A DNA stretch of 64,000 nucleotides from Owenia fusiformis (Eukaryota > Annelida > Polychaeta > Sabellida > Oweniidae): the NCBI GenBank assembly GCA_903813345.2, contig CAIIXF020000010.1:4457169-4521168 (forward strand), written 5' to 3'. Each line of letters starts with the position of its first letter. Positions within the stretch are counted from its first letter, which is position 1. Both the position numbers and the translations under genes were made by a program. The notes under the pieces are model-generated. The model had not been told where the DNA came from. It was given only the letters and a program-made list of their open reading frames with translations, and made no database searches. This document shows positions 1 to 64,000 of the stretch, piece by piece.

Positions 1-933
1 ATCTTTGAAAAAATATCATTCTGTTAAGTGAAATTGTAAAAAATATTTTGCAATGTGTGAAATTGAATTAAAGCACATGATTCGATGAATAGTGGATGCT
101 TCAATCCACTTATGTCTTCTACTCTAGGCTTTGAATTCGGACTACCACCCTCGTTTATAGTCTAGAATCAGGACATATGTTTATTTAATCATCTACAATG
201 CATTGAGTCATTGGCTTAAATCCTATAATATAATATGCCTATCAATATAATATGTAATTATTTAAGTATCATCTCAATGCTTTAATTTTAATAGAATTAT
301 TTTAATATTTTACTAACTGTATAATATGTAGTTTGCATTACTGTTGATAAATAAATAAATGATTGCACTGTTCAGTAAAGAAATAAAGCAATTGTATTAT
401 TTAAACTGACTATACACTATAGAAATGATTTTCATTGAAAAATCAAATCAGTACCAAAATTATGGTTACCCTGTAGTAGTGAAATGCACTTAAAAATGAA
501 TATCACCCCCTTCAATCTATTTTTACAGGTTTTTATGATTATTTCAGATTTTTCTATAGTTTGCGTAACCAGGACGGTGAATTTTCTTCATTTTTCATCA
601 AACATTTTGTCTTACCAATATTTATTATATCTGTCAATTTTATCAAAATCACGCCGCTACGTTTGAAAATAATTCAAATTATGTAGTTTTTCCCATTGAG
701 CTCCATTATAAAAAAGGAATTTTCAAACTTAATATTTTAAAATTCTACGTGGTGAAAAGTTGCATATTGAGAAGTTAGTTAATGTTATGGTGTTAAAAAT
801 TCAAAACAAAAAGGAATAAAGAAAAAATGCCACAGAGAAGTCTCAATAGAGTCTCTTTAATACTACCATATTCATCATCTTCATGATCTCCATATTTGGT
901 TGTTATTCATTTTAGAATTGGCATTACCAACAT
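1..933. other. Intergenic, no gene recognised
   Basis: AT-rich sequence with only short random ORFs. I see no splice-bounded coding segment, RNA gene or clear repeat boundary on either strand. Confidence 0.5.
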
Positions 934-1104
934 TCCCGTAGCCAGGGGGGTTTGATGGGTTCGAGCAACCCCCCCCCCCCCTCTGGCCAAAAATTCTTTC
1001 AAAAAGTGATTTTGGCCATTTTTTGACCAAAATTGTCAAAAGTGGACCCCCCTGGAATTTTCCAAAAAGTGAATCCCCCTTGGCAAATCCTTGCTACGGG
1101 CCTG
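934..1104. repeat. Dispersed short inverted-end repeat of the CCGTAGCCAGG family
   Basis: The left end reads CCCGTAGCCAGGGG and the right end carries the inverted form GCTACGGGCCTG. The interior has a C homopolymer and related phrases such as AAAATTGTCAAAAGT. Relatives in this window lie at about 18,947-19,109, 47,000-47,165 and 58,888-58,930. This looks like a small non-autonomous DNA element (MITE); no protein is encoded. Confidence 0.65.
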
Positions 1105-2961
1105 ACCAATGTATATTATAGAATACTTTGTTGGATCTCTTGATTTCTTTTAAAAATAGATGAAAAGAAATATTAAGATCTGAGATCTCCATTATTGAAT
1201 GATTGACTGAAATTGAAACTTGCCCTTAAAGCACCATGTATATCTAATGATACCTGCAGTAGGTGTGCTGGATTTCTTACTACTCAGACCTGACTGAACT
1301 GAACTGAAGTGGTCATTGCTGAAGGCTATGAATTCTGTCTGGGTAGTAACTGGTTGAGCCTTTTAGATGAAAGTGTGAATGTCAAATATGTCAAGTTATA
1401 TATCATTGGAAAGGATCACAAAACAGTTATTTATGCTTCCTTGATCAGTCAACTCTTCACTAGCTTATATGCATGGTATACAAATGCTTATAGAATGCTA
1501 ATGATCAGTGAGTCTTTCCAATTTTTTAAGTGGAGTGACACACTTTACTGAGACGTATATTACTTATGTACTGGCATAGCTGGGGGAAGGCGAGAACCTC
1601 CAACCCAAAATACCCTTTCTTACCCACATGTATCGCGAGTGGATCCAGTAGTTCAAAAGGGGGCCCAAAAAGTTATTCTCATATAGTCCAAAGGAAAATA
1701 ATTTGGAATTTTTGAAATTTTTGGTCAATTGTGGGTCCATTTTTATTTACAGATTTTATTCACCTGAACTTTATGATCGTCATTAATAAAAATGCCTACA
1801 CATTAAGGTCTAGAAAGGGAATTTAAGGTATATTTAAAAGCACCCATAATTTTCTGTTTTGCAGGATTTTTCTCTAATTGTGAAAATAAACAGGGAGGAT
1901 TTCAGGTCCCCAACCAGGCATCAGTAAACAGACAACTAAATTGTAATGGCCTTAATTTGTACAATGTCAATGTCATGTTCTCTTCACATCATGTCATGTT
2001 CACTTCATGTCATGTCATGTTCACTTCATGTCATGTCATATTCAATTTATTATATAAAAAACACAAAGGAATCATCAATATATAGATTATAATATATCAG
2101 TATATTGATCCTTATATCTCATGCTTATATGCTTTGTAGATCAGAATTGTCGATCATTATTATGTTATTTGACACCCTATGAACTGCAGCTTAGGAGATC
2201 CAAATGTCTAATTGTGTTTTGGGTAGTGACTGATCCCAGTTGATTTCTACAAGATTTTGTTGAAAAACAAAAGAAATTATGTCTTGGATCTCTTGCTCAG
2301 AGCTGCTTGATTCCACTCAAAGAAATAAGACTCATTCTGCTCCATATCTGTGCGTCATCTTTTATTCATTGTACAATTCAATTTTCGTAATTGTTTCCAG
2401 CTCTTACATTTTGCCTCAATTTGGAGAAATCAGCTTTTTTGTTGTAAAAATACTCCATTTTCACAATACGCAAATAGTTATCATTAATGCGTGCCAAGTC
2501 AAATATTTTTATAGTAAGGAATCAACATTTAAGGCGGCCGACCAAATGGTGCCATATTTTGTGACTTGCCATGGCAGTCAATAGTTGGCACCAAAACAAA
2601 GCATTATTACTTTTGTTAATTCACAGGCTGTGACATTTTGTCACAAAACAAGTGACAATTTACTACAGTACTTGATTTTCAATTTGATTGATTGACAATT
2701 TGATATGACAAATATGTGAATTGTAATAAAGTAAAATGGAATCCCTTGTTTTATATGTCTCTGACTTCAAGCTTTCAAGTTCTCTATTGAACAATATAGT
2801 GATTGATCTATTGATAATCTATAAGTTCTGCATTCATGTTATTTATAAAGGATACATTCCTCATTTATAAGGTTTCAATAGACTAGATGCGAATAGAAAT
2901 AATCTTGATTTACATCATTTAATATTCAAAATTCAGTCAATGTGATGTCATATTTGAAATC
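1105..2961. other. Intergenic, no gene recognised
   Basis: No supported gene. At about 1,975-2,042 there is a short tandem array built on CATGTCATGTTCACTT (roughly four imperfect units). The stretch around 1,620-1,740 contains GGGCCC-rich text resembling the element at 22,377-22,577. Confidence 0.45.
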
Positions 2962-2963
2962 TA

Positions 2964-4005
2964 CAGGGTGTCCAATAAATAAGGTGAAAGATATTGTAAC
3001 TTTCTTAATATTGCACCAATCTTGGTGAAATTTTCCGAGTTTGTAGCCCAAACCTTTTTACCTTTATTCTGTGAATTTAAAGCGTCTTCTATATGATTGG
3101 CCAGAGTTGTGGTTGCTATAGTAACCGAAACAACAAAAAGGCGGGGCAAGTTTGTTTACGTCACAACTTTCCAAAACATATTTATTCTTTCTGATAGCTT
3201 TATTCATACTCCAAGGTCTATTACTACCACAAATACAATATAAAACAGTCCTAAAGTCCAATTGTTATGAAAATAAGCTATTCAATATAATATCCATCTC
3301 TAGCTACATGTATACACTTCTTATGCCTATTCACCCACTCTCTAAACACACTTTCAAACCCATAATTGCCCATTTCCTGAAGTCTTGCTAAGACATGTGA
3401 TCTGAGTTCATCAGTGCTTCCAAATTTATTTCCTCTCAAGTCACGCTTGAGTTCTGCATATAAGTAAAAGTCATGTGGTGCAATGTCTGGGGAATATGGA
3501 GGGTGTGCAAGTAGGGGTAGCCCCAGTACCCTAATAGCTTCACTCCTGAGCATAGCTGTGTGTGAACTTAGATCACATGTCTTAGCAAAACTTCAGGAAA
3601 TGGGCAAGAATGGGTTTGAAAGTGTGTTTAGAGAGTGGGTGAATAGGCATAAGAAGTGTATAGCGAGAGATGGACATTATGTTGAATAGCTTATTTTTTA
3701 TAACAATGGGACTTAAGAACTGTTTTTATATTGTATTTGTGGTAGTAATAGACCTGGGTGTATGAATAAAGCTATCAGAAAGAATAAATATGTTTTGGAA
3801 AGTTATGACGTAAACAAACTTGCCCCGCCTTTTTGTTGTTTCGGTTGCCATAGCAACCACAACTCTGGCCAATCAAATAAAAGACGCTTTAAATTCAAAG
3901 AATAAACGTGAAAAGGTTTGGGCTACAAACTCTGAAAATTTCATCAAGATTGGTGCAATATTAATAAAGTTACAATATCTTTCACCTTATTTATTGGACA
4001 CCCTG
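2964..4005. mobile_element. Palindromic (head-to-head) mariner-type element with transposase remnants in both arms
   Basis: The ends are perfect inverted copies beginning CAGGGTGTCCAATAAATAAG, each flanked by TA (2,962-2,963 and 4,006-4,007), the Tc1/mariner target duplication. Reading inward, both arms carry the 3' end of the same transposase gene. On the minus strand (3,553-3,278) a mariner catalytic-region signature HPPYSPDIAPHDF is followed by the C-terminal tail. On the plus strand (about 3,567-3,689) there is a second copy of the same C-terminal tail ending in a stop. Neither arm has the N-terminal DNA-binding half, so the element is non-autonomous and arose by inverted duplication of a mariner 3' end. 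A fragment of the same family lies at about 37,968-38,100. Confidence 0.85.
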
Positions 4006-4007
4006 TA

Positions 4008-4890
4008 CATGTAAAAGTACGTCCAGAAAAATGGTTTCGAAAATTGTTTTTTTGAAAATGTGACCCCTAACTTGATTCCTCATAGACCCCATGTTACCAA
4101 ATCACAAAAAGTTAAATATCTTTTCTTGTATTGGACAGATAACATTTTCTTTTACTGGACATATTTTGATTTGCATAACTATAAGATACATAAGAGTTAT
4201 ATAAAAATTGAACCACTAAAACAGATGTAATTTAAGTTAAAGGGAACTTTCTACTATACCTGCCTTGTTATCTGACCCGAACGAGCCACCTGGTGGCGAA
4301 ACTAGTAACTACCTACTCGCATCTGCGTTATTTCCTATATAAAGGTAGGCTTGTTTGTACATAATTGCCTTTTATTTTAAAGAAATATGTTATGTATGTT
4401 TGCAAAGATATTTTGTCCAATAATGATGGGCAAACAAATATCTTTGTATGTGTTAGTTTGGGTTATTGGAGGTTTGTTTTCCAATTGACTGATTGTGTTC
4501 TTTTTCTGCTCTTTGGTCTTAATCTTGACAATTCTTAATGCCTTTTTTCTTACTAATAAGTTCAGTACAGTTGAGAATGGAACTAGAATAAATTATAGTT
4601 AAAAACCATGTAGTTTGGTAAAAGTTGAATTTACTTGTGGCTTAAAGTTTTGCAATAGGCTAACCTCTACCTGATGTTCATAAACCATTCTATGGAAGGA
4701 TTTCAAATTTTCAGACATGTATTTCTGTAAGAAAACTCTTAGCTCCTTGACTATGTTTCATTTTTTGTCTTGATATCTTGTTTCCAAAGTCTTGTCCTTT
4801 GTCAAACTTTGGTATAGGCTTTCCTTTTAGTGTAGGTATTGGCTACATACAAGTAATACATTGATGAACACAGCCAATCTCCAACAGTAC
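4008..4890. other. Intergenic, no gene recognised
   Basis: AT-rich non-coding sequence; nothing further supported on either strand. Confidence 0.4.
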
Positions 4891-4893
4891 CTA

Positions 4894-5930
4894 CCTTACA
4901 GTACCATTTTGGCTACAGTTCTGTATGGTTCCATAAAATATGGTACTGTAAGTACTGTAGACTAAAACAGTATTACCCAGTACCGTGAAAACTATACAGT
5001 ACCTTACTTGGACAGTACCATCATGGGCTTTCTATTGCATGCCCATGGTACCATTTAGTATCATACTCTTAATGTACAGTACTTGTCTTGAATGGTACCA
5101 TCCAGTATCATACTCTTAATGTACAGTACTTGCCTTGAATATTACCATCCAGTATCATACTCTTAATGTACAGTACATGTCATGAACGGTACCATCCAGT
5201 ATCATACTCTTAATGTACAGTACTTGTCTTGAATGGTACCATCCAGTATTATACTCTTAATATACAGTACTTGTCTTGAACGGTTCCATCCAGTATCATA
5301 CTCTTAATGTACAGTACTTGTCTTGAATGGTACCATCCAGTATTATACTCTTAATATACAGTACTTGTCTTGAACGGTTCCATCCAGTATCATACTCTTA
5401 ATGTACAGTACTTGTCTTGAACAGTACCATCCAGTATCATACTCTTAATGTTCAGTACTTGTCTTGAATGGTACTACCCAGTATCATACTCTTAATATAC
5501 AGTACTTGTCTTGAACAGTACCATCCAGTATCATACTCTTAATGTTCAGTACTTGTCTTGAATGGTACTACCCAGTATCATACTCTTAATGTACAGTACT
5601 TGTCTTGAACGGTTCCATCCAGTATCATACTCTTAATGTACAGTACTTGTCTTGAACGGTACTGTCCAGTATCATACTCTTAATATACAGTACTTGTCTT
5701 GAATGGTACCATCCAGTATCAAACTCTTAATGTACAGTACTTGTCTTGAATGGTACTATCCAGTATCATACTCTTAATGTACAGTACTTGTCTTGAACGG
5801 TTCCATCCAGTATCATACTCTTAATGTACAGTACTTGTCTTGAACAGTACCATGCAGTACCATACTCTTAATGTACAGTACTTGTCTTGAATGGTACCAT
5901 CCAGTATCATACTCTTAATGTACAGATTGG
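4894..5930. repeat. 47-bp minisatellite array
   Basis: From about 5,050 to 5,930 a 47-bp unit containing CAGTATCATACTCTTAATGT and ACAGTACTTGTCTTGAA repeats about 18-19 times with point differences between units. The preceding 150 bp (4,894-5,045) is rich in the same GTAC-containing words and may be the seed. Unit-to-unit variants (TGGTACC, CGGTTCC, CAGTACC, GGTACTACC) recur in ordered blocks, which suggests secondary duplication of multi-unit segments. There is no coding potential. Confidence 0.9.
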
Positions 5931-6230
5931 AGGTGTATGGCTCAAGGGTGTGATATGGTGAACACTGTGTGATGCTCTTGAAATTGTTATTCTGCTCCTA
6001 GAAAAACAAATTAGATCAATTACAAGTTCAAGATGTTTCTGGTAATGCAGATATACACAAATCTGAGGATGTATTGCACACTTCACGTTCTTGTTAGACT
6101 ATTGTGTTCTGAAAGTAAAACTATAGTGAAGTGTTTCCAATACAATAAATCATACAGAAATTAATTCCAGTAGTGCTATAAATAATTGACATCAAATACA
6201 TAGTGCAGGCCTATTAGTTGGACTAAATAA

Positions 6231-6600
6231 CCGATAAAACCCTACCTTTTGCATTCGTTTGACTTCACTTCTTAAAAGAGAGCTTCGTCTTTACTCTTTC
6301 AGTTTACCATAAATCTCTGATCTCACCGAGCCAATCAGTGTTCATCGTCAAAATACGGACGACTTTCTATATGGTCATTTCCTATGACATAATTGCATAG
6401 TTAATGAGCACGTATTTAGCATGTCTTCCTTCTAATTTGTTGATTGGTTGAGAAAGGGTCAGTGTGGTAGATTTGAAATGATTTTTTACCCGGGCTGTCA
6501 CAGGCACCAATCTTTGGGGTGGGGCTGCTAAACTGTAATATAGTCTATACTAGGCAGAGGGTAGTTTATAACTAGACTCTGCGTGCAGGGTCGTAAAAAC
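6231..6600. mobile_element. Candidate small insertion upstream of copy A, absent upstream of copy B
   Basis: The upstream regions of copies A and B align: phrases around 6,205-6,232 match 16,190-16,212, and the text resumes near 6,600 and 16,230. Copy A carries about 370 extra bases here. The insert begins near ACCCTACC and ends near GCAGGGTCG. Similar words (TTCGTTTGACTT, GCTTCGTCT, TGCAGGGT) recur at about 41,965-42,050. Boundaries and class are not certain. Confidence 0.4.
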
Positions 6601-6625
6601 CATACAAATCCAATACAAAATATAA

Positions 6626-6785
6626 AGTAATGTACTATTAACGAAGTTGTTGATTTTCTTTCTCAGAGATATTTATTTTTCTTTTGACGTTTTGTAGGAT
6701 GTCCATCCTACTTCTTCAGAAATAAAATTATATTTGAATCAAAAATTGAGAAAGAAAATCAACAACTCGTTAATAGTACATCACT
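6626..6785. mobile_element. Foldback MITE with ~40-bp terminal inverted repeats
   Basis: The left end (6,626-6,668) and right end (6,747-6,785) are near-perfect reverse complements; both read AGT(A/G)ATGTACTATTAACGA and continue into GTTGTTGATTTTCTTTCTCA. The ~80-bp interior contains a further small palindrome GTAGGATG..CATCCTAC. No ORF. It lies about 0.7 kb upstream of the copy A start codon. Confidence 0.8.
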
Positions 6786-7504
6786 ACCAGAGAGATGAAC
6801 ATTCATAGAAATAAAGAAATGTGTTTTCGCTCTTGAAAGTCAATGGTTCGTGATAGAATTTTCTGGTCTATAGAAGTAGAAATCAATGGTTTTAAATGTT
6901 GTGTGATAGTTTTTAAATGTTTGGCTTAATGTTTTCAGATCATCTCTATCAGTTTAGTATTATCACAGAGAAATCAATAGACATAAACTTAGTTGATTTA
7001 CATTGAAACGATCACTTCCTACATTAATGATGTGGCGAGTGAGGACAAAGTGCAAAAAGTCAATATTTACATCAACAAAAAATAACTTTCATTGATAGCT
7101 TATTAAGTATCGGATAACACTTTCACCTAGACATCATTTCAAAACAGTTAAGCTAAGTGAAATTTCGTGAGTGAGAAAATTAAGAAGATCACTAATTATA
7201 ACTTGTATGAGACAATATATGATGTTTTCTTACATATATTGCCAATTTATTGCTTTTTAAAGTGCAACATCGGTATTGAATTTGACAGTTTTAAGTGTCA
7301 TTTAAAAATGACGAAATTCACAATTACTGATGGGAACTTATTGATGAATTAAATTAATTATTTGTTGACTTATACAGCAGAACAAACATGTTATAGATGT
7401 GAAGAATGAAAGTGGCACACTTAAAAGATATATTGTTGACTAAATGTTTGACAATTAATTGAATTGATTAGTGATAAGATTTGAGTTGGACTACAATTGT
7501 GAAA

Positions 7505-10500
7505 ATGTTGAGAAAAAAAGCTACACTGTGGAGTATATACCTGGAATACGTCATACTCCTGATACCATGTGTCTTGTCTGGTAAGATTGAAAGTTTTTCT
7601 TTTTAAACATCTTGCAAGATCAATGTTTTAATTGTAATGTATCCAATCATTAAATATTTTTTGATTTATCTATTAATTTATGTTCCATATTGTTCAACCA
7701 TTGTAGTTAGTACTTCAGTTAAGTACTGTGATTCTGATTGGACAAGCAGCAGTCAATAATTCTAACAGTTGACTGCACAATTCATTCATGGTCAATGTGT
7801 GTTTGTAAATGATGTCACACATGATGTCAAAATAATGAATCAGTGGATGGAAGTTGATGAAAATGACTGTCCAGCTTAGAAGATGGATTTTATTACCATT
7901 AGCCTTTATATCATCGTTAGACTAACAAAGCAATGATAGACTTTTGATTTAGGATTTTTGAGTCAATTTTGAGTCGTACTCAAGATAGGTCATATATATT
8001 TATACAAAGAAGTTACACTGACACCTTCTCCATCTAGTAGCTTGAAGTTCTTTGAATTTATGTTCATGTAGTTGATAAATCTGAAAAAATTGGAAATTTC
8101 ATATTTTTCTAATCTTCTAATGTGTATATAAACATATTTTGAGAAAGTATTGATTTAGATCTATTTTTTTCATGTTCATTACATGTACATACATAAATAC
8201 ATACATACAGTATTTTCAATATTTTTTTTATTCATTTGTAACTCAATATTTACTTTTGTTTCATATTGTTCAATAAATTCCTTCCATATCATTTGTAATT
8301 CTAAATTATGTTATGTCCCCCATGTATGTGTCCCATCACACCATCAGCAATTGTCTGTCTGTCAAATATTCATCATTTATACTACTTGGTTGCATGCTGA
8401 TGTATTCATCAATATTTTGCATTCGAAGCTCCAAATTTGGATTTTCTGAGTGTGGAGAAGTGTTTCATGTCAGTTTCATTTACATTGTTGTTCATCAGTT
8501 GTGTTGATTGGGACGTAGGTTTCTCTCTTTTTCAAGGACTTTTTGCAAATTGATTGACTTGACAAATAACGAACTTTAAAAATTTTGTATTTGTGGAATT
8601 GTTATACACCTTGTCATTTTTTAAGATTCTTTCAATCATAATATTATATTTTTGTGTAATATTATAAATATGTAAGAAAAAGTCTGTTGAAGCACAGTGG
8701 GTGAAATAATAAAAAACAGAATTTAATTTTTGATACATTAAAATGGTATACAGTGAGCCATTTGTTAAAGTCACTCCATTTAGAAACTTTTTCATGTCAT
8801 AAGGACTAAACATATTTGTATACATTAATATATACAATTATTATACTATTGTAAAAGAGCTGTTGAAATTATATAGCTAACATTGTATTTGGTGAGGTTG
8901 CATGTTGAGATAAACACTCGAGGAGTATAACAATATAACAATCAATAAACCTTTTAGAAAGTAGGCATGACATGGAATTATGAGAGTACAAAATTTTGTG
9001 AAATTGTGACAATTTTTTATTTATTTACTTATAGTCTTCAACTTTTTGTGGATGGTGTTCGGTGGTTAGTGTTTTGTGGTCAGCATCTGTAACAAATGGC
9101 AGGTGGTGATATTTTTGTATCAATGTATTGTTTAAGGTTCCTCTCAGATCATCTCTATACTCTTTAGTTCATTTAAAAAATAGTCTTTCATTGCTTTTCC
9201 CTTCAATCAGAATTATGATGTCATCTTTATGACAATTCTAAAACACATTAGTCTAAACCAGCAATATATGGACTTATAACATATGGATATTTTTGGGTTT
9301 GGAAACAGTCTTTCATTATGAACAAAATGAGAGACTGTTTCATATGTATGAAACTATAACTGAAGGGAAACTTTTGGAAAGCATGTTAAATCATTATTTT
9401 TCCGACTCCTTCACGATAAAATTGTCAAAAAGGTTTGAGAATGTGAGGTCAGTTTGATCATTTTTTAATTATTATCTCACCAAGTTTGAGTAGGGATAAT
9501 GAGAAGTCTTCTGTCTGTCCATTTATGAATTCATCCATATGGCTATCCTGACATTAACACAAATACCTTTTGACAGATTCAGTTTGAATTTTATATACTA
9601 ATGCCTTATATGGGCATAGAACCTCTGCTTAGAGAATGAGTTTTCAACATGATGGCTCATTTCACACAAAAAAGTAATTATTTTGTTTACCATGCAGTTA
9701 TCAGATTTTGTTCAAATTTTGTATGGTAATGTTTTTGCTTTAGAATATAAGTTAAATTCTCCCATTATATTTGCAGCCAGTTTCCCTGGAGTGTGCATTG
9801 AGGTGCTCGTGGAGGTGCCACCAGGTATTGCTATATCAGGCTACATTGGGGATGTGTACATATTCCACTCTATGCACAATGATAGGCCGGCTGTCTTCTC
9901 TCGTACCTGGGAAAAATACCTCTACTTCCATGAGTATGGTATGTACGAATATTCATCAATAAAGATTTATTTATTTTTTGTGTGTTTGGCCACAACCTAG
10001 GTCATATCAAACACTTTTCCATCAACAGGATGATCAGTAGTAAAACAAATATTTGAGCCTTAACACAGGAAAACTGGTCTTATTATAAAAATTTTAATTG
10101 AGAAGAGCCAAAAATGTTCCCAAGATTAAGACGAAAATGTGCAAATTCAAATCTGTCTTTTTGGTCTACATCTGCAAGGAGAATGGACATAAGCCATGGC
10201 TCTCTTCACTCTTTGTACCTTTTGAGATAAACAAAAAATCAAAGTATTGAAAAACTCTGTGATAAGACTCGTGGCCCTTTTCCTGTACCCATGCACATTT
10301 TTATCTTTGTGTTTAATTGCAATGTATATGAATACAAAATATTACATAGATAGTACCCCAGACAGACATTTGAGAATCTTGTTATAAATCTGACTATCCT
10401 TTCTCAAATTTAACAGTTTCTGACTCATTTTGAAGCTTCGAGAATTTATAATGACAATTTTTCTCTCTTCTTTAAGAAATTTCCAAAGCTTCAAAAAAAT

Positions 10501-13500
10501 CCAGAAAATAATGAAAGCTAGTTGAAAGTAGGAGAAAACTGCTTTGATAGAATAATAATAAGAAGAATAAATAAATAAATAAAGAAAAGCTACAAAAGCT
10601 ATAGGAGGCCCTTTCAGGAGGGCCTCCTAATAAGATTAAGAAAGGATAGCCAGATATATCAATACTGTATTCTCAAATGGATATCTGGGGTACTATGCAT
10701 ATGTGAGCGAGTTCATTGTCAATGATACAATGTATACCGTAAGATCAATTGAGGTACAATATTGTATGTAATGCCTCAAGTCTCTCCGGTCCCTAGGTCA
10801 ATCCTGCTACTTAGAAAAAAATATTCTATGTTTTTGCATTTTATTCTTCCTTAAGTACATTTTCCATTATGGCATTTGTTAACTTTTGTTGAATTAAGGA
10901 TAATTGACCGCTAAAGAAGTTCATCTTCAAAGTCTTCGTCAGTGTAATTTTCCCTGTTACAATACTTAGCTATTTAGAATGTTATGTTAGTAGGAGGTTT
11001 GTTTGATATCAAAACAAACATTATCTGTCGTGAAGGAGATAGTTTGAAATGCATTTTGTGCTTTATAGAAGGATTCTATGATAAATGTTCGAAATTATGG
11101 GTTCCATCCCTTATTCTGAAAGTCATTAAACATAAACAGAGCTACAGTTATAACTGGCTTTTGTGCCTTGCCCTAAGGGGTGTATTCAATGATATTACCC
11201 CTGCTCTGAGGTCTATATTACGATTGAACATGAAAACTCCCCAAAATGACATTTCAAATATTTATTATGGTCTGCCATTACTAGGGCCCGGCGTTATATA
11301 CCAAGGGTATTGTTCGCGAATATACCCCGGGTGAAATGTTGACTTTGTTTACAGTTTATAGAAGGCGTGAATACAGTCATGTTCGAATATACTCTAACTT
11401 TCTTTAATGTTCTTCAATTCAGCTGAAATTTTGTGTATATAACAATTGAAGTTTTATCTATCATATCCTGATGTTTCAGCATCAAAGATTAATATTAAGT
11501 CTTAATATGGTTGCTATAGCAACATGGGGGTAGGGGTGGGCGGGGCAGGTACCAATTTTTCTAATTATGGAAAGATCCAAAGTGTTGTTTTATTAATATT
11601 TCTTTCTTTTAAATGATCAAAATGTTTGGGAAATTGTTACATTTATTCAGCATGATGTTAATCAAGTACAAATAATGACATTTAGCACTGTCACAAATTC
11701 AAAATCAGTCACAGTCAAGAAATTGCAAAAATGGCTGCAATTCTCACCTGATATCAGAAGGCCTTACGTTTGGTGGCCTAATTTCATACTTCACTTGGAC
11801 TCACAGCCACGCAAAACGTATGCTACCATGAACAAAGTATAAAAGGAGTATATACCAGATAGAAGTACAATTATGAGGTGGCAGAAGAGATTTAAAAGAG
11901 ATTACTAGACCCTGGATGAAAGTTCCAAACATGGGAGGCAAAAACTCCACAAGTCACAGTGGAAGAAATTACTAAGAGTGTTTGACCTGACAGGCATCAA
12001 AAGTACATAACATGAAAAGGGCAATATTTTGAGAAAATGTGAAATGAGACACGTGCAATATACTTTCATTAAATCTAGAGGAGGTGCTCATAGTAGTTTT
12101 AAGTTTCTTAAAATGTATTTTTTAGCATAGTTCTTATAGCTACACAAAATGGTATTTGTTGATTAATTATTTCATATTTTAAATTTTTTATTCCTTTTGA
12201 TGTGACTGGTTAACCTGCCCCGCCCTACCCAAACTCACCAACTTGATTTTATTATAACATCAGTATATTTTTATTAATCAACATGAAAAATTGTAGAATA
12301 ATCAAAATGTATCTGAAGATTTCATGGAAAAATATCAATTAGTGATAAAGTTAGAGCATATAGTGCATTACTTCTGGGACAACCCTCGTATAATATGCTC
12401 TGCTTATGAATCCTCTTAAATGCAGGGTACAGGTATTTTCCAAAAAGTGTACTCTGTGAGTGATGTCAACTGCTAATCATGTGAAAAGTCCAGCTTTTTT
12501 GATGAAGGTAAAAAAAGTTATTCCCATTTCATTTGGGTACAATTTTTTGGGACACCCAGTATGTCACCATTCCTGCTTCAACAGACAGATATCTTTACAC
12601 ATTGACCTCAACCTGAGTACCCTTGAGTAGTTTTTAACAAGAATTGCTCTAAAGTGCATTTTATCAATATCCTGTATTAATGTTGATTTAGACATTGGAT
12701 AAATAATCATTAAATAACATTAATGTGTCATCATCTACAATGTATGTCTGATAAAACACAGGCATCCAGTCTACAGAATGATTATATGCCTGTGGTTTCA
12801 CTCCAATATACTTCTTAATACCTATGTGCCACGCCAAAGACCCCATTTTTGAGCTTTTTTCCATTTCAATTTCCTCTCAAGATTGAAGGTTTCCATGTTT
12901 TATTCCTCCCAGCCTTATAAAATACCAATTTCCCGAAATATTTTCCAGTGATTTTTCCCAGGTCTTGACAAATGATTTAACCAATTTATAACCATTTTTA
13001 AAAAAAACTTATTTTGACCTAAAAGAGGTACCTTGAATTGTGTTGCATTTTTTTCAAATGATGATACTAATCTTTTGTTGTTCACTTGAATTGTGTTGCG
13101 TTTGTTTCAAATGATGATACTTATCTTTCGTTGTTCACTTGAATTGTGTTGCGTTTGTTTCAAATGATGATACTTATCTTTTGTTGTTCACTTGAATTGT
13201 GTTGCGTTTGTTTCAAATGATGATACTAATCTTTTGTTGGTCACTTGAATTGTGTTGCATTTGTTTCAAATGATGATACTAATCTTTTGTTGGTCAGGTT
13301 ACTGGATGATTGGGAACACCCTTGGGGTTAATGGTGCATTTGTCTCAGTGTACAGCCATGTAGTGAACCCAGAAGATGCGCAGCTGACTAAGAACTGGAC
13401 CTATTGGGGAGATAACCAATGGAATGTGGAACCAAGAATCAATGTCACCTGCTGTGAGTAATAAACACATCTTCATATTATTTTCTCATTACCTCTTGTA

Positions 13501-15938
13501 TGCAGTTATTATGTCACCACCGTCACCACCAGAAGTGGTGAAATTGTAATACTCTAAAACATTTCTGTGGATGGTGTTCAGAGTCCAGTGGTCGGCATTC
13601 AGAGTTGACAATAGATATCCGAAGGCCATGAGGGAGTGTCATTTATTACAAAGTTTATGACGCAGATTGTTGTTAGAATTTCTATAGCTGGATACCAGGA
13701 AATCTGATATCCTTTTTGAAACAATAGATAGAAGGGATATCCTCATCCTAATAGAAAAAAGGATGTGGAAGTGTTTCAGTCTTCAATAGTTTGCCAATTT
13801 ACAATATTGAATTTGGCTTAAAATGATATTATAATTGTTTGTTTTTACGTAAGCTGTGGAATGGTTTATCTGTTTATTAGAATAATGGTGCAATTATTGT
13901 GACTTATCATATGTACAGGTATGTTGTGATCAATAATATTTTAATTAAGAAAATCATCTTTCATATATAAGTCTATGTCAATATGTTTTTGTAGTAACTG
14001 TGATCTTATTAGAATGTTTGCAGTTGGGTAATTAACAAGGTAGCTATTTTGTTCACTATTATCTTGTTATCTGTAAAGAAATTCTTAATTTTTTCTCTTT
14101 TAACACAATTAAGAGAATTTAGGGTACATTTATCTGAGCATAAATTTTTATAATTGAAATTGCTATTTTGTGTTTTTATCCCTTCGAACGAAGTTCGGAG
14201 GGATATAGGGAACGCCTCCATCCGTCCGTACGTACATCCGTACGTACGTCCGTCCGTCTGTCCGTCCGGGCAATAACTCAAAACCGTTGGCCCGATTTTG
14301 TTCATATTTTGTACAAATATAGCTTATGGGGGTAGAAGTTCTGCTCGAAAGCCGATTTTCAAAATGGCCGCTCATTTCAAAATGACGGCCATTTTAGTGC
14401 CGATTTTACAGTAATTTAGGTGCAATATGTAAAACTGTAATAGCAATATGTTTTAAATGTAAAAAAATTATAAAGGACAATAATAATGCTACAAATGTAG
14501 ATATTTAAGAAGCACATGGCAGCCATCTTGAAAAATGGCGGCCTTTACTCGTCATTTTACGATTTTTGCTGTAACTCAAAAAATAGTGGAGCGATTTTGT
14601 ATATATTTGGTATGTCAATACTATAAGCATTGCACACTGTCCTATGACACTTTTGGTAGAAGGCGGCCATTTTGTAAAAAATTTTGAAAAATGGGCGCGA
14701 TTTGTTCATATTTGGTATGTGAATACTATAAGCATGGCACATTTTCCTATGACACTTTTGGTAGAAGACGACCATTTTGAAAACTGTCTATTTCTAATGA
14801 CACTTTTGGTAGAAGGTGGCCATTTTGAAAAATGGCCGCCATTTTAACGATTTTACTATAACTCGAAAAGTAGTGGAGCGTTTTGTTCATATTTGATATG
14901 TAAATACTTTAAGCATGGCACATTGTCTAATAAAACTTTGGGGAGTAGTCGGCCATTTTGAAAAATGGCCACCATTTTTATGTGTGTTATTTTACAAGTA
15001 CGTGTGCGATTTTTCAAATATTTGAGAGGTGGCTACTTAAAAGCATATTATTTCTTCCTGATGACAACTTGGCTAGTGAGCAACCATTTTGAAAATGGTG
15101 GCCTTTCTGGTGTGTTGTTTTATGATATTTGCTATTCGTTTGTAAAAATGCCAGCCATTTCTGTTCGATGGGATTCGGTACGCTTTGGCGTTGCCGTTGT
15201 TCTGGTTATTATCTATATTAGCCTTAGGTAATTTCCATTGGTCATATCCTATTTTATTTGGTACTGTATTTATTTATGTATATGTTCCTTCACAAATGTA
15301 AATGTTCTTTCAGTAAATGAGACTACAATGTTTGTTCCTGATCCTACAACAGCTGCTATGGAAACAACTGTCAGTCAATCTACTACCCTAGTAACTGGCT
15401 CTGTTACCTTAACAACAACTGAATATGAGTCTACTACCCTAGTAACTGACTCTGTTACTTTAGCAACAACTGAAAATGAGTCTACTACTGTAGTAACTGA
15501 CTCAATTACTTTAGCAACAACTGAAGATGAATCTAGTACCCTAGCAACAGACTCTGTGACTATAGCAACAACAACTGAAGGTAAGTCTTCTACCACAACA
15601 ACAACAAGCATAGATGTCACATCTGAAAGTACATAAAGCATGAGATTATTAAGGCTTGTAGCCAAGTGTCAAAAACTTTATGATTTGAAGAGATTAGTTC
15701 TACTGATCGTTTGAATTTGTGTTTACTTTATGGGCCATATTAGGTCTTTGATTCCTGATTGTTGCCCATTTGTTTTTACTTTTCTTTTGATTTTGATTCT
15801 TTTGATTTTGACACTCTTTATTTCTTGTGCTTCCTCTAAAGGCCATAAAGATATTTTATGTCCATTGTTACAACACGACTGTACTTGTTAAGATTAACAT
15901 TGTTTGCAGAGAACTCAGCTGTATCAGGGTGTAAGTAA
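7505..15938 (+). CDS. Copy A: predicted secreted paralogue of an unnamed receptor-like family, 229 aa
   Basis: Five exons: 7,505-7,580; 9,777-9,938; 13,298-13,453; 15,314-15,580; 15,910-15,938 (stop TAA). All introns are GT-AG and phase 1, and the frame closes. Exon 1 encodes a signal peptide (hydrophobic YVILLIPCVLSG). Exons 2 and 3 (residues 26-131) form an extracellular domain with landmarks FPGVCIEV, GDVYIFHSMHND, KYLYFHEYG, YWMIGNTLG, NPED and NVTC, with N-glycosylation sequons. Exon 4 is a Thr/Ser-rich stalk with four 17-residue repeats. Exon 5 matches the start of copy B exon 5 (ENSAVSG versus ENATEPG) but stops after nine residues, so the transmembrane helix and tail are missing. If the exon 4 donor is not used, the frame instead stops at 15,634-15,636 (238 aa, also without a helix). 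AATAAA lies at 16,006. I do not recognise the domain by name. Function unknown; probably a soluble extracellular glycoprotein. Confidence 0.75.
8160..9770. other. Intron 1 of copy A, repeat fragments only
   Basis: AT-rich intron. Around 9,030-9,115 is a fragment of the GTGGATGGTGTTCGG / CAGCATCTGTAAC family also seen at 13,507-13,620, 24,440-24,530 and 36,745-36,870. At about 9,474-9,660 is a repeat containing CTCACCAAGTTTGAG and CTGTCTGTCC. No exon beyond those of copy A was found. Confidence 0.45.
10351..10695. mobile_element. MITE with TAGTACCCCAGA inverted ends
   Basis: The element runs from TAGTACCCCAGA (10,351) to its exact reverse complement TCTGGGGTACTA (ending 10,695). The inverted similarity continues inward, with TTTGAGAA and CTATCCTTTCT on the left matching AGAAAGGATAG and TTCTCAAA on the right. 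A short internal palindrome, AGGAGGCCC..GGGCCTCCT, sits at about 10,602-10,629. No ORF. It lies in intron 2 of copy A. Confidence 0.75.
11380..12395 (+). mobile_element. Degenerate mariner/Tc1-like transposon with broken helix-turn-helix transposase N-terminus
   Basis: At about 11,705-12,005 the plus strand reads, with several stops, a helix-turn-helix-like transposase start. Visible pieces include WPNFILHLDSQPRKTYATMN, RSTIMRWQKRFKRD and KHGRQK, the pattern of mariner-type DNA-binding domains. Inverted sequences flank it: GGGTAGGGGTGGGCGGGGCA near 11,530 faces its complement near 12,210-12,235, and TCTAACTTT near 11,392 faces AAAGTTAGAG near 12,348. No catalytic domain is visible. A decayed element inside intron 2 of copy A; its ends are approximate. 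Confidence 0.5.
13030..13297. repeat. 53-bp minisatellite that contains the copy A exon 3 splice acceptor
   Basis: A 53-bp unit (TTCACTTGAATTGTGTTGCG, then TTTGTTTCAAATGATGATAC, then TTATCTTTTGTTG) starts at 13,081, 13,134, 13,187 and 13,240, with a partial unit before. The last unit runs directly into the acceptor TTTTGTTGGTCAG of exon 3 (exon begins 13,298). Earlier units end in TTGTTGTTCACTTG at the equivalent point, so each resembles a mutated copy of the 3' splice region. Copy B has a single, non-repeated version before its exon 3. Confidence 0.85.
14170..15130. repeat. Dispersed repeat with CCGTCCGTACGT block and GGCGGCCATTTTG tandem units
   Basis: The region starts with a CATCCGTCCGTACGTACATC / CGTCCGTCTGTCCGTCC block followed by CAATAACTCAAAACCG. 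Then come four to five degenerate units containing TTCATATTTGGTATGT, TATAAGCATGGCAC, ACACTTTTGGTAGAAG and GGCCATTTTGAAAAATGG. A related copy with the CTGTCCGTCCGTCTGTCC block lies at about 50,960-51,530 in CCDC15 intron 2. The ORFs across this region are repeats, not genes. It occupies intron 3 of copy A. Confidence 0.75.
15376..15580 (+). repeat. 51-bp coding repeat (four units) in copy A exon 4
   Basis: Four in-frame units of 51 bp (15,376-15,426; 15,427-15,477; 15,478-15,528; 15,529-15,580, the last with an extra triplet) encode 17-residue Thr/Ser-rich repeats of the type ESTTLVTDSVTLATTEN. Copy B has about one equivalent unit. This is an O-glycosylation-prone stalk that expanded in copy A, or contracted in copy B. 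Confidence 0.85.
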
Positions 15939-16005
15939 TGTCACTTCATTTTAAGCTGATTTGTGAGATCGGAAGGAGGATTAAGTGGTAAAGCCAAAGA
16001 AGCCA

Positions 16006-16011
16006 AATAAA
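16006..16011 (+). terminator. Candidate polyadenylation signal of copy A
   Basis: AATAAA about 70 bp downstream of the exon 5 stop codon at 15,936-15,938. Supports copy A ending here as its own transcript, but not decisive alone. Confidence 0.4.
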
Positions 16012-16159
16012 TGTGGGTTGAATGGAGTGTTAGACATTGTTTCCTTGTGCTATACATGTACATCATTTCGCAACTTTCATTTTTTCAGAACTTTTTGAAA
16101 TTCCCCATAGGACTGATAATTATTTTCAGAAGTGATTTGTCTCAAGTAATTCCAAATGA

Positions 16160-16803
16160 CAGTATATAAATAATGCATGTCAAATACACAGACAGGTCGA
16201 TTAATAGGACTAAATTAACAATGAACCAGCATATAAATCAAACACAAAATACAAAGTAATGTGTCTGTAACAGAATTCTATAGTTAATAGACGTAGCAAT
16301 TGCAAGTTTTAACTGTTGTTTAGTGGTTTTCAAATGTTGCGATTGGTGTGTTCTGAGTCACGAGAGAATCAATATAGACGAGAAATAGACGCAGACTGCC
16401 GCTAATTCACATTCAAATCAGCACTTCCTGAAGACGACATTGAGAGTGAGAAGAACACAAGTGCAAAAGTCAATATTTATATCAACAAAAATAACTTTCA
16501 TTGACAGCTTAATAAGTATTGGATAACACTTTCAGAAATACATCATTCTCTAGGAAGTAGTGCCAGAGTGAGACTATTGGATCACTGAGTATAACTTGAA
16601 ATGTATAAGACATAGGTTTCCATACATTCTAACTATCCATATATAGCGCACCATCGATATTGGATTTGTGACAGCCTGAAGTGTCTTAAATACAAAGAAA
16701 CTGGCAATTAGGAAGGAAAACTTTTTTAACATGAATAGCTCAGTTAAGCAATTAATTAATAGATGATTAACACTGCAGAACAGTTAAAACAACATTTGTG
16801 AAA
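16160..16803 (+). promoter_or_regulatory. Duplicated upstream region of copy B (paralogous to 6,180-7,504)
   Basis: Words shared in order with the region upstream of copy A include GTCAATATTTA, ATCAACAAAAA, TAACTTTCATTGA, CAGCTTA.TAAGTAT, GGATAACACTTTCA and TATAACTTG. The 5' flank was therefore included in the tandem duplication, so each copy probably has its own promoter. The conserved 16,440-16,610 block is the best candidate for shared regulatory sequence. Confidence 0.5.
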
Positions 16804-19800
16804 ATGTTAAGGGAAGTTACACGATGGAGTAAATACCTCAAATACTTTATACTACTGATTCCATGTGTTTTGTCTGGTAGGTTTGAAAGTTTTTAACCTC
16901 TCAGACACATATCTAAAATAAGATAAAATGTAGTACTGCATATCTAAAAATTTAAATCCTGTTGTTATATATAGAGATTATCCTATATGAGGTTCAGGAT
17001 ATTTTGATTATACCAAGGTCAATATAATATATCTGCCTTGGGGCTGTAGGTCCCTAAGGTAGGTATACTATATTGGCCAAGGTATAATTCCAATATCCTG
17101 AACTGGTGATGAAAAATATAAGTTTTTACAAACCTGCTTTATGTACCTGTAACATGTCCAAGTATGGGATAAATATGATATGATATGATATGATATAATA
17201 CTAATATGATATAATACAAAATAATATAATGTAAATTAATACAATTTTTATGTCATCACCACCAGTGGCGGTTGGTGGTTGGCGATCGGCGTCTTTAACA
17301 AATTCTTACAACTTAAAAAGGTCAAAAAGGTATTTTTTCAACTTGCTTCAAATTGTCCAATTTCTTTTTTCAAAATCATCTACAAGTTCTCAAAAGTTCA
17401 AATCTGGCTATAGGTTTGACCTTAAATGACATTCTCAAGGGGTCAAAAAAGATTTGACCTTCTCAAGGTCAAAAGGGTCTTTTTTCATCTTTCTTCAAAT
17501 TGACCAATTCTTTTTCAAAATCATCTACAAGTTCTTAGAAGTTCAAATCTGACTTTAGATTTGAGATATCACCTTCAATGACCTTCTCAGGGTAAAAAAA
17601 TGTCTTTTTCAACTTGCTTCAAATTGACCAATTTATTTTCCAAAATCATCTAAAAGTTCTCAGAAATTCAAATCTTACTTAAAGATTGAACTCATAATAT
17701 CGTGAGCAAGTAGGAGGTGACATTTTGTCATGTTAATGCCTTGTCATAAATTTGTTATAATTCTAATGACTCATATTTATAAGATCTCAGTATTCAAGAG
17801 TCATTGTGTAACCATAGAAATTTGTTACAAAAATCTGTAATTGAGGGAGTTATTTGGGCAACAGAATAAAAACAGTTAACATTGATCTTATAAATAAATA
17901 TCATTATATTAATCTTATTTGAATAAATAAAAGTTAAATACAATGTACAGTACAATCTATTGCACACTCAGAAACTTTTTTCACTTAAAGTGAGAACTAA
18001 AACATTTACATCAGATGTATTCTATATTGTTTGTTTAATTTAATTAAAGAGGAATGTTGTGATAGAAAAGCACAACCAAGACCCCCTGGACTTTTTTATA
18101 TGTTTTGCTTACCACTTATTCAGCTATTTACTTACCAGAACAAAGAATCCAAAAACTGCCATTTTATGTGCTAATTTTGCGATTTTGCTGACTGGCCGAA
18201 TTATTTTCATTGATATTAATTATCTGGAAGTTGAATATACCAATGCGATCCATATGTTATCTGATTGGTCATTAAATTTGTTGATCAGTATGGAATAAAT
18301 GGCAGTTCTGAAAAATTCTAAAAGAAATTAAAAACCGCCTTTGAATCTGATTGACTGCATGGCTCAATAGGCATGTGTCTAGTTTGCCGACGCTCGTGTG
18401 CTGGTGTCACTTGACACTTGTCACTTGGGTTTTCCCTTGATTGCCGCGATCGAATTCAATTGTGTTCAATTCTGACAGTTGGTTGTTCTGTTGATTTTCT
18501 CAATATATTGGGAATACTGTATACCATAAATTGGTCTCAAGATATATCTAAGGTATGTAAGATATTTTATAAGCAATTATAATGGGACATCACTGATTGT
18601 CCGTAAGAGAAACCTATGGAATACTGTATCTTTAACAATTTCTCATTTTAACACAATAAAAGAGTCAATACTTACTATTTCTACTGAAAACAACCTGCTC
18701 TTTCTTCACATGATTGAACTTATAATTAAAGAAAAACCTGGGAAATCACATTAAATCATTAGACTCATTCCTTTGACACCTTTTCAATAAATAAAGAAAA
18801 TCTTGGAGAGGTTTAATAAAAGGAGACTTGGTTAACAGGGCAGTTTCTATTTGATCTAGGGACCTGTAATTTCCTGTACTGTATGTCTTGTCTAATTGGA
18901 TTTAAGCCACGGCCCAGATATGAGATTTACGTCTTTATGTTTAAGCCAGGCCCATAGCCAGGGGGTTTCGATAGATTCAAGCTCATGCAGTTTTTCACCA
19001 TTCTGAGGACTTTTTAAGTGATTTTGACCATTTTTGAAAAAAAATTGTCAAAAGTTAACCCCCCTGGAATTTTTAAGAAGTCAACTTGGCAAAGCTGGCT
19101 ATGGGCCTGTATGGCCAGTCATTTTAACATGTTTTGCAATAGTGTTTCCCTGGAGGGTCATTGTGTCATCCATAGCCAGTACGATCCCTCACAAGTTAGA
19201 TAAAGAGAGACTCTGTTAAATCAGAATGCTGGGGATGTTTTAATTCAAATCAGCGAGAATCACGAAGCGATTAACTTAACAGTAAACACTCCAATGGTTA
19301 GGAAATGACAGCAAATCAGCAGTTTCATTCAAATTGACTGATCGCCCAATGATTTTTTTCATGAGCATGAGCTACATTAGGTTGTTTCATGTCATCAATC
19401 ATGCCGATTATGTTGACTGAATCCATTAGTATTTCAGATTGTGATAAATAGCAGAAAATGTAGCACAAATTCAGGATAAAACCATACGGTAGCGAGGTGT
19501 ATAACTAATGTAATAAGAATCATGATTTTTGCTTCTTATTGAAGAACGTTTTCAATTATTCTGTGATACATTAGTAGTTCATAATAGTGACATTTCGTGA
19601 TATTAAACGTGATACTTTAATGGAACATGAAGCAATATTGATAAAGATATGTGTACTGAGTCTGAATTTTGAGAATGTCAACATTCTTGAGGTGGCGACA
19701 AACTTACAAAATATCCCAACAGGCAAATCATGATCACAAAGCAATCTATTTGGTCTCATCACAAAGAACAATTATTTAATTTTTCTGGATATTCAAGATC

Positions 19801-22800
19801 ATTAGAGACGTAGATAGATCAAAAATATTTTGATTAATTTATTGAAAATAAGGTTTAATGTCGTCAAGGACTCAGTGGAAATATTTCTTTATCTTTGTAA
19901 TTTCATTCTCTTGGAATGAGATTGATTAAATGAATAGATTTGTATTTGCAGCCAGTTTCCCTGGAGTGTGCATTGAGGTGCTTGTGGAAGTGCCTCCGGG
20001 TATTGCTATATCTGGCTTCATTGGGGACGTGTACATATTCCACTCTATGCACAATGACAAGCCAGCTGTCTTCTCCAGTGCAAAGGACAAATACCTCTAC
20101 TTCCATGAGTATGGTACGTACCAATATTTATCTATGCATGTTTGTTTGTTTGTTTTTTGTCTGTTTAGGCAAAATGCAAGGTGTAATGGGTTATCAATTA
20201 ACAAATACCATAGAATAGCGTGACGGAAAAAGTGCCTACATACCCAAAAGTCAAGTTACCATAGTAACCATTTTTTGGTGAGCTTAATTAGAGATGCAAA
20301 TTATTTTTAGGCTAATTGTTTAAAACAGTGTCATAACAACCTCATTTCACCCATTGCCTATCAGCCATTAGTAGCCTATGGTAGGCACTATTTGGCATTC
20401 AAGAATCTCCTCACCAATGCATCATACAAATGCAAAATATTGATACAGTAAAACATATGTAAGTGTAACACCTTTGGAATCTCAAAATAGTGTTCCATTG
20501 GGGGGGGGGTGTTTCACATACAAAGGTTACATTAAATTAATTGATAGTAATTGATAATAGGACTTTGAAAAGTGTTCCACCTGAGATGTTACACTTACAG
20601 GGTTGTTACACTTAAAGAGGTGGTTCAATTAAAGAAGTTTTTCACTTATAATACAGTTCCATTTAATAGGTGTTTTATTTATAATGCTGTTCCATTTCTA
20701 GAGGTGTTCCACTAATAGAGGTGTTTCACTTATAGAGGTGTTCCACTAATAGAGGTGTTCATCTTATAGAGGTGTTCCTCTCATCGAGGTGTTCCATTTA
20801 TAGAGGTGTTCCACTAATATAGGTGTTCATCTTATAGAGGTGTTCCTCTCATCGAGGTGTTCCATTTATAGAGATGTTCCACTAATATAGGTGTTCATCT
20901 TATAGAGGTGTTCCTCTCATCGAGGTGTTCCATTTATAGAGGTGTTCCACTCATAGAGGTGTTCAACTTATGGAGGTGTTTCACTTATAGAGGTGTTCAA
21001 CTTATGGAGGTGTTTCACTTATAGAGGTGTTTCACTTATAGAGGTGTTCCACTAATAGAGGTGTGCATCTTATAGAGGTGTTCAACTTATGGAGGTGTTT
21101 CACTTATAGAGGTGTTCAACTTAAAAATGTGTCATTGTATTGATATGAACATGTGAGACATATCCAGGCAGCAATTGTCGATGATGTAATGTATATTGTA
21201 AGATCAATTATATCTGATCTCCTTCACTTGAGAAGAATGAGATATTGTATTTATTGCATCATGTCTCACCAGGCCCTAGGTCGATCCCTCTACTTAGAGA
21301 ATATAATATGTTATTGCATTGTATTAGCATATGCTCTCTAAAATCATAAGCACTTTGCCCTTTATTGTGGTGTTTGTTTGAATTTATTTTTGTTGAATTA
21401 TGAGACATTGCTGAGAGACTGAGGGAATTGATCAGTTGCAAGCTTAAACCCGCTATTTTGAGATATAAGAGTCCCTCATTTTATCTTATGATCGAGTTGT
21501 GTTTTCCAAGAGATAGTACAGGCTATGGGTTACACAATAATGTAATACAGTGAGTACTCCAAAGAATGTCATTTTCTATGTTACAATACTTGACTATTTA
21601 TGAAGTTATGTTAAAAAGCATTTGTTTGATATCAAAACAAACGTGCTGTCATGAAAGTAGGATTCAAGAGCACTTATGCATTAATGTTCCTCGGTGCAGT
21701 TTGATACTTACAACTTTATGTTAGAAAATAGGTCCATCGATTAATTATTCTGAAAATCTGGCGTTTCAAGGAGAGACTTAGTTTCTCCTTTAGGAGATGG
21801 TAGACCCAACAAAAAAAATTAAAGAAAGTACCACATACTGTGTTTAATTTTAGTTTGTAATATTGACTAAAAAAGATTGAAATTGAATTGAATTGAATGG
21901 AAGAGGTATGAGTACATACAGTGAAACCTGTATGACAGAACAATACTGTTTAGATTGAATGGAAGAGGTATGAGTACATACAGTGAAACCTATCTGACAG
22001 AACAATACTGTTTAGGATTGCCTCTCAATATAGATTTATTTTCAAAGAACTTAGTTTCATTGACTAACATGTTAATTAACCATCTATGTACAAGAACAGT
22101 ACTTGTCTCAAAGAACAATACTGACCAGTATGTTTACAATATAATGATTTATCTGCATATAACATAATGCTAAATCATGTCAAAAATTTACAACTGCATT
22201 AAATTTCAACTTTCCACAGCAAACACTCAGATGCTGAAGTTTGTCAAATCATGTAGATTATTTGACCTAACCTCTTTGTGACATTGCTATAATGTTAAAA
22301 TGTGTTTTTACAATATCCTAGTATTATGATATTGATGTTAATGCAATGGATACGCAATCATTTGATATCATCCTCCAGGGGCGGATCTGGGAAAAGATTT
22401 TGTGCCCCAAAAATTCCAAAGTGGGCCCATTTTTGAAATTATGAGGCCCGTTTCCTTCAAAATTTGGTCTGAAATTGAAAAGTATGGCCTATAAAGGCCC
22501 ATTTATGACCAAAAAGGCCCACCAATTCTTTTTTTGGGCCCACCCAAGGGGTGGGGGCAAGCCCCCAGATCCGCTAGTGTCCTCTTTTTCAGTAAACACA
22601 TTTTTTGTGTTAAATGCAGAATGACTCTCTGACTACATGAAAATAGTCATTGTAATTTAAACAGATGGAATGAGTTGTCTGGGTTGCCCATGGACATTGT
22701 TATAAAACATATGAAATAGATTGTTTGGGTTGCCCTTGGTCATTGTAATAAAAAAGATGGAATAAAGTGTCTGGAGTTGATTGTTTATACATTTTTATTC

Positions 22801-25800
22801 AATTAATCGTGTTGATTATTATTTTGTGTATGAATAATGGTGATTACTTGTCTCAGAGAAATGATAATAGATAATTAAATGTCTCTGTAATGATATCCCA
22901 TTCCAATAGTTTCTTCGCAGATTGTGAATGAAAAATTGTATGTGTCAATAACCGGAGAAGTCTGGAATTATTAAGCTGTTTATGCATTAATATTATTTTT
23001 GCAATTTCCATTTAACAAAATGTTGGCTGATGAATGTTGAGAGTAGGATAATATTTTGAGTCATTCGTAATTCCAAAATGTTCACTTATTTGACAAAAGC
23101 GATTAAAAATACTGTAATAACCATTAAACCATGAACACATAAAATACAATCTCTATTATATGTACTGGTATATTATTTTGCATGTACATTTTGTTTGCAT
23201 CCATAAAATTTGACAAAAATCTATTATTTTATTGGTCAGGTTACTGGATGATTGGGAACACACTTGGAGCTAACAGTGCATTTGTCACAGTGGCCAGTAG
23301 AGTAGTGAACCCAGAGGATGTGAAGCTGACTAAAAATTGGACCTACTGGGGAAATAGCCAGTGGAATGAAGAGCCAAGAATAAACATCACTTGCTGTGAG
23401 TAAAAGCGTTTCTTGCACAATTGACATGGAATTTTGATTATTTTATCGAAATGGTAGAAGAGTGAACAAGGGGGTCTGGAGGCGATGTGGGTGGTAATTT
23501 TATTCACCTATGATCTCAATCTATCATATATCTGATTTATATTACGTTTTATATTATATTGTATAATAAAGGTAAATCCATATCCTTACAGAACCATAAG
23601 ACTGACTTCAAAAAGCTTCAAAAGTTCGACACTTTGTAACATTGATTTTGGCACAACATGGTTTTCCTCATTATTTATTTTTACGTCAGAAGAAGGTTTT
23701 GAAGCTTTTGAACTTAAATAATTGTTCAATAATTCCCCAACCCTTTGTGTTTATGTAGTGATCAATAACACTTAGATTGAAAGTATTCCTTAATAATTGA
23801 TAACCAAATCTATGTCAGTATGGTTTTGTTACATCAATGTTCCAATACAGACTTTTTGTGCATCTATGATACACCTGGGGGGTTCATTGTATAAAAACCT
23901 AGTCTACTCGGCGAAAATGATTTGTCTATGTCTGTCTCATGTATCTAAAAATGAATTTCAATGAAATACCTCATTTTTCATATATATCCTTACACTGTCC
24001 AGATACTACCAAGTGAGCCACAAAATGTGGTACATTTATTTTATCTTAAATTATGATTAATTTTGCAGCTTATACTCTTGTCTAAAATATTTTTGAATTT
24101 AAGTTTTTCATTGATTTTATCTAATTAGTTGTTATCTAAAACTTCATAAGAGTAAATGTTCTTCCAGTAAATGAGACTATAGTATTCGTTCCTGATCCGA
24201 CAACAGCTGCTATGGAAACAACTGTTAGTCAATCTGCTACCCTAGCAACTGAGTCTGTTACCTTAGCAACTGAAGATGTGACTACTACAGAGTCTACAAC
24301 AACAATGATAACTATAGATGTCACACCTGATTTACAAGGTAAATTGAGTGTTATTGAGTTATATACATGTACATGTACCTTGAGGTCTAAAAATTAATCA
24401 ATGATAAAGTGTATATCATTTTTAGTGCACATCGGTGAGCTATTGTTATTTTGTTATGTAACCACCAGAAAAGTAAGTCTCCATCTTTTTGTGGATGGTG
24501 TTTGGCATTCAGCATCTATAACTAATAATTACAACTTCCAATAATTAAGCCAGTACTGTTTAGACTGACTTCAAATTTTTACTGTCAACATTTGTATACA
24601 TGTTGACTGTATACATGCGTTTCAACACATTTCTGCCAATATCTGTTACCATTGCAACAAATAAGTGAAGTGTAACATTTTGTGACCATTTGCAATAATT
24701 TTAAGAAGTAGCGTTCACATGGACCTGAAATTTTTATTGGCAACACACATAGACATATTATGACTTTTAACATATTTTTGACAGTTTCAGTTACCATGGC
24801 AATGAATATATGTTACCATGGAAACAGATTATTTTGTGTGACTACTAGGGTGCCCAATTGTATTGTTGCAGTTTTGTAACCATTTGCAATAACAAGCTTG
24901 GTGAGGACATGTATCATGTTAATGCCTTGTTAATATTTGAATATTGTATTCCAACATGCGACTTGATTTCAGAAAATGCAACTGAACCAGGGTATAAGAG
25001 AGCTAAGAGAATAGTTTGGGAGCCATCCGAAGCAGAGGGAGCAGATGCTATGGGTAGCATGTGGCTTATCCTGGTCATCTGTGCTATAATAGGTAGGGTG
25101 CTATGTGGCTTGTCATCATGTACTGTATAGATGTCCCATTTTGTAATTCTAATGGAATAGGACATTTCTACATTTCAGGTCTTCACTAATTTCATTATTG
25201 AATCATATGTCTCAATGTTTTCTGAAAATAAAATTAGGATTATAAGACAAACATTGTCATTTTTAAGATCTTATTCATATGTGTACTTATGTATATACGT
25301 GTCCAAAGGGGTTCCACTCATCCCAAAAACTATTACTTCAAAATCGATAGTACAGTATATATTTGTGAAACCTGATCTGAATTTCATGTGAATGTATGTA
25401 CGTTCCAGGGATTGTCTTATTAGATGTTGGCAAGCTAACAAAACACTTGAAGAGAGCTTACAAAAATATCAAATTTGGATGTGATAAAAATTCTGTTGAA
25501 AGGCATAAAGGTCCAGCTTCTGTGCTGTGTAGTGACCAGCCTGTCCATCATATACCATCACCATATATAGAAACAGAACAGATCCATGACACACCAAGTG
25601 TAAGTGGTGACTCACCACATAAAAATTCTGAATTCAAAGACACACCACTAGGTAACTCTCCTAGTAAGTACATTACCTACAAGACACCGCCAGATTCACC
25701 TAATATGGATACAATTAATGAACTGTCCGAGGAACAGGTAGATGCAGAAAGGAGATTATCCAAACTCTCATTGACTTCTTTATGCAAGGATATAACTAAC

Positions 25801-25830
25801 CTAGACCCCAGACAAAGCAGTGATGTCTAA
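16804..25830 (+). CDS. Copy B: predicted type I transmembrane paralogue of the unnamed family, 367 aa
   Basis: Six exons: 16,804-16,876; 19,952-20,113; 23,240-23,395; 24,168-24,338; 24,973-25,092; 25,409-25,830 (stop TAA). All introns are GT-AG and phase 1; total 1,104 nt. Residues 1-25 are a signal peptide (FILLIPCVLSG). Residues about 26-131 are the two-exon domain (FPGVCIEV, GDVYIFHSMHND, KYLYFHEYG, YWMIGNTLG, NPED, INITC). A Thr-rich stalk follows (one repeat unit). Exon 5 carries a basic RAKR motif at 197-200, an acidic stretch, then a helix (MWLILVICAIIG continuing into IVLL of exon 6, about 217-232). The tail (233-367) is polar, with KLTKHLKR next to the membrane and tyrosines in YITYKTPPDSP. 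It lies immediately downstream of copy A, same strand. Function unknown; the architecture suggests a cell-surface receptor or adhesion molecule. Confidence 0.82.
16991..17103. repeat. Imperfect hairpin, ~50-bp arms, in copy B intron 1
   Basis: GTTCAGGATATTTTGATTAT at the left is the inverted complement, with a few mismatches, of ATAATTCCAATATCCTGAAC at the right. The arms continue through ACCAAGG / CCAAGGT and meet near GGGGCTGTAGGTCCC. A small foldback element; no ORF. Confidence 0.7.
17160..17735. repeat. GATAT microsatellite plus single copy of the AGGTCAAA/TGACCTT repeat family
   Basis: 17,168-17,235 is a GATAT/ATAAT low-complexity run. From 17,255 a repeat begins with GTCATCACCACCAGTGGCGG and contains units with CAACTTGCTTCAAATTG, AAAATCATCTACAAGTTCT and TGACCTTCTCAAGG, ending near GGTGACATTTTGTCATGTTA. 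It is the inverted orientation of the large satellite at 31,700-34,095. Confidence 0.7.
18947..19109. mobile_element. MITE with perfect 15-bp inverted ends CAGGCCCATAGCCAG
   Basis: The left end CAGGCCCATAGCCAG and right end CTGGCTATGGGCCTG are exact reverse complements. The interior matches the repeat at 934-1,104 (ATTGTCAAAAGT, CCCCCTGGAATTTT). No ORF; intron 1 of copy B. No obvious target duplication. Confidence 0.75.
20600..21130. repeat. Short-unit minisatellite (AGAGGTGTTCCAC type)
   Basis: About 30 units of 16-17 bp built on TTATAGAGGTGTTCCAC, with recurring variants (TTCATCTTA, TTCCTCTCATCG, TTCAACTTATGG) forming higher-order blocks of two to four units. It resembles the interior of the CAGTAAAACCTG transposon family elsewhere in the window and may have grown from one. 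Located in intron 2 of copy B. Confidence 0.85.
21893..22018. repeat. Two-copy ~63-bp tandem duplication
   Basis: The phrase TTGAATGGAAGAGGTATGAG through CAATACTGTTTAG occurs twice back to back with a few substitutions. It includes the words CAGTGAAACCTGT / CAGTGAAACCTAT, again resembling the CAGTAAAACCTG family. Intron 2 of copy B. Confidence 0.8.
22377..22577. mobile_element. MITE-like element with GGCGGATCTGG / CCAGATCCGC ends
   Basis: The left end AGGGGCGGATCTGGG and right end CCCCCAGATCCGCTAG are inverted complements. The interior is rich in GGGCCCA and CAAAAAGGCCCA words. No coding. Intron 2 of copy B. Confidence 0.65.
24440..24945. repeat. Fragment of the GTCACCACC...GTTAATGCC repeat family
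   Basis: Starts near GTTATGTAACCACCAGAAAA, includes TTTGTGGATGGTGTTTGGCA and CAGCATCTATAAC, and ends with TCATGTTAATGCCTTG. The same boundary words bound the 31,700-34,095 satellite and the solo copy at 36,745-36,870. It lies in intron 4 of copy B, just upstream of exon 5. Confidence 0.5.
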
Positions 25831-25923
25831 CCAATAATTTTATATTTACTCATGTATATAGTTTGTTTATAATAACATATATTTTTATAGAATACACCAT
25901 TGGTTGTTTTTATCTTTTTAAAA

Positions 25924-25929
25924 AATAAA
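25924..25929 (+). terminator. Candidate polyadenylation signal of copy B
   Basis: AATAAA about 95 bp after the copy B stop codon at 25,828-25,830. A second AATAAA lies near 26,571. Confidence 0.45.
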
Positions 25930-28690
25930 CACATTTTTTCAATTACTGTTGGTGTAGATTGGTATAAAACATAAAGAACAAGGGGTACAAATGTTGAATA
26001 TGAGATGTAAAAAATATACCGTAGAATATTTGGGCAAGAAGAAATTATCACTTAATTCTGCTGATATTGGAATCAACTCTTATAAAAATGCAATCCCCTT
26101 GTGGATGGATGGATTAAACTGGAGAAACCATGGGTTCCAAAATATTAAAAGTCTTCTTTTATGATGGGACATGTTAAAGAACGTGTCAGTGTTGTTTTGT
26201 GAAAGTAATCAAAGGATTAATTCTAAAGGATTAGACAAAATCAAGTCATTTTCCAAAACTTTTAACAACTTTTCAAGAAAAGTATCCATTTAGGTATCGG
26301 TGCTCTTAGATCAAAGATCCATTGTCTGCCATTATGATCCTTTCAACTCAACTTGCTCCATGAAGCATATGAAAGCACTACACTATCTGCTTAATATTCC
26401 AAACATGAAAGTACATGTATAGTTTTACTTATAATGGATTTTTCTGTCTTGCTTTCCTTTCAATCATAGTTAGTCTTACCATCCAGATCACTTACATTTA
26501 TCTGTTAATGGTTATTGTATTCCAATACTTTAATTGTATGTCAATATACAACTGTTATGCAAACAATCTCAATAAAAAACTGCCAATCTTTTATATCACA
26601 GAGAGATGTACTTTAGCCAATAAAGGAACTTTCAGATGAATATGTAAGCTCAAATATGATCTGGTTGTCGTGAAGTATTAAGTGTTTCTATATCAAATGT
26701 TTTTAATTACAGTGTTTAAGGTAAGGTAAGTTAATAATAACTTTGAATGTGACGATTCCATGAGTGAAAAGAGTGAAAACATGAGTGAAAGTTCTTTTCA
26801 CAAGGTAATGTATTGTCATCTGAGAGTTTTTGGTACAGTTAGTGCAATATGTGCTGCACTGTATTGCAAAATATTGATACAAATTGCACAGGTCATTGGA
26901 ATGTTTTATTTTAAAAATCAGTATTTATTTCCTCATTACTTTCAGGAAAAATACATTCATGAGCTTAACTGTAATCAATAATAATAACATACAGTAATTA
27001 TAAATCATAACATACAGTAATTATTAATCATAACTTACAGAAAACAAATATTCTATACAGTAATAATCTTACACAAAATCAGTGCCACTACACACTAGAA
27101 TACTATCTAAAATTGATTTTGCTTTTTTTAAAGTATAAGGCCACAGTAATTAAATCGAATCAGTTTTTTCATATCATATATTATAACATACAATAAACAT
27201 AATATTTTATAATAGAAGAATTATGGTATTTTTCCAACATTAAGGATATGCTAATCCAGAAAATGAACTTCTATGTAAAATTAACAGCACATTATTATAA
27301 AAATGTTACCAATTCTGACATCTATTGATGCAGCAAAATTAAACATCTCTAATCTAAAGATGGATCACAAGGCAAAGACTCACAAGACAGGCAATATTTA
27401 ATATTATACCCAGCTGCAAAAGAAACTGCATGTTTTTACAGGCAAAGTAACTAAAATACAAAATATGTGCCTTTGTCTAATAAAATGGGATTTTCAATAG
27501 CTTAGTGTAAAACCATGGTTATGAATGCTGAGCTCAGAGATAAAGATCAATTATATGGTCAGTTTACAGTTACAGTTTACATACACTGTATTAAACACTT
27601 ATTTCATTTTAAATAAATAGTATGTACAGGGTACGTTTGTTCAACCTAGGACAAATAAACATACAAACAAGTATAAAATGTCTTAGATTAACTTGGGTTG
27701 TTCTTGTAGAGACAGGAGAAATAATTTATTGAAAATTAAAGGAGACTTACAGCTCAAATTAGCACACATTATAATCTACTACATAAAATGACAAAAACAG
27801 AATGAAATAAAGTGTACTCCTCCTAATTTTTGGCCCTTTTTGATTTAGCCATTTGGTTTGGTGTAGAAGCATCAGATCAGCATTATCACATATCATGCCA
27901 TCTATATTTAGTATTTGTTATTACTAAGTTTAAATCTTGTTTCCAAGTAGGAAAACATTTCACAATGTAAAATAATTAGTTTCACCTTTTAGCAAAATAT
28001 TGCATTGTATCATCTCCCTAAGCACAGTTCTAGCACTTACCACAAAGTAATATCCATTAATCCCATGTAATCAACTAAGTGGCTCATATTTTCAATATTG
28101 CCTGATTTTCTAATGCACTTCTGTAACAATACATTCCGTTGTTTTAACACGAGTTGTGACAAAACGTGACAAATTTGGTAAATTCAGCTCAGGGGTTGGC
28201 TCAAAACACTGGTACCCCTTAAAATCATAACTAGTGGTTTTAATTGATAAATGGCACAAAATGCAGGGGGTTAAATAACATGTAAATATTACTTCAAAAA
28301 TGTCAGGAATAGATACAACACAAAGCTTGCATCTTCTTCCAACTGTTAGAACAGAGTTATGAAACTTTTGTTGGATTGATATCAATGAATATATCATATC
28401 ATTGTTATTATGTAATATTCATTTCCGCATTATATTTCTTTTGTTGACAATAGTATCAAAGCTTGTCAGAAAACAGTACATTATAAGCATGTACTATTAT
28501 AATAAAGTAGGCAGACCCTCAGTGTACGCTGAATGAGAAATTCCAATCTTAAATTTTCATAACGTAGTATCTCCATTGTGTCGAAACATGACATTAAAGC
28601 AACATTTACATGTTACATTTCTGACATGCCATCTATTGGTATCAACAGAGGGTTTAAAAGGCAAATACATTTTTAATTTGAAATGCCATT
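25930..28690. other. Intergenic, no gene recognised
   Basis: Sequence between the convergent copy B and palmitoyltransferase genes. Contains a short repeat ACATACAGTAATTAT (about 26,988-27,040). A 95-codon minus-strand ORF at 28,397-28,110 has an acceptor-like upstream site but no family resemblance. Confidence 0.45.
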
Positions 28691-28862
28691 ATACAATTGT
28701 TGACCTCTCCAGAGGTCAACCGGCAAAATTGTATACCGAGACTGTAAACCGAGAAACTACTGTTGACAGAGACCGAAGGTCGAGGTCAACAGTAGTTTCA
28801 AGGTTTACAGTCGAGGTATATGATTTTAACGGTTGACCGAATGGAGAGGTCTACAATTGTTT
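28691..28862. repeat. ~170-bp near-complete palindrome (foldback)
   Basis: From ATACAATTGTTGACCTCTCC on the left to GGAGAGGTCTACAATTGT on the right. Intermediate blocks pair in order: TGTATACC/GGTATAT, GACTGTAAACC/GGTTTACAGTC, GAAACTACTGTTGAC/GTCAACAGTAGTTTC. The apex is near GAGACCGAAGGTCGAG. Strong hairpin potential as DNA or RNA; no target duplication evident. Confidence 0.85.
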
Positions 28863-28864
28863 TG

Positions 28865-29936
28865 TTAGTCAGAAGAAACTAATAATACACATATAGACGA
28901 TAACTGGATAATCATCAATCATGGCTTCATTTCACAATCTTTTCTTCGAACCACGCAAAAATCTGAAGACAGTGGTAGTTAAACTCTCTGTTTCGGCACA
29001 TCACTGCGTACTCACTAGTAAATTAATGTTAAATTTACGTTTCTATTTGTATTTTTGCTCTACTTGTCGTTTAGTAAAGACAAAATATCACTTTCATCAA
29101 CGTTTGCAAAATGTCCGTCTACCATGACATTGACATTATGACATTATTTTGACATTATGACGTCATATTCCCCATAATTCACAAGTGTAGTACAGTAACA
29201 TACGCGGTCAATAATATGATATCCCATGATGCACAGGTGGGGTACAGGCAAAAATGTTGACCGCTAATTGACCAATCAGATGCGAGTATTTACACTGAGG
29301 TGCTAACAATAATAATTGGTTAATAATGGTTTTCTATTCAGGCACATGTTTTTAACATTTATGGTTTCATTATTAATGGGATGGGGGGTGCAATAAAATT
29401 ACTTAATAACAGGTTTTGACCAAAATCTGTATTTTGAAATCAAGAATAATGTCAGAGTTTAACTTGAGTTTAAAATGATATGGCTGACATTGCATTGAAA
29501 CACTGTATGTACAGTGAATAAATCAGTTCAATATTTAACAACAGACCCTGTACATAGTAATATCCACATACTTTATGTCGCATAACCAGTGCAAGTGGGC
29601 CACCTCTAAAGTGTGCCACTTGCACAGTTTCACTTAACATTTGATTAATAGTTTGCTTGACTGAAGTGTTCAACTTATGGAGGTGTTCTTGACAGTTTTT
29701 TGATATAAACATAAAGAGTATGAACTAACATCTTGTTACTCAAGTATGTTCAAATGGACAAAAAAATGGAAGCAGGCAATATTGTACCAGTTATAACAGC
29801 ACCACTTCTATATACAGTGCAATAATATTTATAGTGTACTGACACAGGAAGTATCTATGCCTCAGTGATACCATGAGCTGCTTGCGGAATCATAAATTTA
29901 CATGTGCCTCACGAGAGCAAACAAAAGTTCTAAAAA
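28865..29936. other. Intergenic, no gene recognised
   Basis: No supported exon. At 29,570-29,700 there is a fragment of the GAGGTGTTC / CAGTTTCACTTA repeat family. Confidence 0.4.
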
Positions 29937-30272
29937 CAAGTCCAATGTCCTGTTTAAGAATCCATATTCTTACTATTGAAAATGAATTTTAGCAATACAA
30001 TCCCACATGAATCTACTCGATGAGACTCAATCAACTTGAGTTTTCTGAGAGAATTTCAACAGGGGTAGCATGGATTTAACATGGGGATATACACCATTGA
30101 CTATTGACTTAGCATCAGCATACCATCATTTATGTCACCATTAGAATAGATACACAATTCTCATTCTCTCAGAAGAACTCAAGTTGATTGTATCTCAGCA
30201 AGTACATTCTGTGGGATAGTGTTGCTAGAATACATTTTCAATAGTAAGAATATGGGTTCTTAAACTGGACAA
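29937..30272. mobile_element. Foldback element with ~115-bp arms
   Basis: The left arm (29,937-30,060) contains CCTGTTTAAGAATCCATATT, CTTACTATTGAAAATG and AATCAACTTGAGTT. The right arm (30,155-30,272) contains the reverse complement of each with few mismatches. The spacer of about 95 bp is unique. No ORF. Confidence 0.8.
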
Positions 30273-30275
30273 TAA

Positions 30276-31699
30276 AGCTTAAGTAAAGCGTTTTTGAAAT
30301 TTTTAATTCGTACTGTAGCTTACAAAACACTAATTGGTGTAACATACATAGACATTGGTGTATCATACATACACATTGATGTGAATCAAGTCCTGTGATA
30401 ATTATGATATGATCAGCCTACCGCATGTGATTAGGTCATGGATAATACCAATCCGTGACTTAGGTTTGTGGGACATTTCTTACATAAATGTATCTAAGTT
30501 CTTGTGCAGTGCATGAGTTTAAAATATGTTTGAATATGCAATATATAGTGGGAGTAGAAAACTAAATATACAAATTAAATATACCAGAAGTCATACTGTT
30601 ATTTTACATAATATACAGCAAATACAAGGTACAATACTATTCCATTAACTTCACTAAAACCCATTGATTGCACATATAAATCCTTAACTGTCATGTATTT
30701 ATTTATTTTATACCATATTTTAAGTACTACTATATAACATTTGGTGGGCCAAAATTGCATTTTCAACAAAATATTTTTATTTTTATCTTGGAAGCTTGGA
30801 AACGTCAAAAATCATTAAATTGGCCGTAAAGAAAAGCGAAAGTTCAATGTTGGAAGCAATCTGTTCAAAAAATCATGCCAAGTTTCTTTAAAAATCCGTA
30901 TTTTATTATCTGAAAAATAGAATCAAGATGGCTGATGGAATTATTCATGGGATTTATGAAATACTGAAATGTTCAAATTCACAAGGGATTATCATGAAAC
31001 AATGCAAAACAATAGGACTTTTACAAAACAGGCATGACAAGAAATGTGAGGAAATTGTAAAATTGTGACAATTTTGAAGAGAGTTACTCTTGGCATGTTT
31101 CTAGTTGTTGATGTCTCTTTAATGTCATCAAAAAGCCATTCCACTAATGGGACTAATACAGACATTTTTTAATATCTCAACAAATATGTCCTATTCAACG
31201 CTATGTATGACATACAATGCTGATTGAAATGTGTTGATTGCAACCACATTTGAGCACATGTGTAACAACAACGATTGTGTCTAATATCAATCAAATTTGA
31301 ATGGCATTGATTGGTAAAACACCAGCCACATTTCAGCAATTGATAATAAGTAACTTCAGCATATAGCTTTGGCTGATCATTCAATTAAAAGGAGTTGAGA
31401 AGGTTCTGTTATGAACTTGTAAAACTTGTCTTATTCAAACTCCACGAGGACTGGCCAAGTGTTTGAATTGGCAGGTTTTTACATTTCAAGTTTTTTAACA
31501 TTTAGTTAGTTTAGTTTAGTAAGCCTATGGAAAATTAAAAAATTGTATCAAAGAAAGTGTTCACATTGAGAGGTGTTTGGATATACAGGTTTTACCGTAT
31601 TTCCCCATAACATTTGCTTATTGGATCCAATATTTTATGCTTTGTCAATCATATTTAGAGAATGTGGAGCGCAATCAAGGATGAGCATAATAAAAAGCA
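30276..31699. other. Intergenic, no gene recognised
   Basis: AT-rich; several short minus-strand ORFs with no splice context or family resemblance. Nothing supported. Confidence 0.4.
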
Positions 31700-34095
31700 A
31701 CAAGCCATTAACATGACAAAATGTCACCACCTAGTTGCTCACAATATTATGAGTTCAAACTTAAGTCAGATTTGAATTTCTGAGAACTTGTAAAGTCAAA
31801 TTTGAACTTCTGAAAAGATGTAGATGATTTTGAAAAAAAAATTTGGTCAATTTGAAGCAAGTTGAAAACAGACCTTTTTGACGTTTTTTGACCTTGAGAA
31901 GGTCATTAAAGGTCAAATGTCAAATCTAAAGTCAGATTTGAATTTCTGAGAACATGTAGATGATTTTGAAAAAAAAAATTAGCCAATTTGAAGCAAGTTG
32001 AAAAAAGACCTTTTTGACCTTTTTTGACCTTGAGAAGGTCATTGAAGGTCAAATGTCAAATCTAAAGTCATATTTGAATTTCTGAGAACATGTAGATGAT
32101 TTTGAAAAAAAATTTAGTCAATTTGAAGCAAGATGAAAAAATACCTTTTTGACCTTTTTTGACATTGAGAAGGTCATTGAAGGTCAAATGTCAAATCTAA
32201 AGTCAGATTTGAATTTCTGAGAACACGTAGATGATTTTGAAAAAAAATTTTAGTCAATTTGAAGCAAGTTGAAAACCGACCTTTTTGACCTTTTTTGACC
32301 TTGAGAAGGTCATTAAAGGTCAAATGTCAAATCTAAAGTCAGATTTGAATTTCTGAGAACATGTAGATGATTTTGAAAAAAAATTAGTCAATTTGAAGCA
32401 AGTTGAAAAAAGACCTTTTTGACCTTTTTTTACCTTGAGAAGGTCATTGAAGGTCAAATGTCAAATCTAAAGTCATATTTGAATTTCTGAGAACATGTTG
32501 ATGATTTTGGAAAAAAATTTAGTCAATTTGAAGCAAGATGAAAAAATACCTTTTTGACCTTTTTTGACATTGAGAAGGTCATTGAAGGCCAAATGTCAAA
32601 TCTAAAGTCAGATTTGAATTTCTGAGAACATGTAGATGATTTTGAAAAAAAAATTTAGTCAATTTGAAGCAAGTTGAAAAAAGACCTTTTTGACCTTTTT
32701 TGACTTTGAGAAGGTCATTGAAGGTCAAATGTCAAATTTTAAGTCAAATCTAAAGTCAGATTTGAATTTCTGAGAACATGTAGATGATTTTGAAAAAAAA
32801 ATTTAGTCAATTTGAAGCAAGTTGAAAACAGACCTTTTTGACCTTGAGAAGGTCATTGAAGGTCAAATGTCAAATCTTAAGTCAAATCTTAAGTCAGATT
32901 TGAATTTCTGAGAACACATAGATGATTTTGAAAAAAAAATTTAGTCAATTTGAAGCAAGTTGAAAACAGACCTTTTTGACCTTTTTTGACCTTGAGAAGG
33001 TCATTGAAGGTCAAATGTCAAATCTAAAGTCAGATTTGAAGGTCAAATGTCAAATCTAAAGTCAGATTTGAATTTCTGAGAACATGTAGATGATTTTGAA
33101 AAAAAAATTAGTCAATTTGAAGCAAGTTGAAAAAAGACCTTTTTGACCTTTTTTTACCTTGAGAAGGTCATTGAAGGTCAAATGTCAAATCTAAAGTCAT
33201 ATTTGAATTTCTGAGAACATGTAGATGATTTTGAAAAAAAATTTAGTCAATTTGAAGCAAGATGAAAAAATACCTTTTTGACCTTTTTTGACATTGAGAA
33301 GGTCATTGAAGGCCAAATGTCAAATCTAAAGTCAGATTTGAATTTCTGAGAACATGTAGATGATTTTGAAAAAAAAATTTAGTCAATTTGAAGCAAGTTG
33401 AAAAAAGACCTTTTTGACCTTTTTTGACTTTGAGAAGGTCATTGAAGGTCAAATGTCAAATTTTAAGTCAAATCTAAAGTCAGATTTGAATTTCTGAGAA
33501 CATGTAGATGATTTTGAAAAACAAATTTAGTCAATTTGAAGCAAGTTGAAAACAGACCTTTTTGACCTTGAGAAGGTCATTGAAGGTCAAATGTCAAATC
33601 TTAAGTCAAATCTTAAGTCAGATTTGAATTTCTGAGAACACATAGATGATTTTGAAAAAAAAATTTAGTCAATTTGAAGCAAGTTGAAAACAGACCTTTT
33701 TGACCTTTTTTGACCTTGAGAAGGTCATTGAAGGTCAAATGTCAAATCTAAAGTCAGATTTGAAGGTCAAATGTCAAATCTAAAGTCAGATTTGAATTTC
33801 TGAGAACATGTAGATGATTTTGAAAAAAAATTTAGTCAATGTGAAGCAAGTTGAAAAAAGACCTTTTTGACCTTGAGAAGGTCATTGAAGGTCAAATGTC
33901 AAATCTAAAGTCAGATTTGAACTTCTGAGAACATGTAGATGATTTAGAAAAAAATTGAAGTCAGTCTAAACAGTATTTGTTAAGTTATAGGAAGTTGTAA
34001 GAAATTGTTACAGACGCCAACCGCCGGACGCCAACCGCCGTCGCAAAAAAATGGAGACCATAACAATATGTCACCACTTTTGGTGGTGACATAAT
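31700..34095. repeat. Satellite array, ~135-137-bp unit, inside a dispersed repeat with CACCACC ends
   Basis: About 16 units containing GACCTTGAGAAGGTCATTGA, AGGTCAAATGTCAAATCTAA, AGTCAGATTTGAATTTCTGA, GATGATTTTGAAAAAAA and TCAATTTGAAGCAAGTTGAA. The landmark GTAGATGATT recurs at roughly 31,955, 32,092, 32,227, 32,363 and so on. A block of about five units is repeated with an offset of 724 bp: rare variants (AAGGCCAAATGTC; AAGTCAAATCTTAAGTC; the doubled AGATTTGAAGGTCAAATG) occur once in each block. The array is bounded by ATGACAAAATGTCACCACC on the left and AATATGTCACCACTTTTGG on the right, the termini of solo copies elsewhere. Confidence 0.9.
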
Positions 34096-34584
34096 AAAAT
34101 AAATAAATAGCCTCACCCCATATAAAGTGTATGACATATTTGTGCAACTTTTAGGTAACATCACATGTTTTAAACCTTTTTTTATTTGCGGCACAACCCT
34201 TGTCTATAATATACAATATAAATACATGAATTCATTTGTATTCGTTTCAGTTCTATTTAGCAACCTCTATCAGAACTTTTACAAACTAATTATGGCCTGA
34301 GCCATTGGTCAGCCTGATTATTTTTGATGGGGACCAGCTGATTTTTATATCTATACAAGATAGATTTTATATATACATGTCCAACCTAACTCATCTGGAT
34401 GTTAAGAAGGGGGGGTAAATTATCATGTTCGGAATTTTTTGTTTACTGACATGATGTTCAATTTGAATGAATGAATAATTGGTCCTCAGTGACATTTTTC
34501 TATCTAATTCAAGTTGTCCCTGCTTTTTGGATGACAGCACACTTATTAATCCAATAATCCCTCCGTCGAACATCAGGCCCCTTG

Positions 34585-34900
34585 CATTGTTATATGCAAT
34601 CCCAAGTCCTGCATTGTAGCATCATAAATCCTGCATTGTGATATCAGAAATCCTGCATTGTAATATCACAAAACTTAGAGGTGACATCATACAACTACAT
34701 AACAGCATCACAAATCCTGCATATGACATCACAAAACACACCTAGTAATATCACAAATCCTGCATTGTGACATCAATAATCCTGCATTGTAACATCAGAA
34801 ATCCTGCACTATGCATCACAAAACTGCATTGTATAAACATCACAAATCCTGCACAGTGACATCATATAATCCTGCATCACTACATCACATCTCCAGTACA
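34585..34900. repeat. Minisatellite of ~21-bp AATCCTGCATTGTGACATCA units
   Basis: About a dozen imperfect copies of a 20-22-bp unit built on ATCCTGCATTGT(A/G)(A/T)CATCA. It lies just beyond the 3' end of the palmitoyltransferase coding sequence (stop at 34,932-34,934), probably in its 3' UTR or immediate downstream flank. Confidence 0.8.
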
Positions 34901-34931
34901 TGTAATGTACAACTTATAACAGAGGTATATC

Positions 34932-37900
34932 CTAGACTTCATACATATTTAGCTCAGTGTTCGGAGGTTGGAACTCAAAAGGACACAACCATAAAGAAGG
35001 TGGACCTGAAAGAACATATAAATTCACAAATAGATAAAGTTTATGATAGAACATTTGTGTATTACATTTATGTTCTTAAATACTTTTGAGTTTCCCCTTG
35101 GCCATTTTGAATACATACTAGCACTTGATGGGAATCATACAATATTTATTGCAACACCTGCTGGTTCATTGTGACACATACTAGTTCATTGTGACTCAGA
35201 CTAGTTCATTGTGACACACACAGGATCATTGTGACACACTAGCGCATTGTCATTCATGCTAGTACACTGTGACACACATTTTTCATTGTGACACACACTA
35301 GTTCATCGTGACTCACCTCGACCAAAGACCTCTGCTAATAGTGTCCTAGTAGCTCTCTGTTGTCTGTGAGGACCCCTTCTCTGTATTTGTTCTACTGCTG
35401 TTTCATCTTGTAATATCGCCTGGAACTGAATATGCACTTTGCAATTAAAGGCCTTGTCTGATAAATATTGAAAATATAAATACTTTCAGAGAATACATAT
35501 ATAAATATATTTTGGGACGTCTTTACATTAGGATGCTGGCTACTTTTTGGGTTGATTCCAGAGGCCACTGACAATGCAGGAGGGACTCAGGCCTGAATGT
35601 TAACTTATCAAGTCTTACCTGATCACAACCTATCGCAAGTACAAATATTCCAAACAATATTGATTCTACTACCAAGATGACTGTGTGCATTCTGAAAGTA
35701 AAATACATCTGGTCAGTAAGGTAGGCAATGCACAGTTAATAATTTGGCTATTTAACATGGTATGCAAGTACAAAAGTGGGGCAGTAGGCCCACCTTAATA
35801 GCAGTTTGGCCAATCACTTTATCGCTGTCATATTAAGAGTTCCCTTAGGAACATTGAAATTGTTGTTTCAATAACTATGACTGAACGATCCCACCTCCTA
35901 TTCCAAGTGTAATTTGTTAAGTGTTTAAAAAACAGTGATATTTTGACCCAACCTCTGACCCCTTTATCACTTTAGCATCAAGACTAAGTAAATGTAATAA
36001 CAATCTACTGAAAGGCATTAATATATAGCATGGGCGTAGCAATCGCACCCCCCCCCCCCCCCTCCTATCCCCATAAAAAAAGCAATTTCGTAAAATTTGT
36101 TGAAAAAACATTATCAGATTGTAGTTTGAAATGTTTAGAATGCACCACACACAATCTAAATTTTTAAAAATTTCCCAGTTGAACCCTCATACCTCCCCTT
36201 TTAAACCCCGCTACGCTCATGGTGATGCAAACCCAAAAATCGCACCCCTTGACAATTGCTGGCTACACCCCTGTATAGCTATATTGTTTAATTCTTTTAC
36301 ATAAAATATGATAAAGAAACCCAACGCAATATGATCTGATACAATATGATAATATGCAATAACATTTGCTAACCAAATGCAATATGATCTGATACAATAT
36401 GATAATATGCAATAACATTTGCTTTTATATCTTTAACATTTAAACACACAAGCTAAAAGGCGATTACCATTCTCTGTAGAATATTATTAGGGTTGATATT
36501 CACTTACTAACACCCAAATGAATAACTCAATTAATAAAACCTTTTACAAGACCATGTAATGTGTATTGTGTATACATGCAGAAACATTACAATCAATACA
36601 ACATGTGTTGAAGGCATAAAGTGGAAATTGTCTCTCAACTTTGAGAATATTAAGGAGGTGCAAGCCAATATTAATTGATTCAAAATTAGAACAAAGTTGC
36701 AATGATATAAACATATACAGTGCCTCTACCCCAACAACAAGGCATTAACATGCAAAAAGTCACTACCTGCCATTTGTTACAGATGCCAAACACCAGATGC
36801 TGACCATCGTTACAAAAATGGAGACCATAACAATATATCACCACTTTTGGTGGCGACATAAAAACAAGCAAAATGTTCACATTGTAATGCCTCGAACCTC
36901 ATAAAATAAATTAAAAGAAGACTATCTATACAATACATTAATTCATTCATTTGTCTTTTGGCGAAAAATGATACATGACTTCCAATTCAATCACCAGGAA
37001 GGTCACCATGTCATCGATTCTCAATTAATATATTGCACGAGGCGATGAAAATTGTGATAGAAAAATACAAATTGCTTCCTAATGTTAAAGTGGTATCTCT
37101 ATGGTTCGACTATCTTTTCCTGTCTCTGAATAGAACAAGCTAATCAATCAAATTGATATTTATCACCGACAAATGGCCTTTAGCATATCAAGGGCTTTAG
37201 GACTGAGTCAAAGTAGGGATGATTTTAGAGCATACATGTATGTACAACGTATTGATCTCTACTATACTGAAATTCAATTTCCGAAAAAGAATTATTTACT
37301 AATGCTTAACAATCAAAGTTCGACATTACAATTAAGCTCTGCAGGAAAATCAATGTCGGATTTGTGGCACATTTAAAGGTTATCTGAAATCTGCTTCATC
37401 ATAGGACACTACTTGATCAATTTTAGAACATTTATTTATATATTTTTTAAACATATCTTTAAAATATCGCTTATCTCCCATAGGATAATTTTGATATCCA
37501 CTGACTGATAAAAAAAGTTATCATATGTATCATATAAATGTACACATGTGCATGAAATAACAAACATAGCAGAAATAGTATTAAGTTTTGTTATCTCCAG
37601 ATGATAAACTGTATTACATCACCCCTTATAATCATCAATTACATTCTAGAGTAACTATTGAGGCAGATAATTGCAATTTTGTTTCCCTCTGGAGCAACCA
37701 TGTGAAATTTCTAATGGGTAATCTAATGAGGCGTTATGCTTAAGATGCAACTTGGCTCAATTGGTCCCAAACTCCCTTTTGCGTTCATATATATCTGATT
37801 ATCTTGCCATGAAACAATGCAATTTCTGGAGATTCATGAGATAGATTTGGGCTATATGAGGTGGATTCATGGTAATTATGGCTGTGGGGAGGATCTACAG

Positions 37901-40900
37901 CTAATTTTTGATTAAACGTGACTCTCAGATTATAGGCTACAGGTCAAATATGTACCTTTTGTGGAGATATGTTTTGGAAAGTTGTGACGTAAACAAACTT
38001 GCCCCGCCTTTTTGCTGTTTCGGTTGCTATAGCAACCACAACTCTGGCCAATCAAATAGAAGACGCCTTAAATTAACAGAATAAAGGTAAAAAGGTTTGG
38101 GCAGATATCAATATCACCTCGTAGATAAAAATGATATTCCTAAAAATCATAGGATATCCTATAAATATATCGAACGAAACAGAAATTACAACTTAGAAAT
38201 TGTTCTATATTCTTTAAACCGGATGTCGCACATGTATGTACATGGTATAACTCCACAGTTATCAATAAAGGTCTCACACCACTAAATACATATAATTATA
38301 TGACAGAAGACACAATTTGATACTTTTAAATATCAGGTACTACTTGAAGGTTTAATATCATCTTATGAGTTGCTCACAGTATTATGCATTTTAGGGACTT
38401 CTCTGTGGTATACAAATAAGAGTTTTATCACAACTGATTCAAATGGAAATGTCTTTTGCAAATTCATAATACAATGAGGAGGTCACAGTATGATCAGGAC
38501 TGATTGGAATGATTAGGGCTCTAAAATGACTATGGGACATAGTATGATCGACGCATGAATACTTTTCCTGATTCTTGCAATAAGGAAAATATCACAATAA
38601 AATATAATAAGAATAACCATAAATCAGTCACAGCAAACTATTCCCACAATAGAATATTAAACCACATTGTAATGAATATAAGAGGAGGGTGTGTCCCATA
38701 AGTCTCGAGTCTGATCATGTGATCTGTTGGAGCCAATCAGAACATAGAATTCTCCAGTTCTCCAGTTAATAATTGTATGCAAGAGATTTTAATGTGTGGA
38801 ATCATATTCCTCTAAGGAGTAAGAATGATATATTGTACAAAAATGAGCTGTGAATGTTAACAGTTCCAAAACAATTAGTCACACATTTGTGCTTTTTAAA
38901 TTAATTTATTTCAAATGATGCCGTGCCAATTCCAGAATAATCTCATTTATGCGGTTGTGCTGTAGTCTGATGAACCTGCAATAGAGGATGGAAATTATGG
39001 GCAAAATATGAGAGGAAATAACCTGTCATTATATCATTGGCTTATCTTTATGTAAAGATGAACTTCTGTCTTATTGGTTTATAAGTGACATCAATCACGG
39101 CATATCATCATCGCTAAATGGTCGAAAACATTTACTGATCACTAAGAAATAAAATAGTTGATTAAAGTGTGCGCCCGACCTGGATATGTATATAACAGAG
39201 TTTATACTGGCGGATTAGACTAGTTCATTTTTTATATGTGTGTGAAAGCTTTCTCTTATTTGCGTTTTTTCGTTTAGTACGGTTTTGTTATAATTGCCGA
39301 GGTCATATAACCGGGATAAAACAATGATTATCGTTGACTGCGCACACACAAAATATTTGCGTCGAGTGAACAGTGTTATTTAAAACAACAAGCTTTGGAA
39401 TACAAAGCCCAGTAGTGTGATAATAAGCTGTACACTTCCACTGCTGCATGTACATATTAGGGCTCATAAAGAGTGGATAGGGAGGTTGTGTTTGTCACTT
39501 TTAAATTTTACATTTCAAAATTGCCATTTTACATGTCATAATTTCTTGGTTTCATTCGTTCAGCCGATCAAAACATTGTAAAACAATAAATCGTCTGTTG
39601 CGTATACAGGCCTGTCAACTTGGGAACACCTAACATGAGTGACTTGGAAATGTTGAACACCTCCCCTCAAAATGTGGACACCTTGGTCCAAATCTGAACA
39701 CCTTGATCCAAATTTTGAACACCTTGGTTTAAATTTTATTACATCTTGCCAAATTTTGAACACCTCAAATTTTTCCTTTAATTGATCTTTTTTAGAAAAT
39801 TTTTCTACAGAAATATTTTTGCTTGACAATTACCAGGTAAAATGCGTATTTGCGTGACATTTTTTGTCACGCAAAAATAATTGGCGTGACTTCAAATTCT
39901 TCAGCAAATGCGTGACAAATACGCAAATTGCGGGACAGTTGACAGGCCTGCGTATAATCAATTTTGTTCAGTTTTGATTAGTTGTCAGAATGAAGTTACG
40001 TTCATCTGAATCCATGTTTCAAAACAAAAATCATATTTTCTTCACTTCAAAATACTTCAGTGAGATGAATGCTCGGAATTGTCGTTTGCAATAACTTATT
40101 GTCGTATTCGTTCTTTTATCTACTCGATAGAAGCATTTAGTTGTACATTTGATGCCAGGTCACCTTCTCGCGTACCTCTTGGGGAGCCCCACATTTGTGT
40201 CTGTACTCATGGAAGTAAATTCCCCAGTGTAGCCGAGAGCCACAAACTTTCAACAGGTTCGAAATGGCCAATTTCTCTCATATATACTCATATTTTATTA
40301 ATTATCACCTACAAAGTATTGCTAATAACTATATGAAATTTCAATAAGGAAACTTATCTGGCTACATGTAAATTCAATATCAACACTAGATGTTCGCTCA
40401 ACACGTCCTGGCTTACCTTGTGATGACAAACCCTGGGTTTTCGCTATTTATAGTTTATCAACACCTGGACGCATGGGCATTTTATAGTTTATCAGGCACT
40501 TTAAAATACTAATAAAAATATGTCACAACAAAATGTAAGTTTCTGGCATAAGACTAAATGAATATGTTTATGTCAAACATCACATCAATGTGCCATATTT
40601 AGATAACGGATAGTGCTAAATTTGTAAGAAATGAAAGTTATTAGAAAGAGTGAACTAAGAACAATGGCTGATCTCATTTTCTTGGTCAAAATGAGACAAA
40701 AACCTAGCTTTGGCCAACGATTTCATTTGAAAAAATGTGAGCGAGTATTTTCAGTAGAATTTCTCATGTTAAGCTAATTATAACAGCAATAATATATTAA
40801 CAGCAATAATACAATAATAGCATCAATACATTAACAGCAATACAATAATAGCTGATCAGTAATACAACAAAGTGAAAATATTTAAAATGGGTACAATTAA

Positions 40901-43900
40901 AACAAAAAAAATTATTCAAACTTTTTGAAAGAAACATATATTTACTTACATTCTACTATGTTTTGATTCATAATGTATACTGTCAGGATCTACTATCCAG
41001 GAGACTATCACTAACACTATGGCATGTATACTAGCTAGTCCTGAAAGCACAAATACAGAAAATTAGTATACCTCGAACACTATGGCATGTATACTAGCTA
41101 GTCCTGAAAGCAGAAATACAGAGAATTAGTATACCTGGAACACTCTTGCATGTATACTAGCTAGTCCTGAAAGCAGAAATACAGAGAATTAGTATACTTG
41201 GAACACTATGCCATGTATACTAGCTAGTCCTGAAAGCAGAAATACAGAGAATGAGTACACTTGGGTTTCCCCAACTTAGGTAAAAATCATGGCTGCTTAC
41301 AGTCAGTGTTTCCACATAAAATTACCAAAATAGCTGATTGCCATAAAAAATGTGCTCATCTTATGCAGAGCCAACAATAATGTTAATTCAAATGCCTCTA
41401 TCTTTTAATTAGTTATCATTATCACAAAAGTACAATTTAAATCAATCACAAATATCACAACCATGTCACAATTTCAATCAGGAACAAGGCAATTACATAA
41501 TATAAAATGACACCATCTGGTAATTTGTTATTGAAATGGTTACAATAATGTATTACAAAATAAGTTGTATGTACAAGGAGTTGAAGATGTCAGTATGTCA
41601 ATATTAATGTCATTTCCCTCATTTATAAGGATGGCAAAGGTAAACCATAATTAAATTGAATACAAAAAGATCCATTTATCATCCTTAAACTAATAGCAAT
41701 TTAGAAAATGTTCCCATTAACAAGATGAAAGTGCCATTGGGTATAATTGAGAGATAATTCCTGGTTAATTCGCTTCAAACAACCACTTTTCTATGTAGAT
41801 TTTTTAATTATTTAAAACCTATAGTTATTCAATTTGAAACAATAGATGAATAAAAAGACACTCTAATGGAAGAGACCTACCATTTACCTTGTTTCCCCTC
41901 ATAACATTCACCCCAACATGATGTGCTTATACTACCTAGGTCAGACTTTATGTCTACTTTTCAAATGAATAAAAATACCCTTCGAATTCGTTTGACTTAA
42001 ATTTTTATTTAAAAAAGCTTCGTCTAACTAAACTCTATGTGCAGGGTAGAATAAGAATTGACTGAATTGACAAAATAGTAGTTGGTCTAGATCATGAAGC
42101 AGTGTTCATGTCAACTTAATACTTAATTCAAGACATCAAGAGAATATTAAGAATTTATGTCACAGTGAACTCATGACATTTTCCCATAGAATTTACTCAC
42201 CTACGTAAAAAAGGAATTGTATAAAAAATTTCTGGTTGAACTCGCCAACACAATTGTTTATCCATGGACAATGGTGGTCCATCTTGCGAACACAGCGTCG
42301 ACATATTCTACAATGGTGGGCCCTTGGGGGTCTGTATGTTTCACACTTCATACATACTGTCCAGCCGTCAGCTTCCTAAAACACAGACAAGGACAGTAAA
42401 ACCTGAGATAGTGAACACTTCTCTCTAGTGAACACCTACCAACAGTGAACATTTTTTTCGGCAAAACCTTTTTCTCTCATTGACTCCCATGTTAAAGTAC
42501 AATTCTATATTGAACACCTACCTATTGTGAAGATTAGACAATAAAAGGTTGAACCATTCAGATGACAGTCGGTCTAAAATAAGTCAGTTGTGTAACACGA
42601 CAACAAAAGAAAAACTTATCGCAAGAGTGTCATGGATTATCATGGGTAGGGAGAAAATACAAATTAAATTGATTATTCTCTCCTCTCTTTTAGCCTTGTT
42701 TAATTACTGGTCTCTGTATAAAATACAGCAATATGCTGCAAAATCAAATCCTAGCTGTAGTGAACACCTACCAACAGTGAACATTTTTTCTCGACAACAA
42801 ATGTTCACTATACACAGGTTTTACTGGACAGTAATACCTGTCTTTTCGAACACATCTCTAATCTAACACCTCTCAATATGAACATTTTTTCAGTCACATT
42901 TTGTTAATCTGTCATAGACTTCCATGTTTAAACCCTTAAAGTTTAAACACCTGCCAACTCAGACACCTGCCAGTCTCAGAAGTATTCGGATTAAACAGGT
43001 TTTACTTTATATTGTACAAGGAGTGGTCCATAAGTAATGGACAAATTTGGCTAATATTCAGTGTGTCTCTAAAATGTTGACTATTCCATTTGGATCACCT
43101 CTCGTATAGTAATAGTATTCATGTGACAGAATTAGATTTTGCGTCCTTCATTTTTATCAATGAGCTTATTTAATTTTTATTTAGCTTCTAATTTTTTTCA
43201 CCTAACATGAAAATTAAATTAGAGCCAAAAACAATATATTTTTCAAAATTCATTTTTAGAAACTGTTTATCCTTTTTTGTTAATGCTTATTTTAATGCAT
43301 ACATATATCATTTTTAGTTTTTAATTTGGAAATTATATTTTATCAATCTGTTGACACCAGTATCAGCATGAACTGGTATTTCTCTTTCCTCAATCAAGCA
43401 TCCTCCGATCACAGGGCTTCAAAATCCAGAATATATTCTTTCTTTTTACCCCCTGTGATAAGCAGTTAGCATTTCCCCGATTAAGAAGTCGCAATCTGAT
43501 TGGCTGTCGCAACTCTGCAACAGAAATCATGTATAAGTCATTGCGCATAATTAGATCACGTGATTCAGTTTAATCGGGCGCTTCCAAATTGGTTATAGCA
43601 GGGGGAAGAAGGAGGTACGGATTCTGTACACCTGCTTAGGAGGATGTAATCAAGAAGATATTGATTGGAAAAAGCTTATAAAATCACCTTAATAATCCCT
43701 GGATTAGTCCCTGGATGATGCATTTCTTCCATGTCAAAAAGTGCTTTATAAATTCTTTTTTTAATCAGATACAGTAAAACCTGTCCGATGGAATACCTCT
43801 CTGTAGGGAAAACCTATGAACAAGGAATGCTTTTCAAAATAACCGAATATTTTTCCATTGACTTACATGTAAACGGACCCTCTCTGTAGGGAAAACCTGT

Positions 43901-46900
43901 GAACAGGGAACAAGGAACACTATTTTGGGGCAAATTATGAAAATTCACCTGTGAATAAGGAATATGGAATATTGGTGACACTGTATATTCCATTATTTTT
44001 CAGAGGTATGAAAGTCTTAAGCCAATATCTGATTCTAAAAAGCTTGGATTAATATGATTGAGATTAAGATAAGCCAATTGTTTACATGATGTAGCATCCC
44101 ACCCACTGTTAATTACCATGATTTATTTTAAAACTAATACTAATCTGTTTGTTACTTATTATCATGACACTAATTCTTCCGCCATGTTGAGCCAAATCTC
44201 TTTAAATCTTTTACTGATCCAACTTCTAGATTATCAATGATATAAAATGGGGTTGATGAAACTTGAAATTCAGTTCTTATCAATATATCTCTACACATCA
44301 TATCAATAATTACATCAACTAGACATCATCAGACCCTAGCAGCAGCTAAAATCAACATGGGGAGAATGTATTAACCAAGTGTGGAGTCGGCATTGGTACA
44401 ATCAATCAATGCCCATATATATACAAATATGCTTATTCTGCAAGTTTGAGTTTGCTGAAAGTGCCCCTCTCTATAGGGAAGACCTCTGAACAAGGAAACT
44501 TTCCTCCAGTCCCAAGAGCATTCCCTGTTCGCAGGTTTTACTGTATATGGTTATTTCACAAATCTGTAGAATAACAAGAACATCTTAAAATACAATATCA
44601 ACACCTGTAATGCTAAATATCTCTGCATGAAAATCCTGTGGTCCTAACACCCTTTTGTCAATATAAATGTAAATTGCCAATAGCTTTGTCATGTACAGGT
44701 ACATGTATGTACAATACATATAAACAAACCTGAAAAATTGAATATCTCAAAATAAGAGCATTTTCTTAATTCTTTAAATATTTTAAATTTTATGTGGATG
44801 ACTGATGTTCAATGTTTACGCACAATTTGCCATGGCAATATCATGAGAGACAACTGCAGTAGATCAGGAATCGTGATCTTTTATGGTGAATAATGGCGAT
44901 TATAAGGCTATTAGATAGAATGAATTGACATTCCACGAGATTGTGATTCAAATGAAGAAAGGAATAATGCCTATAGAACTCACAGTAGAACTTCTTTATT
45001 GGAAACACAAGGCCTAACTAACAGAAACAGAACAAAGTAAAACTTGTGTACAATGAACACATAGAGCCACAAAAATGTGTTCACTATAGGTAGGTGTTCA
45101 CTACAGAGTGGCAATTTATACAGAACACAGTGGAGTATGTGCTTAGAAGAGGTGTTCACAAGACACATGTGTTCACTAGAGAGAGGTGTTCACTGAAGTT
45201 TTACTGTACTAATCTAATATGACTACAACTTGTCTGATGTGGAAACAAACCTGTCTAATATGCTAATATGAATACAACACCTGTCTGATGTGAAATGAGA
45301 AAAGACCTGTTTAATATGTCTATAATACCTGTCTGATGTGAAAACAAGACCTGTCTAATACAGACTATTAGATTATACAAAGACAGCAATTCAACAACAA
45401 ATTTTTGGGAGTGCAAATTATTAAAAACAGCATTGTATATTGACAAAAAAATTGTTAACAAAATGGCCTTGTGCTACCCATCCTTAACAGAAAATGATAA
45501 TAGGCAGAGTTCCGTTTGAAACATATGAGGCGGCAACTTATATCTACTCTATATGCAGGACACATTAACCAATTCTCTTATGATTTGTTTTATTATATGC
45601 TTTCAAATGCGAACTACTGATATTGCTTCTGACAAATTGCTTATGTCTCTCGAAGGCTATTTCCATATGAGATGCTTGATGTTTTAAAAGCTTTTATAAG
45701 AAAACACAATGTGCTGACATGTAAATAATTAATTCCGATAGAAGAAGTTATCTGGTGAATCTCGATAGCCCTGTTCGTATTTTCCTCTTGCATGTGCGCC
45801 ATTTATCAATTCTAGTTTTTTTAATCAAACTGTTGCAGAATACTCGTTTTGTGCACTACTCGAAAAACTTAAGCTGGTCAGCATATTTTACATTTATGTG
45901 CGTTTGAGCGCAGCGATATTAGCTCATAAATGTTTTCTTAGGCGTCGTGTAAATGGAACAGGCGTTCGGTGATTGAGAGTGTTTATTCAAGCGTGAGCTT
46001 CGTTGTAGTGTGAATGAGATGATATCGTGTTGCTTCATTTCTGAGCTTAGTCACTGAACTATACACATACAATTTTTAAAAAATGTATTCCTGTTTTCTT
46101 TAGTATGTGGTCAAGGAGGATTGGCTCCCAGAATCGAAGTCGATATCTTCCAACAATGAAAACGCCGAAATGTCATTATTTTCTGAAATTATAACCGATT
46201 ATAAATTCAAAATAAACAGTTCAAAATATTCGAACCAATATCTCGATCATTTCTTGTGAGTTTTGGAATTTTTCGTTGGGAAATAAGACCAAAATTCACG
46301 ATTCAAATGTTGAAGTGAACAAAATGGCGGTCGTTGGAATTCAAATTTTGTAGCACGACATGCCCATATATGGGGCAGAATATCGATGTTGCACTCTGGG
46401 AGCCAATCCTCCTTGGTATGTGGTATTGATATATTGTAAAACATTTACATGTCTTTGATTAATCGTGTACCTTTTCCTTATTTATTTAGGGTTTTTAATT
46501 GCCGGGATTAATCAACTTTGATAGATGTTAAAACATTTTTTGATCTTTTTAAATCATTTATTTAACGGTAATTCAGCATTTTCACAAGAACTATTGAATA
46601 TCAAAGAAATATTCAATTAAAATATTTTAATTTTGGACTATATGTAGTCTACCATGATGTGAAAATATCCACATGTACATCAAATGTGAAAAATGTTAAT
46701 CATTTCATTAATTTGCCGATGATTACAATCATGAAAAATACATCAAATTCTCATCATGACAATCTCCTTTTAAAATATGGTATATACTAAACAAACACTG
46801 TCATATGTTACATCCCCGGGGGTTTATTGAAAACAGCAGTGTACCAAAAATACTCAGACTACACCAAAAAGCATCAAAATTCCCCCTATATTTTGCCTTC

Positions 46901-49804
46901 CCTGAGTTGGTATACCAACGCCTTATGCCAATGTTATCAGGCACATCAGATGGAGAAGGCATTGGGTGAGGTCGCACCCTTTCAAAAATATTGTAATATC
47001 AGGCCCGTAGCCGGGGGGGTTCGCAGGGTTCAACCCCCCCCCCCCCTTGGCCAAAAATTGTTTCAAAATCATGCAGTTTTTCACCATTTTGAGCACTTGG
47101 TGAAAGTGATTTTAGCCATATTTGGGCCAAAATTGTCAAATGTGAACCCCCCCTGGAAATTTTTGAAAACTGAACCTGAATATTAAACTTACTTTTTCTC
47201 TTTTTACTTCTCCCGCATGTACTCCAGAGAAATCGAGATTCGTCTTTGGGAGAGGGACACATCCTGGGTCTGAGAACACTGCTCTTAAGTGTGAAAAGCC
47301 AATCAGGAAAACAATGATGTTGAATATAACTGTGTTCAGGGCACCCCATAATCTGAAACAATCAGGAAAACAATGATGTTAAATATAACAGTGTAAAGGA
47401 ATCTGAAATAATCAGGAAAGTGATGTTGTTGAATAAAACTGTTTTCAGGAAATCAATAACTGAAACAACCCTGAATAATATCGGGACCAAATCTTAAAAG
47501 ATCTTCATCACTGTATCAGATGTGTAGTTGTGCGGAAGGCTGTTTACTAGAGACAGGTGTTCACTAGTAGAGAGAGGAATTCACTATGACAGGTTTTACT
47601 GTATAAATGAATCACGATTTGTAAACATTCCCGCAAGAATTTCCTTGCATTGTATATGACAACACCTCAAATACTATACCAATTTTTAGTCAAATCATTA
47701 AAATACGTTATTGTATTTATAACACTCTCAAGTTATCAACAATATTGCTTGACTTGACGTATTAATTGAGCAGACTGACTTCCCAAACTTGTAAGAACAA
47801 TGTTCCCGGAAATGAAGAGTGCTTGCATTAGGTTAGAAAATTTGTGAGTCCCAAGGACGCAATTTTTTTTAAAAAGTGTGTCATTTGAAAAAAAGTGTGT
47901 CCCCTATTTCTAGCCTGTTTTGAGGTATAACTTTATTTTAAAAGCATTTTTTACCAAAACACCTTTCAGTTTTTGATTTCTTGCCGCGAATTTAAAATGG
48001 AAGTAAATGTTAAGTACGGACTGAATAAATGCACGTTCGTTCATTCGACAATGAATACATTTTATTTCATGAATAACCTTATATTTGTTTCTGAATAGGA
48101 AAAACTGTGGCGTGTCATGGTTTCAAATCTAAAAATAAACAAAGTCGAAAAAATTCGAGAGAATAATATGATTATTTGTAAACATTCAACATGTTGAGCC
48201 TCATTTACGATTCAAATAAAGGTGAGAGATCATAATTATTTGTTTTTGTTAGGTATCGTTGTAAACACATTGTAGTATTGACCTAAAAACAATTTGCGTC
48301 CAAAAAACAGAAATATTTTCAATTTTTGCATCCTCCAAATTATTCGACTTTTGAAATATAACGTAGGCAGTGGCGTAGCCAGGATTTGACAGGAGGGGTT
48401 CAATTTTTTTTGTCAAAATTTCTTTGGAGCCACCTAACGGTGAATTTGATGAACATTTTTCCACATTTCCTTAACCTCTGTCCAATTTGATAAAATTGCT
48501 TAAATTTTGAAAAAGGTCCATTTTATTAATTTTTGCCAGTATGCTGGAATAAGTTCAAGTTTTACCGCCCATCTCAAAATAGATCGTTTTCTGTATTCTC
48601 AGTCATTTTACTCAAGATAAAGTTATACATCTCACTTATTTCGATCTTTGCATAAATACCTCGAATATCTAAGGTTATCAAAAAACGATAAATTACTGAA
48701 ATACTGCAAAATATTAACTCAAAATTTGGGGAGTTCGCATAATTGCCGGAAAAGGTAGGGTTCAAATTTTGTTAGTCAAGATTTGGGGGGGGGGGTTGCA
48801 CGAACCCTGCGAACCCCCTCTCCCTACAGCCCTGGTTGCTGGCTATTCCAATACTCGCTAGACTATAAGTATTGGAACTTACTTCCTGCGAAAGCTATTT
48901 GGATTTTGATATAATAGCTTTCCCACGGAGCATTTGGACAGCTCAATGATCGTGACCTTTGAAATTGAATTAAGTCGATCCGCGGCTTACTTTTGGTCTC
49001 TAACTGTGTCTTACGTATCATCAATCCGTGTAAGTATTGGAGCGCTGGATTACTTCTTTTTCGATCAAGACTTGTAATTGTTAGTCGAGTGAATCGTTTT
49101 ACTGCCAAATTCCAATATGGCGGTTTCTGCTCGGACATTTTCGTAAATCTCCGGAGGTTGTCCGAACCTAACTAATTCTCAAAATTCATTTCGTTCGTTG
49201 CGTATCTCGCACCTATCAAACCGCCATATTGGAAATAGGTCTGTAAAACTTTAACTCGATGAACAATTTACAAGTCTTGATCGAAAAAGAAGTACCCCAG
49301 CGCTCATATACTTACACGGATTGATGATACTGATGTAAGACACAGTTAGAGACCAAAAGTAAGCCGCGGATCGACTTAATTCAATTTCAAAGGTCACTAT
49401 TGATCAGCTGTTCACTTCTCCGTTTGAGAGCCATAAGTTTCAAAATCTAACATGGCTCTCGAAGTGAGTAAATTGGAACTAGATTGTCCACAATTTGAAA
49501 GCGATGGATGTGAATAATCCAGGGGCAAACACTGTGTCCATTTTCCAAATCATTAGTAGTTTCAAAAAACTGAAAAAAATCTTGAACTTGAAGTTGATCA
49601 GGAAAAAATAAAATTTTGCAAAAAATAATTCAACTTTGGCGTCAATTTACGCAGAATCTAGAGAGAAAATGAATTTATAACTTACGTCTGTGACATCGTT
49701 GGTATCACAAGATGCCTCACAACTACATAGTCTGCATATCCAACGGCTGAATACGTCAACATCAGACAAAATATGCCACAGGGGTCCGGCCGGAAGACAA
49801 CCAT
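34932..49804 (-). CDS. DHHC-type palmitoyltransferase, ZDHHC3/7 (GODZ)-like, 259 aa
   Basis: Seven exons on the minus strand: 49,804-49,686; 47,352-47,208; 42,375-42,201; 41,040-40,950; 35,691-35,619; 35,419-35,317; 35,005-34,932 (stop TAG). All are GT-AG; total 780 nt, frame closed throughout. Transfers palmitate to protein cysteines, typically at the Golgi. The N-terminus carries [10 protein letters not shown] and a first helix; exon 2 gives helix 2 and the SDPGCVPLP (DPG) motif. Exon 3 (from residue 89) is the zinc-binding cysteine-rich domain with RPPRAHHC and the catalytic DHHC at 121-124, then PWINNCVGE. Exons 4-5 give helices 3 and 4. Exon 6 carries DETAVE in the usual TTxE position. 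The last exon encodes PPSLWLCPF and a short tail. Length and motif order fit the ZDHHC3/7 group; [11 protein letters not shown] is closer to the invertebrate branch, so exact orthology is open. Two introns have tandem repeats at their splice sites. Confidence 0.93.
35153..35316. repeat. Minisatellite (~22-bp unit) that contains the palmitoyltransferase exon 6 splice donor
   Basis: About seven or eight units of the type CTAGTTCATTGTGACACACA. The unit closest to exon 6 reads TTCATCGTGACTCAC, whose reverse complement GTGAGTCACGATGAA is the functional donor. Other units have GTGTGTCACAATGAA in the same place. The array occupies most of the 311-bp intron 6. Confidence 0.8.
36745..36870. repeat. 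Solo copy of the CACCACC-ended repeat
   Basis: Has both outer segments of the 31,700-34,095 repeat (CATTAACATG at the left; AATGGAGACCATAACAATAT and CACCACTTTTGGTGGCGACA at the right) but none of the 135-bp satellite units. It shows the ends without the internal array. Confidence 0.65.
37968..38100 (+). mobile_element. Fragment of the 2,964-4,005 mariner family
   Basis: GTTTTGGAAAGTTGTGACGT, AAACAAACTTGCCCCGCC, GCTATAGCAACCACAACTCT and AGAATAAAGGTAAAAAGG occur in the same order as at about 3,790-3,925. Both ends are missing. Confidence 0.8.
39607..39950. mobile_element. MITE with CAGGCCTGTCAACT inverted ends and a 6-bp target duplication
   Basis: The 14-bp ends are exact reverse complements. 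The direct repeat CGTATA flanks the element (39,601-39,606 and 39,951-39,956). The interior contains repeated GAACACCT(C/T)GGTCCAAAT words and a GTGACATTTTTTGTCAC hairpin. No ORF. A 6-bp duplication does not fit Tc1/mariner (TA) or hAT (8 bp), so the class is unassigned. Confidence 0.85.
41015..41262. repeat. 63-bp tandem array (four units) spanning the palmitoyltransferase exon 4 acceptor
   Basis: The unit GGCATGTATACTAGCTAGTC, CTGAAAGCA.AAATACAGA, .AATTAGTATAC.T.GAACACT recurs at 41,021, 41,084, 41,147 and about 41,210. Its reverse complement contains the acceptor TGCTTTCAG and the first bases of exon 4 (GACTAGCTAGTATACATGCC). Only the copy nearest 41,040 continues into coding sequence. Use of an upstream copy would add 63 nt per unit including an in-frame TAA. 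Confidence 0.88.
42394..43007. mobile_element. Two adjacent CAGTAAAACCTG-family elements
   Basis: The first runs 42,394-42,836, from CAGTAAAACCTG to CAGGTTTTACTG. The second runs about 42,839-43,007, from CAGTAATACCTG to CAGGTTTTACTT. The interiors carry repeated GTGAACACCTACC and CCATGTT.AA words. No coding; palmitoyltransferase intron 2. Confidence 0.7.
43772..44543. mobile_element. CAGTAAAACCTG-family MITE, 772 bp, TA-flanked
   Basis: Inverted ends CAGTAAAACCTG and CAGGTTTTACTG are flanked by TA on both sides. The subterminal regions repeat CTCTCTGTAGGGAAAACCT. The core (TTTAAATCTTTTACTGATCC) is shared with the element at 57,984-58,491. Further fragments of the family lie near 45,040-45,215, 45,240-45,365, 47,525-47,602 and 58,935-59,010. 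Confidence 0.8.
46112..46415. mobile_element. 304-bp MITE with CAAGGAGGATTGGCTCCCA ends and a 9-bp target duplication
   Basis: The terminal inverted repeats are exact over about 20 bp. GTATGTGGT flanks both ends as a direct repeat (46,103-46,111 and 46,416-46,424). The interior is non-coding and AT-rich, with subterminal ATCGA.GT.G words on both sides. A 9-bp duplication is typical of Mutator-like and some Merlin elements; the superfamily is not proved here. Perfect ends and duplication suggest recent insertion. Palmitoyltransferase intron 2. Confidence 0.88.
47000..47165. repeat. CAGGCCCGTAGCCGG repeat next to palmitoyltransferase exon 2
   Basis: Begins CAGGCCCGTAGCCGGGGG, followed by a C run and CACCATTTTGAGCACTTG. 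The right end is close to CCCTGGAAATTTTTGAAAA. Same family as 934-1,104 and 18,947-19,109. It ends about 40 bp from exon 2 of the palmitoyltransferase. Confidence 0.65.
48368..48835. repeat. GTAGCCAGG-type repeat with G/C homopolymer
   Basis: Starts CAGTGGCGTAGCCAGGATTT and ends near CTCCCTACAGCCCTGG after a run of G. The interior is unrelated to the shorter members. No ORF. Palmitoyltransferase intron 1. Confidence 0.5.
48920..49430. repeat. ~500-bp inverted duplication (palindrome) near the divergent promoter
   Basis: Arms about 48,920-49,165 and 49,200-49,430. GTGACCTTTGAAATTGAATT, AAGTCGATCCGCGGCTTACT and TTGATCGAAAAAGAAG-type blocks in one arm are present as reverse complements in the other, with scattered mismatches. 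The apex lies near CCGGAGGTTGTCCG. It sits in palmitoyltransferase intron 1, about 0.3-0.5 kb from its exon 1. Confidence 0.85.
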
Positions 49805-49900
49805 GGCTGAATATGTTGTTGTCGTAAAATTTGAGGTCAAGGTTGAACTGCCGACAATCAGTCGTTTGAATTTGAAAAAATTCAAAAATATTTTTTGAAA
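49805..49900. promoter_or_regulatory. Putative bidirectional promoter, palmitoyltransferase (-) / CCDC15 (+)
   Basis: The two start codons are 96 bp apart and point away from each other, so transcription starts and 5' UTRs must lie within or overlap this interval and the first exons. No TATA box is obvious. The interval is AT-rich with a run of TTGAAAAAATTC. Splicing and codon phase support both genes; promoter activity is inferred from geometry. Confidence 0.6.
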
Positions 49901-52900
49901 ATGAAGCGAAAAGATAAGTTTTACCCATTAAATATGACCCAGAGAACAGCAGAGGTTAAGGCTGTGGGTGCTTGGGTTCAACCAGAGGTAGAAAATTCGT
50001 ATTCCAACCATCAAGCAATCGTGAGTAAAAGCTTTCTTTTGAAAATAATTTCAGATCAGAATTTTTTGAATCTTTTCAAGAAAATATTTTTCTGTCAGCT
50101 GTTTCATATTTTTCTAAGACTATTCATGAGGCATCGTTGGAACTATCCCGAGTCTCTTTCTAGATATCTGATCTGAGAAATGTGAAACTTATTGAACTTT
50201 ACTGCTGTACTGCTATTTGAGAACCTTCTTCTTGATTAAACAAGGTTGGTTGGTTAAGTCCATATATACGGTGCTATCATGTCACCTAATAGTCTCTGGT
50301 GCTGTTTTTTCAATGGTGCTTTCCTCTTGTGACTGTCTCTAGTGTTTTTGCAGATTATTTTTATTTTTGTTTTTTCTTAAAATCACTAAAGTTCCTTAGC
50401 TTGTAACTTAATTACATTTAAAGTTTAAATAACGGAATTATTGTACATCTCTTCGTAGGATCTAAGTCAACAACTGAGTAAATGTTATTTTCTGGAATAA
50501 GACCCTTCAGCAATCCTAAACAAAATGGTCAATCACAGGAATGTAAAAAGACATGCATGCAAAGAAAACTTATCTGAGGTAGTGCCATTTCTGTATTTTG
50601 ATGTGTTTGATTGGGTTTCTTACACTCTGACATTGCCTCTGTCCTATTTATCACCATCAATAAATTTTTCACAAGTTTTCATTCTTATTTCCAGTCTCTC
50701 TCTCTTTAATGTGTTATCCTATACTGCTATGTGTTTGAATTTATTTCAGCTGTCAGCTCAGATAGAGGAAGTAAGGTTGCAACAGAGGCAGCTGGAGAAG
50801 GAGCTAAAACTGAGGAGATTCCAAGCAGATGTGAGACACAGAGTGAAACAAATGGCACAGTTAAACAAGAAGAAACAGCTAGAAAAGTCATACCAAGCAG
50901 TGAGTATTAAGCGTACATTTTGTAAGAATAGTAACCAATAATGTTTATCACTCATTATGTCCCCACCACATAGTGTGGGGCCATATTGTCGGCCTAGGCG
51001 AGTCTGTCTGTCCGTCCGTCTGTCCATCCGTACGTCCGGGAGTTTTCTCCAAAACCGCTGCAGATATCACCTTCAAATTTTCAGGGATAACTTATGAGTG
51101 CATACAGATGTGGATGAAAAATTTTTAACTCGATACCTACTTCCTGTCGGCCATTTTGAAGTCAAATGCTAAAATCCTTGTCTGCAAACTTTAAGTTTTG
51201 GATTTTCTGTCCTAAAATCTTGTCTGTAAAGTCTTGTCTACGCGTTTTCAGGTGAACCATTTGGTAGATCAATGTCATATTTTCAGGGATGATTCTTAGT
51301 ATGAAAATCTAGGAACAGATTCGTTTTTTGACATTCTGGGTAAATGTCAAGGCAGCCATTTTGGATTTTCCATCCTAAAATCTTGTCTGTAAAGTCTTGT
51401 TTACATGTTTTCTAGTTAACTGTGTGACGGATCAATTAAAAATTTTCAGGGGTTGTTCTTAGTTTGAAAATCTAGAACTGACTAAATTTTTGATGGGATC
51501 ACCCATTGGTGGGGACATTTTGTACACATTTGTGTTCTTGTTTTGACCTTACCATTATGGAGGAACAATATGTTAGTCTGTTTTTCACTGTACAATATGA
51601 ATTTAACCACACTAACAGTTGGATATTGTCGTCAGGATAATGACAGAATCATTTTCATTGTCAGACTTGATTACAGCATCCTGTTTCTTATGAAACAAGT
51701 ATTTAGTTAACTTATCATATACTTACAACTTGACACATAGTAAAACAGTTAGGCCTTGAAAGATTATTATGAATGTTTGGGGAGTAGCATGTAAGGTACT
51801 GCTTATGTATTACAATGCAACAGGCATACCATGATGATAATATTATATAAATATGTAGGCTGAAATGGAGCGTCACATTGTTCAACAAAGCAGCCATGCA
51901 GCTGAAAAATCAACCCCTCGTAAAAACAGATGTAACATGAGATCTGAGGACTTTTCAATTGGATCTGATAGTCCATTTACAAAAGGTGAGATGTTTAATT
52001 ATATTTGATATATTTCTTATACATGTACATGGTACTTCTACATATAGTCAGATGATAAGTTGTTCTGAGTTAATAAATGAATCATTAAAAGCAGATTGTT
52101 CAACTGTTTTACATCATTCAATTTTATTGATTTCCAGAATTTCTCAAAGTCAAAAGGGAAAAAGAAGTGAAAGCATTTTCAGATCAAATAAACAAGGTTT
52201 GTGATTTTGTTGATTTGACTTTGATTGTATTGTACTATGTACACATAAATTAAGAGCCAGCTAAATGGCTGGATGTTTGATATAACATTTTTAAGACAGA
52301 CTACAAATATGTCAACAAACAATAACATCTTTTAGATATTGAAAGAGTTTGGGCTTTTCTTTAGGTTCACAAAAGCTCCAGGCAAGCCAGGCGCAATCTG
52401 AGTTCAAGACAGGTTGTCAATGAGAGGTTTGTAGCAGATGATCTGCCAGGGGGAATGTGGAGAGAGTCTGCTACAAGAGAGGTAAGAAATCATGGATTGG
52501 TAAATCTCTTTAATTTTGTTCATATAAATAAGTCTCATCCGATATAAATTAGTAAAAACTTCGCATTTTTGAGCTCAGCCTTGATTTAATGACCAGCATT
52601 CAGGATCTGTAATAGTTTTCTCATTGTTTAAATAACTTTACATGTGTTGCCATTTTGTTATGTTAATGCCTTGTTCATATTTTGTTCATTCACACAGGGA
52701 ACTTATATTTGAAGCATGACAGGATATTTTGAAAACTGATATAGGGCAAACAGTGCTGAAGCAAATATAGCTATTCATTGGAAAGACATGCTCCTTGAGG
52801 GAGCAATATAAGAGCTAGCTAGAAAGGGTTTTCATTTTCAACATTTTCTGCATTTTAGAGAAAATATTTGTTCAATGCATTAATCTTACGCCCTAAATTC

Positions 52901-55900
52901 CCAAGTATGCACAGTTGTATTGAAAAACTCATTTTAGATGTTTTCTGCAAACCATCAAATTGTCCACCTACATGTATAAAAACAAATTTTGCTTATTCAT
53001 GTTGTTCAGATTTTGCTACTCAGGAAAGTCATATATTATAAGTCTTCAATTCCTCACTCTCTTAATATCCAGATTACTGATTTTAATGTACATGCATTTT
53101 CATATTCTGATACTCCATATGCAATTTTCAGCACCCTGCTGTAAGGAACACTACAGAGGGCCATGTCATTGACCTGGAGAACACCAATAGTTACCTCCTG
53201 AATGAGGAAATGCCCCCAGGGGATGCTCCTTACCCCCTAACTGAACAGCCACCTCAGGGTGAGGATATAGAGTCATGGGAGAGAAGATTAAAAGGTAAGT
53301 CTTTTCTTTGATCTAATTATATTATACTGTGGTCAATAATTCTACTTGGATATGCATGTAATTACACTTGTAGTTTTGCTGCAAAATCATTATACTAATC
53401 ATCAACTGATCTATATAATTTTGTTTTAAAATTCCTCTGTCGAGCTGACTGACCTACATGAATCTAATCCTTGAATCCTTTAAGAGTCCCTGAAGGCAAT
53501 TTCACATCTTTTTCCTAAAGGCAATTTCTCATTGTTTTTCCGAAGTAAACACACATGTTCATTGGCACAGTAACCATGTTCACAGGTAAAGAACAGGTTT
53601 AAAATTGTCATAGAATGTTGAAAGAATTATGAAGCTTGAAAAAAGTTTCTGCCTTCTTTTGTTTAAAAAATATGAACACATTTAAACTTTTGATTTGATT
53701 TTGTTGCAGAAATGAGAAATAGCCTCCCAAAGATAGTTCGATTTGATCTGGATGTATCCGACAGAGATAGTAGGGCCAAGAGTATTGAAAGAAGAAGTGG
53801 TAAGCTATACATGAAGTTGTAAATGTACTTCAAATTAAGAGGAAGGATCTTAATTGAATAGTTATTTGAATAGGTATTAGTTCAAATTATTTTTAGTTAA
53901 ATGGAACAGAATCTTTAATAAAGTATTTTTCATTTTATCCTACCTGTAAAATAAAACAATGTAGGCCTAGGGGAACCATTTACAAGACCATGACTGGAAT
54001 ATCCTTTGAAACATCTCTGTATCTTAAATGGATGGTATTTAAGTTAGAATCCTTAGTGTGTGCTCTAATTTATTTTTTTCATTCTTTTAATTCAATGTAT
54101 TTTAGATGCAATAGGAATTAGGCCTGCCATCTATACAAATCACCTAATCCATTTGGATTACATTTTTGATTAAATAATCTTAACCAATACCCCATTGCAG
54201 TTCCTGTTATGGGTGGCACAGATATAGAACGCGCACTTGCTGTGCGGAACATGCCATATATCAATCCTGGGCTAGATAATGAGGATGAGAGGAAGCAGAG
54301 AGAAAAGCAACGTGCGATGTTTAGGCGTCTTTTCATGGATATCGAGCGGGAACAGGTGAAGGAGAATCTTAGGCGGACTCAACACAGGAAGAAAATTGCA
54401 TTGTAAGTTATACAAATATTACACAGCCAATCTAATTTGACACCGTTCCGGCACCGAAACCTTCCTACACAAATATTTACTACCGAACTAGTCAGTCCAT
54501 TTGGTGCCGAAAAGGCACCGAAATTTGGCACCGAAACGGCGTCGAAAATCAGATTGCATTTTGGGGGTGTATATGATTTGCTATTTTATCAAAAATTAGA
54601 TTTACTGTATAGTGTGAAGATGTAAGCGGAGCGCTGGCTGTTAGTGGAATCTCACAATGTGAACACTTTGTTTGTGGTTCTAAGTGTGTTTCATTACATA
54701 TGCTTTACTGTACTTTGTTCGAAGAGAATGTGTTCCAATTTTGCAAATAGTGACATGTTTTGAATTACATTTACATTCTTTTTCAGACTGAAGAAAGATA
54801 AGGAAGCTGCTAGAAAAGCACAAGAGACCAGAATACAACAAAAAATGGAACCAAGGAACCCTGTAACTGGTATGTTTAAACTAAACAACTATTTCAATTA
54901 CTTTGAATACCTGTGGGCCAATTTTGCTTGTATTATGAAGAAAGATGTCTCATATTACACATACCGGTAGTTAAAATCCATTGCTTTTGTCACCTGTACT
55001 AAAAAACTTGCAATTGATAAAACTGCGATTAATTCCTACAATGTATGCCTTGATTGTATTTATAGAGAGAGAAATGTATGAATAGGATATATCACAAATA
55101 TGACATATTCTCTATCTGTGCTACATGTATATTTATTATGAAATTTTTCTGTTTCATGGAGTTATTTTCTAGTTATGAATCAGAGGTCAGAGGTCATTGA
55201 GTTTCAGATCAGTCATGGTAATGTTATATTCTCTTAAATCAGAATACAGAGTCCCATTTATTAAACCTTTAAAGTCATTCGCTTCATAGAACGCATTTTC
55301 CCAGTCGTTGTTCAATAACCAATTTTTGTGGTCAAATCGAGTATGTCGCACATAGTGTTTCCTGTCTTTGAAACATGTTAATCTGCAAAAATCTTTTGAA
55401 GACAGGGCTCTCACAACAAGGCCATCTGTTGTCTTTCCAGTTATGTTACCAAGGTTACTAAAAGGATCATTTATGGGTGGTTGGTCAGTGCTGTTATTCC
55501 ATATGATGTCACCACCAAGGAGAACCTTATTGATCATATCTTGGTCATCTTCTCTCTCATCCTCTACTGCCATGCATAAATCATCCAAGAATCCCCAAAA
55601 TGAAGCTGTAAAAGAGTAAAGAGATGTCATTTGATGCCAAAATTGTCACATCAACTCCATTAATGAACGATGTTCAGAGAAAGCAAAATCATCTTCTAAT
55701 GCAAAGGGTATACCCTCTCTTTTTCCCAACGAAAAAGCTAGAAATTATTTAAGATAACTGAAAATACTACTGAAGTAGTTGAATATTATGGAAATGATAT
55801 CACATTATTGACCCATTGTGCATTAGCTGCTGTGATTGTTCAAGAAGATATCATTTTTCAAAACATGACATTTGTATAAATACTTGCTTCGGCTATTCAT

Positions 55901-58900
55901 CTCCTTTCTAAACAGCACAATCCCCATGCACAAAGTAAAGCCCCATTGCTTCATTTCATAGCAATCTTAGGTGCATTGTTTGTCATGGAAGCCACAATAT
56001 CACCATTTGGATAATTCAGCTCGATGTGATCGATTGGATCGTGTAAAACAATGGCATCAGTATCAAAGTTAAGTACATCGTAGCCATATGAGACGATTAT
56101 TCGCCAAAGGCTCATCCTATAAGTCCATATCACGTGATGGTTTTCAGTTTCAGATTTTAGATTTTTGTTAGTGTCAATGAAAATTGTATTAATCGACAAT
56201 TTTGAAAGAATCGGAGAAAGTTTGGTATCATCAGTTGCAACTATTAGGTTATTGAGCTCCATATTTGCTACAAACTTTGCCATCAACCACCAATTAATAA
56301 GCTCTTCAATTCGCTGTGAATTTGCATAGAGAAATATGATTGGTCCTTCTGTTGAATCTACATGTGCCAGAGATTTCTCAATATTAGCGATCAAGACTTC
56401 AAAGTTGATATAAGATTTTGTTTTGCCATAGCACGGGATGTTTGTGAACTTTTGTGAATTTATGCATACTTTCCTGCTTCTTTCATTCCAGTTTTTAGAG
56501 TTGAAATATTCTATCAAATGTTCAGACCTAGCTTCAAAGACCTTTTCCTCTAATACCCTGTGAAGATTTAACTGTGATATTGGAACTGTAGCATTACTTT
56601 CATGAGCTTGCTTGTTGGTTTTGTTGGTTTCTGTTTCTTTGGAGCTTTCATTAAAAGTGATTTTAAGATTTGGTTGTAATATCTGTGATATTCTTGAATC
56701 CAGGATGTTAATATGCTCTACCACCTTTTCATCATTTTTGTTCTCTTTCCTTTCATAATCAGTTGTTTTGTACTTATCCGTTTCTTTGTTGGTATCTCTT
56801 TCTTCTCTGATGTCATTCCAATCTCTTGGGATCTCATTCAAAGTGACGTTACGATTTATTGGTGCTATCTGAAATGTTTCCAATTTGATAAATCCTCGTA
56901 TCCTCAAACCATTATCAACATCTCTTGTTTTGAGAATAACTTTATTTACATGAAATACATATAAGTAAGTTAAGAGCTGAACCAATACTAGAATTGAAGT
57001 GCCGCCTGTTATGTACTTCAAATTGTTGTTCATTTTCCTCGCACTAACCGACTTAATGGACTAAATCCCTAGAAACAGGCTTGCATACATAGAAGCATAA
57101 CACAAACAAGCATTATTTTAGAAATTATTTTCTCATATTTTTGAGATGTTTCTGCAAATCCTCTTATCAGAACCATACAATTGTCACCATGGAAACAAAG
57201 ATGGTGAAATGATTGTTCTTTTAAATTCCTGTTCTTTACTCATTTAATTTTGCTGGATTTTCAGTGTTTACAAATATTTACAACATGTTTACAATTTTAT
57301 TTAGACCCTACAGCTGCTACATTGACTTGATTGACAGCCTGGTAACATGTCCAGATAGGATGACCATGTCAATAACATCTATTGTCTTTCCAATATGAAT
57401 CAATATTAATTAAATTAGTGAAGTATTATTTTTCATATGCAAGGTGCAATATCACTCATTTAAAACATAGTTTCTATGTTATTTATTATCTACTTTCAAA
57501 AGATTCAAATAAAAGTAAAAATGTGAAAAAAATATATCTACTCAGCGTCTATCCTGAGCTGTCAGGCTAATGTCAGCTGTCTGGCTTATTATCAACCTTA
57601 TTATCTAATCTCATCAAATAAAATTTGGGGATATAGAGAAAATCTATCCTTTCTGCAGTAGTGTAAGATATCTGTTCAGGCTTTAACTCAAATACTGTTT
57701 GTTCATATTCCTTTTGGTTATAGAAGTTTCACTTCAAGGCAATTTTAGTTTTTTATCAGAATTTGTACATGTCGTTTTATGTATTGCTATAGCTCTACAT
57801 GTCGTTTTATGTATTGCTATAGCTCTACAAGTAACAGACTGATTATTTTGGGCAAAACATATGTTCATACTCAGAAGCATTACTATCTGCTCAGTATGGC
57901 AGCCATTTTAGAAAAATGGTAGCCATTTTTGTCTTTGGTGTTTTTTTAGACTTTTTTGCTCAAGCTAAAGAAATAATGGAGAACAGTAAAATCAGATGGA
58001 ACACCGTTCTGTAGGAAATGCTATTCTGAAGGAACAGTTTTCAAAAGGACCAAATCTTATTCCTTTGACTTACATGTAAATGGACCCTCTCTGTTAGGAT
58101 CACCTGTCAACTGGGAACAAGAAACACAATTTTAGGCCAAATTCTGAAATTTTTTAATATATTTTTTAATCTGTCTGTTATTAATTGCCATGGTAAGACC
58201 TGCAAATCTTCATTTGAGCTTGATTTCATCTGTCTATTTGAGCACATCTAAAGACTGACACAACTATCTTTGGAAATAACAGAAATGTATTTCTGACATG
58301 TTTAAGCTGATTTCTTTAAATCTTTTAAAGATCCAAACTTTCAGATTATAAATGCTTTAAAATGAGGATGACAAATTTGAGTATCAGTTCTGGGCAGGGC
58401 AACATCTGTGAATTCATCTTCAATAAATAAATGCTTAAATAATTAAATTTTGCCCAGTCCGCAGAGGTTTCCTTGTTCGCAGGTTTTACTGTATAGAACC
58501 AGTAGGTCTATGTGAATACATAGAAGCATAACACAAACAAGTATTTTTTATACAATTTCAGCTGTTATTTGATGTATTTTGTTGATTTAAGGTGAGACAC
58601 TCCTTGAAGAATACACAAGGGAGAGGGAGGCTGAGATATCCCAGCAACAATCGGAACTTGAAGAGAGTAGAAGGATTAAAAAGCAATTGGAAACTGAAAG
58701 GTGGGTAACAGCTTTAGAAGTCAGTGAGAATTTTGGTTAACGTAACATAAATTAATTTTGAAAAATGTTAACATTGTAAGCAGTATTCCATAATAATAAT
58801 AATTAAATAAGAAAAAGTCAACATGTTACTTTACTATGAAGTGCTCAGAATAGTGAAAAACTGCATGATTTTAAAATAATTATTGGCCAGGGGGGCCACT

Positions 58901-61900
58901 CGAACCCCTCCCCCTGATTACGGGCCTGTGTAGTTAAACCTGTTAAGTTGAACACCTCTGTAAAGTGAACCTGTCATAAGTGGACCTCTTCAGTCATATC
59001 AAAAGTTTAACTGTATTTTTCATATTGTATTGTAGATATGTACAAGCATTGAAAACTAACCTCAAAGAGAAGATGGAGAGACGAAACCTTACCCTACCTG
59101 CCTTGTGTTGCTGTGGTCAAGATATATGGGACACTGATCCAAACACCTGTGCCAATAATTGTGTATTTTACAGAAATCCGAAAGGTAAGAATTTTTGTAA
59201 AGAATATATAGAGGATATCCTATAATTCATGTGTGACATGGTTTTATTTCACCACCACAATTGTTCACATATTGTTATTACACGCCTAACCATCGCGTAA
59301 GCAGGCGTCACCGTACAGCGTCAAAAAATACAGTAGTACAGTTTTCTGTACGGTGACGAAAAAACGAGTTGAAGCAAAAACTATAATGAGGGTTTTAAAA
59401 AGATTAATTCGATGAAAATAAATACGATTTCGGGTGTAATAAAAACAGCATTCTCTTAGGAATGGTTTTAACTTTCTAATTATGATAAAAGTTTTTCGAG
59501 CACTGCTCGGATTTTTTCTGACTGGATCGGCCCACATAATCGACTCGAGAGAAAAATGGTGTTTTTTTCACTTTTCGTTTGGTTACTGTACTCCGGGTAA
59601 ATTTCGACGCTATAAAACTTTGCGATTTTTCAAAATTGCGATTTTGCGGCTATTTAATTTCGCGGATTTGAGTTGATGACACTTAGCAGATTGCACAAGT
59701 TGAATTTTTTCCGATTACCGTGAATCAATGCGGGCTACTTTAGCCTGTTCAGAATCCGAATAATGTTTGTATTTCCCACGTTTAGGGAATTTATTTGAAT
59801 ATTCTTGAATGGCTTTTTCAACTTCAATTTGTAGGATATCATTGTCGTCAACAGTTCTTGCCTTTGTTGGCCTAATAAGCCAATTCAAAATGTTTTTAGG
59901 CCTTCGCCCAACAACACTGGAAGAAACGTTTCACACCGAAAGTAACATATCAAAAGGCCCGGGTCAAATCCCCGGGGATTTAAGACAAATTTCGCGACGA
60001 TAAATGTTCGCGATTTTACTACATTCGCGAACAAAGCGAAATTAAATCGCACGCGAACATTACCCGGAGTACAGTATTATTTTCCCTGTCGTCTGAGAGT
60101 ATGGATTATTTTTATGAGAATATGTATTTGTTATCTACACATTTTAGAACAGATGAATATTCGGCAAATAATCATTCAGTGTATTTATTTAAAAAATATC
60201 AGAACTGTACGGTGACGCATCATCTGTACGGTGACGCTTCCTTAGATTTTATGAAGTGCTCTAAGCTTACTGTTCGAACAAGAGGTAAAGAAGCGTCAGA
60301 TCTACATGTACATTATCACTGGTAAGTATCAAGCGAAGGTTACAGCCGTCACCTTCGCATTTAAAGGGGCAATAAGGACTGTAGAGAAAATAGGAAAGTT
60401 TTTTCATTTTTTCTGAGCTATCAAGGCAACATTTGGTTTAACATCTTCTTTGACATACCTATTTTCTTAAAATGTATGGATAAATTATCAATTTCAGCAT
60501 TAAAAAGTGTAAATTCAGTTCAAAGCTTCAAAAAGGGGACTTCCACTTTTATATTTTTAAGATCCACCATGTTTCAAGAGGAATACCAGCTAAAATAATG
60601 TTTATCTAGGGGGTTTCTTTGTAGATAATAAAAATTGATGTTAGTCTTGATGAAATATCCAAACTTAAATATATTTTGACACTGGTCCATGATCGTTGAA
60701 TGACCCCTCTGCACTAATTATTGCACCTTTAAGATGGCGGACAGGAAGTATTAATTTCGATATTTTTAGTTTTCATGGAATTAACTATTTGAAAGTTGAC
60801 GTAATGCTTTGGTATCATTTGAACTAAACCAGGCTTTTCTCATATGACTAACAAAGATAGCCTACACAGCCATCTTTACCCCATGCAAGATATTGCATCT
60901 TTCATCCTAAAAAGTCACACGTGCAAGATGAGATTTACTTGTGACATCCCTTGTTTTAAAACATCAATAACATAGCAACAAGAGAGTTTTTGGTTTCATG
61001 ATCTTTACCGTATCATACATTTCCAGTAACCTTCCATTAAGCAGTGGAAGAAATCGTTGAACTGTAGCGCCCATGCACTATATATGAACAAATGATCATA
61101 CTCCAGAGTTTCCATTTCATACAATCTTAGTCTCATTTAGTTCATCAAAGCATAGCGTCACCGTACAGCTGGTGCGTCACCGTACAAATTTGATCTTTTT
61201 TAAATATACATAATGAATGGTTGTTTACTGAATCTTCGCCCGTTCTAAAATGTGTAAGTAACAAATACATATTCTCATAAAAATAATCCATACTGTCAGA
61301 CGGTAGGGAAAATAATAACCAAACAAAATGTGAAAAAACAACCTTTTTTCACTCTGGTCGATTATGTGGGCCGATTCACTGAGAAAAAATCCGAACAGTG
61401 CTCGTAAAACGTTTATCATAATCAGAAAGTTAAAACCATTTCTAAGAGAATGCTGTTTTTATTTCACATGAAATCGTATTAGTTTTCATCAAATTAATTT
61501 TTTTAAACCCTTGTCATAGTTTTTGCTTCAAAGCAGTTAATTTGCGTTACCGTACAGAAAACTGTACTCCGCTATTTTTTGACGCTGTACGGTGACGCCT
61601 GCTTACGCGATGGTAAGTCGTGTATTAACAAAATGAGCTAGAAAGAGAAAAAAAAATTTCATTGATTATTAAATTCCATTTTCATTTTGACAGGACATAC
61701 ATATACTCTGATTATAACAGTTACTAGATTGTACCTCATATTAGCCTAATGTGTTTTAAAACTCATTCTGTTTATAGTAACAAATACCTTATCCAGTGGT
61801 GTACCATGCAAACTGGTCAGGTAAGATTACTAGAAGATATATATTCCTGTATATCAAGTCTAATTTATTCCTTAATTAAACCCAATCATACATTAATGAA

Positions 61901-61969
61901 TCACTCAATGTATTTCCAGCATATGCCAAGGCCCTACAGTCTCTACTCTCATCATGTGACCTCGTTTGA
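49901..61969 (+). CDS. CCDC15: CCDC15-like coiled-coil protein, 472 aa
   Basis: Twelve exons: 49,901-50,020; 50,750-50,899; 51,859-51,985; 52,138-52,196; 52,365-52,481; 53,132-53,294; 53,710-53,799; 54,201-54,402; 54,787-54,869; 58,592-58,700; 59,036-59,184; 61,920-61,969 (stop TGA). All are GT-AG and the frame closes (1,419 nt). Motifs resembling vertebrate CCDC15 are VGAWVQPE near the N-terminus, then a basic coiled coil in exon 2 (LQQRQLEKELKLRRFQADVR, VKQMAQLNKKKQLEKSYQA). Later come MFRRLFMDIEREQVKE (exon 8) and a cysteine-rich end, CCCGQDIWD, CANNCVFYRNPK, AYAKALQSLLSSC. The family is reported as centrosomal/centriolar. The predicted protein is about half the human length from memory, so an exon or insertion may be lineage-specific or missed. 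A TTG six bases upstream is in frame, but ATG at 49,901 is taken as the start. Confidence 0.85.
50950..51530. repeat. CTGTCCGTCCGTCTGTCC repeat in CCDC15 intron 2
   Basis: GTGTGGGGCCATATTGTCGG is followed by a pyrimidine-rich CTGTCTGTCCGTCC block. Then three degenerate units contain AAAATCTTGTCTGTAAAGTC, TTTTCAGG and CGGCCATTTTGAAGTC / CAGCCATTTTGGATTT. It ends near GGTGGGGACATTTTGTAC. Same style as 14,170-15,130. Non-coding. Confidence 0.7.
54430..54560. repeat. Cluster of GGCACCGAAA words just after CCDC15 exon 8
   Basis: The word GGCACCGAAA or its complement-like variants (GGTGCCGAAA, GGCGTCGAAA) occurs about five times within 110 bp, starting roughly 30 bp after the exon 8 donor. It is distinctly higher in CpG than its surroundings. 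Nature unknown. Confidence 0.5.
55187..57033 (-). pseudogene. Nucleotide-diphospho-sugar transferase-like type II membrane protein, frame broken by a 5-bp duplication
   Basis: Minus strand, nested in CCDC15 intron 9. Exon 1 starts at ATG 57,033 and probably ends at 55,870; exon 2 is 55,605-55,187 (stop TAA). The N-terminus has a short cytosolic part and a signal-anchor helix (SILVLVQLLTYLYVFHV), then a ~150-residue polar stem and a catalytic region with LNFDTDAIVLHDP. The DTD at 324-326 is the DxD metal/nucleotide-sugar site of the Nucleotid_trans type. The frame hits TGA at residue 361. The continuing homologous sequence (KQWGFTLCMGIVLFRK) lies in another frame, offset by a tandem TTCAT TTCAT at 55,950-55,959. 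Exon 2 continues SFWGFLDDLC and DDQDMINKVLLGGDI. The exon 1 donor (AAAT|GTCATG) is weak. AATAAA (minus) lies at 55,137-55,132. Either a pseudogene or a living gene with a local sequence error or allele; the rest is intact, which favours the latter or a very recent break. Confidence 0.75.
57741..57830. repeat. Two-copy 31-bp tandem repeat
   Basis: CATGTCGTTTTATGTATTGC followed by TATAGCTCTA occurs twice in tandem in CCDC15 intron 9. Identical copies. Confidence 0.7.
57984..58491. mobile_element. CAGTAAAA-family MITE in CCDC15 intron 9
   Basis: Left end CAGTAAAATCAGATGGAAC, right end CAGGTTTTACTG. Subterminal GACTTACATGTAAA.GGACC and core TTTAAATCTTTTAAAGATCC match the longer member at 43,772-44,543. 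It ends about 100 bp before CCDC15 exon 10. No ORF. Confidence 0.75.
59281..61622. mobile_element. Long inverted-repeat (foldback) transposon with TACGGTGACG motifs, in CCDC15 intron 11
   Basis: Arms begin CACG(C/A)CT(A/T)ACCATCGCG on each side, flanked by TA (59,279-59,280 and 61,623-61,624). Left arm 59,281-59,583 plus 60,077-60,262; right arm 61,130-61,622. The arms are about 490 bp each and largely complementary. The motif TGTACGGTGACG (or its complement) recurs at least eight times, in outer and inner arm zones. The 870-bp spacer is non-coding. Paired ORFs in the arms (59,482-59,676 plus strand; 61,419-61,225 minus strand) are mirror images of each other and not evidence of a gene. Class uncertain; TA flanks fit a Tc1/mariner-like or other TA-targeting element. 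Confidence 0.85.
59586..60074. mobile_element. Nested 489-bp MITE with CTGTACTCCGGGTAA ends and TA duplication
   Basis: The 15-bp ends are perfect inverted repeats, flanked by TA at 59,584-59,585 and 60,075-60,076. It interrupts the left arm of the foldback element. The matching point in the right arm (TA at 61,316-61,317) has a single TA and no insert, with both flanks aligned (TTTGGT|TA|TTATTTTCCC). The interior is rich in TTCGCG / GCGAA words. No ORF. Confidence 0.92.
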
Positions 61970-61975
61970 AATAAA
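61970..61975 (+). terminator. Candidate polyadenylation signal overlapping the CCDC15 end
   Basis: AATAAA begins directly after the TGA stop (61,967-61,969). If used, the 3' UTR would be only about 20-30 nt, which is unusual but suits the short gap to the convergent ITIH-like gene. Confidence 0.35.
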
Positions 61976-62576
61976 TAATCCATGATCTCAACCCTGCTGC
62001 TACCTAGTTTTGGTGCAACCTACGTTTCCTTGGTGACAGACAATTAAAGGGGCAACAAAGAATACAGACATATTCCTTTTACAATCCTGGTTTTGCAACG
62101 CTCTACCAATATGTGTAACATTATCTAAGTAATGAATGGAGGGGACATGGCCATCCAACTTACATATCGAACACCCGAGACGTTTTTGCAATGTTTTAGT
62201 GTTACCATTACCATGGCAACAAATAATGGAGATTATAGAACATAACTGTAAAAAAGAAATAACTCAAAGAATTGATACTCATACATTGAACACATACATG
62301 TATGGGCATATTGTGTAAGCATTCTGATTCTGTATAATGTATGTTACCATGGCAATGTATTATCAGATTATAGATTTATTTTACAAAAATTATGAGTTAC
62401 CATGGAAATTAGATTTACTTCTGTTACACACAAATAGAGTGCAACAATGTTGGAACATTTAATACTTTGTATCATTGCTCCGTAAAAGTAGAATGAACAT
62501 TTTGATATTTCTTCAATTCGAATATATATTGTTATATCAAACACAGAACTGCTTTTGGTTATTTTGCCCATTGTGT

Positions 62577-62582
62577 TTTATT
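62577..62582 (-). terminator. Candidate polyadenylation signal of the ITIH-like gene
   Basis: TTTATT on the plus strand (AATAAA on the minus strand), 22 nt beyond the stop codon of the ITIH-like gene. Confidence 0.4.
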
Positions 62583-62603
62583 GTTTGCTTTGTGTCATAC
62601 ACA

Positions 62604-64000
62604 TTAGTAATAATTGTTGTTATAACTATAATAATCAGGAGTTGGATCTCCATTACTGATGAAATTGTTAATATCAACAATATTTGCCAAGTTATCAAAC
62701 TGCCAGCATTGTTTCCAATCAATCCCATTGCCGTCACATCTGAACTTGTGTATCAACTTTGGCGTAATCACTGGGTGTAGCGTACCATCAACATGCACAA
62801 GTGAATGGGAGGAATAATCTGGACTTGCTTGAATGCGGTTTGCTTTCTTCTCAAAATCACCTACAAATGCAAGTGTTGTGTTAACCAGTTTCTATTTACA
62901 AATAAGATTTGCATTGCTAGTTAAATTTTTGTCATGGTTAAGATAAAGTTGACATGGTTTGTGAAATAATGACATCAAAATTGAAGTCTGAGGATTTCAC
63001 TAATGTTCTAGAATTGGGCTGATTTAAAACATTTTCACTTATTTGGCAATTTGCTAGTTCCCCTAAAATCACAAATATATTTATTAGTATCTGTCGCTTA
63101 TAGAAAACATTTTTTTAGTGATAGTGTCTTATCAATTGGTGGAAACATTGAAGGATTGTGCCACAGATACATAGAGTCATCTGCAGTGTTTTGGTTGTGG
63201 ATTATTTCAACATCTTGACAACGAATCAATGATGCCAATGTCAAGACTATATCTATGATACCACCAGTGTTGTGATGCTACATAACCACTATGTCACCAA
63301 TGCTGTCGAGGTTACAAATCCATGATAACCAATGCTATCAACAAAGGCTACATACCCAGGATACCACCAATGTTGTCTTCAACGATATGGATGGCATTGA
63401 TGTGAATTCTTAGATGCCTCTCTACAGCTTGAACAGAGATCTTAAACTCATCTGGAGCTGTAATGTTGACATGGTCCCGAGCCAATGACTCATCTATATT
63501 CACCTGTATAAAAGGGAGCATCTCATCTGTGTCATGCTTTGTATATTAATATAAGTAATCTTTTCTTTATATCTTGGATTGACAAACTTAGCAAAATTTT
63601 GGATACTTGATTTCTTCAAACTGACATTTTCTGATTGATATACTACAAGTAGAGCTAGTTCAATTGTTTAGTTTTTATTTGATATTCTGTAATATAAAAA
63701 CATTGCACATGTTTAACCATGCTCTTTGAGTGTTACAAAGTGCTCATAAAGATGTAACAGCACATTCAATTTGTTTATTTTATCTATGGATTTATGAACT
63801 ACGCTACTGCCACCTTTATATTGGCTTAAAACCTTTGAGCTCATCATTAGAGTTAAGAATATAAAAGAGACATACTACTCCATAGCCCCATTCATATAAG
63901 TCTCCAAGTGTGACTCTAAGTTCATTCCTGTTGACAATCTCAATGTTGATGTCACGAACAGTTGTACGAACAATCAGTTTTGAAACAAACCTCATTGGGC
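62604..64000 (-). CDS. ITIH (inter-alpha-trypsin inhibitor heavy chain)-like protein, C-terminal part, partial
   Basis: Three minus-strand exons: 64,000 (open)-63,876; 63,503-63,356; 62,860-62,604 (stop TAA). GT-AG, phases 0 and 1, frame closed. The encoded C-terminus follows the pattern of the ITIH C-terminal domain: IVNRNELRVTLGD, then HLRIHINAIHIVEDN, GGILGDF, a basic/polar link, HKFRCDGNGIDWKQCWQF and an Asp/Tyr/Asn-rich tail (DYYSYNNNYY). In known ITIH proteins the corresponding pieces read as an NR...V.FGD strand, a G(L/I)LG(Q/D)F turn and a late Cys-Trp. The family is secreted and binds hyaluronan. The VIT and vWA domains expected upstream lie outside this window. Assignment rests on pattern memory, not a search. 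Confidence 0.65.

Follow-up and report, generated by a model that had tools for sequence, protein, structure and literature searches.

Organization of copies A and B

The window, a stretch of 64,000 nucleotides of the Owenia fusiformis genome (C10:4457169-4521168), contains two adjacent genes with homologous ectodomains, copy A and copy B, whose exons were located and translated (Table 1). All junctions of both copies are GT/AG. All introns are phase 1, as the original prediction had stated for the shared exons. The ectodomains are identical at 90 of 107 residues (84%), and the cytoplasmic tail of B has about 134 residues. Exons 1 to 4 correspond as had been proposed, except that the two exons 4, of 267 nt in A and 171 nt in B, do not match over their full length; likewise exons 2 and 3, described earlier as identical, have the same lengths in both copies (162 and 156 nt) but only about 85% and 83% sequence identity, figures that include a few flanking bases. 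The 5′ region is also duplicated, and from the alignment of the flanks each of A and B is deduced to have its own copy.

Table 1 Features of copies A and B, numbered from the first nucleotide of the window.
Feature	Position	Strand	Evidence
Copy A exon 1, with the start and a signal-peptide-like, hydrophobic segment (MLRKKATLWSIYLEYVILLIPCVLS)	7505..7580	+	located, translated, hydropathy; aligns with B exon 1
Copy A exon 2 (162 nt), encoding the first ectodomain half	9777..9938	+	
Copy A exon 3 (156 nt), encoding the second ectodomain half	13298..13453	+	
Copy A exon 4, 267 nt, Thr/Ser-rich stalk, donor AAG/GTAAGT at its end	15314..15580	+	
In-frame repeat of the A stalk, 51 nt (17 codons), 3.8 copies	15379..15572	+	
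Extension of A exon 4 when its donor is not used, homologous in part to coding sequence of B exon 4, TAA in frame at 15,634-15,636	15581..15636	+	
Copy A exon 5, encoding ENSAVSGCK (nine codons, the first of them divided between exons 4 and 5), then TAA	15910..15938	+	homology to B exon 5
GTAAGT within A exon 5, which might act as a second donor and give a 21-nt phase-1 microexon	15931..15936	+	score 2.2 (rough ranking only)
AATAAA with GT-rich sequence after it, candidate signal for polyadenylation of A	16006..16011	+	
Stretch collinear with B intron 5 (25110-25215) and weakly similar to it, perhaps left over from a full-length duplicate, not firm	16037..16145	+	
Flank preceding B, with 71% identity to the A flank (6836-7138)	16253..16547	+	alignment
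Copy B exon 1, signal-peptide-like	16804..16876	+	translation, hydropathy
Copy B exon 2, 162 nt	19952..20113	+	
Copy B exon 3, 156 nt	23240..23395	+	
Copy B exon 4, stalk, 171 nt	24168..24338	+	
Copy B exon 5, encoding the basic motif KRAKR, the juxtamembrane stretch and the beginning of the membrane helix	24973..25092	+	
Copy B exon 6, end of helix with the Asp invariant in the anchor family, and cytoplasmic tail	25409..25828	+	

The copy number of the 51-nt stalk repeat of A may differ among individuals with the frame preserved. Other repeats were found around and within the genes. A 47-nt satellite array lies just upstream of copy A (4904-6049) and a 17-nt tandem array in B intron 2 (20600-21200), and an array with a period of about 135 nt (31695-33999) recurs as its reverse complement in B intron 1 (17315-17689; 84-90% over about 97-179 nt). 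At 2953-4016, two arms of 293 nt in inverted orientation (95% complementary) surround a minus-strand frame (3281-3592) that resembles a mariner-type transposase, and an open frame on the minus strand at 47002-47361 resembles an exon of a DHHC palmitoyltransferase.

The 3′ end of copy A

The in-frame TAA at 15,936-15,938 of A exon 5 was confirmed by translation. The predicted resemblance of this exon to the start of B exon 5 was also confirmed, with 27 of 36 nucleotides matching when the acceptor is included (15900-15935 and 24963-24998); of 1000 dinucleotide shuffles, one scored as high. The A sequence at 15589-15626, originally assigned to an intron, aligned with coding sequence of B exon 4 (24293-24330; 0 of 1000 shuffles), and on this alignment the A donor at 15,580 falls within sequence homologous to that coding exon. 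The B donor reads AAG/GTAAAT and the equivalent position of A reads ACATAAAGC, so that this donor is lost in A. The donor of A, AAG/GTAAGT, lies elsewhere, some 54 nt upstream of the B-equivalent position, and has a higher score, the splice-site scores being based on base weights that allow a rough ranking of sites only. If left unspliced, the A frame ends at 15,633, immediately before a TAA. The AATAAA 68 nt past the A stop fits a 3′ end of A but adds little to the case for one, since 0.144 such hexamers are expected by chance in 105 nt, about that length. A cysteine near the end of A, not matched by any in B, is present only if exon 5 is used and might then join two A chains.

Predicted membrane anchoring of B and its absence from A

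Signal and transmembrane segments were assessed by hydropathy. The maximum after residue 40 was 0.99 in both forms of A, against 2.72 in the helix of B. In B the anchor module is complete, with the basic motif, a PxEA..A..IG stretch, the helix and the Asp, and the anchor-family profile matched only B within the window; in the A stretch neither the search nor the profile detected a match to the module. A scan for helix exons among phase-1 frames behind an AG, from 15,581 to 16,803, yielded two overlapping frames of 30-32 residues at 16,291 and 16,297, both with a marginal hydropathy of 1.68. Equal-length stretches of 26,500-63,000 gave 1.47 candidates each, and the positive control, B exon 5, was recovered at 2.32. 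The two frames were set aside as a hidden helix exon of A given their background-level occurrence, their marginal hydropathy and their lack of a match to the anchor family; their acceptors (scores -5.8 and -5.6) cannot exclude them, being no worse than that of the real B exon 4 (-5.8).

The earlier statement that no helix exon lies between A and B thus agrees with the scan, which remained at background level and revealed no convincing helix from 15,581 to the start of B. Both 3′ ends of A (spliced, 15,936; unspliced, 15,634) give a protein without a recognisable helix, which makes the main proposal of the original prediction, a secreted next to a transmembrane protein, firmer than the argument first advanced for it; the helix of B, its lack at either end of A and the constraint on the shared ectodomain support this proposal at the level of sequence. 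A looks soluble whether spliced or unspliced, and splicing into B could still anchor it.

Ectodomain family and selective constraint

The ectodomain, of about 100 residues, was searched against the assembly of 498,259,871 bases in 525 contigs, and 49 exon matches were scored at E ≤ 10, four of them being A and B themselves; the best match outside the pair had an E value of 2.1e-6 and 35% identity. In an alignment of 16 sequences, comprising A, B and 14 copies hand-chosen from four loci, a Cys, a Gly, a Trp and a second Cys were present in all rows. No Pfam family was found at cut-off for A or B, the 16 ectodomains gave only weak Pfam matches to single members, and an ectodomain profile retrieved no relative among PDB sequences at E ≤ 10. 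Sequence comparison points to a two-cysteine domain of an unnamed family.

Over the 106 codons of the ectodomain, dS was 0.50, dN 0.086 and dN/dS 0.17 (bootstrap 95% 0.08-0.37). Inclusion of exons 1-3 and the first 30 codons of exon 4 (160 codons, one A-only codon of exon 1 having been dropped to keep the frames matched) gave a dN/dS of 0.20 (0.11-0.34), and the 30 stalk codons alone gave an uninformative 0.49 (0.12-2.29). For a copy that had been functionless since the duplication, the ratio would be expected to approach or exceed 0.5. The ectodomain common to A and B is under purifying selection, in a pairwise estimate that cannot tell which copy is the more constrained. In one loop, A and B differ at four residues in a row (ectodomain positions 43-46; p 0.04 when scanned with a window of four residues, 0.14 with a window of five), a difference that could mean different ligands.

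The anchor module across the genome

Matches to the anchor encoded by B exons 5-6 were numerous elsewhere in the genome, at a great distance from the window. Matches from three query modules at E ≤ 0.001, once merged, defined at least 54 places on 11 contigs, B included, the searches giving lower bounds. With the module reversed as query, no place reached E ≤ 0.05, an empty answer that weighs little; the forward query gave 57 places (its own and B included). We aligned 50 anchors, namely B and 49 places that were fetched, some of them weaker than E ≤ 0.001 and not covering all of the 54. The Asp was present in 50 of 50, a Lys and a Glu in 46 each and a Tyr in 41. A furin-type RX[KR]R site, in B the KRAKR preceding the helix, occurred in 15 of the 50 anchors (B included) and in none of the 776 control windows; a dibasic pair was present at this place in 43 anchors and in 10 of the windows, the control windows being taken from the same frames and consisting mostly of S/T-rich stalk that is poor in basic residues anyway. 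The anchor of B had no Pfam match at cut-off, ten anchors compared with Pfam gave only weak matches to single members, and a narrow literature search, which shows little, found no description of the module.

In a Pfam scan of 16 proteins, we identified in anchor loci Sushi (L001, L040), Lectin_C (L004, and below cut-off L050), Laminin_G_3 (L020), WSC (L021), F5_F8_type_C (L046) and PAN_1 (L053) domains; four copies of the ectodomain family and loci L022, L026, L028 and L045 had no match at cut-off. Sushi domain and anchor share one open frame at L001 and L040, and at L004, L020, L021, L046, L050 and L053 strand and distance suggest that domain and anchor belong to one gene. L001 (C10:6.92 Mb) is the only other gene found to join an ectodomain of the A/B type to the anchor module, as B does; it differs from B in an extra Sushi domain and in RAKP instead of RAKR.

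Copies of other ectodomains were examined for a neighboring anchor. An anchor followed 0.9-2.0 kb downstream in all six copies found of the ectodomain type of L022 and L041, and 1.5-5.0 kb downstream in all six members of a PAN cluster on C4, one of which has a stop inside the PAN frame; the 12 of 12 is favored by the choice of both queries from loci having an anchor, and the PAN count leaves out 40 other rows of that search. Among C2-type lectin matches, an anchor came next in three of seven and the remaining four had none before the next copy, so anchor-less copies may not be rare. In agreement with this, a profile scan of 20 kb of the lectin array there (L054-L055, C2:2786000-2805999) detected five C-type-lectin-like exons and one anchor at one end, compatible with either one multi-lectin gene or several genes without anchors. 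A is an exception in the two subfamilies that could be checked, and is not proven unusual.

History of the duplication

Because the similarity of A to B ends at 15,935, a partial duplication with a breakpoint in exon 5 was at first favored. This was weakened by similarity past the stop and by three tested intron stretches of A and B, which gave no alignment either. In the expected register, the alignment of 16,037-16,145 with B 25,110-25,215 had a score reached by 4 of 200 and 10 of 1000 shuffles and by 2 of 248 other windows. Global alignment of the whole post-stop stretch gave a score reached by 3 of 1000 shuffles and by 16 of 415 other windows, 11 of these 16 sitting in the repeat array near 31.6-33.8 kb, and that of 16,030-16,160 was reached by 0 of 1000 shuffles. 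Similarity was not significant in the part nearest the A stop (72 of 1000 shuffles, 181 of 1618 windows) or in the stretch after 16,146 (828 of 1000 shuffles). With controls so mixed, the alignments lean weakly toward a full-length duplicate that lost its helix-coding part rather than toward a breakpoint. Loss of the anchor in A is likely the derived state, because the 12 of 12 copies in two subfamilies and L001 have one.

Discussion

The exons, the lack of a recognisable anchor in A and the constraint on the ectodomain are most simply reconciled if A and B are tandem paralogues, B being a type I membrane protein and A a released, soluble binding protein for the same or a related ligand, a reading to which we assign a probability of about 0.7. 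B would consist of a signal peptide, the two-cysteine ectodomain, an S/T-rich stalk, the KRAKR motif, one membrane helix and a tail. A would carry the ectodomain of B on a longer stalk, with its stop where the basic motif of B would begin, and would be released from the cell, most likely as a soluble binding protein meeting the same ligand as B or a related one. The predicted protein would resemble the product of B cut at KRAKR, made without the need for that cut.

The same exons might, however, belong to one gene with A as an alternative 5′ part, its ectodomain being spliced either to B exon 5, as a shared anchor, or to B exon 2, as a two-domain receptor. Any A-to-B splice (for instance 15,580 to 24,973) would keep the frame, all junctions being phase 1, and the GTAAGT donors of A at 15,581 (score 7.8) and 15,931, both ranked only roughly by score, could serve it. 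Such transcripts would have to skip the B upstream region and exons, the upstream region and exon 1 are both present a second time at B, and each 3′ form of A reaches an in-frame stop before B; we consider this arrangement unlikely. A could also be a decaying copy without function, given that the anchor and the donor position of B are lost and the sequence past the stop has drifted. Decay is opposed by the upper bound of 0.37 on the ectodomain dN/dS, by a frame still intact at a dS of 0.5 and by the presence of splice sites, and of the alternatives it appears the least probable.

Secretion itself may not be what distinguishes the two genes. Were a proprotein convertase to free the B ectodomain at KRAKR, both would give soluble products under different control, as the RX[KR]R site of B and the enrichment of dibasic pairs in the aligned anchors would allow. 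The furin consensus fails in 35 of the 50 anchors, the basic motif may serve another purpose and the control windows are basic-poor in any case, and we judge this improbable, between splicing of A into B and decay of A. KRAKR could release a soluble form of B too, and this, like the absence of a Pfam or PDB sequence relative for the ectodomain, counts against assuming the decoy/ligand arrangement that had been proposed. Such a role for A is putative, with competition with B, opsonin-like binding and action as a ligand as candidates.

A secreted paralogue beside a membrane-bound one is an arrangement of a known kind, exemplified by CEACAM10/PSG. Soluble family members without an anchor, like A, include LILRA3 among the LILR receptors and decoys such as DcR3, which differ from A in having unrelated folds and a biology that has been tested. 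Zona pellucida proteins are made as membrane precursors with a furin site, their basic cleavage motif lying shortly before the membrane helix as in B, although A and B have no ZP or other Pfam match. CEACAM and PSG domains are of Ig type. Secreted members, CEACAM10/PSG, occur beside CEACAM1 in a mammalian family with membrane-bound ones, as A does beside B; in the horse, secreted forms arise by nonsense truncation, and CEACAM10 has been suggested as a possible soluble decoy (PMC2832619). No homology to A and B is claimed, and CEACAM ligands are partly known.

More tentatively, and with somewhat less than even confidence, the anchor may be an unnamed, exchangeable module of stalk, basic motif and helix, present with at least seven kinds of ectodomain at about 50 places and acting as a platform for sheddable receptors, which A would have dropped to become permanently soluble. 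Less expected than the pair itself is that this anchor is shared, following or lying close to Sushi, lectin, PAN, WSC, F5/8 and laminin-G domains. A role of such receptors in immunity would be a guess; a common juxtamembrane-helix module, not found in Pfam, hints at a class of receptors that are tethered or freed by one shared means, and the A/B pair would offer, on a small scale, a natural contrast between the tethered and the released form of one ectodomain.
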